From Melioribacteraceae bacterium (GTDB lineage: Bacteria; Bacteroidota; Ignavibacteria; Ignavibacteriales; Melioribacteraceae), in NCBI GenBank assembly GCA_021647785.1, contig JAKIUC010000010.1, positions 1 to 64,000 of the forward strand: 64,000 nucleotides of DNA, in the 5' to 3' direction. The notes beneath the pieces were generated by a model. The model did no database searches. It saw nothing but the letters and a program-made list of their open reading frames with translations, and had not been told where the DNA came from. A program made the translations under genes and the position numbers. Shown in pieces: positions 1 to 64,000 of the stretch (the stretch's first letter is position 1; each line of letters begins with the position of its first letter).

Positions 1-89
1 ACAAGCGTACCTCACTACATTGCCATATCAAAAACATTTAGTACGATTATAACCCATAACCCCACTTTATATCAATAATATCTGAATTA

Positions 90-707
90 TTAACAAATCT
101 TGAGAGAAATGTGGCAAGTTGGGTTAACTTCTTTGCCAACATTTTGTGGGGGTGTTTTAGGAAGCGTAAAAGAATAAAGCCCTAAAATAAATGAAGCAAT
201 GGCAGCAATTTTCATAGGAAGAGTACTTTTTTCAATCCCTTCAAAATAATTGAATTGAATAAATGTTATTAGTAAACCTGCAAGTATCCAACCAAGTGTA
301 CCCCATACTCTAATTTTAGGGAATTGCTTATCCGGATTTTCCAATTGATTAAATGAAATTGTATTTGCTAAAGCAATAGTAGGCATATAACAGATGTTGT
401 ACAAAAGTAAACCAAAAATCAATCCGCTAGTACTTGTTATACCAGACACAAAAAATATAATAATTCCACCCAGAATATGAAGAATACCCATAACCTTTTC
501 GGAGGAAAAAAATCGGTCTGCAATCATCCCAATAAAAAATGGAGAAATAATTGCAGCAACATTATTCATAAGATAAGTATTGCCAATATCTGACCCACTA
601 AAATTAATACTCCCTAAATAGGTGCCAAGAGTAACAAACCAAGCACCCCAAATAAAAAATTCTAAAAACATCATAAAACTTAAACGAGTATATATATTTT
701 TATTCAT
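90..707 (-). pseudogene. Truncated MFS transporter, nucleoside:H+ symporter-like (N-terminal half)
   Basis: The 205 residues contain six hydrophobic segments, ending around FILGLYSFTLP, which is one six-helix half of a major facilitator transporter. The opening (FMMFLEFFIWGAWFVTLGTY) and the motif MIADRFF after helix 2 resemble the nucleoside:proton symporter/NupG-like branch, whose members normally have about 400 residues and twelve helices. After residue 185 the reading frame runs into an unrelated tail and stops. I could not find the second six-helix half in any frame of the remaining bases to the left, so this looks like a gene cut by a rearrangement or an assembly join rather than by a single frameshift. 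It follows the oxidoreductase by 34 bases, so it was probably the last gene of the DoxX operon and may have carried a sugar or nucleoside. Confidence 0.6.
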
Positions 708-741
708 GCATTAACCCTAAAATATTTTTCTAATTAACCAT

Positions 742-2376
742 TTAAACTATTTTCTTTTTTACAGAATCCCATCTTACTCTTCTTCCTTCGAGATATGCTT
801 TAGTAGCCATCTGTACTGTAATACCCTCTTCCATTGCCGGTTTAATGTTACACAAAGGGGTGGTTCCATGACGAATGCTGTTTAACCAATCTTTAATATG
901 TAAGTGGGTTGTATCAATTTTTTTTCCTTTAACCGATGTGTAAAACAATCCTTTCTTGGCAAAGTATTTTTCTGTAGCCGAAGATATAGCATCCACTTCA
1001 CCACCTCCCGGATTAATAATTAACATTGGGTCGCTACTATTAATAACTCCGCTTTCAAGTTGCTTTTTGTAACGAGTGGATTTTCTATCTGCAGTAATTC
1101 TTAATTTTCTGCCATATTCCAATGTAGCATCTGTACCCATTATTGTTAGAGTTCTATCAAAATCACTACCAAGTGAGCCAGTATATACTACACTAATACC
1201 TCTATCCGGATATTCCATATTAACAGTTATTACATCAGGTGTATCTCGTGGTTCAGTTACTTTAAATTCTTTATTCCGTGGCCAGTTTTTATCGTAAATA
1301 TAAACACCACCTGAGGCTGTAACAGAGGAAGGTACACCTAAATACAACACAAAATTAGCGGCAGCATAATCGTGAGATAAAAGATCACCAATAATACCAG
1401 TGCTATAATCAAACCAACAGCGCCAGCGGAAAAAACGTTCTGGACTAAAAGGGACCTTATGTTCAACATTGGATTGAAATTGCTCCCAATCAACTGTTTT
1501 TTCTGTAGCTTCAGGTTTTAGATTATACAACCAGGCACCATTAGGATCATTTCTATTAGTACAAAGTTCCACCAAATTTACCTTACCCAAAATATTTCGT
1601 CTTATAATATCTCGTGTAAAGATATGATGCATGGATTGATTTAATTGATGACCTAATTGAAAAGAGACTCCACTTTCTTTCACTGCTTTTTCAACTTTTA
1701 TTAACTCATCTTCGGTTCGTGTTAGAGCTTTTTCAACATAAATATGCTTTCCTGCATTAGCTGCATCTATTACCATTTGAGCATGCCAATGGTCTGGTGT
1801 GGCTATAATAACTGCATCAATTTCATCACTTGTTATTAAATCCTGATACCGTTTGTAACGCTTAGCCGGGGGCATATTTTTTAATCCCCCTTTACCATCA
1901 ACCTGATTCTGCGATTGAGCTATACCTATTTCTGCATTATAATCAAAAATATCACATACACCTGTTAAAGCAACATTCAAATATTCCTGAGAAAGAAATA
2001 ATTTCTCTTTTGATTTTAATTGTTCCACTTTTTTAGGATTATCTTTAGCTTTATTTTGTAAATCAGCCCAAAATCCTGGAGGTACAAATCCCAGACCTCT
2101 TAGAATATATTGTCCCCTATTACCAACACCAATTATACCAACACGAAGCAAACTTCCAGTTGCTTTATAACCCAATGCAGGAAGAGATAGATTTGATTGA
2201 TTTAAGAAACCAGTTTCTTGCAATATTGTTTTACTTACATTAACCTTATTACTATCTAAAGAAGCCATTGCACCTAAAAACCCGCCAAATACAGGAAGGG
2301 CTGCAAGTCCTTTAATCATATCACGTCTATTAATTCCACTTTTTTTCTTTTCATTTTTATTTTCTGAATCACTCAT
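742..2376 (-). CDS. TAT-exported Gfo/Idh/MocA-family oxidoreductase (DoxX-paired, long type)
   Basis: A 544-residue NAD(P)-dependent sugar oxidoreductase with a twin-arginine leader (NRRDMIKGLAALPVF, residues 16-30), so it should be exported folded. The Rossmann fold shows GVGNRG at residues 83-88. The family EKP motif reads EKA at 215-217, keeping the catalytic-region lysine. A later block (FDYSTGIIGDLLSHD) carries the Asp and His typical of the substrate site. It is longer than the usual 350-450 residues because of inserts after the second beta strand. A GGAG site lies 5 bases before the ATG. It starts 15 bases after the DoxX gene, an arrangement repeated at 15620-13562. The likely role is oxidation of a glycoside, perhaps at C3, in the periplasm. 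The substrate cannot be read from the sequence. Confidence 0.88.
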   Translation of the reverse strand: MSDSENKNEKKKSGINRRDMIKGLAALPVFGGFLGAMASLDSNKVNVSKTILQETGFLNQSNLSLPALGYKATGSLLRVGIIGVGNRGQYILRGLGFVPPGFWADLQNKAKDNPKKVEQLKSKEKLFLSQEYLNVALTGVCDIFDYNAEIGIAQSQNQVDGKGGLKNMPPAKRYKRYQDLITSDEIDAVIIATPDHWHAQMVIDAANAGKHIYVEKALTRTEDELIKVEKAVKESGVSFQLGHQLNQSMHHIFTRDIIRRNILGKVNLVELCTNRNDPNGAWLYNLKPEATEKTVDWEQFQSNVEHKVPFSPERFFRWRCWFDYSTGIIGDLLSHDYAAANFVLYLGVPSSVTASGGVYIYDKNWPRNKEFKVTEPRDTPDVITVNMEYPDRGISVVYTGSLGSDFDRTLTIMGTDATLEYGRKLRITADRKSTRYKKQLESGVINSSDPMLIINPGGGEVDAISSATEKYFAKKGLFYTSVKGKKIDTTHLHIKDWLNSIRHGTTPLCNIKPAMEEGITVQMATKAYLEGRRVRWDSVKKKIV

Positions 2377-2391
2377 AATATCTCCAAATAT

Positions 2392-2895
2392 TTATTTGCT
2401 TTTCAATTTTAATAGCATTATTAATCTATCAATACCAATCTCTTTCCCAGTAGGAAACGCAATTAGAACAAACAATGCAACGAGTTCAATTAATGTTTTA
2501 TTGACAATAATGTAATGTCCTTCCATTGGCATAGCATACTCTACACCGGGCATTGGAGGCATGGATAGATAATAGAATGTAAGAAGAATTATACCCCCAA
2601 TTATGAATTCTTTCGTAAATAAACCAGCTATTAAACCTACCCCAATAAGTATAAGCCCCCATATATTAAGGAAGTTCACGACTCCAAGAAATAAAGGGTC
2701 ACTTGCCAGCCACTTAAAAAATTCTGCAAACCACCATTGAGAATTATTAAGATAACCAGCTGCACTCCAATCCGGATCTAATAGTTTTACAATACCCTCA
2801 TACAAAAAATGCCAACCTATTAACATTCGTAAAACTACTAAGGTAGTAAGTTGAAATTTTGAATATTGTTGATAACTATTTTTTTCAATTTCCAT
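2392..2895 (-). CDS. DoxX-family membrane protein (paired with oxidoreductase)
   Basis: A small integral membrane protein (167 residues, about four hydrophobic helices) of the DoxX/DoxD type. The first helix carries the family pattern RMLIGWHFLYEGIVKLL with conserved His, Glu and Lys. DoxX relatives include a subunit of archaeal thiosulfate:quinone oxidoreductase and are often assumed to handle electrons in the membrane, but most are uncharacterised. The gene sits 15 bases upstream of a TAT-exported Gfo/Idh/MocA enzyme, and a homologous pair recurs at 15620-13562. That context suggests the two proteins work together; a role as membrane electron acceptor is inference. A GGAG lies 10 bases before the ATG. 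Confidence 0.85.
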   Translation of the reverse strand: MEIEKNSYQQYSKFQLTTLVVLRMLIGWHFLYEGIVKLLDPDWSAAGYLNNSQWWFAEFFKWLASDPLFLGVVNFLNIWGLILIGVGLIAGLFTKEFIIGGIILLTFYYLSMPPMPGVEYAMPMEGHYIIVNKTLIELVALFVLIAFPTGKEIGIDRLIMLLKLKSK

Positions 2896-2981
2896 AATTA
2901 TATTACTCCATTATTTATATCGAGAAATTTTTATACATGTAAATTAATATATTCCATCAACTTATTAATTGTATTATCTCA

Positions 2982-3017
2982 AATTATACATCCCGAAAAC
3001 TCTCGGGATGTATAATT
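2982..3017. repeat. Perfect 15-bp palindrome with 6-nt loop
   Basis: The arms AATTATACATCCCGA and TCGGGATGTATAATT are perfectly complementary around AAACTC. The element lies between the symporter and the DoxX gene. There is no T-run on either side, so it is not a standard intrinsic terminator. The TCCCGA core recurs in other short palindromes of the window (20091-20106, 41476-41495). Confidence 0.85.
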
Positions 3018-3186
3018 GACTATGCAAGAGTTGGGGTAAGTTCTTTTAGACATTACTCATTATTTATTTCGCATTTGCACTTTTTATTTCTATTGCATAT
3101 GGTGGCAAACCGCAAATTAAAAAGGAATAATGATTCTTCATGAACCAGAATATTATCTTATTTTGTTATAAGTTTTCTATTCAATA

Positions 3187-4824
3187 TCACCAAAAAACAG
3201 TATAGAGTAGTGCCAATATTATAAGCAATGCATAAGTGGCAATATTAAATACCGAATCAGTTCTAAATATTTTTGCAGTTAAATCAATACCTTTTGGGTC
3301 TTCAATTTCATCTGAGGTTGTTAAACTTACACCCATAATAATTACAATAGTAATAATTAATGTGTAAAACATCTGATCTAAAAATGGTAAATCTACAGCA
3401 TTAGTTTTAAGTAATAGTGCAACAACTATTGAAGATAGTACACCAATAATTGCACTTTTATTTGTAGTCTTTTTCCAAAAAATACCCATTAGAAAAACAC
3501 CTAAAATTCCCGGGCTAACTATGCCAGTGTACTCCTGAATGTACTGAAACATTTGCGGAATATTTCCCATAACTGGTGCAATTAATATTGCAACTACTAA
3601 AGCAATTGCCGATGTAGTTCTTCCAACTTTAACAAGTTTACCTTCACTTGTGTTTTTCTTTGCAAGATATGGTTTGTAAATATCCATTGTAAAAATTGTT
3701 GATGTTGAGTTTAACATTGATGCTAACGATGAAACAATAGCAGCAGTTAGTGCAGCAACTACTAACCCTTTAACTCCGGAAGGTATAAAATGTGAAATTA
3801 ACCATGGATATGATTTATCGTAGTTTATACCATGGGCAGAAGTGAATGCTTCTTTAATGCCAGGAATGATTGTTGTGCCCTCGGGCTGCGAGTAGAGAAC
3901 ATAAATTATAATACCAGGAATAACAACTATTAAAGGAATAATTATTTTCAAGAATGCTGCAAAAACTAAACCTCTTTGAGCTTCTTTTAACGACTTAGCT
4001 GCCAATGCTCTTTGAATAATATATTGATTGAAACCCCAATAATAGACATTTGCAACCCACATACCACCAATTAATACGGCAACACCAGGTAGATTAAAGT
4101 ACTGCGGATTATCTCTTGATAGAATCATGTGAAATTTATCACCAGCTTTTTCATAAACATGCTCAAGTCCGGCAAATACACCACCTTCCGGAGTTACGTA
4201 ATTTAATGCAATTATTGTTGTTAACAAGCCACCCACAACAAGTAAAACCACTTGTACAACATCCGTCCATGCTACTGCCGATAGACCTCCATAAATTGAG
4301 TAAGCAGCGGCAATTATTCCGAGAACAATTATAGCTGGGAATATTAAACTTCCATCCCCAGTACCAATAATAGTATCAAGAGCTTTACCACCGAGAAAGA
4401 GAACAGAAGTTAGATTGACAAAGACGAAAAGTGCAACCCAAAATATTGCTAAAATAGTTTTAAGATTTGTACTGAATCGTTCTTCAATAAATTGTGGAAT
4501 GGTGTATAAGTTTTTTTCAATAAATATTGGAAGAAAGAATTTTGCAACTATAATTAAAGTAATTGCAGCCATCCACTCGTATGATGCAATGGCTAAACCA
4601 ATTGCAAAGCCAGAACCAGACATCCCTATAAATTGCTCTGCTGAAATATTGGCTGCTATTAGTGATGTACCAACTGCCCACCAAGGAAGAGATTTACTTG
4701 CAAGAAAGTAATCTTTCGAATCCTTTTCATGCCCCTCTTTCTTTCGAGATACCCATAGTCCAAGTCCGATAATTCCTAATACATAACCAATAAAGATTAC
4801 GAGGTCAACAGTTGATAGCTGCAT
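3187..4824 (-). CDS. Sodium/sugar symporter, SSS family (vSGLT-like)
   Basis: A polytopic membrane protein of 545 residues that should import galactose, glucose or a related sugar with Na+. It is recognisably close to the Vibrio vSGLT transporter. The stretch ISAEQFIGMSGSGFAIGLA (residues 60-78) and SYEWM (81-85) hold the Asn, Gln and Glu of the sugar site, and YWGFNQYIIQRALAAK matches the region with the sugar-gating Tyr, followed by FAAFLK with the binding Lys. About 14 hydrophobic helices are visible, full length for the family. A GGAG lies 5 bases before the ATG. It is the only clear sugar importer in the window, so it probably takes up monosaccharides released by the secreted hydrolases. 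The exact sugar is inferred from the motif match. Confidence 0.93.
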   Translation of the reverse strand: MQLSTVDLVIFIGYVLGIIGLGLWVSRKKEGHEKDSKDYFLASKSLPWWAVGTSLIAANISAEQFIGMSGSGFAIGLAIASYEWMAAITLIIVAKFFLPIFIEKNLYTIPQFIEERFSTNLKTILAIFWVALFVFVNLTSVLFLGGKALDTIIGTGDGSLIFPAIIVLGIIAAAYSIYGGLSAVAWTDVVQVVLLVVGGLLTTIIALNYVTPEGGVFAGLEHVYEKAGDKFHMILSRDNPQYFNLPGVAVLIGGMWVANVYYWGFNQYIIQRALAAKSLKEAQRGLVFAAFLKIIIPLIVVIPGIIIYVLYSQPEGTTIIPGIKEAFTSAHGINYDKSYPWLISHFIPSGVKGLVVAALTAAIVSSLASMLNSTSTIFTMDIYKPYLAKKNTSEGKLVKVGRTTSAIALVVAILIAPVMGNIPQMFQYIQEYTGIVSPGILGVFLMGIFWKKTTNKSAIIGVLSSIVVALLLKTNAVDLPFLDQMFYTLIITIVIIMGVSLTTSDEIEDPKGIDLTAKIFRTDSVFNIATYALLIILALLYTVFW

Positions 4825-5189
4825 ATTTTCTCCATTATTTTTTTAAGGTTTTATTAAAATGTCTTCATTTTTTATTTAAATCTATTTTCAAAACTAAAAT
4901 GTAGCTTTATTTATATTTAACTTAGTGTATAAAATATTAATCTTCTTCCTCTTTCAAAATACTCTATACAATAATTAAAATCCTTGTTTATCTAAAAAAC
5001 AAAAATTCTGTAACCCGATAGTATTACTATAATGAAAAATCCTATCACTACAGCAATGTCCAAGAATTCAAGTTGACACATAAGTAATTTCCTAGTTTGA
5101 AGAATGTTTATTTATGATAATCCTAATTTTGTGTTGTTGAATCTGACAATTTTGTTACAGATTATTTATAATTTAATTTAGGTTAAGCT
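4825..5189. other. 365-base gap upstream of the symporter
   Basis: The AT-rich gap holds no full gene. It contains one small minus-strand open frame described separately (4992-5081). I saw no convincing promoter, operator or terminator, although a promoter for the symporter would be expected here. Confidence 0.5.
4992..5081 (-). pseudogene. 29-codon remnant of an SSS symporter N-terminus, or a small single-TM protein
   Basis: A minus-strand frame of 29 codons reads MCQLEFLDIAVVIGFFIIVI and then LSGYRIFVF before a TAG. An AGGA site lies upstream of the ATG. The pattern LDIAVVIGFFIIVILSGYR looks like the first transmembrane helix of a sodium:solute symporter, and the intact symporter starts about 170 bases downstream. 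I infer a leftover of a second, mostly deleted symporter copy. A genuine small membrane peptide is the alternative. The protein is too short for a firm family call. Confidence 0.35.
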
Positions 5190-5960
5190 TTACACATACA
5201 TTTTCGATACGTCAATTTCTGATAGCTCTACAAGGAACTGAGCAATCTCAGCTGATATAAAACTAATATATTTTTTTCCTTTTTCAGCAGTAGCTAATTT
5301 AGGATTTCCAATGCCCGTATCAGTAGTTACTTTTGTCCATTCCCTTGGAGCCCAAGCCCATTTCTCTTTAAATCCTTTTATTTTAATATTTTTTGCCTCA
5401 CCTACTCCTGCTTCATCCAAAGGGAGAACTAACTCCGGGAAAGAATGGAGCATAAAACTGGTTTCCATTTCGTGTGCGTGGTCTCCACGTATTTCAAAAA
5501 AATCGTCATAGTTTCCAACCTCGTACCAGGCAAGTGTAGTTATAAAAATTTTTGAATCTTTTTGAAGTTCCCTTATTATCTGCTTAAAATTATTTCCACC
5601 ATGTCCATTTAGAACAACTAATTTTTCTATTCCTTGTTTTTGAAGACTTTCAACTACATCGGATAGAACCAGTGCTTGTGTGGATGGATTCATATTTATC
5701 GTCAACTTAATATCCATCTGCTGAGTATTTACTCCATAAGGTATTGCTGGCAGCACAACAACCTTTGCCCCTTTTTCCCAAGCAATTTTTGCAGATTGCT
5801 CTGCAATTACATCACTTTCGTATATATCAGTTCCATAAGGGAGATGCAAATTATGAGCTTCAGTAGCAGCCCAAGGTAGGATTGCAACATTATAATTTGT
5901 TTCTTTTACAGTTTTAAAATTTATCTCTTTAAGTATGTATGGTCTTGGTTTCAAAATCAT
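5190..5960 (-). CDS. Creatininase-family metal-dependent amidohydrolase
   Basis: A 256-residue protein without a signal peptide, full length for the creatininase family (creatininase, GTP-cyclohydrolase-like and MftE-type enzymes). Three family metal-site blocks are present: ILPWAATEAHNLHLPYGTD (Glu, His and Asp ligands), LNGHGGNN, and RGDHAHEMETS. The family hydrolyses cyclic or linear amide C-N bonds, usually with two divalent metals. A weak GGA site precedes the ATG. It lies just downstream of the remnant of a small lipoprotein gene (5970-6120), with which it was probably co-transcribed. The substrate is unknown; in a glycan locus an amide or lactam derivative of a sugar would be plausible, but this is inference. 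Confidence 0.85.
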   Translation of the reverse strand: MILKPRPYILKEINFKTVKETNYNVAILPWAATEAHNLHLPYGTDIYESDVIAEQSAKIAWEKGAKVVVLPAIPYGVNTQQMDIKLTINMNPSTQALVLSDVVESLQKQGIEKLVVLNGHGGNNFKQIIRELQKDSKIFITTLAWYEVGNYDDFFEIRGDHAHEMETSFMLHSFPELVLPLDEAGVGEAKNIKIKGFKEKWAWAPREWTKVTTDTGIGNPKLATAEKGKKYISFISAEIAQFLVELSEIDVSKMYV

Positions 5961-5969
5961 ATTCCTTTA

Positions 5970-6120
5970 TTAAATTGTTTGCACTGATATAGTATAAGTT
6001 ATTTTATCAGAATATTTGTAACTATCTGTAGTTGTAACTAATATAGCGTTTCCATCATTTTTCACAAAGTAGAAAGAGTGTTAAAACAATAATGACAATA
6101 TTCGTTTTGATTGAATTCAT
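5970..6120 (-). pseudogene. Frameshifted small lipoprotein gene (about 50 codons)
   Basis: A strong Shine-Dalgarno (AAGGAGAG) precedes an ATG that opens a typical lipoprotein leader, MNSIKTNIVIIVLTLFLLCEK, and then a TGA. Reading on in another frame from the A-run at this point gives NDGNAILVTTTDSYKYSDK and ITYTISVQTI before a TAA, which resembles the last strands of a secreted beta-sandwich protein. One base change in the A-run would join them into a single 50-residue lipoprotein. Alternatively it is what remains after most of a larger gene was deleted. The TAA lies 9 bases before the creatininase ATG. Confidence 0.5.
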
Positions 6121-6243
6121 TTGGTTCTCTCCTTAGTTATACAAAATTATCTTCATGAAAAACGTAAAATTTGAAACGTCAAAAATAATAAAGTGAAACT
6201 AACTATAATATTTTCACGTTTGCATTTTTATGTAATATATAAA

Positions 6244-7473
6244 TTACTGTAGTTGTATATTGATCTCCATATGATTCCAAAGATAATTAATTGTATGTGC
6301 TCTCCCTTTTTCATTTTTCATTGCATCAGACCAAATAAGAATCATTTTTTTTCCATCATCACTAATCCACTTAGGAGATAATTTTGGCTGGTACGTAAGC
6401 TCTTTTTCATTCTCAGCAATCCAGTAATCTGTATAATAAAATTGCGTCCACGGTCCATAAGGATTTTCGGAATACCAGAAACCGAGACTTCCGGTTTTAG
6501 TATGCATCCACGAATGATAATAATCTTCATCTCCTTTAGTCATTCCTTTTCCGCCATAGGTTCCGCCATTTACCATAATGTAAAGGTTCAAACCTTCGTT
6601 CCAAACAACAGAGGGAAGCCATGAATACCACCCAAAATATTCATCATTTCTATTTTTTTCCGGATAGTCATATACAGTCCCCCTTTTGCTTATATCACTT
6701 GTCCAATTTGGTTTATCACCATCCCAGCCGCTAAAATACTCCCACTTATCCCTTTGTTCAATCTCTTTATTATTTACTCGGGCTAATAATAATCTGTTAG
6801 CATGTGCTCCTTCGGGTGAGTAGATATATACATATTCATCTTTGGCAGCATTATTATCCTGACCATTCTGGACAAATGTACAATATGAAAATGGATATGC
6901 TGCTATACTATCTCTGGTTTGTCCAAATTCTTCAAACGAAAACATCTCCGCTTTAGTTAAATCTTCCCTTGATAGAGAATCAAAAGGCTCTAATAAACGT
7001 TCTTCTCCATCTCTATTCACACGATACCAGTTTTCGCCATTATCGGAAGATTTTAACATTTTAATTCCGCGAAATGGACCGCTCCACCAAGTACCTTGTG
7101 TTCTTGAAACCATAGAATAAATATTTCCATTAACAGAATAGATGCCATAACCAAACCAACCCCCACCAGCCCATGTAAACTGAGGATAACTTGGAATGTC
7201 TTCTATTGTAAAATCTTCAGCATTACCAATAATTCGATAAACAGTATGGTGGTACATTACATCGCGATTAAGCCAATTCCCATCATCCATAGAAGTCATT
7301 TGGCTACCATCTTTTAACCATGTAATACACCAGTTATCTCCTTTTAATCCTATACGTTTTATTGTCTCAGTTTTAAACTCTACCCCAGTAGGAACAACAC
7401 TTAATTTGTTATTGCAGCCGTTCAAAATAAATATGACCATAACCAACAATAATGTTAAAATAACTTTTCTCAT
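6244..7473 (-). CDS. DUF4185-like secreted lipoprotein (second of a tandem pair)
   Basis: A 409-residue lipoprotein: leader MRKVILTLLLVMVIFILNGC with the lipobox Cys at residue 20. The body contains repeated aromatic blocks such as GDNWCITWLKDGSQMTSM, MVNGGTYGGKGMT, SLGFWYSENPYGPWTQFYYT and LSPKWISDDGKKMILIWSD, a pattern seen in DUF4185 and related five-bladed beta-propeller proteins of saccharolytic bacteria. No catalytic residue can be named. It is a paralogue of the gene just upstream, colinear along its whole length, with 15 bases between them. An AAGGA site precedes the ATG. A role in binding or trimming a glycan at the cell surface is inferred from context only. Confidence 0.7.
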   Translation of the reverse strand: MRKVILTLLLVMVIFILNGCNNKLSVVPTGVEFKTETIKRIGLKGDNWCITWLKDGSQMTSMDDGNWLNRDVMYHHTVYRIIGNAEDFTIEDIPSYPQFTWAGGGWFGYGIYSVNGNIYSMVSRTQGTWWSGPFRGIKMLKSSDNGENWYRVNRDGEERLLEPFDSLSREDLTKAEMFSFEEFGQTRDSIAAYPFSYCTFVQNGQDNNAAKDEYVYIYSPEGAHANRLLLARVNNKEIEQRDKWEYFSGWDGDKPNWTSDISKRGTVYDYPEKNRNDEYFGWYSWLPSVVWNEGLNLYIMVNGGTYGGKGMTKGDEDYYHSWMHTKTGSLGFWYSENPYGPWTQFYYTDYWIAENEKELTYQPKLSPKWISDDGKKMILIWSDAMKNEKGRAHTINYLWNHMEINIQLQ

Positions 7474-7488
7474 TTTAGTCCTTATATT

Positions 7489-8730
7489 TTATTTAAGATT
7501 TATGTTAATTTCCATCTGATTCCACAAATAATTTTGTTCATGAAAACTTCCTTTGGCGTTTCTCATATTATCGGACCAAATCAATATCATAGTTTTACCA
7601 TCTTCACTAATCCACTTGGGCGATAACTTAGGCTGGTAGGTTCTATTTCTTTCTGTTTCAACCGTCCAATAATCTGTGTAATAAAATTGTGTCCAAGGTC
7701 CATAAGGGTTTTTGGAATACCAGAACCCGAGACTTCCCGATTTTGTGTGCATCGAATTGTTAAAATAATCCTCATCAGAATCTGTTAGATTACGCCCTGC
7801 ATAGGTGCCGCCATTTACCATTATGTAAAGATTTAATCCAGGGTTCCAAACTACAGATGGAAGCCAGGAGTACCAGCCAAAATACTCGCCCTCTCCATTT
7901 TTTTCAGGAAATATATGTGCCACATCTCGTTTGCTAAGGTCATTTGTCCAAGTGGGATTATCACCATCCCAACCACTAAAGAATTCCCACTTATCCCTTA
8001 GTTCAATTTCCTTATTATTTACACGAGCTAATAATAAGCGATTAGCCTGTGCTCCTTCCGGCGAGTAGATATAAATGTATTCATCCTTTGCAGCATTGTT
8101 ATCTTGCCCATTCTGTACAAATGAACAAAATGAAAATGGATAAGCAGTAATGCTGTCGCGGGTTAAACCAAGTTCTTTAAGAAAAAACATTTCCTCTTTA
8201 CTGGAATCTGTTCTAGCAGCATCCCAAGGTTCCAAATAACGTTCCTCTCCGGCTCTATTTACACGATACCAATTCTCACCATTATCAGGTGATTTTAACA
8301 TTTTCATACCTTCAAACGGACCGCTCCAATCAGCACCTGGGGTTCTAGAAACCATCGAATAAATATTTCCATTTGCTGAATAGATACCATAGCCATACCA
8401 GCCATGCCCAAACGTAGTATATTGAGGATAATTTTTAATTCTTTCAACTGTAAAATCTTTAGCATCGCCATTTACACGGTAGAGCGTATTGTGATAATTA
8501 TGCCCCCCTTTTTTCCAATATTCAAAGACTACCCAATTACCATCACATAAGGAGGTCATTTGGCTTCCATCCTTAAGCCATGTAATGCACCAGTTATCAC
8601 CTTTAATACCGAAATGTTTTAACGTCTCAATCTTGAGGTCAACTCCAGAAGGAACTTTTGTTTTACTATTGCAGCCATTCAATATAAAAGTGCTCATTAC
8701 TAAAAGTAATAATAGATTATTCCTTTTCAT
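7489..8730 (-). CDS. DUF4185-like secreted lipoprotein (first of a tandem pair)
   Basis: A 413-residue lipoprotein with the leader MKRNNLLLLLVMSTFILNGC. It aligns from end to end with its downstream neighbour: GDNWCITWLKDGSQMTSLCD, SPEGAQANRLLLARVNNKEI and SLGFWYSKNPYGPWTQFYYT are nearly the same in both. The pair arose by tandem duplication. The aromatic, glycine-rich blocks fit a DUF4185/beta-propeller fold, but I cannot identify an active site. An AAGGA precedes the start. The gene begins a new transcript unit or follows a 156-base gap after the aldolase gene. Function: unknown secreted glycan-related protein. Confidence 0.7.
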   Translation of the reverse strand: MKRNNLLLLLVMSTFILNGCNSKTKVPSGVDLKIETLKHFGIKGDNWCITWLKDGSQMTSLCDGNWVVFEYWKKGGHNYHNTLYRVNGDAKDFTVERIKNYPQYTTFGHGWYGYGIYSANGNIYSMVSRTPGADWSGPFEGMKMLKSPDNGENWYRVNRAGEERYLEPWDAARTDSSKEEMFFLKELGLTRDSITAYPFSFCSFVQNGQDNNAAKDEYIYIYSPEGAQANRLLLARVNNKEIELRDKWEFFSGWDGDNPTWTNDLSKRDVAHIFPEKNGEGEYFGWYSWLPSVVWNPGLNLYIMVNGGTYAGRNLTDSDEDYFNNSMHTKSGSLGFWYSKNPYGPWTQFYYTDYWTVETERNRTYQPKLSPKWISEDGKTMILIWSDNMRNAKGSFHEQNYLWNQMEININLK

Positions 8731-8886
8731 TTGTTCCTTCTTTATTATTGTAAAAATATTTTTTTTGTTCGAATAAATTTAGGGTTTTACATTTTTCGAA
8801 TTTATCCATTACTTTCTATTGAGAGAAAAAAATAAAATAGGATCGAATATTTATTAGAAATCCCTTTGATAACTTAATCGTTTTTC

Positions 8887-9942
8887 TTACGATAACCATC
8901 TATCCAAATTTTCAGCAACAAATTTATCATCATTCAGTTCGGGATAGATTGAATAAATTCTATCAATTTCTGCAGATTGACCAGGGCTTAAAACTTCTTT
9001 TGTACCAATAGTATTTATCTCTTCAAAAAATCCTTGACGGCGCAACACTTCGTGAATACCGGCAATTGAACCAACAAAATTATTCCGAACATCAAAAAAT
9101 GCTTCGTTGGAATCTGTAACTTTAATTCCTAATGTTAATAATCCAGGGATATCTTCCGGTGATGCAGTTTTAATTTTGTTAAGAATTTCTACTGCTGTTT
9201 TTGTCCAAACAGCCCAATGCCCAAGCAGACCGCCGACAAATCGTTTCTTAATTATTTTGCTTCCAACCGGAATTGCATACTCTGTTAAAAGGTCTGGAAT
9301 TATATTATCATCATTGCCAGTATAAAGAGCAATTTCCTCAGCTCTGTTCGATTCGGCCACACCGCGAATAACATCATAAGTTTGATACCTATTAAAGGGA
9401 GCCATTTTAATTGCAGCAACATTTTCAATATTCACAAATTCCCTCCAAAAATTTGTATCTAAAGTTCTTCCTCCAACAGCTGGCTGTAAGTAAAAACCGA
9501 TAAGTGGAATTATATCAGCAATAGTTTTACAATGTTCAATAATCACTTCGTTGGATTCACTTCTAAATGCTGCTAAACTTAGCAGCACGGCATTGTACCC
9601 CAAATCGGCAGCGGTCTCTGCCTCTTTTACGGCTTGTTCAGTTTTCCCAAGTACACCGGCAATTCTTATAATTTCTTTATTGTTTTTTGCTGTAAAATTA
9701 TCAATCTCTTCTTTCCCTAATTCTAAAACCGGTTTGTATAAACCAGTTTCACGAATCTCAAACTGACTTGTATGAACACCAATTGCCAATCCGCCAGAGC
9801 CTGATTCAAGATAATATCGTGATAACGCTCTTTGCCTTCTTTCATCTAACTTCAATTCTTTAGTTAATGCAGTAGGGTTTGCGGGGATGGCAACTCCTTT
9901 GTGCAATATCTTATTTAATTTTTCTGATAACATAGTACTCAT
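8887..9942 (-). CDS. DapA/NanA-family pyruvate-type aldolase or lyase
   Basis: A 351-residue cytosolic class I aldolase of the dihydrodipicolinate synthase/N-acetylneuraminate lyase superfamily. The Schiff-base lysine is Lys179 in AAIKMAPFN and the catalytic tyrosine is Tyr151 in GFYLQPAVGGRT. Their 28-residue spacing equals that of E. coli DapA (Tyr133, Lys161). The C-terminal part is longer than in DapA (about 290-300 residues) and the substrate loop after Tyr151 is unlike DapA or NanA, so a true lysine-pathway role is unlikely. It ends a four-gene operon behind an epimerase, an M20 amidohydrolase and an Nramp-like transporter, 10 bases after the epimerase. I infer retro-aldol cleavage of a keto acid produced by its neighbours. 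Confidence 0.85.
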   Translation of the reverse strand: MSTMLSEKLNKILHKGVAIPANPTALTKELKLDERRQRALSRYYLESGSGGLAIGVHTSQFEIRETGLYKPVLELGKEEIDNFTAKNNKEIIRIAGVLGKTEQAVKEAETAADLGYNAVLLSLAAFRSESNEVIIEHCKTIADIIPLIGFYLQPAVGGRTLDTNFWREFVNIENVAAIKMAPFNRYQTYDVIRGVAESNRAEEIALYTGNDDNIIPDLLTEYAIPVGSKIIKKRFVGGLLGHWAVWTKTAVEILNKIKTASPEDIPGLLTLGIKVTDSNEAFFDVRNNFVGSIAGIHEVLRRQGFFEEINTIGTKEVLSPGQSAEIDRIYSIYPELNDDKFVAENLDRWLS

Positions 9943-9952
9943 TTATTTTCCC

Positions 9953-10990
9953 TTAATATTTACCATCTCTAACTTCAAAGTGTGTTGGTTTCCCCAAAGT
10001 TGTTTTCTCTTTCGAAATCCAATTTGCAGTCCATTTAATAACTTGTTGAAGTGAAACATCTGGTTTACCAATTACTTTATGTGATTCGGATACATTTACA
10101 AGTAGTGCACTATCAGCTTCCTTTCCTGTAAATATAATTTCTTTGTTCATTAACTTTCCTAATTCAGTTGCAACTTCACGAACTGATATTGTTTCAGCTC
10201 CAGATATATTTAGATGTTTTGCTGGCGATTTGCATACTCGCAATGATTGTAAAATCATAGCATTAGCATCCCCCTGCCAAATTACAGTTGCATAACCCAT
10301 CGATAAATCAATAGACACCTCATTATTAACTCTTGTTGCTAAATCAACAAGTACACCATATCTCATTTCTACAGAATAGTTTAAACGAATAATTGCTATT
10401 TCTGTTTTATTTTTGATACTACCATATTCAAATAATCTTTCTCTACCTAAGCATGATTGAGCATATTCGCCCACTGGTATTGGAGTATCTGTTTCTACAG
10501 AACCACCAGATTTAACATTTACTAATGGATAAACACAACCAGTTGAAAGAGCAACTATTCTAGAATTTTTAAATTTTTCTGCAACAAGTCCAGGCAAATA
10601 AGAATTCATTGCCCAAGTAAATGATTCATTACCATTAGTTCCAAACTTCATCCCAGCGAGGTAAACAACATTCTTTACTTCTGGAAGTGAGTTGATAAAT
10701 TCTTGATCTAATAAATCCCCTTTTATAGTTTCAATTCCACTCTCCTCTAAATATATTTGATGCTCTTCCGATGAGAATCTTGAAACACCAATAATTTTCT
10801 TTTCAACCCCTGCTTCTTCACATGCTCTGTTAGCCATACGAGCCATTGAAACACCCATTTTCCCGGCAACACCAAGAAAAATAAAATTGCCATCAAGTGT
10901 TTCCATCATATTAATTAGCTCAGGTGTTGGTCTAGAAATTGCTTCTTCCAGTTCGGTTTCAGTATTAAAATATTCGGGATAACTATCCAT
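9953..10990 (-). CDS. NAD(P)-dependent epimerase/dehydratase family protein (extended SDR)
   Basis: About 345 residues with an N-terminal Rossmann motif GVAGKMG and the strand pattern VVYLAGMKFG and VALSTGCVYPL of extended short-chain dehydrogenases. The usual catalytic YxxxK is not obvious: the expected place reads GEYAQSCLGRERLFEY, so the lysine position holds Cys. The enzyme may use a different general base, or the motif may be displaced. The ATG at 10990 overlaps the TGA of the preceding M20 gene (TGATG), which implies translational coupling; an upstream TTG at 10993 is less likely. In context it probably oxidises, epimerises or dehydrates the compound released by the M20 enzyme. No specific substrate is claimed. 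Confidence 0.8.
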   Translation of the reverse strand: MDSYPEYFNTETELEEAISRPTPELINMMETLDGNFIFLGVAGKMGVSMARMANRACEEAGVEKKIIGVSRFSSEEHQIYLEESGIETIKGDLLDQEFINSLPEVKNVVYLAGMKFGTNGNESFTWAMNSYLPGLVAEKFKNSRIVALSTGCVYPLVNVKSGGSVETDTPIPVGEYAQSCLGRERLFEYGSIKNKTEIAIIRLNYSVEMRYGVLVDLATRVNNEVSIDLSMGYATVIWQGDANAMILQSLRVCKSPAKHLNISGAETISVREVATELGKLMNKEIIFTGKEADSALLVNVSESHKVIGKPDVSLQQVIKWTANWISKEKTTLGKPTHFEVRDGKY

Positions 10991-12111
10991 CAATAACTTT
11001 CTCCATTATTAGTTATAATGTTTTTATAAATTTTTACTGCTTCTTCAATTTTATTAACATAACAGAATTCATCTGTTTGATGTGACATTTCAGGTTCACC
11101 TGGTCCTAAAATTATGGTTGGCACATTGCCTAACCATGGGGTTAGAACTGCTGCATCAGTTAAATATGAAACTGATTTTTTACTCCACTCTACATTGTTA
11201 ATTTCCTTGCAAACTTTATAAACCATTTGTATAAACGGATTTTCTTCTGATGTTGAAATCGCATCTAAATTTGTATATTCCTCTAACAAAACTCCATCAC
11301 CAAGTTCTTTTTTTAATATTGCAAATGCACTATTATTATTGAGCTTTGTTGTTGAACGAACATCGATAGTAAATTCTGCTTTATCAGGAACGGAATTTAA
11401 ATTTAATCCACCACTTATTTTACCAACATTTATTGTTGGATATCCTAACAACGGATCTTGCTCAACATCAAAACTAAACTTTGCAATCTTTGTAATTGCA
11501 TCGGCAGCTTTGTAAATAGCATTCTCTCCAAGTTCTGGCATTGATGAATGTGCTGTAATACCAAGTGTTTTAGCGTTTATAAATAATCCGCCTTTGTGAC
11601 TAATGTATGGAATATTGGATGTTGGCTCTCCCACAATAATTGCAGAAGCTTCCCCAATATCATAATTAGATGTAAGTAGTTTTTTTGCCCCGCGACATCC
11701 AAGTTCTTCATCAGCCGTAAGGATTAATTTAACTCCACCTTTTGGACTATTTTCATTGAACGATTCAACTACTGCTACAATCATAGCAGCAAGCCCGGCT
11801 TTCATATCGGTTGTGCCTCGCCCAAATAATTTTCCATCAATAATTTTTGAATTAAATGGATCCACACTCCAATCCTTTGCTCCCAAAGGGACAACATCAA
11901 AATGCCCTGTTAAAATAATTGGCTGATATGTTTCAGACAAGCCACGACTTGCAATTAAGTTCAGCCTGCCTACTTCATGTTTTTGAAAATCAACATCAAA
12001 CCCATGTTCTAAAAATATTTCTCCAACAAATTTAGCTATACCCTCTTCATTGCCTGGAGGATTTATAGTATTAAATTTTACTAAATCTTTTGTTAATGTT
12101 ACAACATCCAT
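10990..12111 (-). CDS. M20-family metallo-amidohydrolase (ArgE/DapE-like deacylase or peptidase)
   Basis: A 373-residue cytosolic protein of full M20 length. The two-metal site is visible: His70 in GHFDVVPLG, Asp102 in GRGTTDMKAGLAA, and Glu135-Glu136 in ADEELGCRG, plus a C-terminal His in PEMSHQTDE. A dimerisation domain interrupts the catalytic domain as in ArgE and DapE. Such enzymes remove N-acyl groups or terminal residues. It is 14 bases downstream of the Nramp-like transporter and overlaps the epimerase start by one base. With an aldolase at the end of the operon, N-deacylation of an imported compound is a reasonable inference. An amino-acid biosynthesis role is less likely, as no such genes are nearby. 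Confidence 0.88.
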   Translation of the reverse strand: MDVVTLTKDLVKFNTINPPGNEEGIAKFVGEIFLEHGFDVDFQKHEVGRLNLIASRGLSETYQPIILTGHFDVVPLGAKDWSVDPFNSKIIDGKLFGRGTTDMKAGLAAMIVAVVESFNENSPKGGVKLILTADEELGCRGAKKLLTSNYDIGEASAIIVGEPTSNIPYISHKGGLFINAKTLGITAHSSMPELGENAIYKAADAITKIAKFSFDVEQDPLLGYPTINVGKISGGLNLNSVPDKAEFTIDVRSTTKLNNNSAFAILKKELGDGVLLEEYTNLDAISTSEENPFIQMVYKVCKEINNVEWSKKSVSYLTDAAVLTPWLGNVPTIILGPGEPEMSHQTDEFCYVNKIEEAVKIYKNIITNNGESY

Positions 12112-12125
12112 TTACAATTCCTTTA

Positions 12126-13340
12126 CTAAATATTACCTATAAACATTATTAGTTTATTAAACATATAATAAACCATTATTAAAATTAAAATAAATCCAAA
12201 TATTCCTAAACCATTCTGCAATTTATTATTTATATATTCTCCCATTACTGCTTTATTATTTGTTATAAGAAATATTCCTACTGCAATTAAAGGAACTCCA
12301 AATAGTGATGAAGCCTGTGCCATTATTAAGGCATAGATAATATTTCCTTTAAAGAATACAGCAATCAACATTCCTGTAATTAAAATAACGGAAGTAAATA
12401 TTTTCGGCATCTTATCATTCATCGAGCTACCAAGGTTAAGGCTATCGGAAAGCAACCCGCCACCAATAACTGCATTTACCATTAATGATGAAAAACCAGC
12501 CGCACACAAACCTGCACTAAATATGTATTTAGCATAACTTCCGAAAAGTGTTTCCAACTGCACTGCCATATCAGCTGCACTGTTAACAACAATGCCCGCC
12601 GGATGCAACGCAGCGGCAGAAGTGATGATAATCATTACAGTAACTAAGCCCAGCATTATTACACCCATGTTTGAGCTTGCAACACCTTCGCTAATATTAT
12701 TTTTCTTCCATCCTTTATCACGAACAAGATAGGCTTGATACATTGCAGCGGGCAATACAAATGTTGTGGCAACAAGAGCCACAATTTCATCAAAATTATT
12801 ACTTGAAAATGAAAGGGGTAAAAATCCTTTTGCAACAGAAATTAAATTTGGTTTTATTAGAATAAGATTAAATGCGAAAGCTGCAATCATAATCATTACT
12901 AAAAACATCATTATTTTCTCTAAAATCTTATAAAGATTTTTCGTATAAAATATTAACACTATACCGAGAGGAGTAAAAATTAAGGGCCATACATATTCAT
13001 CAACACCAGTAATAGCACCCATTGCAATACCGATACCAAGGTTATTACCAAACTGCCAGCTAATTGCAGCAAAGAATGCTGCAACACCGATAGATACTGC
13101 AAACCATTTGCTATATTTTTCGGAGATAGTTTTTAATATTGAATCTTCATTCACAATTCCAAAACGGGCTGCCATTGATGTATAAATAACCATTGAAATA
13201 CCGGCAACTACAACAACCCAAAGAAAATTGAACCCACTTTTAGAACCTATACTTGATGCTACTGTAATACTACCTGGACCTAACACAAGCGACGCTAAAA
13301 TAAATGCAGGTCCAATCGATTTAATTATTTTTTTAATCAT
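12126..13340 (-). CDS. Nramp-related (APC superfamily) transporter with altered substrate motifs
   Basis: A 404-residue membrane protein with about 11 helices and the overall pattern of the Nramp/SLC11 family. The first helix reads LVLGPGSITVASS (residues 19-30), where canonical Mn/Fe transporters have a DPGN metal-binding motif; here the Asp and Asn are gone. The helix-6 region reads VLPAAMYQAYLV (195-206) in place of the MPH motif. Loss of both metal-binding motifs argues against classical manganese transport. It opens an operon with an M20 amidohydrolase, an epimerase and an aldolase, so an organic solute is a credible substrate, though Mg2+ or another ion cannot be excluded. An AAGGAT site precedes the ATG. 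Confidence 0.78.
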   Translation of the reverse strand: MIKKIIKSIGPAFILASLVLGPGSITVASSIGSKSGFNFLWVVVVAGISMVIYTSMAARFGIVNEDSILKTISEKYSKWFAVSIGVAAFFAAISWQFGNNLGIGIAMGAITGVDEYVWPLIFTPLGIVLIFYTKNLYKILEKIMMFLVMIMIAAFAFNLILIKPNLISVAKGFLPLSFSSNNFDEIVALVATTFVLPAAMYQAYLVRDKGWKKNNISEGVASSNMGVIMLGLVTVMIIITSAAALHPAGIVVNSAADMAVQLETLFGSYAKYIFSAGLCAAGFSSLMVNAVIGGGLLSDSLNLGSSMNDKMPKIFTSVILITGMLIAVFFKGNIIYALIMAQASSLFGVPLIAVGIFLITNNKAVMGEYINNKLQNGLGIFGFILILIMVYYMFNKLIMFIGNI

Positions 13341-13381
13341 TCATAATCCTTCTAAAATTAGAGAACAAGAGAAAAAAGTAA

Positions 13382-13547
13382 TACCTAACTTGAGCGATTA
13401 TGAACAAAGAAAATTGCTAATGCTTTGGTGCGAAAAGGATTTCATAAAGTTTGAATACACCTTAATTGGTATGTGATAATTTTTGAATATTCTTTGCGTG
13501 CCTAATGATTGGTGATTTTCAAAGTTTAGAATCGCTCAATTTAGGTA
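13382..13547. repeat. 18-bp inverted repeat (17/18) bounding a 130-base spacer
   Basis: TACCTAACTTGAGCGATT at 13382-13399 and its complement at 13530-13547 differ at one position. The spacer holds a plus-strand open stretch (SDYEQRKLLMLWCEKDFIK and onward to a TGA near 13476) that looks protein-like but has no start of its own. The unit lies alone in the gap between two divergent-function operons. It could be a small mobile element or a gene remnant; no transposase is visible. Confidence 0.6.
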
Positions 13548-13561
13548 ATAGTTTGCTACAA

Positions 13562-15160
13562 CTAAATTATCCTTCGTTTAATAGGATCCCATTCAACTTT
13601 TCTATTTTCAACATAAGATTTATGTACCATCATTACTGAAACAGTATCTTGGAACGCTTTTTCGATATTGCAGCCTGTCGTTCCACCATTTCTTATTACA
13701 TCAATCCAGTCTTTAATATGAAGGTGAGTTATATCAATGTTTTTACCTTTTACACTAGTATTAATAAGTCCACGTTCTGCATAATATTTTTCAGTAGCAG
13801 AAGTAATTCCATCAAGTTCTATATTTTTTTGCGGATAAGTATAAAATGGTCGAGCAGGGCTAATCAATCCATTTTTAATTTTATCCTTATATTGTGGTGA
13901 ATCTCTATTAGCAATTACTTTTAAACTTCTTCCAACTTCCATAGAAGCATCATTCCCCATAAATACTTTTCCTCTATTACGACTATTTGCAAGGGAAGCA
14001 CTATAGAGCATTGTAAATTCCCTATCAGGGAACTCAAGAACTGACTGAAAAGTGTCAGGCATATCACGCCCCTCTTTGTGGAAATATATTCCGCCAGAGG
14101 ATGTAACAGTTTTTGGAATGCCAAATCCCATCACCTGATTTATCGCATCAACTTCGTGCGAGAATAATTGTCCAGCGAGACCGGTATCGTAAGCAAACCA
14201 CCTAGCCCATCCATAATAACGCTCAATGCTAAATGGAATTTTGGGTGTGTTCCCAAGCCATTGTTCCCAATCGATAGTTTGTAGTGACCCAGGTTTAGGA
14301 TTACCCTCTTTATCCAAATGTCTAATCCAAGCACCATTTTTTGTGTTTCTGTTAGTTGTTGCTTCAATTAAAGTAACCTTACCAAGTATATTTTTATCAA
14401 CAATTTCCTTTGCTTTATTTATTGCTTCGCTTTTACTATTCTGATGCCCAAGCTGAAATACAACTCCGCTTTTCTTTACTTCAGCATAAACTTCGTGGAG
14501 TTCATCTTCCGTTAGCGTCATAGCTTTTTCACAATAAACATGTTTACCAGCTTTAACTGCATCGATAGTCATATGTGCATGGTGAAAATCTGGGGTAGCT
14601 ATAATTACTGCGTCAATATTGGGGTTGGCTAATAAATCTTGATATCTCCGATACCGCTTTACCCCTTTCAAATTAGCAGGCTCGCCATTTGGCTCTATTC
14701 CGTTTGATGCTGTATTTATTCCTTGTTCAGCCCGCAAATCAAAAACTTCGCAAATGCCAATAATTTCTACATTCAACCTTTCCTGATTATAATAGGTTTG
14801 CAATCTTCTCTTAGCTCCGGCATTGTTCTTTTTTGCTTCTTTATAAAATTTCTCATAAGTCTCTGGTTTGTAAAACCCAGCAGCGTTCATTAATTGTGCA
14901 CCTCTACCACCAACTCCAATTATACCAATGCGAATTTTATCTTTTGAATTCCCCATCGAACTATTTTTGATTACCGCGGGTGCATCTTTGCTAAGTCCAA
15001 GGTCAAAATGCATTGCTTTATTTTTTGCACTCTCCAATGTTTTCTTTTTCCAATAATCATAAGCAAAAACGCCTAATATAGGAACCGTTGAAAATCCCTT
15101 AATTGCATCTCGTCGGGATATTTGATTTTTCGATTGTTCATTTGATTCTTTTTCAGCCAT
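13562..15160 (-). CDS. TAT-exported Gfo/Idh/MocA-family oxidoreductase (DoxX-paired, long type)
   Basis: A 532-residue paralogue of the oxidoreductase at 742-2376. The leader has a twin-arginine motif (ISRRDAIKGFSTVPILG, residues 14-30). GVGGRG at 82-87 binds the nucleotide, and the EKP motif reads EKA at 211-213, the same change as in the other DoxX-paired enzyme. The substrate-side block reads YDTGLAGQLFSHEVD, where Gln replaces an Asp of its paralogue, so substrate may differ. Its start overlaps the end of the DoxX gene by 8 bases, with an AGGAG site inside that gene, which implies coupled translation. The predicted role is periplasmic oxidation of a glycoside, possibly the first step of the 3-keto route with the DUF1080 proteins upstream. 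Confidence 0.88.
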   Translation of the reverse strand: MAEKESNEQSKNQISRRDAIKGFSTVPILGVFAYDYWKKKTLESAKNKAMHFDLGLSKDAPAVIKNSSMGNSKDKIRIGIIGVGGRGAQLMNAAGFYKPETYEKFYKEAKKNNAGAKRRLQTYYNQERLNVEIIGICEVFDLRAEQGINTASNGIEPNGEPANLKGVKRYRRYQDLLANPNIDAVIIATPDFHHAHMTIDAVKAGKHVYCEKAMTLTEDELHEVYAEVKKSGVVFQLGHQNSKSEAINKAKEIVDKNILGKVTLIEATTNRNTKNGAWIRHLDKEGNPKPGSLQTIDWEQWLGNTPKIPFSIERYYGWARWFAYDTGLAGQLFSHEVDAINQVMGFGIPKTVTSSGGIYFHKEGRDMPDTFQSVLEFPDREFTMLYSASLANSRNRGKVFMGNDASMEVGRSLKVIANRDSPQYKDKIKNGLISPARPFYTYPQKNIELDGITSATEKYYAERGLINTSVKGKNIDITHLHIKDWIDVIRNGGTTGCNIEKAFQDTVSVMMVHKSYVENRKVEWDPIKRRII

Positions 15161-15620
15161 TACTTTTGCTCCTATACTTTTTTACTAACATATCAACTCC
15201 AATAAAACAGCTTGTTGGAAAGAGTGCGATAATTAAAAATGCAAATAGCTCCAATAGATTTTTATCAATAAAAATATAACTTTCTATAAATGGAGGGATT
15301 GCTATATAATACATAAAAAGCATTAAAGCTCCGAGCAGTGCTGCTGTAGTTGAAAACAATCCAACTATTAAAGCTATTCCAATAAATATTTGACCCCAAA
15401 CATTTATTAAATCTACAGCACTTAATAGTAATGGGCTTTCTGCTATAAACTGGAATACCCCAGAGAACCACCAATTGGATTGCAAAAGAAATCCGGATGA
15501 AGTCCAGTTAGGACTAAATAATTTATCAACGCCTTCAAAAAGGAAATGATACCCAACTATTAATCGTAGCAGAACTAAAACAATAGTTTGTGCTTGCGAA
15601 TATTTAATTTTACTTTTCAA
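15153..15620 (-). CDS. DoxX-family membrane protein (paired with oxidoreductase), TTG start
   Basis: A 155-residue four-helix membrane protein, paralogous to the one at 2392-2895. Shared features are LIVGYHFLFEGVDKLF in helix 1 (conserved His, Glu, Lys), the NWTSSGFL loop against DWSAAGYL, and the WW pair that follows. The start codon is TTG, supported by a GGAG 6 bases upstream and no better ATG. The gene overlaps the oxidoreductase that follows by 8 bases, a stronger coupling than in the other pair. The second occurrence of the same gene order makes a joint function likely. Electron transfer from the periplasmic enzyme to quinone is my inference. Confidence 0.83.
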   Translation of the reverse strand: MKSKIKYSQAQTIVLVLLRLIVGYHFLFEGVDKLFSPNWTSSGFLLQSNWWFSGVFQFIAESPLLLSAVDLINVWGQIFIGIALIVGLFSTTAALLGALMLFMYYIAIPPFIESYIFIDKNLLELFAFLIIALFPTSCFIGVDMLVKKYRSKSNG

Positions 15621-15682
15621 TTATTTCTCCAATTAACTTTTATTTTAATTTATCAATGAGTCAACTTAAAAAAGCTTATATC

Positions 15683-15773
15683 TGTCATTACGAGGCGTAC
15701 TTTGCCGAAGTAATCTGTCGATTTTGAGTTGAATTCTGAAGATTGCTTCGGGGAAAAACTCCTCGCAATGACA
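15683..15773. repeat. 91-bp imperfect palindromic element with TGTCATT/AATGACA ends
   Basis: The left half (TGTCATTACGAGG onward to CCGAAGTAATCT) pairs with the right half (AGATTGCTTCGGGG to CTCGCAATGACA), so the whole unit can fold into a long hairpin. Sequences of the type GTCATTGCGAGG...GAAGCAATCT are widespread bacterial interspersed repeats. A second element of similar size and ends is at 35959-36048. It sits between the DUF1080 gene and the DoxX gene. Confidence 0.75.
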
Positions 15774-15855
15774 AGATTGACCTTTTAATAGTGGACTCAT
15801 CAATAAATTTTCTGTTTTGAATTTCCGAAAGTCATCTTTTTGCCATTATACTATT

Positions 15856-16530
15856 TTATTTTTTTCCTTTAATAATCTGAGGAAACTCAGTAGTAGTACC
15901 CAGATCCAAAATCCTTATATTTCGCCATTTAACTTTCACTCCAGCTATTTTCATACTGTGTACTTGCAGAGCTATAAATCCTTCATCAGTAACAGAATCT
16001 ATCAGATTTGCAGCGGGTACACCATTAACCCAGGTTCGTATTGAATTACCAATAGCCTCTATATGATATTTATTCCATTCTCCATGTTTGAGGGCTTTGC
16101 GTGCTGCTTCATTGTTTCGTAATTCGTAAAGCCATCCACGTCCTGATTCTTCATAAATACCACCACTCCAAGATCTTGTTGATGGATCAATTTCTACTTG
16201 ATAACCATGCACAACACCGTTTTTATAATCTTCCGAACTATTGCTTCTAATTTGAATACCAGAGTTCATCCTATCATCAACAAGGAATTCTAATTCTAAA
16301 ATAAAGTTTGAATATTTTTTCTTAGTACACAAAAAACTGTTCGGAGTTTTTAAACGGGAAGTACCTACAATCATTCCGTCTTCAACTTTATAATCAGCTT
16401 CTCCCCCCTTCTGCACCCATCCATCTAATGTTTCACCATCAAAGAGATATTCCCATTCCATATTAAATTGATTACCTGCAGTAATAAAAGTAAACCCAAG
16501 TACTATGAGCATTCCTATTTTTTTAATCAT
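15856..16530 (-). CDS. DUF1080 secreted protein (3-keto-disaccharide hydrolase family)
   Basis: A 224-residue protein with a signal peptide ([18 protein letters not shown]). The DUF1080 fold, a concanavalin-like beta sandwich, is shown by [18 protein letters not shown], the strand [20 protein letters not shown], and the C-terminal [19 protein letters not shown]. Members of this Pfam family are named 3-keto-disaccharide hydrolases because several cleave 3-keto-glycosides made by Gfo/Idh/MocA enzymes. It ends a run containing a TAT oxidoreductase and DUF6807, and is followed by the DoxX/oxidoreductase pair. The predicted role is cleavage of an oxidised glycoside in the periplasm. It is shorter and less similar than the two tandem DUF1080 lipoproteins upstream, so it probably has a different substrate. 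Confidence 0.85.
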
Positions 16531-16548
16531 AATGTTATAATCCTATTA

Positions 16549-17613
16549 TTATTTTTTATTTATAAAATTGTTGTATTCTTGTTCTAATTCTTCTTCGCTT
16601 CCCTTACTATCAAGAAGTAGTATTCTGTATTTAAATGTAACACTTTCATTAGAGGCAAGTGTAAGGTTTAATTCTTCCGCACCGTTACTGTATATTTTTT
16701 GTCCAAGCGGATTTGCTGCAAACAAGCCATAACCACGAGCCATCCAATAAGTTGGGTAGCCAACATTATTCGGTTCATCCATAATTACAACGGTAACATC
16801 TTTTGAATCAATCGTTCCGGAAAGTGCAACCCATTTGGCTCTTGTACCCCAAACATCAGTACCTTCAAGCCCTTCGCTGCTAAGATAATTACCGGTTACA
16901 CCAGTGTTATCCATTACTTTAACATCCGTTTTATTTCCATGTGCATCACTAAGTGTAATAGGTTTATCACTTGGGTGTTCAAGCTGCCGTGCAACCCTAA
17001 TGGCAAACATTCCTTCTTTTGAATCTTTGAAAATCACTGGTTCTTTTATTGCCGTTAGTGTTGTAGTCCTATCTATGATTCTCTTTCCATTATTTGCAGA
17101 AAAAACAAACTCGGTGTTTTCTCTTAAAATAGTTTCTCCTTTAGAGTTCATCCATTTGCCGGTTACATTTAATTTGCCACTCTCCCCACTCTCGATTTTA
17201 TTTATTTCAACCAAACGGATTGTACCCAACACATCAGCGCTTTCTTTAGGCATTGCACCAGAGTTGCCCCAGAAATCAAGATTGTTTACATCACCATAAT
17301 TTAGCCATGCCCCAATGTGGTGTGGGTGGTCTGTTCTTTCATTTGGTCTTGGCTCTAATGGATAACCGCGAGTAATAACAACTCCATTTGCTGAAATTAA
17401 TGGATAGAGAACTGGTTTTTTCAGAACACTTAATTTATCGGTGTAAAGAAATGATGTGAATAATTTTCCATCAACCATTACATCAACTTTTTGTTCTACT
17501 TTATTTTCAATTAGTTCTATTTTATTTTTCATTGTTTTTTCTTTATTCTTTGAGCAATTTATTGTAACTGCAAAAATTAGAATTACTATTATTACATATA
17601 TTAGTTTTTTCAT
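16549..17613 (-). CDS. DUF6807 (PmoA-like) secreted lipoprotein
   Basis: A 354-residue lipoprotein (leader MKKLIYVIIVILIFAVTINC). The motif PNERTDHPHHIGAWLNYGDV and the later AIRVARQLEHPSD and WVALSGTIDSKDVTVVIMDE are typical of the PmoA/DUF6807 family, common in Bacteroidota, Planctomycetes and Verrucomicrobia. Despite the name it is not a methane monooxygenase subunit. The family is uncharacterised, but it often lies next to Gfo/Idh/MocA and DUF1080 genes, as here, where it sits between them with gaps of 16 and 18 bases. The paired His residues might bind a metal or sugar. Function unknown; involvement in the oxidised-sugar pathway is inferred from position. Confidence 0.75.
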   Translation of the reverse strand: MKKLIYVIIVILIFAVTINCSKNKEKTMKNKIELIENKVEQKVDVMVDGKLFTSFLYTDKLSVLKKPVLYPLISANGVVITRGYPLEPRPNERTDHPHHIGAWLNYGDVNNLDFWGNSGAMPKESADVLGTIRLVEINKIESGESGKLNVTGKWMNSKGETILRENTEFVFSANNGKRIIDRTTTLTAIKEPVIFKDSKEGMFAIRVARQLEHPSDKPITLSDAHGNKTDVKVMDNTGVTGNYLSSEGLEGTDVWGTRAKWVALSGTIDSKDVTVVIMDEPNNVGYPTYWMARGYGLFAANPLGQKIYSNGAEELNLTLASNESVTFKYRILLLDSKGSEEELEQEYNNFINKK

Positions 17614-17629
17614 TTTTTATCACCATTTT

Positions 17630-19072
17630 TTATACGTTTTCAGGGACTACATATCCTTCGCGATAGTCTCGAGTTAATAATTTATTAGCTTCAGCATCAT
17701 CTATAAATGATTCTTGTTTTCCATCCAACTTTAAATCTCTACCTACTTTGTAAGAAATGTCTGCCATCAAAGGTAAAATAGTTGATAAATGACCCGTTTC
17801 AATATCACAACTTAGATCGGAGCGTTTGCCACTTTGAACGGCATTTATAAAATTATTAAAAATTTCACTTGAGCCACCACCAGCTAAATCCAAAGGATCG
17901 TATGAATCATCTTGCTCACCAGATGTAGGGCCTGCTTCACTTTTTCTTCCAAAGAAAGTTTGCCAATTACCACCACCATCAATTTGCATCCAACCTTCAG
18001 AACCAAAAATAAGAGTTCCTATTTTAAGGGGTTTTACGCCCGATGCTTGAATTCCTTCAGGGTTAGTAAACAAACCTCTTGTACTAAACTCCAAAATTTT
18101 TCCATCTTCATATTCAAAAACTGATGTTTGGGTATTTGGAGTTTCCTGTGCTGATTTGTAAACAAAGTATCCGCCATGCGAGCTAACTTTAATTGGTAAA
18201 TCATCTTTACCTAATGCCCAACGTGCTACATCAAATTGATGAGGACCTTGATTACCTGTATCTCCATTACCGTATGCCCAATTCCAATGCCAGTTGTAAT
18301 GAAATCTATTTCTGTTAAACGGACTCTCTGGTGCAGGTCCTAACCACATATCGTAATCAACTTTACTAAGATATTCTTTTGTATAAGGAGGTTCATAGCT
18401 CTTCTTTTCTAAATTAATTCTAAATTTTTCACCCTCTTTCATAGGACCATCCGGATAGCTGCCTATACTAGGACGTGGCTTAAAACAGAGACCGCGAGTT
18501 AAATAAACATCTCCCAATTTTCCATCCCGTATAAATTTAATTGCTTTGTTAGTATTTAAAATTGAGCGGTTCTGAAATCCTACTTGAACTAATACATTAT
18601 ATTTCCGTGCGGCTTCAATCATTTTACGACCTTCCCAAATATTATGGGATGAGGGCTTTTCGACAAAAACATGTTTACCCGCCTGTGCTGCCCAAATAGT
18701 TGAAAGGGCATGCCAATGATTAGGTGTCGCAATACTAACGGCATCAATATCTTTGTCATCAAATACTGTTCGCATATCTGTTGCAGTTTCTGGTCTATAG
18801 CCTGCAACTTTTTCAGTATGCGTAAGACCTTTTTCAAATAGATTTTCATCAATATCAACTAAGTACTTTATGCGAACATTTTTAACTTTAGCAAAATCAG
18901 TGATGTGGTTAGTTCCTCTAATACGTACGCCAATTATAGCAATATTTATTGCGTCATTGGAACCAAGTATGTTAGAATAAGATTTTGCACTGGTACTTAA
19001 TAGAATTGAACCGGCAGCTAAAGCCATTGAGCCACGCTTTACAAACGCTCTTCTAGATATTTCCTTTTTCAT
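17630..19072 (-). CDS. TAT-exported Gfo/Idh/MocA-family oxidoreductase
   Basis: A 480-residue exported oxidoreductase with the leader ISRRAFVKRGSMALAAG. The Rossmann strand is AINIAIIGVRIRGTNH, so the glycine motif is slightly unusual, and the canonical VEKP motif is intact. The block YGNGDTGNQGPHQFDVARWA is characteristic of a large secreted subgroup in polysaccharide-degrading bacteria. It lies downstream of two DUF1080 genes and upstream of DUF6807 and a third DUF1080, which is the composition expected for a 3-keto-glycoside module: oxidise at C3, then cleave. Unlike the two DoxX-paired enzymes it keeps EKP and is not adjacent to DoxX. Substrate unknown. Confidence 0.87.
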   Translation of the reverse strand: MKKEISRRAFVKRGSMALAAGSILLSTSAKSYSNILGSNDAINIAIIGVRIRGTNHITDFAKVKNVRIKYLVDIDENLFEKGLTHTEKVAGYRPETATDMRTVFDDKDIDAVSIATPNHWHALSTIWAAQAGKHVFVEKPSSHNIWEGRKMIEAARKYNVLVQVGFQNRSILNTNKAIKFIRDGKLGDVYLTRGLCFKPRPSIGSYPDGPMKEGEKFRINLEKKSYEPPYTKEYLSKVDYDMWLGPAPESPFNRNRFHYNWHWNWAYGNGDTGNQGPHQFDVARWALGKDDLPIKVSSHGGYFVYKSAQETPNTQTSVFEYEDGKILEFSTRGLFTNPEGIQASGVKPLKIGTLIFGSEGWMQIDGGGNWQTFFGRKSEAGPTSGEQDDSYDPLDLAGGGSSEIFNNFINAVQSGKRSDLSCDIETGHLSTILPLMADISYKVGRDLKLDGKQESFIDDAEANKLLTRDYREGYVVPENV

Positions 19073-19128
19073 TTTACATCTTCCTTATAAATTTAAAATA
19101 TAGTTATGTTAAATTTTTAAACAATCTG

Positions 19129-19917
19129 TTAATTAATTATCTTTATTTTTATATTTCTATACCAGCAATCATTACCATGATCTTGAAGAACAATATGAGC
19201 ATCTTTATGCAACGTAAAATCTTTGTATATGTGATACTTACTTTTCTGGTATAGGCTATCAAATTCTGGCGAAGCTGTATTTGCCTCTAAAACTTTTTTT
19301 CCATTTAACCAGTGCTCTATTAGACTTTCATTAAATACTATTTTTGCAGTATTATATTCTCCCACTGGTTTCAGAAATGTTTCTTTAGCTTCAATTATAT
19401 CATAGAGAGAGCCTGTCCTATGTGTAGGATTTAGATTGTCAATATGCTTTTCATCATCTAAAACTTGGTATTCATATCCAAGTGCATTTGCCGAACCATT
19501 CTTAATTGAGAACTCTTCAATAACATTATATTTTACTCCACTGTTTCCTGCTTCACTAATTTTCCATTCAAACTTTAATTCATAATTTTTAAAAGTTTTT
19601 TTTGTCATTAAATCTCCCCCTTTTAATGGTTGTCCATCTTCCCTTGTAGGAACATTCCCACTTGCAATTTTTTGAATTGAACCTTTGTCAATTTTCCAAT
19701 GCCCAGTTGGTACTCCATCAATACCAATGCCTCGCCAACCATCAAAAGATTCTCCGTCAAATAGTAATTGCCAACCATCAGCAACTTCTTCTTTTGATAA
19801 ATTATTTATAGACATTTCTTGTTCTCCATTTTTATCACATTTAGTACAGCTAACATTTAATAGAATTATTAGAATAGTTAATATAATTCCAATAATTTTC
19901 TTTCCGTTTTTCATCAT
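19129..19917 (-). CDS. DUF1080 lipoprotein, tandem copy 2
   Basis: A 262-residue lipoprotein with lipobox Cys in LLNVSCTKCDKN. The DUF1080 hallmarks are GWQLLFDGESFDGWRGIGI, NYELKFEWKISEAGNSGVKY, GYEYQVLDDEKH and the C-terminal IVLQDHGNDCWYRNIKIKI. It is a tandem duplicate of the next gene upstream: leader, length and nearly every motif match, and the sequence before the start is also shared. A GGAG lies 8 bases from the ATG. It should act at the cell envelope on oxidised glycosides or as a glycan binder. The differences cluster in the middle (residues 150-175), so specificity may have diverged. Confidence 0.85.
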   Translation of the reverse strand: MMKNGKKIIGIILTILIILLNVSCTKCDKNGEQEMSINNLSKEEVADGWQLLFDGESFDGWRGIGIDGVPTGHWKIDKGSIQKIASGNVPTREDGQPLKGGDLMTKKTFKNYELKFEWKISEAGNSGVKYNVIEEFSIKNGSANALGYEYQVLDDEKHIDNLNPTHRTGSLYDIIEAKETFLKPVGEYNTAKIVFNESLIEHWLNGKKVLEANTASPEFDSLYQKSKYHIYKDFTLHKDAHIVLQDHGNDCWYRNIKIKIIN

Positions 19918-19948
19918 TCTTTTATCTCCAATAAAGTTAAATTTAATA

Positions 19949-20017
19949 TTATTGATTTGGGGGTATTTTTGAATTTATATATTTTATAGTAACAATAGCT
20001 AAAACATTTGCAACTCC
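19949..20017 (-). pseudogene. 3'-terminal fragment of a DUF2271 gene carried by the DUF1080 duplication
   Basis: On the minus strand the 69 bases translate as GVANVLAIVTIKYINSKIP and a few more residues before a TAA. This matches the C-terminus of the intact DUF2271 gene, GAENVLVGVTIKYIDSEIP, at 20978 onward. The downstream bases up to the DUF1080 start match too. The fragment therefore marks one end of the tandem duplication. Confidence 0.85.
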
Positions 20018-20090
20018 AGTCCTCCTACGGACTACTTACGTTACCCCAAGTTCTCTTTGTTATTTTCACTTAGTTTATAATAAAGCATCA

Positions 20091-20106
20091 ATCCCGAAAG
20101 CGGGAT
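20091..20106. repeat. Short palindrome ATCCCG-AAAG-CGGGAT
   Basis: A 6-bp stem with an AAAG loop in the gap between the two DUF1080 genes, close to the join left by their duplication. A second small hairpin (AGTCC/GGACT) lies at 20018-20033. Neither has a T-run in the direction of transcription. Confidence 0.6.
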
Positions 20107-20154
20107 AAAATTTTACAGTTTATTATTTAGTTATGTTAAATTTAGAAGAGTATA

Positions 20155-20943
20155 TTAATTAAATACCTTTATTTTTATATTTCTATACCAACATTCAAAA
20201 CCATGATCTTGAAGTACTATATGTCCATCTTTATGTTCTGTAAAATCTGAGTGCATTTTATACTTACTTTTCTGAAATAATTCATCAAATTCTGGTGTAT
20301 CAATATCAGCTTCTAAAACTTTAGTTCCATTTAACCAATGCTCCAGATGGTTTTTATTTAATACTATTCTTGCAGTATTATATTCTCCAACTGGTTTTAG
20401 TACTTTTGTGTTCGATTCAATTATAGTATATAAAGAAGCGGAGTTTTGCTTTGGTTTTAGATTATCTTTATATGTCTCATCATCTAAAACTTGATATTCA
20501 AATCCAAATCCACTAGCCGAACCATTCTTAATTGAGAACTCTTCAATAACATTATATTTTACTCCACTATTGCTACCTTCACTAACTTTCCATTCAAACC
20601 TTAATTCAAAATTTTTAAAAGTTTTTTTGGTCATTAGATCACTACCTTTTAATGGTCGCCCATCTTTTCTTGTAGGAGCATCCTCGCTTACAATTTTTTG
20701 AATTGAACCTTTATCAATTTTCCAATACCCCGTAGGTATTCCAGTAATACCAATACCTCGCCAACCTTCAAACGATTCTCCGTCAAATAGTAATTGCCAA
20801 CCATCAGCAACTTCTTCTTTTGTTAAAGTATTTAGCATATTTGTTTTTTCAACATTTTTATTACTTTTAGTACAGCTAATATTTAATAGAATTATTAGAA
20901 TAGTTAACATAATCCCAATAGTTTTCTTTTTGTTTTTTATCAT
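20155..20943 (-). CDS. DUF1080 lipoprotein, tandem copy 1
   Basis: A 262-residue lipoprotein (lipobox in ILLNISCTKSNKN) almost colinear with its downstream copy. DUF1080 blocks: GWQLLFDGESFEGWRGIGI, NFELRFEWKVSEGSNSGVKY, GFEYQVLDDETY and IVLQDHGFECWYRNIKIKVF. The aromatic and acidic residues of the sugar face are kept in both copies. The gene follows the DUF2271 lipoprotein by 34 bases and precedes the TAT oxidoreductase, so oxidation and cleavage enzymes are made together. Enzymatic activity on 3-keto sugars is known only for some family members, so the assignment here is by family and context. Confidence 0.85.
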   Translation of the reverse strand: MIKNKKKTIGIMLTILIILLNISCTKSNKNVEKTNMLNTLTKEEVADGWQLLFDGESFEGWRGIGITGIPTGYWKIDKGSIQKIVSEDAPTRKDGRPLKGSDLMTKKTFKNFELRFEWKVSEGSNSGVKYNVIEEFSIKNGSASGFGFEYQVLDDETYKDNLKPKQNSASLYTIIESNTKVLKPVGEYNTARIVLNKNHLEHWLNGTKVLEADIDTPEFDELFQKSKYKMHSDFTEHKDGHIVLQDHGFECWYRNIKIKVFN

Positions 20944-20977
20944 TTTTTTCTCTCCAATAAAGTTAAATTTAATATTA

Positions 20978-21562
20978 TTAACTTTTGGGTATTTCTGAAT
21001 CTATATATTTTATAGTAACACCAACTAAAACATTTTCAGCACCTTCCATCTTTCCACCAGGGTAAGAGATTAAGAATGAACCGTTTGCATCATCACCTTC
21101 ACTACTTACTTCACCACGGAGTAGTATATTATATTCTTCCTCTAAGTGCGTTTCAACAAAAACATAATAATTACCAGGTGGCAGTTTTTCTTTAACACAA
21201 TCAATTCTAAGAATATTTTCTTCAACATCCGGTGTTGCCATGGTAACCGCATCAACATTTTCCACATCTTCATTCTCCCAATCAGCAACATTATTCCAGG
21301 TTAAACACATTAGTGAATCGCTATACCCACCATACGAAATGTATTCACTAACTAGTAAAGATTTTATATATTTTCCTTCACTATCCTCTATCCAAATAGT
21401 TGTTTGATAGGATGGATCGACCTCATGGTTGGGTTCATTCAGTTTATAGGTTAATTCAATATATCCCTTACCCAAGTCATCTTTTACCCTATCACAACTA
21501 ATTATTAAAACTGTAATACTTACTAAAAAAAATATTAAAATATTCTGCTGTCGAATAAGCAT
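20978..21562 (-). CDS. DUF2271-like lipoprotein
   Basis: A 194-residue lipoprotein (leader ending LVSITVLIISC). The segment DPSYQTTIWIEDSEGKYIKS followed by a WNN motif and a closing immunoglobulin-like region (LPPGNYYVFVETHLEEEYN) resembles DUF2271 periplasmic proteins. Those are often found with flavin-transfer or PepSY membrane proteins, none of which is here. Its 3' end has been copied along with the DUF1080 gene behind it, which shows that the two were adjacent before the duplication. An AGGGA site precedes the start. Function unknown; a redox-accessory role would suit the neighbouring oxidoreductases but is speculative. Confidence 0.65.
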   Translation of the reverse strand: MLIRQQNILIFFLVSITVLIISCDRVKDDLGKGYIELTYKLNEPNHEVDPSYQTTIWIEDSEGKYIKSLLVSEYISYGGYSDSLMCLTWNNVADWENEDVENVDAVTMATPDVEENILRIDCVKEKLPPGNYYVFVETHLEEEYNILLRGEVSSEGDDANGSFLISYPGGKMEGAENVLVGVTIKYIDSEIPKS

Positions 21563-21661
21563 AATATATTTCCCTTATTTAATTAGACAATTTGTCCTAC
21601 TTAAAACTAACTCTAATTATTCATTAGTCTGCAACGCCATATTATAATGAATAACTTTTAT

Positions 21662-23233
21662 TTAACCCTTTTTTGATAGAGCTAAAATTTCTGTTCGTAA
21701 TTTAAAAATATCTCCACTATCAGAATTTCTCAAATTTTTACTCAGTATAGAAAACATCTTTTTTTGTATTCTATATATATTGTGATTTTTAAAATCTGGT
21801 TTAGTTCTTTCTTCTTCAATTAGCTTTACAAATGGTTTTAATATTTTTGGTAAAACAACAGAGTTTCCTTCCTCTTTATTCCAAACCCATGCTGCGTGAA
21901 TTGCTGCACCCATTGCTGCTCCTTCACCATCTACAGGCACAACTTCTGCTTCAAAAATATCAGCAATAGTCTCCCTCCATACAGATGATTTAGATAATCC
22001 GCCAGTTAATCTAATTTCCTTTACATCAACCGGCATTCGAGTAAAACCATCATAAAGATTTAATACCGCCCCTTCTATAACAGCTCGACAAAGATTTTCT
22101 TTCGTAAAATCATTTAAAGCAAAACCAAAATAAGTTGGAGTTCCCATCGGAACATCGGGCGTTCGCTCCCCTTCAAACCAAGGGATTAAAATTTTACCAT
22201 TATTTCCTTTGGGTGTTTTTTTCACTATTTCATTAAACTCTTTATGAGATATATTAAACTTCTTAAGAATTTGATTATAGCCATTGGCAAGATTTGAAAC
22301 ACAAAGCAACGAAAGATAATTTCCCGTGCTGTCACAAAAGGAGGAAATCTCACCTTTCATATCAATAAATGGTTTTTCTAAAAACGTATAAACTGTTCCA
22401 CTTGTACCGAGACTAATTGTTGCAATCCCCTGTTCAATATTTCCAGTTCCAATTGCACCATACATATTATCACCACATCCAGCATCAATTTTACAACTTT
22501 TGCTAAAACCAAATTTCTCCACTAACGCTGTTGAAATATATCCTATAGTTTTGTTTGAAGGTTTTATAATTGGAAGTTTTGATTTGAGTTCTGAATCTAT
22601 AGCGTTAATAACTTTATTAGACCAGGCATTTTTAGTAGGGTTCCAGAGTGCCATTCCCGAAACATCGCCTGGTTCCATCACTGCAACACCTCCGGTTAAA
22701 AACCAATTGATGTAATTATGAACAAGAAAAAAGATTGCAGTTTTTTTATACAGTTCCGGTTCATTGTTTTTCATATGCAAAATTTTTGAAGCAGTATAAC
22801 CTGTACGCTGTGTGTTGCCTATTTCTTTAATCATTTTTTCAGTACCGCCAACAACTTCTGTTAAGTACTCACATTCATTCTGTGTTGAAAAATCATTCCA
22901 GAGCTTACTTGTTGGTCGCGATAGTTTTCCGTTTTTGTATAACGCAACAAGTCCGTGCTGCTGCCCAGAAACTGAAACACATTCGATTTTATCTTGCTGA
23001 ACATCTGATTGCAAAAGTTTTTCAAAAACTAAATCTACTCCTTTAATCCACATCAATGGGTTTGATTCCGATACACCTTCAGGTAATCCTTCAATAACAC
23101 CATTTTTGGTTTTAAATTCTGGCAAATCAGTGTCATAATTAACCGATGCAGAAAATTCTGTTTCCTCTGATTTCGTATTTATTATAATCAGTTTACAACT
23201 TTGAGTTGATATGTCTAATCCTGCAAATAACAT
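21662..23233 (-). CDS. xylB: FGGY-family carbohydrate kinase, xylulokinase-like
   Basis: A 523-residue cytosolic kinase with the FGGY two-domain layout. The N-terminal phosphate loop is GLDISTQSCK, the sugar-contact region includes CVSVSGQQHGLVALYKNG and GDVSGMALWNP, the hinge is DAGCGDNMYGAIGTG, and the C-terminal ATP site has SLGTSGTVYTF and LTGGLSKSSVWRE. SGQQHG is typical of D-xylulose kinases, so xylulose is the best guess, with other ketoses possible. It lies between a sulfatase and the DUF2271 gene with a 35-base gap on the upstream side. No xylose isomerase is present in the window, so the keto sugar may come from one of the TIM-barrel isomerases. Confidence 0.85.
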   Translation of the reverse strand: MLFAGLDISTQSCKLIIINTKSEETEFSASVNYDTDLPEFKTKNGVIEGLPEGVSESNPLMWIKGVDLVFEKLLQSDVQQDKIECVSVSGQQHGLVALYKNGKLSRPTSKLWNDFSTQNECEYLTEVVGGTEKMIKEIGNTQRTGYTASKILHMKNNEPELYKKTAIFFLVHNYINWFLTGGVAVMEPGDVSGMALWNPTKNAWSNKVINAIDSELKSKLPIIKPSNKTIGYISTALVEKFGFSKSCKIDAGCGDNMYGAIGTGNIEQGIATISLGTSGTVYTFLEKPFIDMKGEISSFCDSTGNYLSLLCVSNLANGYNQILKKFNISHKEFNEIVKKTPKGNNGKILIPWFEGERTPDVPMGTPTYFGFALNDFTKENLCRAVIEGAVLNLYDGFTRMPVDVKEIRLTGGLSKSSVWRETIADIFEAEVVPVDGEGAAMGAAIHAAWVWNKEEGNSVVLPKILKPFVKLIEEERTKPDFKNHNIYRIQKKMFSILSKNLRNSDSGDIFKLRTEILALSKKG

Positions 23234-23268
23234 TTATTCACTTTTATTATCTTTTTTCCATAATTTAT

Positions 23269-24726
23269 CTAATAAATATATTTCATACCTTCATCTGAAT
23301 AGATTTTCTTTAATCTTTCATCGTAACGGCTTTTCATAAGTTCTTCGTAATAATCAATCACTACTGTCCATTCTTTCACATTACCTTGATCCTTTGTTTT
23401 TTCCATCCATTTATCAAGAACTCCTCGCATAGAAATTAATTTCTCTTTATATTCACTATTACTTGCTAGGTTATTTAATTCAAATGGGTCAACTTTAATA
23501 TCATATAATTCTTCATCGGGCTTTCTTTCTGCCATAAATTTTTCTTGATCTGTATTCAGTTTACCTTGTTTATGAAGACGCCGCAATAATCTCATCACCG
23601 GATATTCAGTTTCTTTATAACGGTTCAATTGTGTGTATGGACGTTCGGGTATAAAATTGCGTATATATTTAAACTCCCTATCACGTACAGCTCTAACAAA
23701 ATCAACGGTTTCATCACATCTATCCCTTGCTGCAAAAATGTATTCACGTTTCGGAGTACTTGGGTCCAAAAAATCTTGCCCCTGCATATTGTCCGGAAGT
23801 TCAATACCCGCAATTCTCAAACTTGCAGCAGCAATATCAATTTGACTAAGCAAATCATTATTTAAACTACCAGGTTTTATATTACCAGGCCATCTAATAA
23901 TTAATGGTATATGAAGACCTGGATCATAAAGCCATTGTTTGCCGCGAACCATAGCACGTCCATGATCAGCAAAGAAGAAAACAACTGTATTTTCTGCCAA
24001 TCCATCTTCTTCTAAACGTTTTAAAACAATATTTATTTTCTCATCAAGAACCGAAACCGTTTCAAGATACAATGCCCAATCTTCACGAGCTATTTTATGA
24101 TTGGGGTAATATGGCGGCAGCTTTACTAAGTCTGGATCAATAGGATGTTTTTCATTTTTAACAAAATCACGATGAGTTTCAGGAAAGTTAATTTGTGCAA
24201 AAAATGGCTGCCCTTCTTTCCTTTGGTTCCAATCTCTGCCATCAAAAGGATCTTGCTCTGAGAAATTCCAATCAGTTTTATTTTTAGCCGAGAGTTCTGG
24301 AGTTACGTTAGTAAAATTAACATTAAAATAACCGGCATCACGGAAATAATCTGTTAGAACTTTAACATCTTTTGGTAACTCGTAGCCATCTGGTCTATGA
24401 CTTCGATGATTATGTGCTCCAATCGAGGTCTGATACATTCCAGTCATTAATGCTGATCGTGCAGGTGAGCAAACACTTGAAGTTGTAAACATATTTGTAA
24501 AACGTATCCCTTCATCTGCAAGTTTGTTTATGGTTGGCGTATATGCTAATTCATTGCCATAACAGCCAACTTCACTTTGAGAAAGATCTTCTCCTATAAT
24601 CCATAATATATTAGGACGTTGATTTTCGTTTTCACTTTTATTAGTACACGATGTTAATAATAAAAAAGAGAGAAATAATAATATAATACCATATTTTTTG
24701 AAACAAGAAACTAAGAAATTATTCAT
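23269..24726 (-). CDS. Sulfatase (S1 family, formylglycine-dependent), lipoprotein
   Basis: A 485-residue lipoprotein sulfatase (leader LLFLSFLLLTSC). The formylglycine site is Cys86 in CSPARSALMTG, matching CxPxR. Metal ligands are expected in IIGEDLSQSEVGC near the N-terminus and in FFFADHGRAMVRGKQW. The GEDLS start and SIGAHNHRSHRP resemble the N-sulfoglucosamine sulfohydrolase-like S1 subgroup, which hints at a sulfated sugar with an amino group; this is not certain. A strong AAGGAG site lies before the ATG. It immediately follows the disrupted GH29 fucosidase, so desulfation of a fucosylated glycan is plausible. No maturation enzyme (anSME) is encoded here. Confidence 0.92.
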   Translation of the reverse strand: MNNFLVSCFKKYGIILLFLSFLLLTSCTNKSENENQRPNILWIIGEDLSQSEVGCYGNELAYTPTINKLADEGIRFTNMFTTSSVCSPARSALMTGMYQTSIGAHNHRSHRPDGYELPKDVKVLTDYFRDAGYFNVNFTNVTPELSAKNKTDWNFSEQDPFDGRDWNQRKEGQPFFAQINFPETHRDFVKNEKHPIDPDLVKLPPYYPNHKIAREDWALYLETVSVLDEKINIVLKRLEEDGLAENTVVFFFADHGRAMVRGKQWLYDPGLHIPLIIRWPGNIKPGSLNNDLLSQIDIAAASLRIAGIELPDNMQGQDFLDPSTPKREYIFAARDRCDETVDFVRAVRDREFKYIRNFIPERPYTQLNRYKETEYPVMRLLRRLHKQGKLNTDQEKFMAERKPDEELYDIKVDPFELNNLASNSEYKEKLISMRGVLDKWMEKTKDQGNVKEWTVVIDYYEELMKSRYDERLKKIYSDEGMKYIY

Positions 24727-24743
24727 TTGTATCTCCTTAAGTT

Positions 24744-26480
24744 TTAATTTATTTTATTCTGAAATGATATTTGTTTTAATGTCAATTTTAAATTTTTAAT
24801 ATTTAATCCTTTGTGAGGCTTACTTTTGTCTTTTCTTCGTAACTCAATTGAGTTAATAGAATTAACATCCAGTTTAAACTCATCAATACCTTTCAAATAA
24901 ATATTATTATTAGAATAATTTTCATAGGGATGAATTAAATATTCTTTATTATTTATAGTTAAAATTAAGTCTTCATTAATATCATTAGTTATGCTTTCAA
25001 GAATAATTTTGTAATTTGATTGAGACTTAACCATTAGCATCCAATTCAATTTAACAACTGTTGTCTTGTTTGAATAATAATCATGTTCACTATAACTATG
25101 AAATTTTTCGGTATTGTTAGCATTTAGTATAATATTTTCTTTATCATTTAGGGTAAGTAAATGAGCCGGAGTATATATTAAATCATCTTTATATTCCACA
25201 ACTATAACAGTAGAATATTTATTTTTAATAACTTCTTCTGTCAACTTAATTATAAGATTATCATTCTTGTATTCACTTTTTAATGATGCATCTTTGTTAA
25301 CAAGTGGATAAATTATTTTAATTTTTGAATTAATTCCTTTTAGAGTTAGCTTCCTTTCTTCAGGAAAATCCATAACATGAAGATACAACTTACCTGGTTT
25401 TGAAGTAATGACTCCCCAATCTTGCTCCATTAAAGGAGAAACACTTGTATTGTAAACAGATTCCCCATTCTTTTTGATCCAATTACCAATGCGTTTAAGA
25501 ACTTGTTTTTCAAAATCTATAACAGAACCATCTGCTGTAGGTCCAATATTAAGAAGATAATTTCCTCCTAAACTTACAGTAGTTAATAAGTCCTCTATTT
25601 TTTCAGATACTTTCAAATCTATATCACCCCTTTCTTGCCACGATCTATAGCTCCATGTTTCATGAAATATGGATGCAGGTGTTTGCCAAGGAACCCCCAT
25701 CTTGAAATCTGGTTTGTAATTATCACCCATTACAACAAAATCTCCTTGATCGTTCCAGAGCCTGCCGCTTATTAAACAGTTAGGCTGTATCCGTTTAACC
25801 AATTCGGCTATTTCTTTACTTTGCTCAAATGTTGGCGAACCCATATCAAACCATAATTCAGAAATCTCACCATAGTTTGTTAAAAGTTCTTCTATCTGAT
25901 TTAAGTTGTATTTATGATGTTTAGGAGGAATAGAATCAGAATTTCTGACAGAGGTAAAGGGTAAAGCTCCAGGATAATGCCAATCGATTAAGGAAAAATA
26001 GACTCCAAAACCTAAATTATGACGTTGGCAAGCTTCGGATAATTCCTTAATAATATCACGATTATATGGTGTTGCATCAACAACTTTAAAGTTTGAAAAT
26101 GCAGTTTTAAACATATTAAAACCATCATGATGTTTAGAAGTAATTATTATTGATTTCATTCCTGCATCCTTTGCAATAAGAGCAATCGAATCAGGATTCC
26201 ATAAAATCGGATTAAATTGTTGAGCTAACTAGTTATAATCTTTGTCAGGAATATTTCCATGACCTTTAATTTACTCACTGTATCCATTTATCTTTTCACC
26301 GTTCCAAATGCCGGCAGGTATGGAATATATACCCCAATGAATAAACATTGAGAATTTTTCATTTTGCCACTGCTCCATACCTTCTTATATGGTTAATTCT
26401 TCATTATCTTTATTATTTAAGGATTCTTTATTGCATGAAACAATTATTAAAGAGATGATAATCAATAGATGTTCTTCTGT
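24744..26480 (-). pseudogene. GH29 alpha-L-fucosidase interrupted by three in-frame stop codons
   Basis: An open stretch (24744-26159, 471 codons) begins inside the domain at KSIIITSKHHDGFNMF and carries the GH29 nucleophile region ISELWFDMGSP, then C-terminal beta domains. Reading the same frame upstream gives a lipoprotein leader (LLIIISLIIVSC), then WQNEKFSMFIHWGIYSIPAG and IPDKDYN, exactly the missing N-terminus. It is broken by TAA at 26385-26387, TAA at 26271-26273 and TAG at 26229-26231, and the expected ATG after the GGAG at 26486-26489 is gone. All three stops lie in the first 110 codons. The rest is intact, so loss is recent, or the body is still made from an internal start. An internal product would lack the first barrel strands, including the conserved HWG. 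Confidence 0.85.
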
Positions 26481-26628
26481 TTTTTCTCCAAGATATTCAC
26501 TTTTTTTGTTTTTGAAATTGTTTAAAACTTGTAGTTAATGGTATGGATATGCGTAGTGCGGGGTTTATTTGTACTTCACTTTCAAGTTACTGCTAATTTT
26601 CATTATTTTGTAGAATTAATTGTATCGA

Positions 26629-27585
26629 TTAAAAAAGTGAACGTGCAAATTTCAGATCTTTCCTTAAATATTCAAATATTTCCTTTTTAGGCATTGAAGG
26701 ATTCAAGTTCCCTCTCTCCGCACCACCGAGTGGATATTCTGAATGGATAGAAATAGGTCCGGGAATTTTCAAATCTTTAATCATTTGAGAAAAAGCAGCA
26801 AAATCAACAGCACCTTCGCCGGCGGGAACATTTTTAGCTCTCCATTTACCATCTACTTTTCCCCAAGTATAATCTTTAATAATAAAACTTTGAATATGGC
26901 TGGCAATAGTTCTTAGTTTTATTTTCCAATCAGTTGCTCCACCAACCATAGCATGACGAATATCAAACTGGCAGCCAATATAACGCGGGTCTAGATGCCT
27001 TATACATTCCCATAGATCTAATATTGGAGAACCAAAAAAATATTTATAAACAGAATCATGATTTTGATAAGAACCAGTAATATTGTATTGCCTGTTTATA
27101 TCTGCAAGTTCTTTCATTTTTATTTTTATTTCATCCAACGAGCTTTGGATAGTTCTATCATCCGTATAATAATAATAACCCATACGATAGTTTTTTATTC
27201 CCAAAGCATTAGCTGTTTTCAATATTTTTTCAGTATGCTTATCATTTGCATCATTGATGCCAGTGGAAATCATGATAGTATTAAGTCCTTCCTTCTTCAA
27301 TATTTCCACAGCTTTCGGTAAATCTTCTTCAACTCGTTCTGGTACTACATGAACATTATTTCTAGGTCGCACAGTTAAATCAACACCATCGAAACCTAAC
27401 TCAACCAATACTGGTGCCATTTCTTTAACTGTAAGGAATTGTAAAACTTTTGAAAAGAGACAAATTTTATATTTTGATTGTTGAGCAAATATATCGAGAT
27501 TACTTAATCCTCCAAACTGTAATGCCGCACCAGCAGCTAAGCTTGTTTTAATAAAACTTCTTCTTGAATTTTTATTTAATTTCAT
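26629..27585 (-). CDS. TAT-exported sugar phosphate isomerase/epimerase-like TIM barrel
   Basis: About 318 residues with a twin-arginine leader (NSRRSFIKTSLAAGAALQFG). The xylose-isomerase-like/AP-endonuclease-2 barrel is shown by the strand pattern LGFDGVDLTVRPRN, YQNHDS, GCQFDIRHA and the terminal Glu block SIHSEYPLGG. Conserved His, Asp and Glu can bind a divalent metal. I place the start at the internal ATG (27585) rather than 27597. That ATG overlaps, as ATGA, the stop of the frame-corrected NTF2-like gene before it. Exported members of this family sit with Gfo/Idh/MocA and DUF1080 genes and may isomerise or cleave oxidised sugars. Substrate not known. Confidence 0.82.
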   Translation of the reverse strand: MKLNKNSRRSFIKTSLAAGAALQFGGLSNLDIFAQQSKYKICLFSKVLQFLTVKEMAPVLVELGFDGVDLTVRPRNNVHVVPERVEEDLPKAVEILKKEGLNTIMISTGINDANDKHTEKILKTANALGIKNYRMGYYYYTDDRTIQSSLDEIKIKMKELADINRQYNITGSYQNHDSVYKYFFGSPILDLWECIRHLDPRYIGCQFDIRHAMVGGATDWKIKLRTIASHIQSFIIKDYTWGKVDGKWRAKNVPAGEGAVDFAAFSQMIKDLKIPGPISIHSEYPLGGAERGNLNPSMPKKEIFEYLRKDLKFARSLF

Positions 27586-28078
27586 TTGAACATCCATTGA
27601 TTTTTTAAAAATATCTTGCTTTTTAAATTAATTTGAGATTCATGCATATGAATACAAATCCATTTCCCATTTTGTTTTTCGAAAACATTTGTCATAAGAA
27701 AATCCCCTCCCAGTTCTTCTCTTTTATTAGACCTTTCATTTGTGCATTGTAAGTTGCCAAGGCAGTGTTTCCCATTATTTTAATATTCATTTGGGAAGTA
27801 ACCAATGTAAAATTCTTCATGATTTCAATGTGTTTATCAGTTAATTGCTTTGTAGAATAGACACTGCCTCTTGCAGAAAAAAGATGCCAATCAGTTGAAC
27901 AAAATTTGTTCATTTTTTGAACATTCTGTTCGCTAAGAGCCAGCCATATTTGATCAATTACTTTTTTTACTTGTACAGAATCTTCTGAATATATATCTTG
28001 CATTCTTTGGGTATATGAAATTGAACTTACAAATAACAAAATAAATATTGCTACAATTAAAGTTTTTATTTTTTTTAT
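27582..28078 (-). pseudogene. Frameshifted NTF2/SnoaL-like (DUF4440-type) secreted protein
   Basis: An open frame (27692-28039) gives VKKVIDQIWLALSEQNVQKM, an NTF2-like helix 1, and then strands to NAQMKGLIKEKNWEG and a TGA. Shifting frame at the AAAA run near 27727 restores the rest of the domain: EELGGDFLMTNVFEKQNGK, then WICIHMHESQINLK, ending at TGA 27582-27584, which overlaps the next ATG. Upstream, the signal peptide continues in frame (IKKIKTLIVAIFILLFVSS) to an ATA just after an AAAGGA site where an ATG would be expected. The start has therefore changed to ATA and the body carries a frameshift. Two independent lesions favour true decay over a single sequencing error. Confidence 0.7.
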
Positions 28079-28185
28079 TATCCTTTATTGTTAAACTATG
28101 TTATAATTTCACAACACAAATTTCTGTTTCTTTTGATACAAGTTGTAACTATTAACTTACTTAAATTCAATAAATCATTGAAAAT

Positions 28186-29124
28186 TTATTCTAACTCTCT
28201 TATCCAATCTATACAAATCTCAGGCCATTTTGATAGACGACCTTTTCCCCTTGCAAATGCAAAACCATGACCGCCATAAGGATAGATATGTAATTCTGCC
28301 GATATATTTTTCTTCCTTAACGCATCAAAAAAAAGAAGGCTATTTTCTACAGTAACCCCTTTATCATCAGCTGAATGAAAAAGAATTGTAGGTGGCGTAT
28401 CTTCCGTTACTTGAAGTTCATTAGAAAAAAGTTGAACTAAACTATCACTTGGGTTTTCCCCCAACAATGCTTTTTTAGAAACTTTATGTGTACAGTCAGC
28501 AGTGAATGAAATTACCGGATAAACCAAAATCATAAAATCTGGTCTGCTGCTTTGCTGTTCAATTGGGTCTTCGGATGTTTTATTTCCATTATCGAAGTGT
28601 GTACCTGCTGTTGAAGCAAGATGCCCGCCAGCAGAAAAACCCATTACACCAATTTTATCAGAATCAATACGCCACTCTTCAGCATTTGCTCTTGCCATAC
28701 GAATTGCTCGTTGAATATCAAGCAAAGGAGTTTTATGAGGAATAATGTTGCTCTTGGAAATTGGCAATCTATATTTTAATACTATCCCCGTAATGCCATT
28801 TGCGTTTAACCACTTGGCAACATCCAACCCTTCCCAATCATAAGCCAAACCATGATAGCCACCGCCCGGAGCAATGATTACCGCTTCCTTAGTAGAGTTG
28901 GCTCTTGCAGGAGAATACACTGTAATAGTAGGCTCTTGAACATAACTGATTGAATAGTGAGTTTCCTTTATTTTAACAATTTCAACTTCATCCGTTTTTT
29001 GAAAATTAGGAATTTCGTTTTCATATAAAGGTATAATTTTTTCTTGTGCATTTAGTGTGCTAATTAAGAATAGAGTAATAAATAAATATTGAAAAATTAC
29101 TATGTGTATTTTTTTGTATATCAT
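28186..29124 (-). CDS. Secreted alpha/beta-hydrolase esterase (BD-FAE/acetylxylan-esterase-like)
   Basis: A 312-residue alpha/beta hydrolase with a signal peptide ending LISTLNAQ. The oxyanion-hole motif is APGGGYHGLAYDWEG, the nucleophile is Ser in GVMGFSAGGHLAST, the acid is in LFHSADDKGVTVENS, and the base is His in YPYGGHGFAF. This form is common among carbohydrate esterases that remove acetyl or feruloyl groups from polysaccharides. It is in the esterase-rich block with an SGNH hydrolase, a second alpha/beta hydrolase and a PhoD phosphatase. Removing acyl groups would make the glycan accessible to the glycosidases. The acyl group and sugar are not known. Confidence 0.86.
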   Translation of the reverse strand: MIYKKIHIVIFQYLFITLFLISTLNAQEKIIPLYENEIPNFQKTDEVEIVKIKETHYSISYVQEPTITVYSPARANSTKEAVIIAPGGGYHGLAYDWEGLDVAKWLNANGITGIVLKYRLPISKSNIIPHKTPLLDIQRAIRMARANAEEWRIDSDKIGVMGFSAGGHLASTAGTHFDNGNKTSEDPIEQQSSRPDFMILVYPVISFTADCTHKVSKKALLGENPSDSLVQLFSNELQVTEDTPPTILFHSADDKGVTVENSLLFFDALRKKNISAELHIYPYGGHGFAFARGKGRLSKWPEICIDWIRELE

Positions 29125-29207
29125 AATTATTTAATTCCTTTTTGTGAGTTTACCTGTTCCGTATTTTTACGGCATCTTTTTTTGTGCCAATTTGTGAAAT
29201 TCGTGTC

Positions 29208-30464
29208 TTATTCTTTATCAACAATAGTAAGTATAGCTTTTATCAAAGCATCAGCTATTTTATAAGCTCCTAAATCATTAGGGTGTTTGCCATCAACTGT
29301 GCATTCAAAATAATCATTTCCATAAATTTCAGAACCATCAATAAAATATATATTATCATCCCCTTTTGCTTTTCGTTCTTCTACCATTTTTTTTTGAAAA
29401 TCTCTATTAGACATTAAAGTTTTATACATTTCACTACCCTCTTGTGCAGCAGTATAGCGTGTTTTTGACATAATCAATATTGGCGTTGTAGAGTGTTTTT
29501 CTCTTAATATATCAATAAAAGGGTTTATGTTTTTTTGGATTGTATGATTTGCATTGGCTTCATAATCTAAAATAATAAAGCCTACATCAGAGATTTCATT
29601 AATAAGATGTGCTAATTCCGGCTCCCCTCTTCCATTTCCGGCAAAACCGAGGTTTACAAATTGTGCATCTAATTTTCGGCTAATAATATTGGAGTATGCC
29701 ATTCCTGGTCTGGAGACATAACCTCCTTGAGTAATAGAGGTACCATAAATAACAAATTTATTTACATTAGAAAATAGTAATGGTTTATCAATTTTTGAAT
29801 CCTGTTCCAACCCTATATATAGAGATTTCACACCGTTATAAAGAGGAAAGTTAAGCGTAAAATCGCGTAATTTAGTTTCGTCAGAACTAAAAAGTCTAGA
29901 AGTATATCTAACTGAATCACTAGAAAATCCAGCCGTTTTTAAATACCTTTTAATTCCATTTTCTGTTATGTATAAATCAAATGCACTTTGACCGGAAGCA
30001 GACATACGGCTCATACTCGATTTTTTCTCTAATACAACCTTTATAAATATTACTTTACTGTCAGTCCTAAACCTAACTTGCCCCCCAGCCGTTTTGTTTG
30101 ATAGACGATCAACTGCTTCTATAATTTCCCAATTTGGATTAACAGGTAATCTCCTATAAACAGAATCTTCCTCTATCCATTCAAATCCTACAAGCCCAAA
30201 TGGTTCTTCTCTTGGGTCATGCCATACAATTATATCGTTATCACTTATTTTAGTATCCTCTTTTGAAACCGCTTTATTATTAGATGCAATTTTGGGGTAC
30301 ACAATTGTGCTAATAAAAAAGATTAGAAAGAATATGTATACCGACAATGAAATAGTTTTCGGAATTCCAAAAGCAAATATTGTCGGTATATAACAACAAA
30401 ATTGGTTTCCAAAACCGAAAACCAATTTGTGTTGTGTATATTTAGTTTTTGAAATATTAATCAT
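29208..30464 (-). CDS. SGNH/GDSL-type hydrolase with palindrome-derived N-terminus
   Basis: About 418 residues. The N-terminal jelly-roll segment (SGNH_hydro_N type, around residues 65-190) precedes an SGNH esterase domain: Ser in IYGTSITQGGY, Gly in NLGFAGNGRGE, and Asp/His in DGKHPNDLGAY. This layout fits carbohydrate acetyl esterases. The first 45 codons are odd: they are encoded by two adjacent DNA palindromes (30338-30432), after which the expected hydrophobic leader (IFFLIFFISTIVYPKIAS) follows without its own Met. The ATG at 30464 has an AGGG 5 bases upstream; the earlier ATG at 30479 lacks one. Export may be altered by the added residues, so activity in vivo is uncertain. Confidence 0.8.
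   Translation of the reverse strand: MINISKTKYTQHKLVFGFGNQFCCYIPTIFAFGIPKTISLSVYIFFLIFFISTIVYPKIASNNKAVSKEDTKISDNDIIVWHDPREEPFGLVGFEWIEEDSVYRRLPVNPNWEIIEAVDRLSNKTAGGQVRFRTDSKVIFIKVVLEKKSSMSRMSASGQSAFDLYITENGIKRYLKTAGFSSDSVRYTSRLFSSDETKLRDFTLNFPLYNGVKSLYIGLEQDSKIDKPLLFSNVNKFVIYGTSITQGGYVSRPGMAYSNIISRKLDAQFVNLGFAGNGRGEPELAHLINEISDVGFIILDYEANANHTIQKNINPFIDILREKHSTTPILIMSKTRYTAAQEGSEMYKTLMSNRDFQKKMVEERKAKGDDNIYFIDGSEIYGNDYFECTVDGKHPNDLGAYKIADALIKAILTIVDKE
30338..30432. repeat. Two adjacent palindromes inside the start of the SGNH gene
   Basis: TATACCGACAAT at 30338-30349 pairs with ATTGTCGGTATA at 30379-30390. A second palindrome (ACAAAATTGGTTT with AAACCAATTTGTGT) fills roughly 30395-30432. The first resembles the CCCGACAATGAAT sequence in the gap at 37731. 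The pair is translated in frame, and so resembles the palindromic elements found within Rickettsia genes. Confidence 0.75.
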
Positions 30465-30531
30465 GTTGACCCTGCTCATTAACAGATTCTATTGCAAGTC
30501 CCCAATCTGAAACATAGGGAGTAGTGTTTAC

Positions 30532-31848
30532 TTAGCTTTTTAACCATTTATCAAACCAATCAAATGCATCTTCCTGCATATTAACATCAAACTTATGATC
30601 GCCATCATAAAACTTTGTTAGATAATTTTTTCCTTTGCCAGCTTTATTATATATCTCAGTTAAAATATTATCCGCTTTTTTCATTTCCGAAAGGGTAAAT
30701 AAACTATCTTGATTATTGCTCAGCACTAAAGTTGGTAATGGTACCCGTAGTCCTATAATTTCTGGAAAATCTAAATATTTTGGTAGTAATGGAGTATATG
30801 CCATCCAAGTGTGGGTATATGCTTTATGTAAAAGAAAATCTTGCCATGTTGACATAAATCCCACACTTACAGCACATTTAATTCTTGTATCTATACCGCT
30901 TAAATATACTGTACGCAAACCTCCGCCTGATAAACCACCACATCCAATTTTTTCTGGATTAACATCCTCTCGTTTACTAAGTATATCTAATGCTATTTGG
31001 TCCTCTGATAACACAACTCCAGGATATGTTGTACCTGCACAAAGTAAAGATTTAGAGAGAACATCTTCATGTTCATTAGCCCAACTATTATATGTTTTTA
31101 CATTTTCAATTTTATCAGGATTATCATCAGACTTACCCCAAGCTAACTTAGAAGTATCTTTGTAAAATACCCGACGGCTTCCGAATGAAAAAGCATCATG
31201 AACCAAAACAACATATCCGTGTTTTGCTATTTCATTAGCCCATGCTCTGCCTCCATAATCTTCAGTTTGGTGTCCATCCATAAGTGGATGACTCTGATTA
31301 GAAGTCTTGGTTATTTTTCTTCTTCCAAAATATTTATTACCGCCGTGATCATGTAGAGCCAAAATGGCTGGCAATGGTTTTGTAATTCCTTTTGGTTTAA
31401 GAAGTATTGCTTTTGTTGGGTTACCGTATGGTAACTTCCAAGATAGTTCTTCTATTTCTAAATCATCAAAAGTGTATTGTTTTTCAATTATTACTTTAGG
31501 TGTTTCGTTTATTTTAGGAGCAGCAATAAGTTCTTTCGTTTTGCTTAATGCCTCCTCTTTCCAAGGCTCAATATTTTTCCATTTATTTAATCGAAACGAT
31601 AAAGCCGGAGGATTATCTACCAGTGATGCAGCCCACTCTCCATAACCTCCAATTATACTACCTTCAGAATTGTTTATTGGTGAAGGTAATTGATTAAAAT
31701 TATTTCCCATTGAATTAGAATTCATTGAAGAAGCCAATGAGTTTGTTAAAAATGGGTAACTTGCTGCAATAAGAGCCGTTTTTTTTATAAAGTTTCTTCT
31801 TGAATCACATGAACCAATTATATTGCTGTTTTTCTCTTTTCTTTTCAT
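30532..31848 (-). CDS. TAT-exported alpha/beta-hydrolase (dienelactone hydrolase/acetylxylan-esterase-like)
   Basis: A 438-residue protein whose leader has a twin-arginine motif (DSRRNFIKKTALIAASYPFL). The alpha/beta-hydrolase core shows AILALHDHGGNKYFGRR, the nucleophile Ser in GCGGLSGGGLRTVYLSG, an Asp in LSNNQDSLFTLSE, and the final His in FYDGDHKFDVNM. An N-terminal region of about 100 residues precedes the core. The family includes acetylxylan esterases and glucuronoyl-type esterases, so removal of an ester from a polysaccharide is likely. It is followed by the SGNH hydrolase after a gap and preceded by the PhoD-like phosphatase by 41 bases. An AGGA site lies before the ATG. Confidence 0.82.
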   Translation of the reverse strand: MKRKEKNSNIIGSCDSRRNFIKKTALIAASYPFLTNSLASSMNSNSMGNNFNQLPSPINNSEGSIIGGYGEWAASLVDNPPALSFRLNKWKNIEPWKEEALSKTKELIAAPKINETPKVIIEKQYTFDDLEIEELSWKLPYGNPTKAILLKPKGITKPLPAILALHDHGGNKYFGRRKITKTSNQSHPLMDGHQTEDYGGRAWANEIAKHGYVVLVHDAFSFGSRRVFYKDTSKLAWGKSDDNPDKIENVKTYNSWANEHEDVLSKSLLCAGTTYPGVVLSEDQIALDILSKREDVNPEKIGCGGLSGGGLRTVYLSGIDTRIKCAVSVGFMSTWQDFLLHKAYTHTWMAYTPLLPKYLDFPEIIGLRVPLPTLVLSNNQDSLFTLSEMKKADNILTEIYNKAGKGKNYLTKFYDGDHKFDVNMQEDAFDWFDKWLKS

Positions 31849-31889
31849 TTCAGTCCTATTACATAATTGAGGTTTTACGATACGAATCT

Positions 31890-34430
31890 CTAAAATTTAA
31901 CAATCAATTTTTCATCAGGATTCTGAGTTGGTAAAATACCTTTTATAACTTCAACAAGTTCCCTTTCTGTATCTTTAACTATTATTTTATAGCTGCTTTG
32001 TTTAAATACTTTCGGACTAAACTCATTCCCCTTAATTCTAACACAATAAACCAATTCTCCTGTTTTCTCATCTACTATTTCAACTACAGGATTTTCGAAG
32101 CCTGGCACTGAAATAGTTGGAAGATGAGCAAATGCTTTTCGTCCATAATTATCGAACTGACTTATTGTTTTGGGCCAGCCTTTATATTGTTCTTCATCAT
32201 TTAGTGGATTGGCATAACGAGGCCAGCACTCCATTGTAATTGTTCTATTTTTCTTGTTCATTTTAACGATTCCATAACCTGGCATATTATCGTGAAGATT
32301 TAGCGGTTCATGGTTAGATGACACTTTTGTGAAACTAGTGGGATTTGTAACTGCATATACTGTAACCAAGTTATTAAATCCGTCTCTATGTTTTCCCATG
32401 TTTTGAAGAGCATCTTTTTCTCTATCTTTGCCAATATTTTCTGGCCACCATGTCCGCGGATAATAGTTGGCAATTGATGGTACACAAAATGAATAAATAG
32501 CATCATTCCATTCATCAATACCATGATGAACAATAGAAGCTAAATGCTGATCTCCAGCTAAGTGAAAAACAAAACCTTTCCGCAAAACATCAACAGCTTT
32601 ATTTCTTCCAGTTTGAGGCCATCCGTCAGAATCAAGGTCGGCAATTAGACGAAAAAGTTTGGGACCATGATGCGTTGCCATATTCGCAAAAATAGTTTGA
32701 GATAGTACAATCTTCATCTCCTCCCCTTTCCAGTTGGTTGTCCAATCATCTAAGAATTTTAACTGACGTTCGCCAAGTAATTTTTTGCCTGGCATATCAA
32801 TCTTCTTAATATCAAATTTTGGGTCTATGATATGATCGGGTCTGCCTCGCGAAATAAACGGATTATCAGCACATCCGGACTTAAATTTTCGGTCTTCCAG
32901 AACAGCGAATCCAATTCCTCCATAAGTGAAATTGGTATAATAAACCCCAATATTTTGCTCTATTGGAGTTGGGTCATAAGGATCTGGTAAGTTGCTGCAT
33001 TGAGTTCGTTCCACCATTTTAACAAACCATGCCGGATGAACGTACCCACCTTTATCATCTTTATCCGTGGAACGTCCATTTTGCCCCCATAAATTTCCTT
33101 GATAAACATCGTGGTCATCAGGAATTGAAATGGTTGGAATATCCTTTGTTAAATCGCGATATGCCAAGCAGTAGAGATACCATTTGTATAAATAATCTAA
33201 TTCATAATTTTCTGTATCAAGAAAAGTTGGACTCATTTTTTCGTAAATCTGATCTCCGCTAAAAAACATTACATCAGGTTTAATTATTTTAATATTATCA
33301 ACAATATCTTTATGCGGATACCAAATTCCAGTAGAATCAAAATTAAAAATCCCTTCTGTTTTAGATAATCCGGGACGAGCAATATTGTAATTTCCTGTAA
33401 AGGCAGCAATTACTATTTCTTCTTTTTCTACAGGATCATGTTTAATAGTTCCTTCCCAAAAAGCATTTTCATGAATATTTATTGATGATTGATAAATATA
33501 TTTCACACGGTAAGAAATCTCTTTGGAAGAATTCCAGTTGGTTACTTTAAAAGTTGCAGTATATCCGGGAGTTATTATTTTAGTTTTTGAAATCTCCTGC
33601 CAGCTGCCATTTTCTTTTATTTCAAGTGCAACTTCCTGCGGATCGGTTTTACCTATCGGAGCCATTTGGGCAGTCATTTTTAAAATATTATTGCCGAGTG
33701 TATATTGTGTACTAATTATTGGACCAATGCTTTCTCTAAGTTTCTCAAGTTTACTTCCACTAACTTCAAGATTATTAAACCAAAATGAACCTGGATTATC
33801 ACCAATGCCTGGATGCGAAACTAATGCAATATTACCAATCATTCTATCTTTGTTGATACCTGATAAGATTAATTTTGATTTTCCATTTTTTAGAATTAAA
33901 TCATATTGAGAATTATTGGATGTTACTTCAACAGAGAAACTATTAATTTTAGAGAGTTCCGTTTTAATTTGTTTTAAAATTTTTCCATCTTCCATATCTT
34001 TAATAAACAAATTGCCCGAAGAAGAAATACCGGCAAAAAGACCAGCTCCTGGACCAATATTTTGTTGAATTAGGGAAGCTCCCAACACATCAAGTTTAGC
34101 TCCCGCACCAATTAAAAATCCGGATGCAGCATCATTATTTTGGGGTGATTGGAGAGTACCCATATCAACTTTTCCCAAAAAATTACCACTAATATTTGCT
34201 AACCTAAAATTAATTAAATGAGTTGTTCTCATTAAAAGTTTAGGATTGTTTGCAACACATTCTAACTGTCCATTTTGAATTTTCCAATCTTGTAGCCGAT
34301 TTGACCAAAATTCACTTCCAACCCAAACTCTATCGTTTAATGTACTCCACGATTTATTGAAGTAATTTTCACGAGATTGGCATGAGACGAATAGTAGAGT
34401 TAACAAAATTGCAATTAGTAATTTTTTCAT
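31890..34430 (-). CDS. PhoD-like metallophosphatase lipoprotein with N-terminal beta-sandwich domain
   Basis: An 846-residue lipoprotein (lipobox LTLLFVSC). The first 220 residues form a concanavalin-like beta sandwich similar to DUF1080-type domains (ending SFWFNNLEVSGS), followed by an Ig-like segment and a PhoD/alkaline phosphatase D core. Metal ligands are visible in SGDQIYEKM, SIPDDHDVYQGN and FHLAGDQHLASIVHHG. PhoD enzymes hydrolyse phosphodiesters and monoesters with Fe and Ca. Here, among esterases and sulfatases, it may remove phosphoryl groups from a glycan or a teichoic-acid-like polymer; this is inferred. The start has no clear Shine-Dalgarno. Confidence 0.85.
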   Translation of the reverse strand: MKKLLIAILLTLLFVSCQSRENYFNKSWSTLNDRVWVGSEFWSNRLQDWKIQNGQLECVANNPKLLMRTTHLINFRLANISGNFLGKVDMGTLQSPQNNDAASGFLIGAGAKLDVLGASLIQQNIGPGAGLFAGISSSGNLFIKDMEDGKILKQIKTELSKINSFSVEVTSNNSQYDLILKNGKSKLILSGINKDRMIGNIALVSHPGIGDNPGSFWFNNLEVSGSKLEKLRESIGPIISTQYTLGNNILKMTAQMAPIGKTDPQEVALEIKENGSWQEISKTKIITPGYTATFKVTNWNSSKEISYRVKYIYQSSINIHENAFWEGTIKHDPVEKEEIVIAAFTGNYNIARPGLSKTEGIFNFDSTGIWYPHKDIVDNIKIIKPDVMFFSGDQIYEKMSPTFLDTENYELDYLYKWYLYCLAYRDLTKDIPTISIPDDHDVYQGNLWGQNGRSTDKDDKGGYVHPAWFVKMVERTQCSNLPDPYDPTPIEQNIGVYYTNFTYGGIGFAVLEDRKFKSGCADNPFISRGRPDHIIDPKFDIKKIDMPGKKLLGERQLKFLDDWTTNWKGEEMKIVLSQTIFANMATHHGPKLFRLIADLDSDGWPQTGRNKAVDVLRKGFVFHLAGDQHLASIVHHGIDEWNDAIYSFCVPSIANYYPRTWWPENIGKDREKDALQNMGKHRDGFNNLVTVYAVTNPTSFTKVSSNHEPLNLHDNMPGYGIVKMNKKNRTITMECWPRYANPLNDEEQYKGWPKTISQFDNYGRKAFAHLPTISVPGFENPVVEIVDEKTGELVYCVRIKGNEFSPKVFKQSSYKIIVKDTERELVEVIKGILPTQNPDEKLIVKF

Positions 34431-34530
34431 CTAAAAAACTGAATTAATTTAAAATGTTGATTTATGAAATTAGAAAATTCTTTACTTTTTTTCATTTCTA
34501 CTCTCTACTTTATGAATTCAAATTTGCTAA

Positions 34531-35934
34531 TTATTTAACATGTCCTGCTGGTCTTAGATTTTGTTTTAATTCTGCATCAAAATCATCTGCTGCCTTTGAA
34601 AGGCGTTTTACGATTTCGGGATATTCATCAGCTAAGTTTGTACTTTCACTTATATCTTTTTCAATATCAAATAATGAAAGATTGATATAACCTCTTCTCC
34701 ATTTACCAGAATTCCCATCCTTACCAGGTTCTATAATCTCTTTGAATTGATGAGGGAGATGCATTTTCCACTTACCACTGCGGACTGCCTGCAGTTCATT
34801 GTAATTATAGAAATAGAAAATGTCAGTGGGTGTTTTGGCATTTGCTTCTCCAAAGATTAATGGTTGAATATCATTACCATCAATTTTTAACTTAGGCATT
34901 TTTGCATTTGCTAATTTTACAAAAGTTGGAAGAACATCCATTGTGGTAACTAACTCATCACACACTTTTCCGCTTGGAATTTTGCCTGACCATTTCATAA
35001 TAGATGGAACTCTTTGTCCGCCATCAAATGTAGTACCTTTACCCTCGCGTAATGGTTTGGCAGAGCCACCGTGATTACCATAAGTAAGCCAAGGACCATT
35101 ATCGGATGTAAATAGAACTAACGTATTTGTATCAAGATTAAGTTCTTTAAGTTTGTTGAGAATCTCTCCAACAGACCAGTCTATTTCCATTATCACATCA
35201 CCATATAACCCCTGCTTCGATTTTCCTTTAAATTTATCGGAAACAAAAAGCGGCACATGAGGCATTGAATGTGCAAGGTAAAGAAAGAAAGGTTTCTCTT
35301 TATTTTTCTCTATAAAATCAACAGCTCGTTCGGTATAGCGTGTAGTTAACTGAGATTGGTCAGGATTGAATTCAATAGCTTTACTACCATCAATTAAAGG
35401 GATGGGAGGGAATTGCCCTAATTTAGCCTTTGGATTAAGCGGCCACATATCATTAGAATATGGAAGACCAAAAAATTCATCAAATCCATGTTGGGTTGGT
35501 AAAAATTCTTCTACATCTCCTAAATGCCATTTACCAATACAAGCCGTTGCATAACCTGCGTCTTGCAGCAGCTCTGGCAAGGTTTGCTCTATCTTGTTAA
35601 TACCAGTCTTACTTGCAGGGCGTAATACTCTTTCTAATCCCACACGTAATGGATAAGCTCCTGTAAGAAGTGATGCTCTTGAAGGTGTACAAGATGGTGC
35701 AGCAACATAAAAACTTGTAAACCTCATTCCCTCGTCTGCCATCGCATCTAAGTTTGGCGTCTCAAATCCTTCTGCTCCAAAACTACCAACATCAGCATAA
35801 CCTTGGTCATCAGTGAAAATAATAATAAAATTGAGTTGTTTATTGTTTTCGGATTGCGCTAACATTGTTTCATTAAAAGAAAAGTTAATTATAATAAATA
35901 TGATAGCAATAAAATTAATTGTTCGATTTTTCAT
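34531..35934 (-). CDS. Sulfatase (S1 family, formylglycine-dependent)
   Basis: A 467-residue secreted sulfatase (signal peptide ending NETMLAQ). The formylglycine Cys82 lies in SCTPSRASLLTGAYPLR. Metal-binding acids are in IIIFTDDQGYADVGSFG and VLFTSDNGPWLTYGNHGG, and the substrate loop has YLAHSMPHVPLFVS. The overall form is close to arylsulfatase A and the large Bacteroidota sulfatase subfamilies acting on galactose or N-acetylgalactosamine sulfate; the exact subgroup cannot be set by eye. It is 100 bases upstream of the PhoD-like gene and 239 bases after the next sulfatase. It should act in the periplasm on oligosaccharides. Confidence 0.93.
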   Translation of the reverse strand: MKNRTINFIAIIFIIINFSFNETMLAQSENNKQLNFIIIFTDDQGYADVGSFGAEGFETPNLDAMADEGMRFTSFYVAAPSCTPSRASLLTGAYPLRVGLERVLRPASKTGINKIEQTLPELLQDAGYATACIGKWHLGDVEEFLPTQHGFDEFFGLPYSNDMWPLNPKAKLGQFPPIPLIDGSKAIEFNPDQSQLTTRYTERAVDFIEKNKEKPFFLYLAHSMPHVPLFVSDKFKGKSKQGLYGDVIMEIDWSVGEILNKLKELNLDTNTLVLFTSDNGPWLTYGNHGGSAKPLREGKGTTFDGGQRVPSIMKWSGKIPSGKVCDELVTTMDVLPTFVKLANAKMPKLKIDGNDIQPLIFGEANAKTPTDIFYFYNYNELQAVRSGKWKMHLPHQFKEIIEPGKDGNSGKWRRGYINLSLFDIEKDISESTNLADEYPEIVKRLSKAADDFDAELKQNLRPAGHVK

Positions 35935-35958
35935 GTGTTTATAATTTCCTAAAAGTTT

Positions 35959-36048
35959 GTCATTCCCCCAAAGGGGCAGGCTGTTATGCTTTAAGACGGA
36001 ATCTCGCTAGATTTTTTAGATTCCAGCTAAAAAATTGCATGAATGACA
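35959..36048. repeat. 90-bp element with TGTCATTC/GAATGACA ends
   Basis: The ends are 8-bp inverted repeats. Inside are CCCCC-AAA-GGGG and a GGAATCT/AGATTCC stem. Elements of the type GTCATTCC...GGAATCTAG are widespread bacterial palindromic repeats. Size and ends match the element at 15683-15773. Part of it (AAGGGGCAGGCT and following TTAAG) recurs near 41291-41314. Confidence 0.7.
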
Positions 36049-36173
36049 GGTTTTTTTATAATCATCCTCTTGTGTGTTTTCCACAATCATGAATGTTTCA
36101 TAATAATAAATATTTTCATTTTAGTTCTATCCAATTATTTTTTTTAATATTTATTTTAAAAAACTTCTTACAA

Positions 36174-37649
36174 TTAATATAAAGTTTTATTTTTACTATA
36201 CTTTTCATTTAGCAGCCAACGGTCGTCTGTCTTTACTCGCTGATTGTGCAGTTTTTCATATAACTCTTTTTTAATTGCACTATACTCTTTTTTATATGCA
36301 AGGTTCAGAGTTTCATTCGGGTCTTTTTCAATATCATATAATTCAAATTCTGGTCTCATTAAATATTCTTTTACAGAGCGCTTACCCATATATTCCATTT
36401 TATTATCAAGAATTGCTTGCCATGTTTTGGATGAGTATAAATCAGTCGCAAATGGGAATTCTAATTCAGGAAATAAATTGTGAATGAGGTGATATTTTTG
36501 ATTGCGAATTCCCCTCATAGGATAATACATTGTAATTTCATGAAACGTATGAGATTGATATACTTCATCCCATCCATCGGGATTCTCCTTGTTCAAAACC
36601 GATAAAAATGATTTTCCAGGCAGCTCGTAATCTGGACCATTGCTGTTTGTCCAATCAAGTATGGTTGGGGTAATGTCAGTAAAACTAATAAAAGCATTAG
36701 TGAATTTTCCTTTCTCTTTTATTGATGGGGATACAACAATCATTGGCATATTTAAACCGGAATCGTACAGTGTTGTTTTTGCTCCGGGGAATGGAATTCC
36801 GTTATCGCTAATGTAGATAATTAAAGTATTTTCAAATCTACCAGATTCTTTTAACTCTTTTATTAATAGTCCAACACCCTTATCCATTCTGGATATCGAC
36901 TCATATTGCTCGGTAAGTTCTTCTCTAACTGCTAATACATCCGGCAAATATCCGGGAACTACAACATCCTTAGTATCATATTTTATCGGTTCGATACCCG
37001 GGTAATCAAAATCGTTTCCAAATCCTAACCAGTTCTCTGTCAAACTATGCTTCCAAGTACCAAAAACTCTATGTGGATCACTATAACCCATAACTAAGAG
37101 AAAAGGATTTTCTTTATCAGAATTAAAGAATTCACTAGCTTTTTTTGCCATTGTAAATACATCTCGGTTTCCCATTATTTCATCACTTTTTACTTCAAGA
37201 TAGAAAGGGAATTTTGAATCAGGAGCAACGTGTTTTTTTCCGATAATGCCAGTCTTGTATCCATTTTTCTTTAATAGTTGCGGTAATGTTTCTACGTAAT
37301 TCAAAAAACTAAAGTGATGCCACTTATGAGCATGTCCGTATAATCCACTCGAGTGAGGATATAATCCTGATAGAATAGTTCCTCTGCTGGCTGTGCAAGA
37401 TGCTGAAACAGCAAAGGCATTATTGAATCTAACTCCTTCTTCTGCAAGTTTGTCTAAATTGGGTGTCTTTATTTTATCATTTCCATAACATCCTAATTGA
37501 TATTTTCCATGATCATCAGAAATTATTAATAATATATTTTTTTGAATTTTCTGATTTACTTGATTTTCATCAGGACTAATACAGCTATTAATTCCTGTAG
37601 TTGCTACAATAAAAACTATTATTATGGTAAATTTCCGAAATGTGAACAT
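36174..37649 (-). CDS. Sulfatase lipoprotein with CxAxR site
   Basis: A 491-residue lipoprotein sulfatase (leader ending TTGINSC). The formylglycine site reads Cys85 in SCTASRGTILSGLYPHSSG; the third position is Ala rather than Pro, a known and usually active variant. Other blocks are LLIISDDHGKYQLGCYG, IYISDNGIPFPGAKTTLYD and the long C-terminal YDIEKDPNETLNLAY. The SSGLYGHAHKWHH segment resembles sulfamidase-like S1_8 enzymes, as in the sulfatase at 23269. Two such enzymes suggest N- or O-sulfated amino sugars, matching the GH20 in the window. The upstream gap contains a palindrome at 37748-37768. Confidence 0.9.
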   Translation of the reverse strand: MFTFRKFTIIIVFIVATTGINSCISPDENQVNQKIQKNILLIISDDHGKYQLGCYGNDKIKTPNLDKLAEEGVRFNNAFAVSASCTASRGTILSGLYPHSSGLYGHAHKWHHFSFLNYVETLPQLLKKNGYKTGIIGKKHVAPDSKFPFYLEVKSDEIMGNRDVFTMAKKASEFFNSDKENPFLLVMGYSDPHRVFGTWKHSLTENWLGFGNDFDYPGIEPIKYDTKDVVVPGYLPDVLAVREELTEQYESISRMDKGVGLLIKELKESGRFENTLIIYISDNGIPFPGAKTTLYDSGLNMPMIVVSPSIKEKGKFTNAFISFTDITPTILDWTNSNGPDYELPGKSFLSVLNKENPDGWDEVYQSHTFHEITMYYPMRGIRNQKYHLIHNLFPELEFPFATDLYSSKTWQAILDNKMEYMGKRSVKEYLMRPEFELYDIEKDPNETLNLAYKKEYSAIKKELYEKLHNQRVKTDDRWLLNEKYSKNKTLY

Positions 37650-37747
37650 TGTTTGTTATTCCATTTTATTTTATTACAAAAAATTATTATCGGATTATTT
37701 AATGTTAAATTCTTCAAGTATCCCGACAATGAATTGGTTATCGTCTG

Positions 37748-37768
37748 TTATCCTGCTGAGCAGGATAA
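37748..37768. repeat. Palindrome TTATCCTGC-TGA-GCAGGATAA
   Basis: A perfect 9-bp stem with a 3-nt loop. It lies in the 134-base gap between the SGNH gene and the sulfatase and is preceded by a CCCGACAATGAAT sequence (37731-37743) like that in the 30338 element. Confidence 0.75.
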
Positions 37769-37783
37769 TTCTCGATTGTAACA

Positions 37784-39556
37784 TTATTGCTCTATAAATT
37801 TGACAAACATAGATTTATCCCATTTGAGAGATGCATCTTTATCAGTTTGAACAATAATTTGGTTCCCTTTTTTATTGATAGCTCCAATCAATTCTCCCCA
37901 GATTTTAGTCAGGTTTTCCAATTCTGAATTTATATGTCTTTCCGGTTTATAATGAATCCAATATTCATCGAGATAATGACCGTCTTGAACAAAATATGAA
38001 AATGTACCTGAATTTTTTCGTACAAATAAATCCAAACTATAAATACCATCGCCAGCAATTTTATCTCCGTGGGTGCCGTCGTCATACATCTGTGTTGGGA
38101 TATCTGTGTAATAACGTTTCGTTTCAAAAATTGCCCATTGATATTGCTCGGCATAAGTAAAATTTCCGCGTATGCAGAGAGGTGCTTCAAAAGAACGCAG
38201 CAATTTCGAATCAATTTCAATACTTATTTTTACGAAATCATTCAAAAAATTATCACATTTTTCTGAACGTGACAGTTTTGAATAATCTGGTAATTTAACC
38301 GATTTAATTTCAATTTTCTGCGACTTTGGTTTATTTAATTCATGTTGCTCTTTGAATGCCTCCGCCTCTAACAAATCTAAATGTTCCGTATTAACATCTG
38401 TTAAAAAAGGTGAAAAATCTTTGGGGCTTCTCACACCTTTCAATAAATTATAACGCCATTTAGCGTAGAAAGCATCCAACCGCCGTTCTGTTGCCTCAAA
38501 AACTTGATAAGCCTGTAGCATCATTGGAGTTGTGGGATATTTGCTCAGATTTATTCCACTCTCCAATTCATCAGAAGTAACAACATCAATAAGTTTATTA
38601 TTGATTGAAAGATTATACCAACCTGAATCAAGTCCGGTTACAACTAACAAATCTCTATTCCAAGTTTGGTAAAAATCGGCAACTTGTAAAGTCGTTTTTC
38701 TTACAGAGGGATAAATAGGCATAGGAAGTCTTTCCGGCTGGCGAACAAACGACAACTCGCCCTTGCCAATTGTAAGTTCCTCAATCGAAGAGCCATTGGA
38801 ACTATCCACATTGCCAGAGCCGGCATCAATCCGCTGGAACATTAAATCATTAGAAGCCTGAATGGCATCCAAAATTTTTAACCCCATAAATATTTGACCA
38901 TCAACATTTGGATGAGTCCCTTCTGCCGTGATATGGTAATCTCCACTAACCCAATCTAAATCTTCTATTACCTCTGTCATTGCCTGATACATATCAAAAT
39001 AGCGTACATCTTCTCTATCTGCAATGTGCTGCAATGCTTTTGTTAAACGGCGTAAAGTTGCCGGATAAAATATACGAGCTACTTCCTTTTTCCTTGTCGC
39101 ATAACCCTTAACAATATCAAGACGATTACGTAAATCAAACGGTGTTGCGGAAATTAGCATAACTTCGGGATTGGAGTGTTCCTTTAATATGCGCAGTAAT
39201 TGATAGATGCCGTCAACATAAGCATCAAGAACATCTTGATCGAACGCTTTATACGCTCCATCATTCATACCCAACATTATAAAAACTTTAGTAGGTTTGC
39301 ATAATTTTACATCTCTTTCTAATCTTGGATAAAACGATGAGCGATCACCACCCCATCCAAGTGTAGTAAAAGTTACGTTCCAATCGGGATGATATGTAAG
39401 AATGTAATTTTCAATAATTCGCGGATAGATTCCATCATCGGTAATACTATCACCCCAGAACAATACTTCATCTCCATCCTTAATCCAGGATTCACCACCC
39501 GGTGCTGCGATTGCAAAACTATAGATAAATAATAGTAAACATAAAAGGTGTTTCAT
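37784..39556 (-). CDS. Secreted SGNH/GDSL esterase with C-terminal beta domain
   Basis: A 590-residue protein with signal peptide (LCLLLFIYSFAIAAPGG). The SGNH site is complete: Ser in LFWGDSITDDGIY, Gly in TLGWGGDRSSFY, Asn in IMLGMNDGAYKAF, and Asp/His in ITAEGTHPNVDGQ. A middle region of about 200 residues is unassigned. A C-terminal beta domain has YDDGTHGDKIAGDGIYSLDL, a pattern seen in secreted accessory domains. A GAGGAG lies upstream of the ATG. Such enzymes deacetylate polysaccharides such as xylan or rhamnogalacturonan. It is co-oriented with the TAT oxidoreductase upstream, with a 216-base gap. Confidence 0.85.
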   Translation of the reverse strand: MKHLLCLLLFIYSFAIAAPGGESWIKDGDEVLFWGDSITDDGIYPRIIENYILTYHPDWNVTFTTLGWGGDRSSFYPRLERDVKLCKPTKVFIMLGMNDGAYKAFDQDVLDAYVDGIYQLLRILKEHSNPEVMLISATPFDLRNRLDIVKGYATRKKEVARIFYPATLRRLTKALQHIADREDVRYFDMYQAMTEVIEDLDWVSGDYHITAEGTHPNVDGQIFMGLKILDAIQASNDLMFQRIDAGSGNVDSSNGSSIEELTIGKGELSFVRQPERLPMPIYPSVRKTTLQVADFYQTWNRDLLVVTGLDSGWYNLSINNKLIDVVTSDELESGINLSKYPTTPMMLQAYQVFEATERRLDAFYAKWRYNLLKGVRSPKDFSPFLTDVNTEHLDLLEAEAFKEQHELNKPKSQKIEIKSVKLPDYSKLSRSEKCDNFLNDFVKISIEIDSKLLRSFEAPLCIRGNFTYAEQYQWAIFETKRYYTDIPTQMYDDGTHGDKIAGDGIYSLDLFVRKNSGTFSYFVQDGHYLDEYWIHYKPERHINSELENLTKIWGELIGAINKKGNQIIVQTDKDASLKWDKSMFVKFIEQ

Positions 39557-39642
39557 ACTTGGTTCTCCTCAACTATATTTTTATTAGAATTTTGAATTAG
39601 ATTCAATTTCATAATAATGATTAAACAGTTTGACGATTTTTT

Positions 39643-39783
39643 TTATTTCAAATTTAAATATTTAATAACTTTTTTATCTCCAATAATTGCATCATTGGGA
39701 TTTAGATTTTCTACTGTAAAATTTTTCAAATCATCCTGCGAAAGTATTGTAACAAAACTTTCTTGGATAGAATTACAATCTTT
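39643..39783 (-). pseudogene. Coding-like C-terminal fragment after the oxidoreductase
   Basis: In a frame shifted from the end of the oxidoreductase, the bases read QESFVTILSQDDLKNF, then TVENLNPNDAIIGDKKVIK and a short tail to TAA. Codon use and composition look like a real protein end rather than chance. It has no start. I do not recognise it. It may be the last part of a deleted gene, or a former C-terminus of the oxidoreductase reached by a frameshift. Confidence 0.3.
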
Positions 39784-41167
39784 TAACTCTTGGCTCCATA
39801 GTTGTTAATTCAGCAATTTTAATTGGGTCGCCAGATTCTATACTTTTTCTTGCAGCAATTCCAACTAATATTGACATAACGCCATCTCTAAGTCCTGCAG
39901 TTCTTTCATAAGGGTCAACTTTATCAGGAGTTTCAAATATCTGCTTTAGTAATTTATTGTCGCCGCCGCCATGTCCTCTTCTTGGAAAAGAGACGTTTAC
40001 AGTTTCATATTTATTCCACAACTTATGAATTACAATTGGTTGAGTTTCAAGTTCCTCTTCTCCAGATTGGTCCATTTCCTTTGCATGCATTTCAGCTTGA
40101 TCAATAGATGCAAGTTTTAAGTGTGGAATATCTAACCAAGCTTCTATTCTTCCTTTGGTTCCATTTATAGCTGCTTTCCAACCTTCGTAAGGGGAGTAAG
40201 TTGTAAGTGAATAGTTTAACGTAACATTGTTTTTGTATTTTACTTGGGCTGACATTTTATCATAAATATTTATCTCTTTTCTGAAAAGACAATTATCCCT
40301 GATATAACCATCATATTTTTCATTGGCAACATATAACTTCATATAATGCTTGTTTTTTGTTATATCATAATAAAATTCACATTCAGATTTTTTTGAACAT
40401 GTTCGACATTTGTCTCCTCTGAAAGGTCCATTTTCTCCATAAAATTCCAAATCACCATAAGCAAAAACCTCTGCCGGATCAGAATCTATCCACCAATTCA
40501 ACATATCGAAATGATGCGTAGCTTTATGTACCCAAAGCGTTCCGCCATCCTCACGCATTCCATGCCATCTTCTAAAATATGAAGCACCGTGATATGTATT
40601 TAAATACCAATGGAAATCGACAGAACGTATCTCCCCAATTGCATTATTTTGCAATAGTTCTTTTACCTTTGTAGCGTATGGGCTCCAGCGATAATTAAAG
40701 CCAACAATAAGTTTTTTGCGAGTTCTGTTTTCTGCATCAATAATATCTTGGCATTTAGTTTCATCTGTTGTAAGGGGTTTTTCAGTCAGAACATCGCATC
40801 CCATATCAAGACCTTTTATGATAAACTCATGATGAGTTGAATCCTTAGTAGCAACTATTACTAAATCTGGTTTTGTCTCTTTAACCATTTTTTCAAAATT
40901 TGTATAAGTGGGACAGGATAATCCAATATATTCACGAGCGTATTCTAATCTGCCTGGATTTATATCGCAAAGCCCTACAAACTCAAGTATTTCTGAATAA
41001 CTGTGAACCAATCTTCTGCCCCAAAAACTGGCTCCTCTTACTCCTGTTCCTACCAACACGATTTTTAATTTTTTATCGGATGAGAACGAAAACGCATTAA
41101 GCGGTAACGCAGTACTCGCTGCAAGCATACTTACCGATGTTAGAAATTTCCTTCGTGATAGTTTCAT
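39773..41167 (-). CDS. TAT-exported Gfo/Idh/MocA-family oxidoreductase with cysteine cluster
   Basis: A 464-residue exported oxidoreductase (leader LSRRKFLTSVSMLAASTALP). The Rossmann motif is VGTGVRGASFWG, and the TEKP motif is intact. The substrate block has EDGGTLWVHKATHHFDMLNW with conserved His residues. A cysteine cluster (CRTCSKKSEC, then a Cys in RDNCLFRKE about 30 residues on) occurs in the C-terminal domain and resembles a metal or iron-sulfur site that recurs in a subgroup of this family. The upstream gap of 507 bases contains a palindrome cluster. It lies before an SGNH esterase. The substrate is unknown, and the GH/sulfatase setting suggests a glycoside. Confidence 0.88.
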   Translation of the reverse strand: MKLSRRKFLTSVSMLAASTALPLNAFSFSSDKKLKIVLVGTGVRGASFWGRRLVHSYSEILEFVGLCDINPGRLEYAREYIGLSCPTYTNFEKMVKETKPDLVIVATKDSTHHEFIIKGLDMGCDVLTEKPLTTDETKCQDIIDAENRTRKKLIVGFNYRWSPYATKVKELLQNNAIGEIRSVDFHWYLNTYHGASYFRRWHGMREDGGTLWVHKATHHFDMLNWWIDSDPAEVFAYGDLEFYGENGPFRGDKCRTCSKKSECEFYYDITKNKHYMKLYVANEKYDGYIRDNCLFRKEINIYDKMSAQVKYKNNVTLNYSLTTYSPYEGWKAAINGTKGRIEAWLDIPHLKLASIDQAEMHAKEMDQSGEEELETQPIVIHKLWNKYETVNVSFPRRGHGGGDNKLLKQIFETPDKVDPYERTAGLRDGVMSILVGIAARKSIESGDPIKIAELTTMEPRVKRL

Positions 41168-41674
41168 AATTATTTCTCCTATTTATTAATATTTAAATAT
41201 TTCTATTAAAAACATTGATTATTAGTTAAAGCATATATGCTTTGTTAAAATTTAATTTGGGATGTTATATGAAAAAGAATGTGATTCCCTTATAAGGGCA
41301 GGCTATCACCTTAAGCAATCATAGAATAAATAATTGTTCTCATTAACCCACTGATTCATCAGTGGGAATATTAAAGAAGATAAAAATAGCGTAACCAGTT
41401 TACTGGTTTATTTGACAAATGAGAATGGGGAAACCAGTAAACTGGTTAAGTCTATTTCTTTTGACATTATATCCTAATCCCGCCATTGCGGGATTGGTTA
41501 ATGATAAAATTTCTTTAAGTTGAAACCATTGCCTAAAAGGGGCAATCTAAATATTGCAAATGTACTAATTCACTATTGAATTAATCATCTTTCCCTTTTT
41601 TTTATATGGTTCATTTTTTAAAAACACTTATAATTTCCATTGACTATTGATACATCTTTAAAGTGATAATTACT
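41168..41674. repeat. 507-base gap filled with seven short palindromes
   Basis: No gene is visible. Palindromes: AAAGCATATATGCTTT (41228-41243), CCCTTATAAGGG (41287-41298), CCCACTGA-TTCA-TCAGTGGG (41347-41366), AACCAGT-TT-ACTGGTT (41393-41408), AACCAGT-AA-ACTGGTT (41432-41447), AATCCCGC-CATT-GCGGGATT (41476-41495), and ATTGCC/GGCAAT (41528-41546). They are 40-60 bases apart. Arm sequences mostly differ while the small-stem, short-loop form is shared. No T-runs suggest terminators. Confidence 0.8.
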
Positions 41675-43243
41675 TTATTGTGACGGAGAATTACGTTCTG
41701 CTTCAACTATTGCAGCAACCCAATAACCTTTTGCCGGTCGGTTAATTGCAACTTTTGCCCCGCCGCTTATTGTTACGGTTTTACTTATATCCAAAGTTCC
41801 TTCACTAATATTAATCCAGCTAACTTCAAACTCAGTTCCCGAATAGTTTGATAAATCAAGCGTTACTGCCCCTTGTCCACTGGCAGTATAATATAGTACA
41901 TATTCTTTACCAGGGTTAGCGGCAAGATAGGCTTCATCACTCTCTCTATCGCCCAATAATTCTTGATGTGGTTCTACATCCCAAAATTTTATTTTCTCTT
42001 CAATTATTCTTACTGATTTTATATTATTTTTTGCAAGTTCACTTAAACCAAGACCACTGGGGGGTCTATGAAATCTTAAACCGGCAACACCAGCTATTAA
42101 TCCACGCCACCATTCTTCAATTGCATTATCAGAATCACCCGGCTTCCATCTACTCCAAGGCTTACCATCTAATGCAAGATCATTGCCATAAACTTTATTC
42201 ATGTGAAGAAGAATATTTTTATCCTTCGCATCATCAGCAATTCCTTTTATTATATTCCAGCTTGCCTCATCACGATGACGACTGTTTGCTTGGGATACAT
42301 CAATATAATTGTAAGAGTTTAAATGGTTTGACATGTATTGCCAATCTTTACCATCAACACCTTCATACATTTTATCAGCCATATCGGTAGCTAAAATGCT
42401 CTTACCTTCCAATGCTGCTTTCTCTCTTATGTAGTTTATCCAATACTCACCCCACTTTTGGTCTTCGTGAGTTTCATTATTCATACAATAAAGAACATTG
42501 CCATACTTAAAAGTAATGGATAATAATTTATCAATAAATTTCTCTTGAAATCCTCGAACAAGATCATATTTTACTTTTCTATCAATAGAAGCAGAATCAT
42601 AATCAGGATGACCAGGAACACCTTTAAGAAATGGATGAGTATTATATTTTCTGTAAGAACTATCTATTCCCGATTCTTCTATTGTATAGTTTATATTATT
42701 TATTGGATTAAAAGGGCTGACAGGCCATGCTTGCCATGAACCATCTATTAAATCAAACCTATCCCATATCTCAAGTTGAACAATAATACCCTTGGTTTCC
42801 GCTTCTGCAATAAACATATCAAGCCGTGTCCAAAAAGGACCGGTCATATTGCTTAAATCGTATTTTGAACCTGATGTATCACAAAAGTTAAAGCCCTGGA
42901 TACCCGCTGCCATTCCCGGATTTAATACACAACGAAGTAAATTTCCGCCAACATTAGCCAACTCACTAATTGCATCTTTTATCTCTTCTTCTGTGCTAAC
43001 CCCCTTGCTACCATTGCTGTCTGTAACGTCATGATCAATAAATGGATTATGTCCATGGTTCCACCCGCCAATAAGTAAGGTCTTTTGATTTTTATATTCC
43101 CAATAGCGTCCATCAATACTTATTTGCCCCAATGCTGGCGTACTGAAAATGAATGTTATCATAATAATTGATAACATTATTTTTAGATTGTTTGATAATT
43201 TAATTTTACTAATAACCTTTTTAACTTTTCTCTTTTTAATCAT
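41675..43243 (-). CDS. Secreted TIM-barrel glycoside hydrolase, GH5/GH140-like (DUF4038-type)
   Basis: A 522-residue secreted protein (signal IIMITFIFSTPALGQ). The barrel opens with DGRYWEYKNQKTLLIGGWNH and GGNLLRCVLNP. The likely acid/base Glu is in LYCMNNETHEDQKWG, as in clan GH-A enzymes. A second acidic residue is expected in the region near GLRFHRPPSGLGL. The C-terminal 90 residues form a beta domain (GAVTLDLSNYSGTEFEVSW) like the putative collagen-binding domain of DUF4038 proteins. GH140 members act on apiose in rhamnogalacturonan II, but this family assignment is uncertain. An alternative ATG at codon 23 would give a cleaner signal peptide. Confidence 0.72.
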   Translation of the reverse strand: MIKKRKVKKVISKIKLSNNLKIMLSIIMITFIFSTPALGQISIDGRYWEYKNQKTLLIGGWNHGHNPFIDHDVTDSNGSKGVSTEEEIKDAISELANVGGNLLRCVLNPGMAAGIQGFNFCDTSGSKYDLSNMTGPFWTRLDMFIAEAETKGIIVQLEIWDRFDLIDGSWQAWPVSPFNPINNINYTIEESGIDSSYRKYNTHPFLKGVPGHPDYDSASIDRKVKYDLVRGFQEKFIDKLLSITFKYGNVLYCMNNETHEDQKWGEYWINYIREKAALEGKSILATDMADKMYEGVDGKDWQYMSNHLNSYNYIDVSQANSRHRDEASWNIIKGIADDAKDKNILLHMNKVYGNDLALDGKPWSRWKPGDSDNAIEEWWRGLIAGVAGLRFHRPPSGLGLSELAKNNIKSVRIIEEKIKFWDVEPHQELLGDRESDEAYLAANPGKEYVLYYTASGQGAVTLDLSNYSGTEFEVSWINISEGTLDISKTVTISGGAKVAINRPAKGYWVAAIVEAERNSPSQ

Positions 43244-43264
43244 TTTAATATCTCATAATAATTT

Positions 43265-44539
43265 TTAATCATCAATTGATTGCAGCACAAGAGTTTTGAA
43301 TCTCTTCTTGATTTTTGAGTTGCCTACTGGACGAAGTTGGCTCATGTATATTCCAATCAACTCTTCCGTGGGGTCAATAAAAAATGTTGTGTACCAAAAA
43401 CCGCTCCAGCTTAGAGTACCACGTGAACCAACCTCTCTAACTATATCACGCATATTAATATAAAAGCCGAGACCAAAATGTTTATACCGAGGCGGACCAA
43501 TATGAACAGCCGACATCAACTCTACCGTTTTACGACTTAATATTCGTTCACCATCTAATTCACCGTTGTTTAATATCATTTGACAAAACCTAACATAATC
43601 ATTTGCAGTTGACACCAAACCAGCTCCGCCGGAAAAATAAGTTTTGGGTCCGCCATAAGGATATGAAGCAGTATATTCAAATGCACCACTTGTTAATACT
43701 CTTCCATCATTTATCCGCTCAATCTTATTATCTCCATTAAGCGTATAAGCAGCAGCAAGTTTTGGTAGTTTTTCTTCTGGCGGATAAAAATATGTGTCAT
43801 TCATTTTTAATGGTTTAAATATTCTTTCTTGCAGAAATTTATCGAATGATATACCAGAAACAACTTCAACAAGATACCCTAACACATCTATAGATAATCC
43901 ATAAGTAAATTTTTCTCCCGGATGATTAACTAAAGGTAACTGTGCTAATTTTTTAATATTTTCACTTGTAGTTCTATCAAACTCCGCTAAACCGCCACTG
44001 ATAAAAACATCTTTGTAACGAGGTCCCGAAACATCATTCCATTGATAGGGAATGCCTGATGTATGAGTAAGTAAATCACGAATCCTAATTTCTCTTTTTG
44101 CAGGAACAAGTGAATCCTGCCCATTAGAACCAACTACCTGAACCATTGGATTTTTAAATTCCGGGATAAAAGCAGAAACATTATCCATCAACATAAAATG
44201 TCCTTCTTCATATAACATCATAACAGCTACGCTTGTAATTGGTTTTGTCATAGATGCAATACGGAACATCGTGTTGTTATCCATTTTAATTTCAGCTTCT
44301 TTATCCTGATAACCAAAACTTTTCAAATATGCAGTTTTCCCTTTTCGGGCAATCAACACAACGGCTCCGGCAATTTTGCTATCGCTAATTTCTTTTTCAA
44401 TTAAATTATCAATGCGTTCAAGTCTTTGTTCCGATAGCCCAACGCTCTCTGGTGCAGCAGTTGGAAGACCCTGTGCAAATAAATTTGAGGAAACTGTTAT
44501 TAGTATAAAATAGCTAAATGTTAATATTTTTATTTTCAT
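43265..44539 (-). CDS. Secreted beta-lactamase-fold serine hydrolase (esterase/PBP-like)
   Basis: A 424-residue protein with signal peptide (ILTFSYFILITVSSNLFAQG). The Ser-x-x-Lys motif is SMTKPITS, the second motif region is FTYGLSIDVLGYLVEVVSG (Tyr in the YxN position followed by Gly-Leu), and the third is SWSGFWYTTFFID. The missing Asn and the SWSG block suggest an EstB-type esterase or other serine hydrolase rather than a true class C beta-lactamase. It lies 21 bases upstream of the GH5/GH140-like gene, and therefore probably removes an ester from the same glycan. Resistance to antibiotics should not be inferred from the fold. Confidence 0.85.
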   Translation of the reverse strand: MKIKILTFSYFILITVSSNLFAQGLPTAAPESVGLSEQRLERIDNLIEKEISDSKIAGAVVLIARKGKTAYLKSFGYQDKEAEIKMDNNTMFRIASMTKPITSVAVMMLYEEGHFMLMDNVSAFIPEFKNPMVQVVGSNGQDSLVPAKREIRIRDLLTHTSGIPYQWNDVSGPRYKDVFISGGLAEFDRTTSENIKKLAQLPLVNHPGEKFTYGLSIDVLGYLVEVVSGISFDKFLQERIFKPLKMNDTYFYPPEEKLPKLAAAYTLNGDNKIERINDGRVLTSGAFEYTASYPYGGPKTYFSGGAGLVSTANDYVRFCQMILNNGELDGERILSRKTVELMSAVHIGPPRYKHFGLGFYINMRDIVREVGSRGTLSWSGFWYTTFFIDPTEELIGIYMSQLRPVGNSKIKKRFKTLVLQSIDD

Positions 44540-44954
44540 TTTATTCTTAGTAATTATTTTTAAAATAGGTTCTATATGAATTATAATGGGTAGATGCTAA
44601 CAGAATAAAAATAGGTAATAAACCAGTGAACTGGCAAAAGCCAAATTAGTTTATCCAAAATTATGCAATAGAAAATAAATTTCAACTAACAGAACCCTCA
44701 GCTTTTGCAAAATCTCAATCACTATGCTCTACTTGGCAATATGCATCTCAACTGAGTTGAGATGCATAATTTATAGTATTACCACCTAAATCTTTGCTTT
44801 TTATGTTTTAGCTTTTGTCTTGTATCTGATATCTGACATCTGTAGTATTGACGACTAAATCCTTGTTTTTTTTGTAAAGAAATTGTAAGGGTAAAAAACA
44901 TTATATTTTTCTTTTCTTTGCCTTTGCCTCAGCCTTGCGGTTTACCGCCATATG
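44540..44954. repeat. 415-base gap with two short palindromes
   Basis: The gap holds AACCAGT-GA-ACTGGC (44621-44634), of the same family as the pair near 41400, and the near-perfect TATGCATCTCAAC-TGA-GTTGAGATGCATA (44740-44768). There is no gene. Simple repeats (ATCTGATATCTGACATCTG near 44825) are present. I see no definite promoter. Confidence 0.7.
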
Positions 44955-47291
44955 TTAATCATTATCAACTTTAATTTCCAATTTTGATGGCACCTCTCTT
45001 TTTTCAGAGGCACTAATTGAGAGTAGAATAATTCCATTATCTGGTGCGAACCCTTTCTTACGCCACATTTTTTGATCAAATTCTTTTACTCCAACTAAAT
45101 TTACTTTTTTAATTGTTTTACCAAAACGAGGGCTTCTCCACTCGTAGGCATAAAAAGTTATTGGAGTATTCTCATCGTTAGAACAATCCACCGCATCAGC
45201 GGCATAGGCATATTTACCAGGTTTTGTTTCGGCAGAGCGTGAAGTCCACTCCAAAATATGAACACCGTATCTAATAGGTATAGTAACAACAAAACCATCT
45301 TCGTAAATAACTTCGTACCAGCCAATTAAATCTGCCGATTCAGGAAAAGCATGTCGCACTTTGTTAGCTTTTATATTTTTCCCAGGCTTCAAAGATGCAT
45401 GTAAAAAGATAAGACTGTTTACATCTTTATCAATAACAATTCCATTTAATCTATTATTTTCACCAGTACTAGTGCTATCACTTCTTACTAAAATAGCATC
45501 CGATGATTTTGGAAGTGAAAATTTTACAGAAGCGGCACTAACTTCACCATCAATCAAATTCTCGAAATCTCGAGATATCTCTGTTGATAAATTAGAATTA
45601 AAAAATTCAGAAATATCAAACTGAACCAATGGATTATTATCCAAACTTGGAGGATTAACACCGCGGAAGTTTTTGCGTACAACTGGCATCATTTGTTGCA
45701 CAGTTTTCGTAAGTTCTTTTTCAGTAGGAAGATGTTCTGACCAGAGCATATTTGCACTTCCCAAGTATTCGTACAACATATCTTTACCAAAATTATACTC
45801 TGTAGCCGCTGCCCACGATGATGGAGCGCCACCAATCATATTTTCTTTAGCTGCACGTTCTTTATAATTTTTAATTCCAGGTTTCATATTTCCATAAGCT
45901 GTTTGTGTAAAACCTAAATCAGTATATGCACTATCACTTTTTTCGCCCCAAATATGCCCCCACATCCAGTTAAAAATTAGAATATCTTTTGGGATTGAAC
46001 TACGCACACGCTCCGGTGATATTGCACCAGGTACATTGTAATGTGTTCCGTCAGCAAACTCCTCCACTCGGAAGCCTTTATTGCGAACCATTTCCAATAA
46101 GTGATCACCCCACATTGCAGATTTTACACCTTTCGCACTTAAATAGTTGTAGATTTTATTTATATCCTCAATAAATAAATCTTGATAATCCTTATCCTTG
46201 CAAAGATCACACACACCAAAATTCACCCGCCATTCATCTTTCCCAATATGAATCATTTCAGGTTTCATCACATCAATATATTCATCAAACACATCAAAGA
46301 GTAGTTCATAACTTCCTGGCTCCGATGGACAAAATGTATCTGGCCATTCTGCATCCTTTTGCTCGGCTAAATGACGGTGGCGTGTTAAAAGAAAATAGGC
46401 ATGGGATAGTGAAGGGATTTCGGGAATCACATCAATGAAATTTGCACGGGCAAACTCTACTAAATCTGCAACATCATCTTGTTCCAAAATTTGTCCATCA
46501 GCAAGCTGATAGTGCGAATCGTCCGTGCCTTCGCCATTAGGTCCGCTCGGACGGTTACGGCGTGTATATAACAATGATTTATTGAAATCAACAGTTCCGG
46601 CATTTAACTCGGGATGTTTTTTCAAACGCATATTACTATTAATTTGTATTACCACTTTATTGTATTTGTACAAAGCCATAAAGTCACGCAGAAATCTTTT
46701 AAAGAAGGGAATATTTTCATGCCCAGGTAGAAAAAGGTGAATACCCCTGAAAGGAAGAGTTGGTTTATCAAAAACTAAAAGACCCGGAGCTTCAACAACA
46801 TCGTTTTTCTTTTTTAATATTTGCCGAAGAGACTGCAAACCATAGTAAGCACCAGGCTGATCGAAACCAGCAACAACTATTTGCTTTTGAGATACATCTA
46901 ATATGTAACCCTCTTTTCCTGCTGAATCTAATTTATCTTGCAAATCATTTTTTGAGATATAACTTTTAATCAACTCATTTTCTTGCGAAGCTATTAAAAA
47001 GTAATTACCGCTTTCAGGAAGTTGGTCTGTTTCAACAACCAAAACCGCAGTCCCAAATTGGTCACTTAATTCTGCAGAGAGAAAGCTGGCAAGAAACAAA
47101 TCTTTTTCGTCAGGATTTGTGGGCACCAAAATTTCTGTTTTTTCATTTACGCTAAAAGTCTCTCCCGTAAGCTCCAATTGCTGCGGGTAAGGAAAAATTA
47201 GAGGCGAATCATCCGAAGATGCCATCACGCTAAATGTGAAAATTGAAAAACATAAAAATAATGTTATCTTAATTTGTTTGTTAAATATCAT
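44955..47291 (-). CDS. GH20 beta-N-acetylhexosaminidase
   Basis: A 778-residue exported GH20 enzyme (signal IKITLFLCFSIFTFSVMASS). A GH20b-type N-domain (residues 30-175) precedes the catalytic barrel beginning RGIHLFLPGHENIPFF. The catalytic pair is Asp352-Glu353 in MIHIGKDEWRVNF. In the usual HxGGDE motif, GGDE reads GKDE here. The C-terminal part is a beta domain of about 150 residues. The enzyme removes terminal GlcNAc or GalNAc from glycans by substrate-assisted catalysis. A strong AAAGGAG site precedes the ATG, and the upstream 113 bases carry a palindrome and a direct repeat that could be regulatory. The natural partner sugars may be mucin- or glycosaminoglycan-like. Confidence 0.9.
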   Translation of the reverse strand: MIFNKQIKITLFLCFSIFTFSVMASSDDSPLIFPYPQQLELTGETFSVNEKTEILVPTNPDEKDLFLASFLSAELSDQFGTAVLVVETDQLPESGNYFLIASQENELIKSYISKNDLQDKLDSAGKEGYILDVSQKQIVVAGFDQPGAYYGLQSLRQILKKKNDVVEAPGLLVFDKPTLPFRGIHLFLPGHENIPFFKRFLRDFMALYKYNKVVIQINSNMRLKKHPELNAGTVDFNKSLLYTRRNRPSGPNGEGTDDSHYQLADGQILEQDDVADLVEFARANFIDVIPEIPSLSHAYFLLTRHRHLAEQKDAEWPDTFCPSEPGSYELLFDVFDEYIDVMKPEMIHIGKDEWRVNFGVCDLCKDKDYQDLFIEDINKIYNYLSAKGVKSAMWGDHLLEMVRNKGFRVEEFADGTHYNVPGAISPERVRSSIPKDILIFNWMWGHIWGEKSDSAYTDLGFTQTAYGNMKPGIKNYKERAAKENMIGGAPSSWAAATEYNFGKDMLYEYLGSANMLWSEHLPTEKELTKTVQQMMPVVRKNFRGVNPPSLDNNPLVQFDISEFFNSNLSTEISRDFENLIDGEVSAASVKFSLPKSSDAILVRSDSTSTGENNRLNGIVIDKDVNSLIFLHASLKPGKNIKANKVRHAFPESADLIGWYEVIYEDGFVVTIPIRYGVHILEWTSRSAETKPGKYAYAADAVDCSNDENTPITFYAYEWRSPRFGKTIKKVNLVGVKEFDQKMWRKKGFAPDNGIILLSISASEKREVPSKLEIKVDND

Positions 47292-47335
47292 GAATGTTTT
47301 CTCCTTTGGTTTTAAAATTAATTTTATGTTAACTC

Positions 47336-47399
47336 TAACACATGTGTTATTCGTGCAATATTACTCTAATATTTATTAATTAAAACAATATTACACTAA
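47336..47399 (-). promoter_or_regulatory. Candidate control region of GH20: palindrome and 14-nt direct repeat
   Basis: The gap before GH20 has a 14-bp perfect palindrome TAACACATGTGTTA (47336-47349), followed by the direct repeat CAATATTACTCTAA (47356-47369) and CAATATTACACTAA (47386-47399), which differ at one base and are exactly 30 bases apart, about three helical turns. This may be an operator with two half sites. No core promoter was recognised. Confidence 0.35.
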
Positions 47400-47404
47400 A
47401 CTAA

Positions 47405-48295
47405 TTATACTTTTGCAATCATTTTTTCAAAAATTTTACGTTGTTCAATAAGGGCTTTCACTAAATCTTCTGGTTTTGTTCTGCATTCCAATAATATCCA
47501 CCCTTCATAATTCATTTTTTTAAAGAGTGATAATAATTCTTGAAAAGGATATTTTTCAGAATTAAGTTCTCGAATGTGCACAGTATCTCCAAACCATTTT
47601 TTTACTAAATTAAAATTATATTCAAGACCTTCATTCCATAGGTCCTGCTCATTAGAATTCCAGCATACTCTAGCATTAGGGCTATCCACATATTCCATAA
47701 TTTGTTTTATTACTGGTAGTTCTTGTGTTCCATGTCCATGTACTTCCAACCGGATTGTTTGCCCAAATTCAGCAGCATATTTACCAACTATATTTAGAGA
47801 TTTACCAATTTGTTCAATAGTTTTTTCTTTTGGAACTCCGTCATGAAACCCATCTGGTTTTACCTTAACTCCAGTACCACCAATATCATGACTTAGTTTA
47901 ATAAAATCCTTTGTTACCTCAATTGATTTTGCCAATTCATCAGGGTCAACATAATCGTACTTCTGATTTGTTCCCATTCCTACAACTTCTACTTTACTAT
48001 CTGCAAATTGTTTTTTTACATTGTCTCTTTCAGCTTTAGTAAGTTCCGTAGTAACACCATGTGCATGTTGTATTCTAAGTTCAACTCCGGTAAGACCAGC
48101 GGTAGTACAGTTTTTAATTAATGTTGGGATATCCCAATCCTTACCCCACAAATAAGTAACAAGCCCCAATCTCATTTTATTCTCTACCATTATCTTATCC
48201 ATAGGGACTTTACACCCTGGTAAAATAGCTGCACCAGTCATTAAAGATAATACTTTAATAAAATCTTTTCTGTCAATCATATTTGTTGTTTTCAT
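47405..48295 (-). CDS. Exported sugar phosphate isomerase/epimerase-like TIM barrel
   Basis: A 296-residue protein whose start resembles a TAT or lipoprotein leader (DRKDFIKVLSLMTGAAILPG followed by Cys). The xylose-isomerase-like barrel shows GLTGVELRIQHAHG, VKPDGFHDGVPKEKT, TIRLEVHGHGTQELP and the terminal WILLECRTKPED, with His and Glu residues suited to bind a metal. Similar proteins occur next to Gfo/Idh/MocA and DUF1080 genes and are thought to act on oxidised sugars. It lies upstream of GH20. The 283-base gap on its other side from the phosphatase may contain the promoter for this pair. Substrate unknown. Confidence 0.8.
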   Translation of the reverse strand: MKTTNMIDRKDFIKVLSLMTGAAILPGCKVPMDKIMVENKMRLGLVTYLWGKDWDIPTLIKNCTTAGLTGVELRIQHAHGVTTELTKAERDNVKKQFADSKVEVVGMGTNQKYDYVDPDELAKSIEVTKDFIKLSHDIGGTGVKVKPDGFHDGVPKEKTIEQIGKSLNIVGKYAAEFGQTIRLEVHGHGTQELPVIKQIMEYVDSPNARVCWNSNEQDLWNEGLEYNFNLVKKWFGDTVHIRELNSEKYPFQELLSLFKKMNYEGWILLECRTKPEDLVKALIEQRKIFEKMIAKV

Positions 48296-48578
48296 TTCAT
48301 TATCCCTATGTTGTTATAAAATTGTTTTCTATTTGATTTATCTTAATTTTCATATATCACTTGGTGTTCGTGCATTTTTAAAGGTGTTTTACTTAAACTA
48401 TTTGAATATTTCATATTTATTCCAATGATAATTCGTTTTTATTCTAAATTTATATTTTGATTTTACGAATTTAAGTAGAACTGACTTGCTATTGATATAT
48501 TAACCTTTGTTTAAAAGGGGATGAGAGTTTCCGACCAAGTACTATATATACAATAAATTAAAGTAACCATTTATTAAC

Positions 48579-50882
48579 TTAATGCTTCAGTTCAAATTCA
48601 TCCAAAATACCACCGTCACTTCCATCACCATTCATTTTACGAGCCGTAACCTTTAATGTCTTGCCCTCAATTTCAATAACCACATAATGGTATTGATAAA
48701 ATTTGCCTTCATCGGGTTCATTGTTTTCAAGAGTAGCTTTATGATCAGGAATATCTATTTGCTCCCATTCAAAATATTTATGGTTACCTAAATTTCCACC
48801 ACCGCCGCCAGTAACAATATATGCTACGTTATTTCCTTTACCAGTAGCAGGGTCGTAAGGTGGATGCGGTAAACCTCTTTGATAATTATGAGAATGTCCG
48901 CTTAAAACAATATCAACACCACCAGCTTCCATTATTGGAACTAAATCTTTACGTAAGGCTTCTTCTCCATTATAAAATCCGCCAGACCAAACTTCTGAAT
49001 AAGGTGGTTGATGCATTAGAACAATAATCCACTCACTTGTTTTATTAGCTTTTTTTAATTCTTCCACGAACCAGTTATATTGCTGGCTCCCGACTGCAAG
49101 ACCACGCCCATTAGGAAGCGTTGCCTTATTTAGGTCAAGAAAAATTAAATGTGCATTTCCATAATTAACAGAAAAATAATATTCGGTACTTCCGGTTGAG
49201 GTCAATGGATGATTAACATATTTTTCAAAAGGAGGAACAACACGTGTACCCAAATATCCATCATGTTCATGATTACCAATAGAGATGTATGAAGGAACTG
49301 AACCGCTAACAAATCGTAATGGATAAAAATATTCGTCAACCCATGTCATCAGATTATTGCCTGTACCTACAACATCCCCAACATGTAGAATCAAATCGGC
49401 ATTTTCTTTAGCCATCATCTTTACTAAATTTTCATGAATTTTTGCATAAGATTTGTTATCGCCATAGGCAATAAATTTAATTGGTTCGTTCTTTGGTTTT
49501 TTCGTATTAAATGTTTGTTCTACACTACTAATATTAAAACATTGAACTTTGTAGTTGTACGTTTCATTTGGTTTCAATCCAACCAAAGTAATTTCGTGCA
49601 TGTTTGAATAAATTTCATCTTCAAATGCAATTTTATCCATCTTACTATTTTTACCATAAATAACTTTACCATAGGTAGGATATACTGTTTCCCACATAAT
49701 AGTAATTCCATCCTCTTGCAGATTTTGCAAATATGGCGGAATTAAAAACGCAGGCTGATTTCTCAAAGCAGCTACTGCACTTTTGATAGCACTTTTAGTC
49801 AATTTTATAACTGTATCAAAATCAGAATTGATATTTTCATTTATAATTTGTGTTACTTTATTAATAACAGACATATCGGGCGAAGGATGCCTCTCACAAT
49901 ATCTACCAAGTCGGTCGAGCTCAACTTTAATCTCAGTAAAAGAATTTCTTCGTTGATATGCTTCATCCGTTACTAATTTGGCATACCTTAAATTTCCTTT
50001 GCTTCCCACATCGTTTATTACTTTAATAGCAATTTGGTATGATGTATCCTTTTTTGCAGAATTTGTAATTATAACGTTTCCATTGCTACCGCTGAACTGC
50101 TGGTGCAATCTGCCATCTATCCAAATCTCCCCCTTGTCATTTGCCTTAACAATTAGTCTAACCGCTTTCCCTTCAACTTCAAATCCATTAATCTCGTTTG
50201 GAATAGTCATTTCAGTTCTGTACCAAGCGTGCTGCATTTTGCCTCGCCAAGCATTTCCGGATTTTCTTTCTTCCCATTTAGAATCATCAAAGTCCAGTTG
50301 TGCCGTATCATCATCAGCTCCTCTCTTAAATTTCCAATCCTTTATTGCAATGCCACCTTTCGGTTGTAAAAGAGTAAATGATGAGATTAAATTTCCATAT
50401 CCCGAAGGCATACCAACTAACCGAGCACTATAAAAACGACTGTTGTAACCGCGGTTTTTACTTTTTATTTCTATCGAATATTTGTCCCCTGCTTTTGCCG
50501 ATAACGACACTATAGTTTTTTCAGAATATCTATTTACTCTAAATATTTTTTTTCCATTAATAAAAACTTCTCCCCATGGTCTAACGTGAATGTATAATAT
50601 TACATCAAGTCCTTTAAATTTAGGGGGTATTATAATATTTTGTTTGAACCACTTGACACCATTCTTTTCCCAATTGGGTACGTTTAATTTCTCTAATTTC
50701 CATATAGATTTATTATCTGCCATTGCTTCTTCAATAGTTAAATCGCCAACGTGTGCATACCATTCGTTAATCTCCATGTACGGATGGGGTTCCAGCGGTT
50801 GCGTAATTATTTCGGATTGTGCAAATATTTGATTACTTATCAAGAGAATGATAACTGAAACTAAATTTAATATTTTATTCAT
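48579..50882 (-). CDS. Purple-acid-phosphatase-like metallophosphoesterase with beta-sandwich N-domains
   Basis: A 767-residue secreted protein (signal [15 protein letters not shown]). Residues 30-300 are two galactose-binding-like jelly rolls ([22 protein letters not shown]) resembling GH2 N-domains. After a helical linker comes a fibronectin-like domain ([18 protein letters not shown]) and the metallophosphatase core. Its metal ligands are visible in [45 protein letters not shown] and [10 protein letters not shown]. This is typical of purple acid phosphatases, and unusual in its sugar-binding front part. It probably removes phosphate from a glycan or related ester. It ends the run of genes from GH3. 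Confidence 0.88.
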
Positions 50883-50924
50883 TTTTGATGATTTTTTTAA
50901 CTTCTATAATAAAAGAGACTCTAT

Positions 50925-52325
50925 CTAATTGTGCTTATAAATTTTATGTTTTTTATTATTAATCACAACTGAATCAAGATCATATTGTTCAGTCAACTCT
51001 TGTTTTAATTGCGTTAATATATCTTGATTTTCATCTGATACTTCTGTTCTTTCATTGGGGTCTTTAGCAATATTGAATAACTCATCTTTGCCGCTATCTA
51101 TATCACCAGTTCGAACAAGTTTCCAATCATTCTTACGAACTGCTAGTTGAGTAGGAGTTCTCCAATAGAAGGTCCTATTATTATCAATTTGTTTTCCATC
51201 TATTACCGGTAAAATATTAATTCCTTCAACTTCAGATTTAGCAGGAACGTCTTCCCCAATAAGAGCTGCTAATGTTGGGTATATATCAATAATACTTACA
51301 GCCTCTGATATTTTTCTTGGAGTAAAATTGTTCTTCCAATAAAATATTGCCGGCACACGAATACCTCCCTCGTATAGTTGAGACTTCCATCCCTTTAATG
51401 GGGCGTTATCTCCGAGGCGGTCATTGGGACCATGTTCACCATTATATAGCTTTCTCTTTGGGAACCAACTTTTCTGCCCGCCATTGTCACTAATAAAAAT
51501 TATAAGTGTATTATCAATTATATTTTCGTTTTCAAGCGATGCAACAACTTTGTTAATAGCTTCATCCATATGAGTTACTGATGCAGCATAAATTTTTCGC
51601 GACTGATTTTCAATTTTCCCATCATAAGGTTTTGACCACTTATCTTCTTCCTGCAAAGGATAATGCGGCACAGTAAAAGAGACATATAGAAAAAATGGAT
51701 TTGACTTGTCTCGAATTTTTGTAATGTATTTTATTGCTTCATCGGCAATTAAATCGGTAGCATGTCCGGCTTCAACAATAAATTTATCATTACGATGCCA
51801 AGTTGTATCACCTTCTTTATAAATATGTGTGTATTGGTCAATTTGTCCATGAAGAGAACCATAGCTGTAGTTAAATCCATACTGACTTGGATATTTTTCA
51901 GGAACAGTTCCGAGATGCCATTTACCAGTAATAGCCGTTTCGTAGTTTCCTTGCTGAAATAATTCGGCTAAAGTTACTTTGTTTTTCGGAACTTCAGAAT
52001 ATGGCTGTATAGGAGTTAAAACACCAAAACGACTGGGAGCTCGCCCAGTTAATAGAGCAGCACGTGTTGGTGAACATGTTGGATAGACATAGAACTGATC
52101 AAACTCTACTCCCTCTTTCGCTAACCTATCCATAGTAGGTGTGTTTATTTCAGAGCCATGATAACCGACATCATTCCAACCCAAATCATCAGCTATAAAT
52201 ATTACGACATTAGGTTTATTTGGTTTATCAACTTTCTGCTGGCTGTAAGCGGTTATACTTAAAGCAATAGTACATGAAATAATGACAAAAAAATATTTAA
52301 TTTTAATTTGCAATCTATCAAACAT
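50925..52325 (-). CDS. Sulfatase (S1 family, formylglycine-dependent)
   Basis: A 466-residue secreted sulfatase (signal IALSITAYSQ). The formylglycine Cys84 lies in TCSPTRAALLTGRAPSRFG. Metal-binding blocks are VVIFIADDLGWNDVGYHG and IFISDNGGQKSWFPKRKLYN. The substrate loop has YVSFTVPHYPLQEED. The form resembles arylsulfatase B and related S1 enzymes for galactose, GalNAc or fucose sulfate. It follows GH97 by 49 bases and precedes the phosphatase, in a run also holding GH2 and GH88. Desulfation of galactose-containing oligosaccharides is therefore likely, but the position is unknown. Confidence 0.93.
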   Translation of the reverse strand: MFDRLQIKIKYFFVIISCTIALSITAYSQQKVDKPNKPNVVIFIADDLGWNDVGYHGSEINTPTMDRLAKEGVEFDQFYVYPTCSPTRAALLTGRAPSRFGVLTPIQPYSEVPKNKVTLAELFQQGNYETAITGKWHLGTVPEKYPSQYGFNYSYGSLHGQIDQYTHIYKEGDTTWHRNDKFIVEAGHATDLIADEAIKYITKIRDKSNPFFLYVSFTVPHYPLQEEDKWSKPYDGKIENQSRKIYAASVTHMDEAINKVVASLENENIIDNTLIIFISDNGGQKSWFPKRKLYNGEHGPNDRLGDNAPLKGWKSQLYEGGIRVPAIFYWKNNFTPRKISEAVSIIDIYPTLAALIGEDVPAKSEVEGINILPVIDGKQIDNNRTFYWRTPTQLAVRKNDWKLVRTGDIDSGKDELFNIAKDPNERTEVSDENQDILTQLKQELTEQYDLDSVVINNKKHKIYKHN

Positions 52326-52374
52326 GCTAATCCTTGTTTTTTTTATTATTTAACATTTTTATTTTCAAACATTA

Positions 52375-54351
52375 TTACATCTTCGGTTTTAAAATAGCAG
52401 TCCAACCTCCACCGCCAGTAAGTTTTATTGTTATCGAATCACCTTTTAAAATAGTCTGAGTTTCTTTTAAGTAATCACTGGCGTATCGGTCGGCGTTTAA
52501 TCCGTCTTTAAATATCTCTACAGAATATTCATCATTATCAAGGAACGATAAATCTAAGGTAAACTCTCTATCATTTTCATTAGTCATAGCACCAATATAC
52601 CAAGTGCTTCCATTCCTCCGAGCAAGAATAATGTACTCACCAATACTGGCTTCCAAGACTTTTGTATCATCCCATGTTGTTGGTATTTTTGAAATGAACT
52701 CTGTTGACTCGGTCTCTCTCAAATAGTTGGAGGGACTATCTGCCAACATTTGCAGCGGACTTTCAAAAACGACATACATCGCAATTTGATGTGCTCGTGT
52801 ACCCATGCTCATTGGTCTATTAAATATAGCACGAAAATTTTCAGACTGTGCGTTCACCATCGCTCCTGGTGTATAATCCATAGGACCCGCAACCATTCTG
52901 ATAAACGGTATTATTAAATTGTGAGTAGGCGTAACATCCTTGCTCCATTTACTTTGCTCTAATCCTTTTACGCCTTCACGAGTAATAACATTGGGGTATG
53001 TTCGGCGTAAACCGTCTGGTCTATATCCACCATGAAAATCGACAAGTAATTTTTTCTTTGCTGCTGCTTCTGCAACTCTCCAGTAATAATCAACAAGTAC
53101 TTGATCGCCTCGCTGCATGAAATCTATTTTAAGTCCTGCAACTCCCCATTTTTCACACTGCTCAAATACAGCATCAAACTGATCATCCAAAGTTTTCCAA
53201 ACAACCCAGAGAATAATCTCTACATTTTTTTTCTTTGCATAAGCAATAATTTCTTCCAAATCTATTTCTGGAACAACCTTTAAAATATCTCCTAATTCAT
53301 ACCAGCCTTCGTCAAGTATAACATATTCAAGTCCAAACTTAGATGCAAAATCGATATAGTATTTATAAGTATCTGTGTTTATACCAGCTTTGAAATCAAC
53401 ACCATAAATATTATTAGCGTTCCACCAATCCCAAGCTACTTTCCCAGGTTTAATCCAAGATGGGTCTTCAATCCGAAGTTCATCGCCCAGTAGATAAACC
53501 AATTGATTAGTTATCAAGTCACCATCTTCCCTGGCAATTGCAATAATTCTCCAAGGGAAACTTCTCTCTCCTTCAGTTATTGCAAGATAATCGGCAGTCT
53601 TAGTAACGTATTCACTTCTATCTGAATTTCGTCTCATCTTTGTTTCTAAAGGGTAGTGAGGAAATGCACCGCTCATTTTACTATTTCCATTGGTTTTCAA
53701 AAACATTGTAGGATAATCCCACACTGTGCTTTCCGCTATTAAAAGTTTTGCAGCCTCAGTTTCAACCAGAGTTGGCAAACTCGCCAATAGCCCAGCAGAA
53801 ACTGTATCGAACTCCATTATTTTATAGCTTCGTTCGTTATGCGAAAAAAAACTCTCCTCCTCAGGGAAATATATTTGATTTGTTCCAACAAAATTGAAAG
53901 TTACTTCTTCTGAAACAACCGTTAGCTTTTTATCCATATTAGTTTTAAAACGATAAGTAACACCATTATCATAAGCTCTAAATATTATTGAAAAATCTTG
54001 CTTAAAATTAATTTCCAATTCGTTATAATGTTCGTAAATAACAGCAAACTTTTCTGCTACTACCGGTTTAATTTCCCGCTGCACAGAATTTCTCTCTACA
54101 TCAAGAACTTCAGCGTTTCTGCCAAGCACTTGATTATCATCAATAGTCATAGATATTTGCGAGGGTGAAACAACTTCAACACCATCAACAATCAGAGAAT
54201 AGTTAATCTCATTTTCGATAGTTACAAATAGTTTAATTGTACCATTGGGTGATTTGAGTTGATAAGATTCTAACGACTGGCTGCAAATAATATTGCCAGC
54301 AAGAAAAATAAAAACATTAATTATAAATATTTTTAACTTTTTATTTTGCAT
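52375..54351 (-). CDS. GH97 alpha-glycosidase (retaining, alpha-galactosidase-like)
   Basis: A 658-residue secreted enzyme (signal FIINVFIFLAGNIICSQS). The N-terminal beta supersandwich (30-300) is followed by a barrel with KPGKVAWDWWNANNIYG, YVILDEGWYE and GVAGLKIDFMQRGDQ. Asp410 in LKIDFM lies where retaining GH97 alpha-galactosidases have the nucleophile; inverting alpha-glucosidases such as SusB lack it. Calcium-binding Glu residues are expected in the ITREGVKGLE region. The C-terminal beta domain ends TIKLTGGGGWTAILKP. It should release alpha-linked galactose (or a similar sugar), consistent with the vSGLT-like symporter. An AAGGAT site lies before the ATG. Confidence 0.88.
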   Translation of the reverse strand: MQNKKLKIFIINVFIFLAGNIICSQSLESYQLKSPNGTIKLFVTIENEINYSLIVDGVEVVSPSQISMTIDDNQVLGRNAEVLDVERNSVQREIKPVVAEKFAVIYEHYNELEINFKQDFSIIFRAYDNGVTYRFKTNMDKKLTVVSEEVTFNFVGTNQIYFPEEESFFSHNERSYKIMEFDTVSAGLLASLPTLVETEAAKLLIAESTVWDYPTMFLKTNGNSKMSGAFPHYPLETKMRRNSDRSEYVTKTADYLAITEGERSFPWRIIAIAREDGDLITNQLVYLLGDELRIEDPSWIKPGKVAWDWWNANNIYGVDFKAGINTDTYKYYIDFASKFGLEYVILDEGWYELGDILKVVPEIDLEEIIAYAKKKNVEIILWVVWKTLDDQFDAVFEQCEKWGVAGLKIDFMQRGDQVLVDYYWRVAEAAAKKKLLVDFHGGYRPDGLRRTYPNVITREGVKGLEQSKWSKDVTPTHNLIIPFIRMVAGPMDYTPGAMVNAQSENFRAIFNRPMSMGTRAHQIAMYVVFESPLQMLADSPSNYLRETESTEFISKIPTTWDDTKVLEASIGEYIILARRNGSTWYIGAMTNENDREFTLDLSFLDNDEYSVEIFKDGLNADRYASDYLKETQTILKGDSITIKLTGGGGWTAILKPKM

Positions 54352-54392
54352 TCGATAATCCTTTTCTTAAATCTCTATTAGTTAAATTTACT

Positions 54393-55538
54393 TTAAAGCT
54401 CTGGTACATCCATCCACTTTTTACTGTGCCAGCTCTCCATTCCTATATCAGCTAACTGAACACCCTTAGCTCCCTCACGAAGGTTCCAAGGAAATGGTTC
54501 ATCCAAAACTACATGTTTTAAGAAAAGCTCCCATTCTATTTTAAATGCGTTGTCATAATCTTGAACCGATGGCATATCCTGCCAACATTCATAGTGGTTA
54601 ATTGTACTATCAACATCCGGATTCCAGACAGGGCGAGGTGTTGACATTTCTGATTGTATTTTACAATTTCGTAATCCTGCTACGGCAGAGCCTTTTGTGC
54701 CGTCAACATGAATTGTAAGTAGGTCGTCTCTCTGCACTCTAGTAACCCAAGAGGAATTAAATTGACAAATAATTCCATTCTTTAATTCAAATATTGCATA
54801 GGCTGCATCATCGGTTGTACATTTGTATTCTTTTCCTTGTTCATCAATTCTTGAATCTATATGAGTTGCACCAAGCGAAACAACTCTATCAATTTTTCCA
54901 AATAAATTATCAATTACATATTGCCAGTGAGCAAACATATCAAGCATCATACCACCGCCATCCTCTTTTCTGTAATTCCAAGATGGTCTTTGAGCCGGTT
55001 GTATCTTTCCATCGAAAACCCAATAACCAAAGTCGCCACGCACAGATAGTATTTTTCCAAAGAAGCCGCTATCAATTAACATTTTTAATTTTAAAAATCC
55101 GGGCAGCCAAAGTTTATCTTGAACAACACCATTTTTTACGCCAGCAGATTCAGCTTTTTTATAAAGTGCTACTGCATCTGTTATATTTGTTGCAGTTGGT
55201 TTTTCACAATAAATTGATTTACCAGCATCTATTGCTTTTGAAACAGCTTCTAATCTTCTGTCGGTTGTTTGTGCATCAAAATATATTTCGTAATCAGGGT
55301 TTGCTAAACACTCATCTAAATCTGTTGAAATGTTTTTGATACCTGTTTGGTTTGCTAAGCTTTGGAGTTTAGTTTTATTTCTTCCAACAAGTACAACAGG
55401 ATCTGGATAGATAAAATCTTCAGTTCCAATTTTTATACCGCCTTGTTCGCGAATAGCTACTATAGATCTTAATAAGTGTTGTTTTGTACCCATCCGTCCA
55501 GTTACACCATTTAATATTATTCCAACTTTTTTTACCAC
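54393..55538 (-). CDS. Cytosolic Gfo/Idh/MocA-family oxidoreductase, GTG start
   Basis: A 381-residue oxidoreductase without a leader, unlike the other four copies, so it acts in the cytosol. The nucleotide motif is ILNGVTGRMGTKQHL, and the CEKPTAT motif is canonical. The substrate side has GDFGYWVFDG and EDGGGMMLDMFAHWQYV. The start is GTG with GGAG 7 bases upstream. It sits between a TIM-barrel isomerase (17 bases) and GH97 (41 bases), a pairing often seen in sugar-acid or inositol-type catabolism. It may act on a sugar derived from the GH88 or GH97 products. The substrate is not known. Confidence 0.86.
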   Translation of the reverse strand: MVKKVGIILNGVTGRMGTKQHLLRSIVAIREQGGIKIGTEDFIYPDPVVLVGRNKTKLQSLANQTGIKNISTDLDECLANPDYEIYFDAQTTDRRLEAVSKAIDAGKSIYCEKPTATNITDAVALYKKAESAGVKNGVVQDKLWLPGFLKLKMLIDSGFFGKILSVRGDFGYWVFDGKIQPAQRPSWNYRKEDGGGMMLDMFAHWQYVIDNLFGKIDRVVSLGATHIDSRIDEQGKEYKCTTDDAAYAIFELKNGIICQFNSSWVTRVQRDDLLTIHVDGTKGSAVAGLRNCKIQSEMSTPRPVWNPDVDSTINHYECWQDMPSVQDYDNAFKIEWELFLKHVVLDEPFPWNLREGAKGVQLADIGMESWHSKKWMDVPEL

Positions 55539-55555
55539 GAGTAACTCCTATCTTT

Positions 55556-56389
55556 CTACGAATTATTTAAATACGCTTCAATTATTTTTTCTAAGAATTG
55601 ATCTTGATCCATTTCCCAATATTTATTAGAAAATATTTCTACTTCATTAAACCCTGTAAATCCGGCTGCTTCAACCCATCCTCTAATTTTCTTTACCGGG
55701 ATGCAGCCTTCCCCCATCAATCCACGGTCGAGAAGTAAATCTGAAGTTGGGGTTTTCCAATCACAAATATGAAACGCAAACAATCTATTTAGTTCACCGC
55801 ATCGCTCTATTTCCTTTTGCAATGTATCGTCCCACCACAAATGGTAAACATCAACAGCAACTCCAACAAAGGGATCCTCAATAGCCACGCACATATCGTT
55901 AGCTTGTTTTAAAGTATTAATTGCAGAACGATTATCAGCATACATTGGATGTAATGGTTCAATTGCAAGTTTTACATTTAGTTCTTTTGCAAAAGGAAGA
56001 AGGGCTTCAATACCATTTTGTATCTGTTTTCGCGATTCTTCCAACGGCTGCCCAGGCTCGGCACCACAAACTAGAACAACCATAGGAGCACCAATTTGAG
56101 CGGCTTCCTCAATTGCTTTTTTATTGTCAACTATTGCTTCAATCTTTTTCGTATTACTTACTGAGGGGAAAAAACCACCTCGACAAAGAGCAGCTACACT
56201 CATTCCATTATCATCAAGCAGAGACTGCACATCGTGCATCACCATTCCTTCCAAAGCATCCCTCCAAATCGTGATTCCTGAAATTCCTTTTTTTGAAAAT
56301 TTATTTACTGCTTCATTTAACGACCACGGTTTTGTTGTTATTGTATGAACAGAAAGTTTTGATAAATCTTTTATTTCACTTACCTGCAT
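55556..56389 (-). CDS. Cytosolic sugar phosphate isomerase/epimerase-like TIM barrel
   Basis: A 277-residue xylose-isomerase-like barrel with no signal peptide. Metal-binding residues appear in KLAIEPLHPMYADNRS, GVAVDVYHLWWDD, FAFHICDWKTP and FNEVEIFSNKYW, the Glu/Asp/His/Glu pattern of the epimerase family. The ATG at 56389 has a GGAGG 7 bases upstream and is preferred over the GTG at 56395, which overlaps that site. It lies between GH88 and the cytosolic oxidoreductase, so it is probably a cytosolic isomerase or epimerase for a sugar acid or keto sugar. It is a paralogue of the two exported barrels by fold only. Confidence 0.85.
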   Translation of the reverse strand: MQVSEIKDLSKLSVHTITTKPWSLNEAVNKFSKKGISGITIWRDALEGMVMHDVQSLLDDNGMSVAALCRGGFFPSVSNTKKIEAIVDNKKAIEEAAQIGAPMVVLVCGAEPGQPLEESRKQIQNGIEALLPFAKELNVKLAIEPLHPMYADNRSAINTLKQANDMCVAIEDPFVGVAVDVYHLWWDDTLQKEIERCGELNRLFAFHICDWKTPTSDLLLDRGLMGEGCIPVKKIRGWVEAAGFTGFNEVEIFSNKYWEMDQDQFLEKIIEAYLNNS

Positions 56390-56406
56390 TGGCACTCCTC
56401 CGATAA

Positions 56407-57795
56407 CTAATCTAAATAGAATTTGTAATATGGTTCATCTGAAGCAATCCTTTTTATATATAGTGCCAACTCTCTTGCGTGATAATCACCCCACATTGTA
56501 GCTTCATCACATGCAACCTTTCTCCCCTTAGGTACATTATCCCAGCGGTTGGGTTGATGATAAACTGAATGAAGTATTAATCCCTGATGATTTGTATCTG
56601 TTGAAAGGTAAGGTTCTTTGAAAAGATTTTCGGCAACAGTCAATCCAGCTTTGAAATATCGCTCAGCTTCTTGCGGATTACTACTATCCATAATTTTTCC
56701 TAAGCGAAGTAAACCTTGTGCTGCAATTGCTGCGGCTGAACTATCAACAGGTTCATAATCATTATATGGGTCAGACAGTTTACTTTTCCAATCGCCTAAT
56801 TTGTGTAATTCTGGTGCACCCGTATCCCAGTATGGAATCCCGTCGGTTGGAGTTTCATTAATATAAAATTCGGCAGCAGCAAGAGCAGTTTCCAAAAAGC
56901 GAGTAATTGCTTCATCTTTCGTTTTCATATTTGGTACATCCAATTTTTCAAAGTCATAATCATTCAAAGTATTTAAGAATTCCAATTCTTCAGCATAACC
57001 AGTTAATACCCATGCTTGACCGCGTGTCCAAGTTGTAAAAGGCGAATATCCTTGCTGTGTACTTGGGGAGCGGTATGCTCCATTATTCATATCAAATATT
57101 GATTCGTGTACAACTCGTCCCCTTACATCATATCCATCGCGTCCTTTACCGAAGTAAACATTGTACGTAGTAGTAGCTTCAGCGTGCAGCAGAAGTCTTT
57201 CCAACAGATTGATCTTTTCATCATTTTCACCCATAAGAACATGACCAAGTTGATGAGCAATAGCCAAAGTTCTAACAGTTCTAATTGTATCAGAAAATAA
57301 TGAGTGAGGACCATTGAATGAATAGATGTAGCCAAGTCCATCACTAATGTTAGACCAGCGTGAAGCCTGGACTGCACCTGATAATTTTAATGCTAACTCA
57401 TAAAAATTTCTTTCCCATTCGTTTTCCGTAATTTTCCCCTCATTCATTAAGCGAAGTAAATTGCCATAAGTACTAATGTTATTAAAGCCATGATCATGCA
57501 CACCAATATGGCTAACGTGAGATGCCATATGTGCAACTGTTTCTTTTTTGCCAATGGATAAAAAATCATTATCGTTGGTTGCATCAAATTGCAAAATTGA
57601 TGAACCATATTGAAAACCACGTGTCCATTCAGTCCAGCCGCGAGTTGCATATTGCCCGTCAACAGTATAAACCGGAGTACCTTTGCTTAAGTCCCAACTC
57701 CTTTCAATTGATTTAATTTTTTTGGCAGAACTTTCAAATAATTTTTGAATAGCTGGTTGCAAACTTGAAACATTTATTTGATTATTAATTATCAT
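56407..57795 (-). CDS. GH88 unsaturated glucuronyl hydrolase
   Basis: A 462-residue cytosolic GH88 enzyme of usual length. The alpha/alpha barrel motifs include SFNGPHSLFSDT, TWTRGQAWVLTGYAEEL, IPYWDTGAPELHKLGDW and DSSAAAIAAQGLLRLGK, with catalytic Asp residues expected in the N-terminal and middle parts. GH88 removes 4,5-unsaturated uronic acid from oligosaccharides produced by polysaccharide lyases. No lyase is encoded in the window. Without a signal peptide, it needs the oligosaccharide to enter the cell. The next genes are an SDR upstream and an isomerase downstream, which could process the uronate. The start lacks a strong Shine-Dalgarno. Confidence 0.9.
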   Translation of the reverse strand: MIINNQINVSSLQPAIQKLFESSAKKIKSIERSWDLSKGTPVYTVDGQYATRGWTEWTRGFQYGSSILQFDATNDNDFLSIGKKETVAHMASHVSHIGVHDHGFNNISTYGNLLRLMNEGKITENEWERNFYELALKLSGAVQASRWSNISDGLGYIYSFNGPHSLFSDTIRTVRTLAIAHQLGHVLMGENDEKINLLERLLLHAEATTTYNVYFGKGRDGYDVRGRVVHESIFDMNNGAYRSPSTQQGYSPFTTWTRGQAWVLTGYAEELEFLNTLNDYDFEKLDVPNMKTKDEAITRFLETALAAAEFYINETPTDGIPYWDTGAPELHKLGDWKSKLSDPYNDYEPVDSSAAAIAAQGLLRLGKIMDSSNPQEAERYFKAGLTVAENLFKEPYLSTDTNHQGLILHSVYHQPNRWDNVPKGRKVACDEATMWGDYHARELALYIKRIASDEPYYKFYLD

Positions 57796-57831
57796 ATTAA
57801 ATTCTCATCATAATTTTCATTTCATTTATTC

Positions 57832-58635
57832 TTACAATCTCTGTATCTGCATACCACCACTTGCTTCTATTATTGTACCGGTAGAATATGGGAAATCGCC
57901 AATAGCAAGGGCTGCAACACTTCTACCAATATCCTCTGGTGTACCCCATCTGTTTTGAGGCACTAAACCTTCTGCAATTAGTTTGTCATATTTTTCTTTT
58001 ACACCAGTGGTCATATCTGTAGCTGTTATTCCTGGTCGTATTTCATAAACGTTTATTCCATGTTCAGCAAGGCGATGTGCATAAAGAGTTGATACATTAC
58101 TCAACCCAGCTTTGGATATACAATACTCAGCACGAGATGGTGAAGAATAATAAACCGAAATAGAAGTAACAAAAATAATTATTGGTTTCATTTTTGGGTT
58201 TTCTTTTTTATGTTCTATCATTTTATTAGCAATTGCCTGTGTTAAAAAGAAAGGTCCTTTCAAATTTATATCCATCACACGGTCATAACTTTCTTCAGTT
58301 GTTTCAAGCATATCCAACCTCTTTAATGGTGCAACGCCTGCATTATTAACGAGTATATCAATTTTTCCATATTCATTATATATAGCATCAACCATTCTAT
58401 CTCTATCTTCTGCTAATGAAACATCACCCTGAATTGGAAAGAAAATGCCACCTGATAATTCGATTGTTTTCTTTACTTCAAATAATCCATTTTCTAAATT
58501 CTTAGGATCAAACGAGCGTCCGTTACCAACAACTATAAAGCCCTTCTTAGATAGGGATAGAGCTATCCCTCTTCCTATCCCTTTTCCGGCACCTGTTACA
58601 AATGCAATTTTTTCTTCTTCCATATTGTTTTTCAA
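57832..58635 (-). CDS. Short-chain dehydrogenase/reductase
   Basis: A 267-residue classical SDR: cofactor motif VTGAGKGIGRGIALSL, NNAGVAPLKRL, and the catalytic Ser/Tyr/Lys in TSISVYYSSPSRAEYCISKAG. The C-terminal IEASGGMQIQRL is typical. It lies between GH2 and GH88. Relatives in such loci are often labelled 3-ketoacyl-ACP reductase, but sugar oxidation is more likely here; a KduD-like role after GH88 is possible but unproven. The start could be the TTG at 58635 or the ATG at 58623, and neither has a strong Shine-Dalgarno. Confidence 0.85.
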   Translation of the reverse strand: MKNNMEEEKIAFVTGAGKGIGRGIALSLSKKGFIVVGNGRSFDPKNLENGLFEVKKTIELSGGIFFPIQGDVSLAEDRDRMVDAIYNEYGKIDILVNNAGVAPLKRLDMLETTEESYDRVMDINLKGPFFLTQAIANKMIEHKKENPKMKPIIIFVTSISVYYSSPSRAEYCISKAGLSNVSTLYAHRLAEHGINVYEIRPGITATDMTTGVKEKYDKLIAEGLVPQNRWGTPEDIGRSVAALAIGDFPYSTGTIIEASGGMQIQRL

Positions 58636-58667
58636 TTCTCTAAAATGTATTTTCTATAATAACGATA

Positions 58668-61979
<3,312 letters not shown>

Positions 61980-62006
61980 TTATATATCCATAAATTAATT
62001 AAAGAA

Positions 62007-62729
62007 TTATAATTTTGTAATCTTAAAATTATCCCACCATAGTTCAGTTCTGTATGTTCTAAAACCCATAATACCTTGTGAGTGAATAGGATTATTACTT
62101 GTTTCTCTATAGTCAATATAAATTTCGCCATCAACGGCAAAGGTAAGTCTGTTAGATATTTTAGTTATTTCAATATGGTAAACTCTGTTCTTTCTGCAAT
62201 GATAGGCAAAGTTTTCTTGTAACAAATTAAATCCGGGACAATTGCGAAAGCGAAATCGTGCAGTGTCAGGAGTCCCTCCGGCAAGATAAGTAAAGATATA
62301 TCCGTTCATCTTATGGTAGGTACTGTATCTACCCTCTACTCGTCTATCTCTGCTATCATAAAGCGGTTTACCTGTTGTATCTGAATAGAGAAAAAAGAAA
62401 TTGATATTGTTTTTATCTCCTTTTGATTCAATAATATTTACATCAAATTCAACTTTCAAATCACCGGAGAATTCTTGATTAAGCCAAATTGTACCAACTC
62501 CACTTTCTCCATCAACCTCAGGGCTGGCATCCATCCATAAGCGACCATCTCTAATTTCAACTTTATCAGAACCTTCAACAAAAAATAATTCTGGTAAATT
62601 CGGACCATCAAAAGATTCATAATAAATAGTACGTGGTAAATCTGTGCAGCTATTTAGCAATAATGTTAAAACAATAATTGTTAGATATGAATAAGTATTT
62701 TTACTTATTCTGGGATATAGTGATTTCAT
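62007..62729 (-). CDS. DUF1961-like lipoprotein (concanavalin-type fold)
   Basis: A 240-residue lipoprotein (leader IIVLTLLLNSC). Beta-rich blocks include NINFFFLYSDTTGKPLYD, YSTYHKMNGYIFTYLAGG, ARFRFRNCPGFNLLQE and the terminal IMGFRTYRTELWWDNFKI. This fits DUF1961 or a related concanavalin-like family found with polysaccharide enzymes. No catalytic residue can be named. It lies 18 bases after GH3 and 27 bases before GH2. It might bind or cleave a glycan; some relatives in this fold are glycosidases or lyases. Confidence 0.65.
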   Translation of the reverse strand: MKSLYPRISKNTYSYLTIIVLTLLLNSCTDLPRTIYYESFDGPNLPELFFVEGSDKVEIRDGRLWMDASPEVDGESGVGTIWLNQEFSGDLKVEFDVNIIESKGDKNNINFFFLYSDTTGKPLYDSRDRRVEGRYSTYHKMNGYIFTYLAGGTPDTARFRFRNCPGFNLLQENFAYHCRKNRVYHIEITKISNRLTFAVDGEIYIDYRETSNNPIHSQGIMGFRTYRTELWWDNFKITKL

Positions 62730-62747
62730 CTGTTTATCTTTTCCCTT

Positions 62748-64000
62748 TTATTCAACAACCTCAAACTTATCAATTAACCCGCCAGCCATTACTTTGAATA
62801 CTCCTGGTTCAATAACTTGCTTCATTTCTCTATTATACAACGCCAACTGAATGGAGGGAATAGTTAATGTTACAATTTTTTCTTCATTTGGTTCTAATGA
62901 AATTTTTTGAAACGCAACAAGTTTCCTTACTGGTGTTGTAACACTGCTTACTTCATCATTTAAATAAATTTGAACAATTTCATCACCACTATAACTGCCG
63001 GTGTTTTTAATTGTAATTTTTACTTTTACATCATCGCCAGCAGAAACTTTATCTGTAAATGTTAAGTTGCTATATTCAAAAGTTGTATAACTTAAACCAT
63101 GTCCAAAATCATAGAGTGGTCCTGTTTCGCCAAATTTATAATCACGTGCTTCTCTACTTGGTTTATAATTATACCAGTATTGTAGTTGCCCAACACTTCT
63201 TGGAATTGAAAAAGGGAGTTTACCGCTGGGATTATATTCGCCGAATAGTACATCAGCAATTGCTTTTCCACCTTCCATGCCTGGCTCCCAAGTTTCTAAA
63301 ATTGATGGAATATTTTCTGCAATCCATGGAATAGCGAGAGGACGACCATTTATTAAAATTACAACTGTTGGTGTTCCAGTTTTTTCAATTGCCTGCACTA
63401 ACTCTATTTGTTTACCATAAAGTTTAATATCTGAACGTGCCCAATTTTCACCGCCGGTACGGTCGGGTGCTCCATCTCTAAAGTTATTTCCTCCAACAAC
63501 CACAAGGGCTATATCGGATTGTTCTGCTTCTTTAACCGCTAATGCTATACTTGAATCTGTAATTGAATAAATATTTCCGCAATCAAAATAATTTAATTCC
63601 ATGTTTTCCGGAAGATTTTCTTGCAAACCTTTTACAACGGTAAATACATTTTCTTCTGGTTGTTTCCAAGTCCAATCGCCAAGTATTGCATTACCAGTTG
63701 CATTAGGTCCTGTTAAAAATATTTTTTTCGTATCAGATTTAATAGGTAATAACTGGTTCTCATTTTTTAACAATACAATAGATTCGCGAGCTATTTGAAG
63801 AGCAACCTCTCTATGTTCTTTGCTGGCAATCACATTTTCAATTTCATCTAAATCAACATATCTATTTTCAAATAAGCCTAATCTAAATTTTGTTTCTAAA
63901 ATTAATTTAACTTTTGCATCAATTAAACTTATTGGAATTGCACCTTCCTCAACTAACTCAACAGCTGGTTTAGCAAATCCCTCTCCATACATGTGCATAT
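62748..64000 (-). CDS. GH3 beta-glycosidase (N-terminal part beyond the window)
   Basis: The last 416 residues of a GH3 enzyme. It starts within the end of the barrel (MHMYGEGFAKPAVELVEEG, just after the expected nucleophile region), continues with ARESIVLLKNENQLLPIKSD and a GH3_C domain (VILINGRPLAIPWIAE, WEPGMEGGKAIADVLFGE), and ends in a fibronectin-like domain (SYTTFEYSNLTFTDKV). The likely acid/base Glu is in DRTGGENWARSDIK. The nucleophile Asp is off the right edge. The apparent first ATG is internal, so the reading frame continues beyond 64000. It is the first gene of the GH2/GH88/GH97 run within the window. Beta-glucosidase or beta-xylosidase activity is typical of the family. Confidence 0.9.
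   Translation of the reverse strand, partial: MHMYGEGFAKPAVELVEEGAIPISLIDAKVKLILETKFRLGLFENRYVDLDEIENVIASKEHREVALQIARESIVLLKNENQLLPIKSDTKKIFLTGPNATGNAILGDWTWKQPEENVFTVVKGLQENLPENMELNYFDCGNIYSITDSSIALAVKEAEQSDIALVVVGGNNFRDGAPDRTGGENWARSDIKLYGKQIELVQAIEKTGTPTVVILINGRPLAIPWIAENIPSILETWEPGMEGGKAIADVLFGEYNPSGKLPFSIPRSVGQLQYWYNYKPSREARDYKFGETGPLYDFGHGLSYTTFEYSNLTFTDKVSAGDDVKVKITIKNTGSYSGDEIVQIYLNDEVSSVTTPVRKLVAFQKISLEPNEEKIVTLTIPSIQLALYNREMKQVIEPGVFKVMAGGLIDKFEVVE

Follow-up and report, generated by a model that had tools for sequence, protein, structure and literature searches.

Several described routes for the use of sugar acids share parts with the locus analyzed here, which lies in a window of 64,000 nucleotides from a Melioribacteraceae bacterium. 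Sialic acid catabolism (NanT-NanA-NanE-NanK) combines an importer with a Schiff-base aldolase of the NAL superfamily, as does the window operon, whereas the nan pathway has no SDR, M20 enzyme, or serine lyase. The degradation of alginate and uronates passes through a lyase, a DEH reductase of the SDR type, KDG, and an aldolase, and the logic of lyase, SDR, and 2-keto-3-deoxy-acid aldolase is common to both; that pathway relies on a kinase and KDPG aldolase, whereas the window operon encodes a DHDPS-type aldolase. In the oxidative chitin (ong) pathway of Pseudoalteromonas, a deacylase followed by a serine-deaminase-like enzyme converts GlcNAc1A to KDG after import by a single symporter (PMC9537276). 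Its D-aminoacylase and PLP D-serine-type deaminase likewise act on an amino sugar acid, and the cluster contains neither an SDR nor a DHDPS-type aldolase. Finally, the Nramp family protein PxpT/YcsG is needed for growth on 5-oxo-L-proline, a cyclic N-acyl amino acid (PMC13274462); this is a likeness by literature precedent alone, and the enzymes of pxpTABC form a 5-oxoprolinase, with no aldolase or SDR. A search of the literature, in which subscription-only descriptions could be missed, returned nothing relevant on a function or pathway for the gene set described below.

The window operon occupies positions 8887-13340 and comprises genes for an Nramp-related transporter, an M20 deacylase, an SDR (EPI), and an aldolase (ALD), all on the minus strand. 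In line with the preliminary description, 14 bases separate the transporter and M20 genes, the M20 and SDR genes overlap by a single base (TGATG), and 10 bases lie between the SDR and aldolase genes. The upstream Gfo/Idh gene (13562-15160) is 221 bases away and the downstream DUF4185-like gene (7489-8730) 156 bases away; an antisense ORF cluster (cluster 13) was left out as a gene-calling artefact. These four co-directional genes are a genuine operon, and their grouping is not due to chance, because the SDR and aldolase genes are adjacent across many phyla and all four genes occur together in 14 loci, which bears out the joint conservation on which the preliminary description depended.

The aldolase (8887..9942, minus strand; 351 amino acids) matches the DHDPS family (PF00701, 1.9e-08) and has Lys179, Tyr151, and a long C-terminal extension. 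Its structural model (pLDDT 93.7) retrieves NAL and DHDPS as best Foldseek matches at 14-21% identity (TM about 0.7-0.86), and with its TIM barrel, Schiff-base lysine, and catalytic tyrosine the protein belongs to the DHDPS/NAL class I aldolase superfamily; K179 is found in 124 of 124 and Y151 in 123 of 124 sequences of the family alignment. The GxxGE-type pyruvate-carboxylate motif of canonical DapA and NanA is not found. It reads VHTTQF in the family, V-H-[TS]-[TS]-Q-F across aligned members with the Thr/Ser residues retained, and V-H-T-S-Q-F in the window, confirming the altered pocket that had been proposed earlier. The protein keeps its place in the superfamily by fold but is no orthologue of NanA or DapA. 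A score of 26.2 bits against TIGR00683, far under the cut-off of 382, rules out NanA itself, from which the protein also differs in pocket motif and C-terminal extension; the window operon, having no NanA orthologue, is not a nan cluster of NanA orthologue, NanE, and NanK. Searching PDB sequences with the aldolase profile gave nothing at E<=1e-10 and only weak NAL/DHDPS matches (best, 2.1e-08).

The SDR (9953..10990, minus strand) has 345 amino acids when read from the ATG at 10990, with a TTG also in frame at 10993. Like the aldolase, it has no good family or PDB match, and its hit to Epimerase (PF01370) reaches only 0.00094, slightly under the curated cut-off. The AlphaFold model (pLDDT 94.8) has the fold of an extended SDR, with GalE and TerB as Foldseek matches. 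GxxGxxG, S149, and Y176 are kept, but the lysine of YxxxK is replaced by Cys180 here and by Cys (most members), Thr, Val, or Ser in the family, which sets the protein outside the definition of an NAD-dependent epimerase (GxxGxxG plus Tyr-x-x-x-Lys). K115 is invariant. As the catalytic lysine is missing and an NADP-type S70-R71 follows strand 2, the likelier activity is that of an NADPH-dependent reductase, not of an epimerase.

The transporter gene (12126..13340, minus strand) encodes 404 amino acids of an Nramp-related (G-motif) secondary transporter (PF01566, E 7.5e-63; phmmer against DraNramp, E 3.1e-20). It shares the fold family of canonical Nramp/MntH, but the canonical metal ligands, DPGN in TM1 and MPH in TM6, are absent: in the alignment to DraNramp, they read GPGS and LPA, leaving TM6 without its Met/His pair. 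Among aligned family sequences with a residue at these positions, Gly stands at the Asp position in 21 of 21 and Ser at the Asn position in 20 of 21. The absence of metal ligands led us to reject metal import. The parallel previously drawn with sialic acid breakdown, in which the transporter is unrelated and the aldolase pocket altered, holds in spirit.

The M20 enzyme (10990..12111, minus strand; 373 amino acids) is an ArgE/DapE-type deacylase by its score against TIGR01910 (250.8 bits; cut-off, 217.6), with Pfam matches to Peptidase_M20 (8.7e-34) and M20_dimer (2.6e-18). Its di-zinc and catalytic residues are complete (H70, D72, D102, E135, E136, E162, and H344) and unchanged across 18 aligned members.

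When 123 aldolase loci, not fully independent of one another, were sampled, the SDR gene lay within 6 kb on the same strand in 103, across many phyla, and distances within the two families correlate (Mantel r, 0.89). The aldolase is present in 29 of 40 Paenibacillus genomes, and the pair also occurs in Bacteroidota, Planctomycetota, Acidobacteriota, Actinomycetota, Alphaproteobacteria, and others. Its annotations go no further than "dihydrodipicolinate synthase family" and "NAD-dependent epimerase." The earlier view of the four genes as a unit is borne out by their recurrence, but the conserved core is the SDR-aldolase pair and not the whole set: the adjacent transporter may be Nramp, MFS, SSF, ABC, or TTT, and M20 genes, which adjoin the pair in 34 loci, come from two unrelated subfamilies, one ArgE/DapE-like and one CpsA/DoeB2-like (relatives of N-acetyl-diaminobutyrate deacetylase), that joined it independently. 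The pair stands without any other tallied partner in 26 loci, and the aldolase has none in 10.

An L-serine ammonia-lyase adjoins the pair in 26 of the 123 loci. Those scanned, from Paenibacillus, Prescottella equi, and one MAG, exceed NCBIfam equivalog cut-offs (TIGR00718/00719/00720 models; 233.9>161.2, 323.7>243.2, 542.7>345.1, and 635>345.1), and in five Paenibacillus genomes with an SdaAB-M20-type operon the SdaAB is a second, dedicated copy. Further neighbors point to amino sugars and lyase-released uronates. A heparinase II/III lyase gene, the element shared with alginate and uronate degradation, lies beside the pair in 24 Paenibacillus loci, and SIS, AgaR-like, and ROK genes are also neighbors in Paenibacillus. 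In a Thermoanaerobacter MAG, a Hepar-domain gene forms a same-strand run with EPI, ALD, and M20, flanked by NanE-like and ROK genes, a combination seen at a single locus (L148). The closest homologous operon (73-74%) belongs to a galactosamine cluster with AgaS, tagatose-6-P-kinase-like, GatY-like, and AgaR genes, and has GH20, sulfatase, and Hepar genes within about 27 kb; GH20 directly follows the aldolase at locus L008, and GNAT acetyltransferases adjoin the pair in 13. Galactonate-dehydratase (over cut-off) or ALDH genes among the neighbors would fit a 2-keto-3-deoxy-acid aldolase that yields an aldehyde. In the window, the same gene cluster encodes a GH20 hexosaminidase-family enzyme (44955..47291, minus strand; PF00728, E 2.1e-17), two sulfatases (34531..37649, minus strand; PF00884), and further sulfatases (23269-24726 and 50925-52325; PF00884). 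Neither the operon nor the scanned parts of the window yielded a lyase gene, and the genome itself gave a single marginal Hepar match, on another contig. Bacteroidota EPI-ALD operons had no adjacent Hepar lyase; three genomes that lack such an adjacent gene show only a modest excess of these lyases near the aldolase (P about 0.003, counted post hoc).

It can tentatively be hypothesized that the operon imports and degrades a sugar acid with an N-acylated amino group, for which a 4,5-unsaturated (4-deoxy-5-keto) N-acetyl-hexosaminuronate is the leading candidate. The linkage, folds, catalytic residues, and loss of metal ligands are established, and we infer the substrate, order of steps, and redox direction as follows. 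A polysaccharide lyase and exo-enzymes would release the substrate from an amino-sugar/uronate glycan, and the Nramp-related protein would take up this organic acid rather than a metal, possibly adding a further case of such transport by this family. The SDR would reduce it, probably at C1 with NADPH, to a 5-acetamido 2-keto-3-deoxy acid, which the aldolase could cleave through a Schiff base on Lys179 into pyruvate and an N-acetyl-serinal-type aldehyde. An unlinked dehydrogenase would oxidize this aldehyde, M20 would deacylate the resulting N-acetyl-L-serine, and a serine dehydratase, operon linked in Paenibacillus, would carry L-serine into pyruvate. Both D-gluco and D-galacto hexosamines would lead to L-serine, and the net conversion of keto acid and water to pyruvate and N-acetylserine would be redox neutral. 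An ALDH for the oxidation is missing from most operons and present only in those of Latescibacterota, and the window's own genome has no Fe-S serine dehydratase gene. Of the order proposed previously (import, deacylation, oxidation or epimerization, and retro-aldol cleavage), the predicted importer, N-deacylase, oxidoreductase, and Schiff-base retro-aldolase of a catabolic operon are retained; M20 probably acts last and frees L-serine, a placement suggested by the recurrent partnership with canonical L-serine ammonia-lyase genes, and the SDR, lacking the lysine, is more likely a reductase. That a new aldolase family cleaves reduced unsaturated N-acetyl-hexosaminuronates to pyruvate and an N-acetyl-L-serine precursor, fed by an Nramp-related organic-acid importer, in a route unknown to date, is a more speculative suggestion, and on the whole an unlikely one. 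Known Hepar-family lyases act mostly on non-aminated uronates, which counts against the proposed reading, as do the missing lyase, Fe-S dehydratase, and aldehyde-oxidizing genes, the loci in which the pair or the aldolase has no other tallied partner, and the modest size of the Hepar excess.

A different source of serine would be uronic acid residues amidated with L-serine, so that the acyl group removed by M20 is the sugar acid itself. After their import, M20 would split the amide into L-serine and uronate, and the SDR, as a reductase, followed by the aldolase, acting on a 2-keto-3-deoxy acid, would degrade an ordinary unsaturated uronate. Canonical L-serine ammonia-lyase partners, an M20 from aminoacylase families, and 11 Paenibacillus loci with a heparinase-family lyase and EPI-ALD without M20 or SdaA all agree with this, and serine would arise without a further step of aldehyde oxidation. 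It leaves unexplained the GNAT genes beside the pair (13 loci) and the AgaS/AgaR, SIS, NanE-like, and GH20 amino-sugar genes, and serine-amidated uronates are rare, whereas the pair is widespread; we regard it as improbable. About equally improbable is an oxidative amino-sugar route, in which an N-acetylhexosamine whose C2 is of the L type (e.g., ManNAc) is oxidized at C1 by the SDR and the aldonic acid so formed is deacetylated by M20; deamination by a serine-dehydratase-type enzyme would then give the 2-keto-3-deoxy acid that the aldolase cleaves. The ong order of deacylase then serine-deaminase-like enzyme is a precedent (PMC9537276), and the NanE-like and ROK genes flanking the Thermoanaerobacter run are in keeping with it. 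Against it, the signature of the SDR is of the NADP type and its catalytic lysine is missing, and the SDR and aldolase, though the conserved core, would not catalyze consecutive steps. The linked dehydratases, moreover, score as canonical L-serine ammonia-lyase, an enzyme type for which we know of no activity on sugar acids.

Somewhat less doubtful than either is that the pair breaks down a compound like a sialic or ulosonic acid, or some other sugar acid, with M20, serine lyase, and Nramp handling host-specific side chains; NAL and DHDPS are the nearest folds and partner genes vary widely, but the recurrence beside the pair of M20 enzymes from two unrelated families and of dedicated serine lyases suggests service to its core products. 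A chance cluster in which an ordinary metal importer lies among housekeeping genes of amino-acid metabolism (a DapE/DapA-like lysine pathway or Mn uptake) is invited by the family names Nramp, DapE/ArgE, and DapA, and is very improbable: the transporter lacks metal ligands, the aldolase reaches only 26 of the 382 bits that TIGR00683 demands, and the module is missing from nearly all relatives yet recurs in distant phyla. Family scores and this distribution led us to reject lysine biosynthesis (DapA/DapE).

Relative to alginate and uronate degradation, the EPI-ALD system stands apart by its extended SDR without catalytic lysine and its added N-deacylase and serine lyase. Knowing its substrate would define the function of a large enzyme family with uninformative names and could reveal how amino-uronic sugars are recycled by bacteria in soil and sea. 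At two loci (L017 and L018), the neighbors include histidine-biosynthesis genes, taken here as incidental.

The preliminary description of a compact minus-strand operon is borne out, with the Nramp-like transporter (NRAMP, 12126-13340), M20 deacylase (10990-12111), SDR epimerase-type protein (9953-10990) and aldolase (8887-9942) separated by 14, -1 and 10 bases. The Pfam hits are Nramp and Peptidase_M20/M20_dimer, together with Epimerase at borderline and DHDPS at weak significance, and only the M20 protein (ArgE/DapE family deacylase) and the transporter (the broad Nramp_1 model) exceed NCBIfam cut-offs. The SDR has no NCBIfam match, and the aldolase scores 26 bits against the NanA cut-off of 382 bits. 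With a pLDDT of 93.7, the aldolase is modelled as a TIM barrel closest in structure to N-acetylneuraminate lyase and DHDPS, with the Schiff-base Lys179 and Tyr151 kept across the family, HTTQF where a GSTGE-type motif is expected, GNDD as the sugar-side loop and a conserved C-terminal extension. For the SDR, the model (pLDDT 94.8) is similar to GalE-type enzymes and to the NADP-dependent TerB; besides S149 and Y176 it has an invariant K115, the catalytic lysine is replaced by cysteine, and S70-R71 follows the pattern of NADP enzymes, such that NADP is the probable cofactor. The M20 protein retains its full set of metal and catalytic residues. As the transporter carries GPGS for DPGN and its TM6 is without the Met/His pair, its sequence places it with the mostly uncharacterised "Nramp-related" proteins, which are without the metal motif (PMC12873925). 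PxpT/YcsG, likewise of the Nramp family, is required for growth on the cyclic N-acyl amino acid 5-oxo-L-proline (PMC13274462).

Gene neighbourhoods were compared across 123 loci on mechanically called ORFs; as the window aldolase was the query, counts are conditional on it, weighted towards Paenibacillus and inclusive of near-duplicates from one genome or close strains. The SDR is co-directional with the aldolase and no more than 6 kb away in 103 of the 123, followed in frequency by M20 (34), the serine ammonia-lyase SdaA (26), heparinase II/III lyase (24), the Gfo/Idh family Gfo4 (20), NRAMP (18) and GNAT (13). The order NRAMP-M20-SDR-aldolase is identical in L010, L014 and L029, NRAMP follows the aldolase in L100 and L101, and a different M20 subfamily lies downstream in L054, L062, L079, L103, L105-L107 and L109. 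SDR, M20 and NRAMP distances track aldolase distances (Mantel r 0.86-0.89), with species relatedness as a confounder. In Aestuariibaculum, a methyltransferase-like ORF (L146:3630-4271) splits the operon between SDR and aldolase. A family of ~450-aa regulators with GGDEF_GdpP-like and Crp-type HTH regions (L060:11874-13232 and 12 further loci), without an NCBIfam match, goes with Bacillota SDR-aldolase operons.

In Paenibacillus, Prescottella equi and one MAG, the serine lyase partners score above the cut-offs of their equivalog models. Five Paenibacillus genomes with SDR-aldolase-SdaAB-M20 hold another SdaA elsewhere, and the operon copy is therefore dedicated; in three genomes with a lyase-type operon it is the sole copy. 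A flavobacterial genome with an M20-SDR-aldolase-NRAMP operon has an SdaA broken by stop codons (G338:C3:154767-155273). The ~689-aa Paenibacillus partner is a Hepar_II_III protein, which probably acts intracellularly on imported oligosaccharide, as no obvious signal peptide was seen by eye at its N-terminus; where no lyase is adjacent, the statistic on how near lyase genes lie was computed post hoc. In a Thermoanaerobacter MAG, a single same-strand run comprises a heparinase-domain gene, a NanE-like gene (by inspection), Gfo/Idh genes, SDR, aldolase, M20, an RpiR-like gene and a ROK gene. In Wocania, AgaS and AgaR genes, kinases and a GatY-like aldolase accompany M20-SDR-aldolase, and a heparinase gene lies within ~27 kb, as do genes judged by inspection or cluster match to be GH20-like, sulfatase-like and GH88-like; the window holds one GH20 and four sulfatases. 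Allomuricauda operons include an above-cut-off galactonate dehydratase, and an aldehyde dehydrogenase follows the aldolase in five Latescibacterota loci.

It can be hypothesized that the substrate is a 4-deoxy-5-keto N-acetyl-hexosaminuronate, which would first be reduced at C1 and then, as the reduced keto acid, be cleaved between C3 and C4, so that one scheme could account for pyruvate as well as for both an acylated L-amino acid and L-serine; the lyase substrate, aldehyde oxidation and step order are assumed. In Fischer projection, the 2-amino carbon of a D-gluco or D-galacto hexosamine becomes the amino carbon of L-serine, and the overall conversion including water is redox neutral. Alternatively, the operon could act on uronates amidated with serine or on some different sugar acid, or could serve an oxidative amino-sugar route that would be analogous to the ong pathway (PMC9537276).

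The aldolase genome scan gave 280 confirmed loci, of which the 80 retained span 52-73% identity. By record titles they cover Bacteroidota, Calditrichota, KSB1, Planctomycetota, Acidobacteriota, Gemmatimonadota, Latescibacterota, Chloroflexota, Armatimonadota and Bacillota, with Actinomycetota and Alphaproteobacteria added from plasmid records; among the loci listed, Wocania ichthyoenteri is the top match. Close SDR homologues were absent from other sampled genomes of the window's order (one distant match in 146), as were close aldolase homologues from 57 relatives (three weak matches), and horizontal gain is therefore likely. In wider samples, 12 of the 397 genomes from one flavobacterial family encode the aldolase, as do 29 of the 40 from one Paenibacillus genus.

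A 112-aa minus-strand ORF (L002:1498-1836; G000:C69:17453-17791), 80% identical in its C-terminal part to aldolase residues 281-351, is by its sequence a remnant of a second aldolase copy; its neighbours are an APH-like kinase, an NTP transferase and an amidohydrolase, and farther along lie UxaC and UxaE genes. In the window, a GH29 fucosidase gene (24744-26159) looks broken, as its N-terminal part, in frame within the ~250 bases upstream, is cut by two stop codons. Repeated gene units there are the tandem DUF4185-like genes (6244-8730), the tandem 3-keto-disaccharide-hydrolase genes (19129-20943) and two DoxX and Gfo/Idh pairs (742-2895 and 13562-15620).
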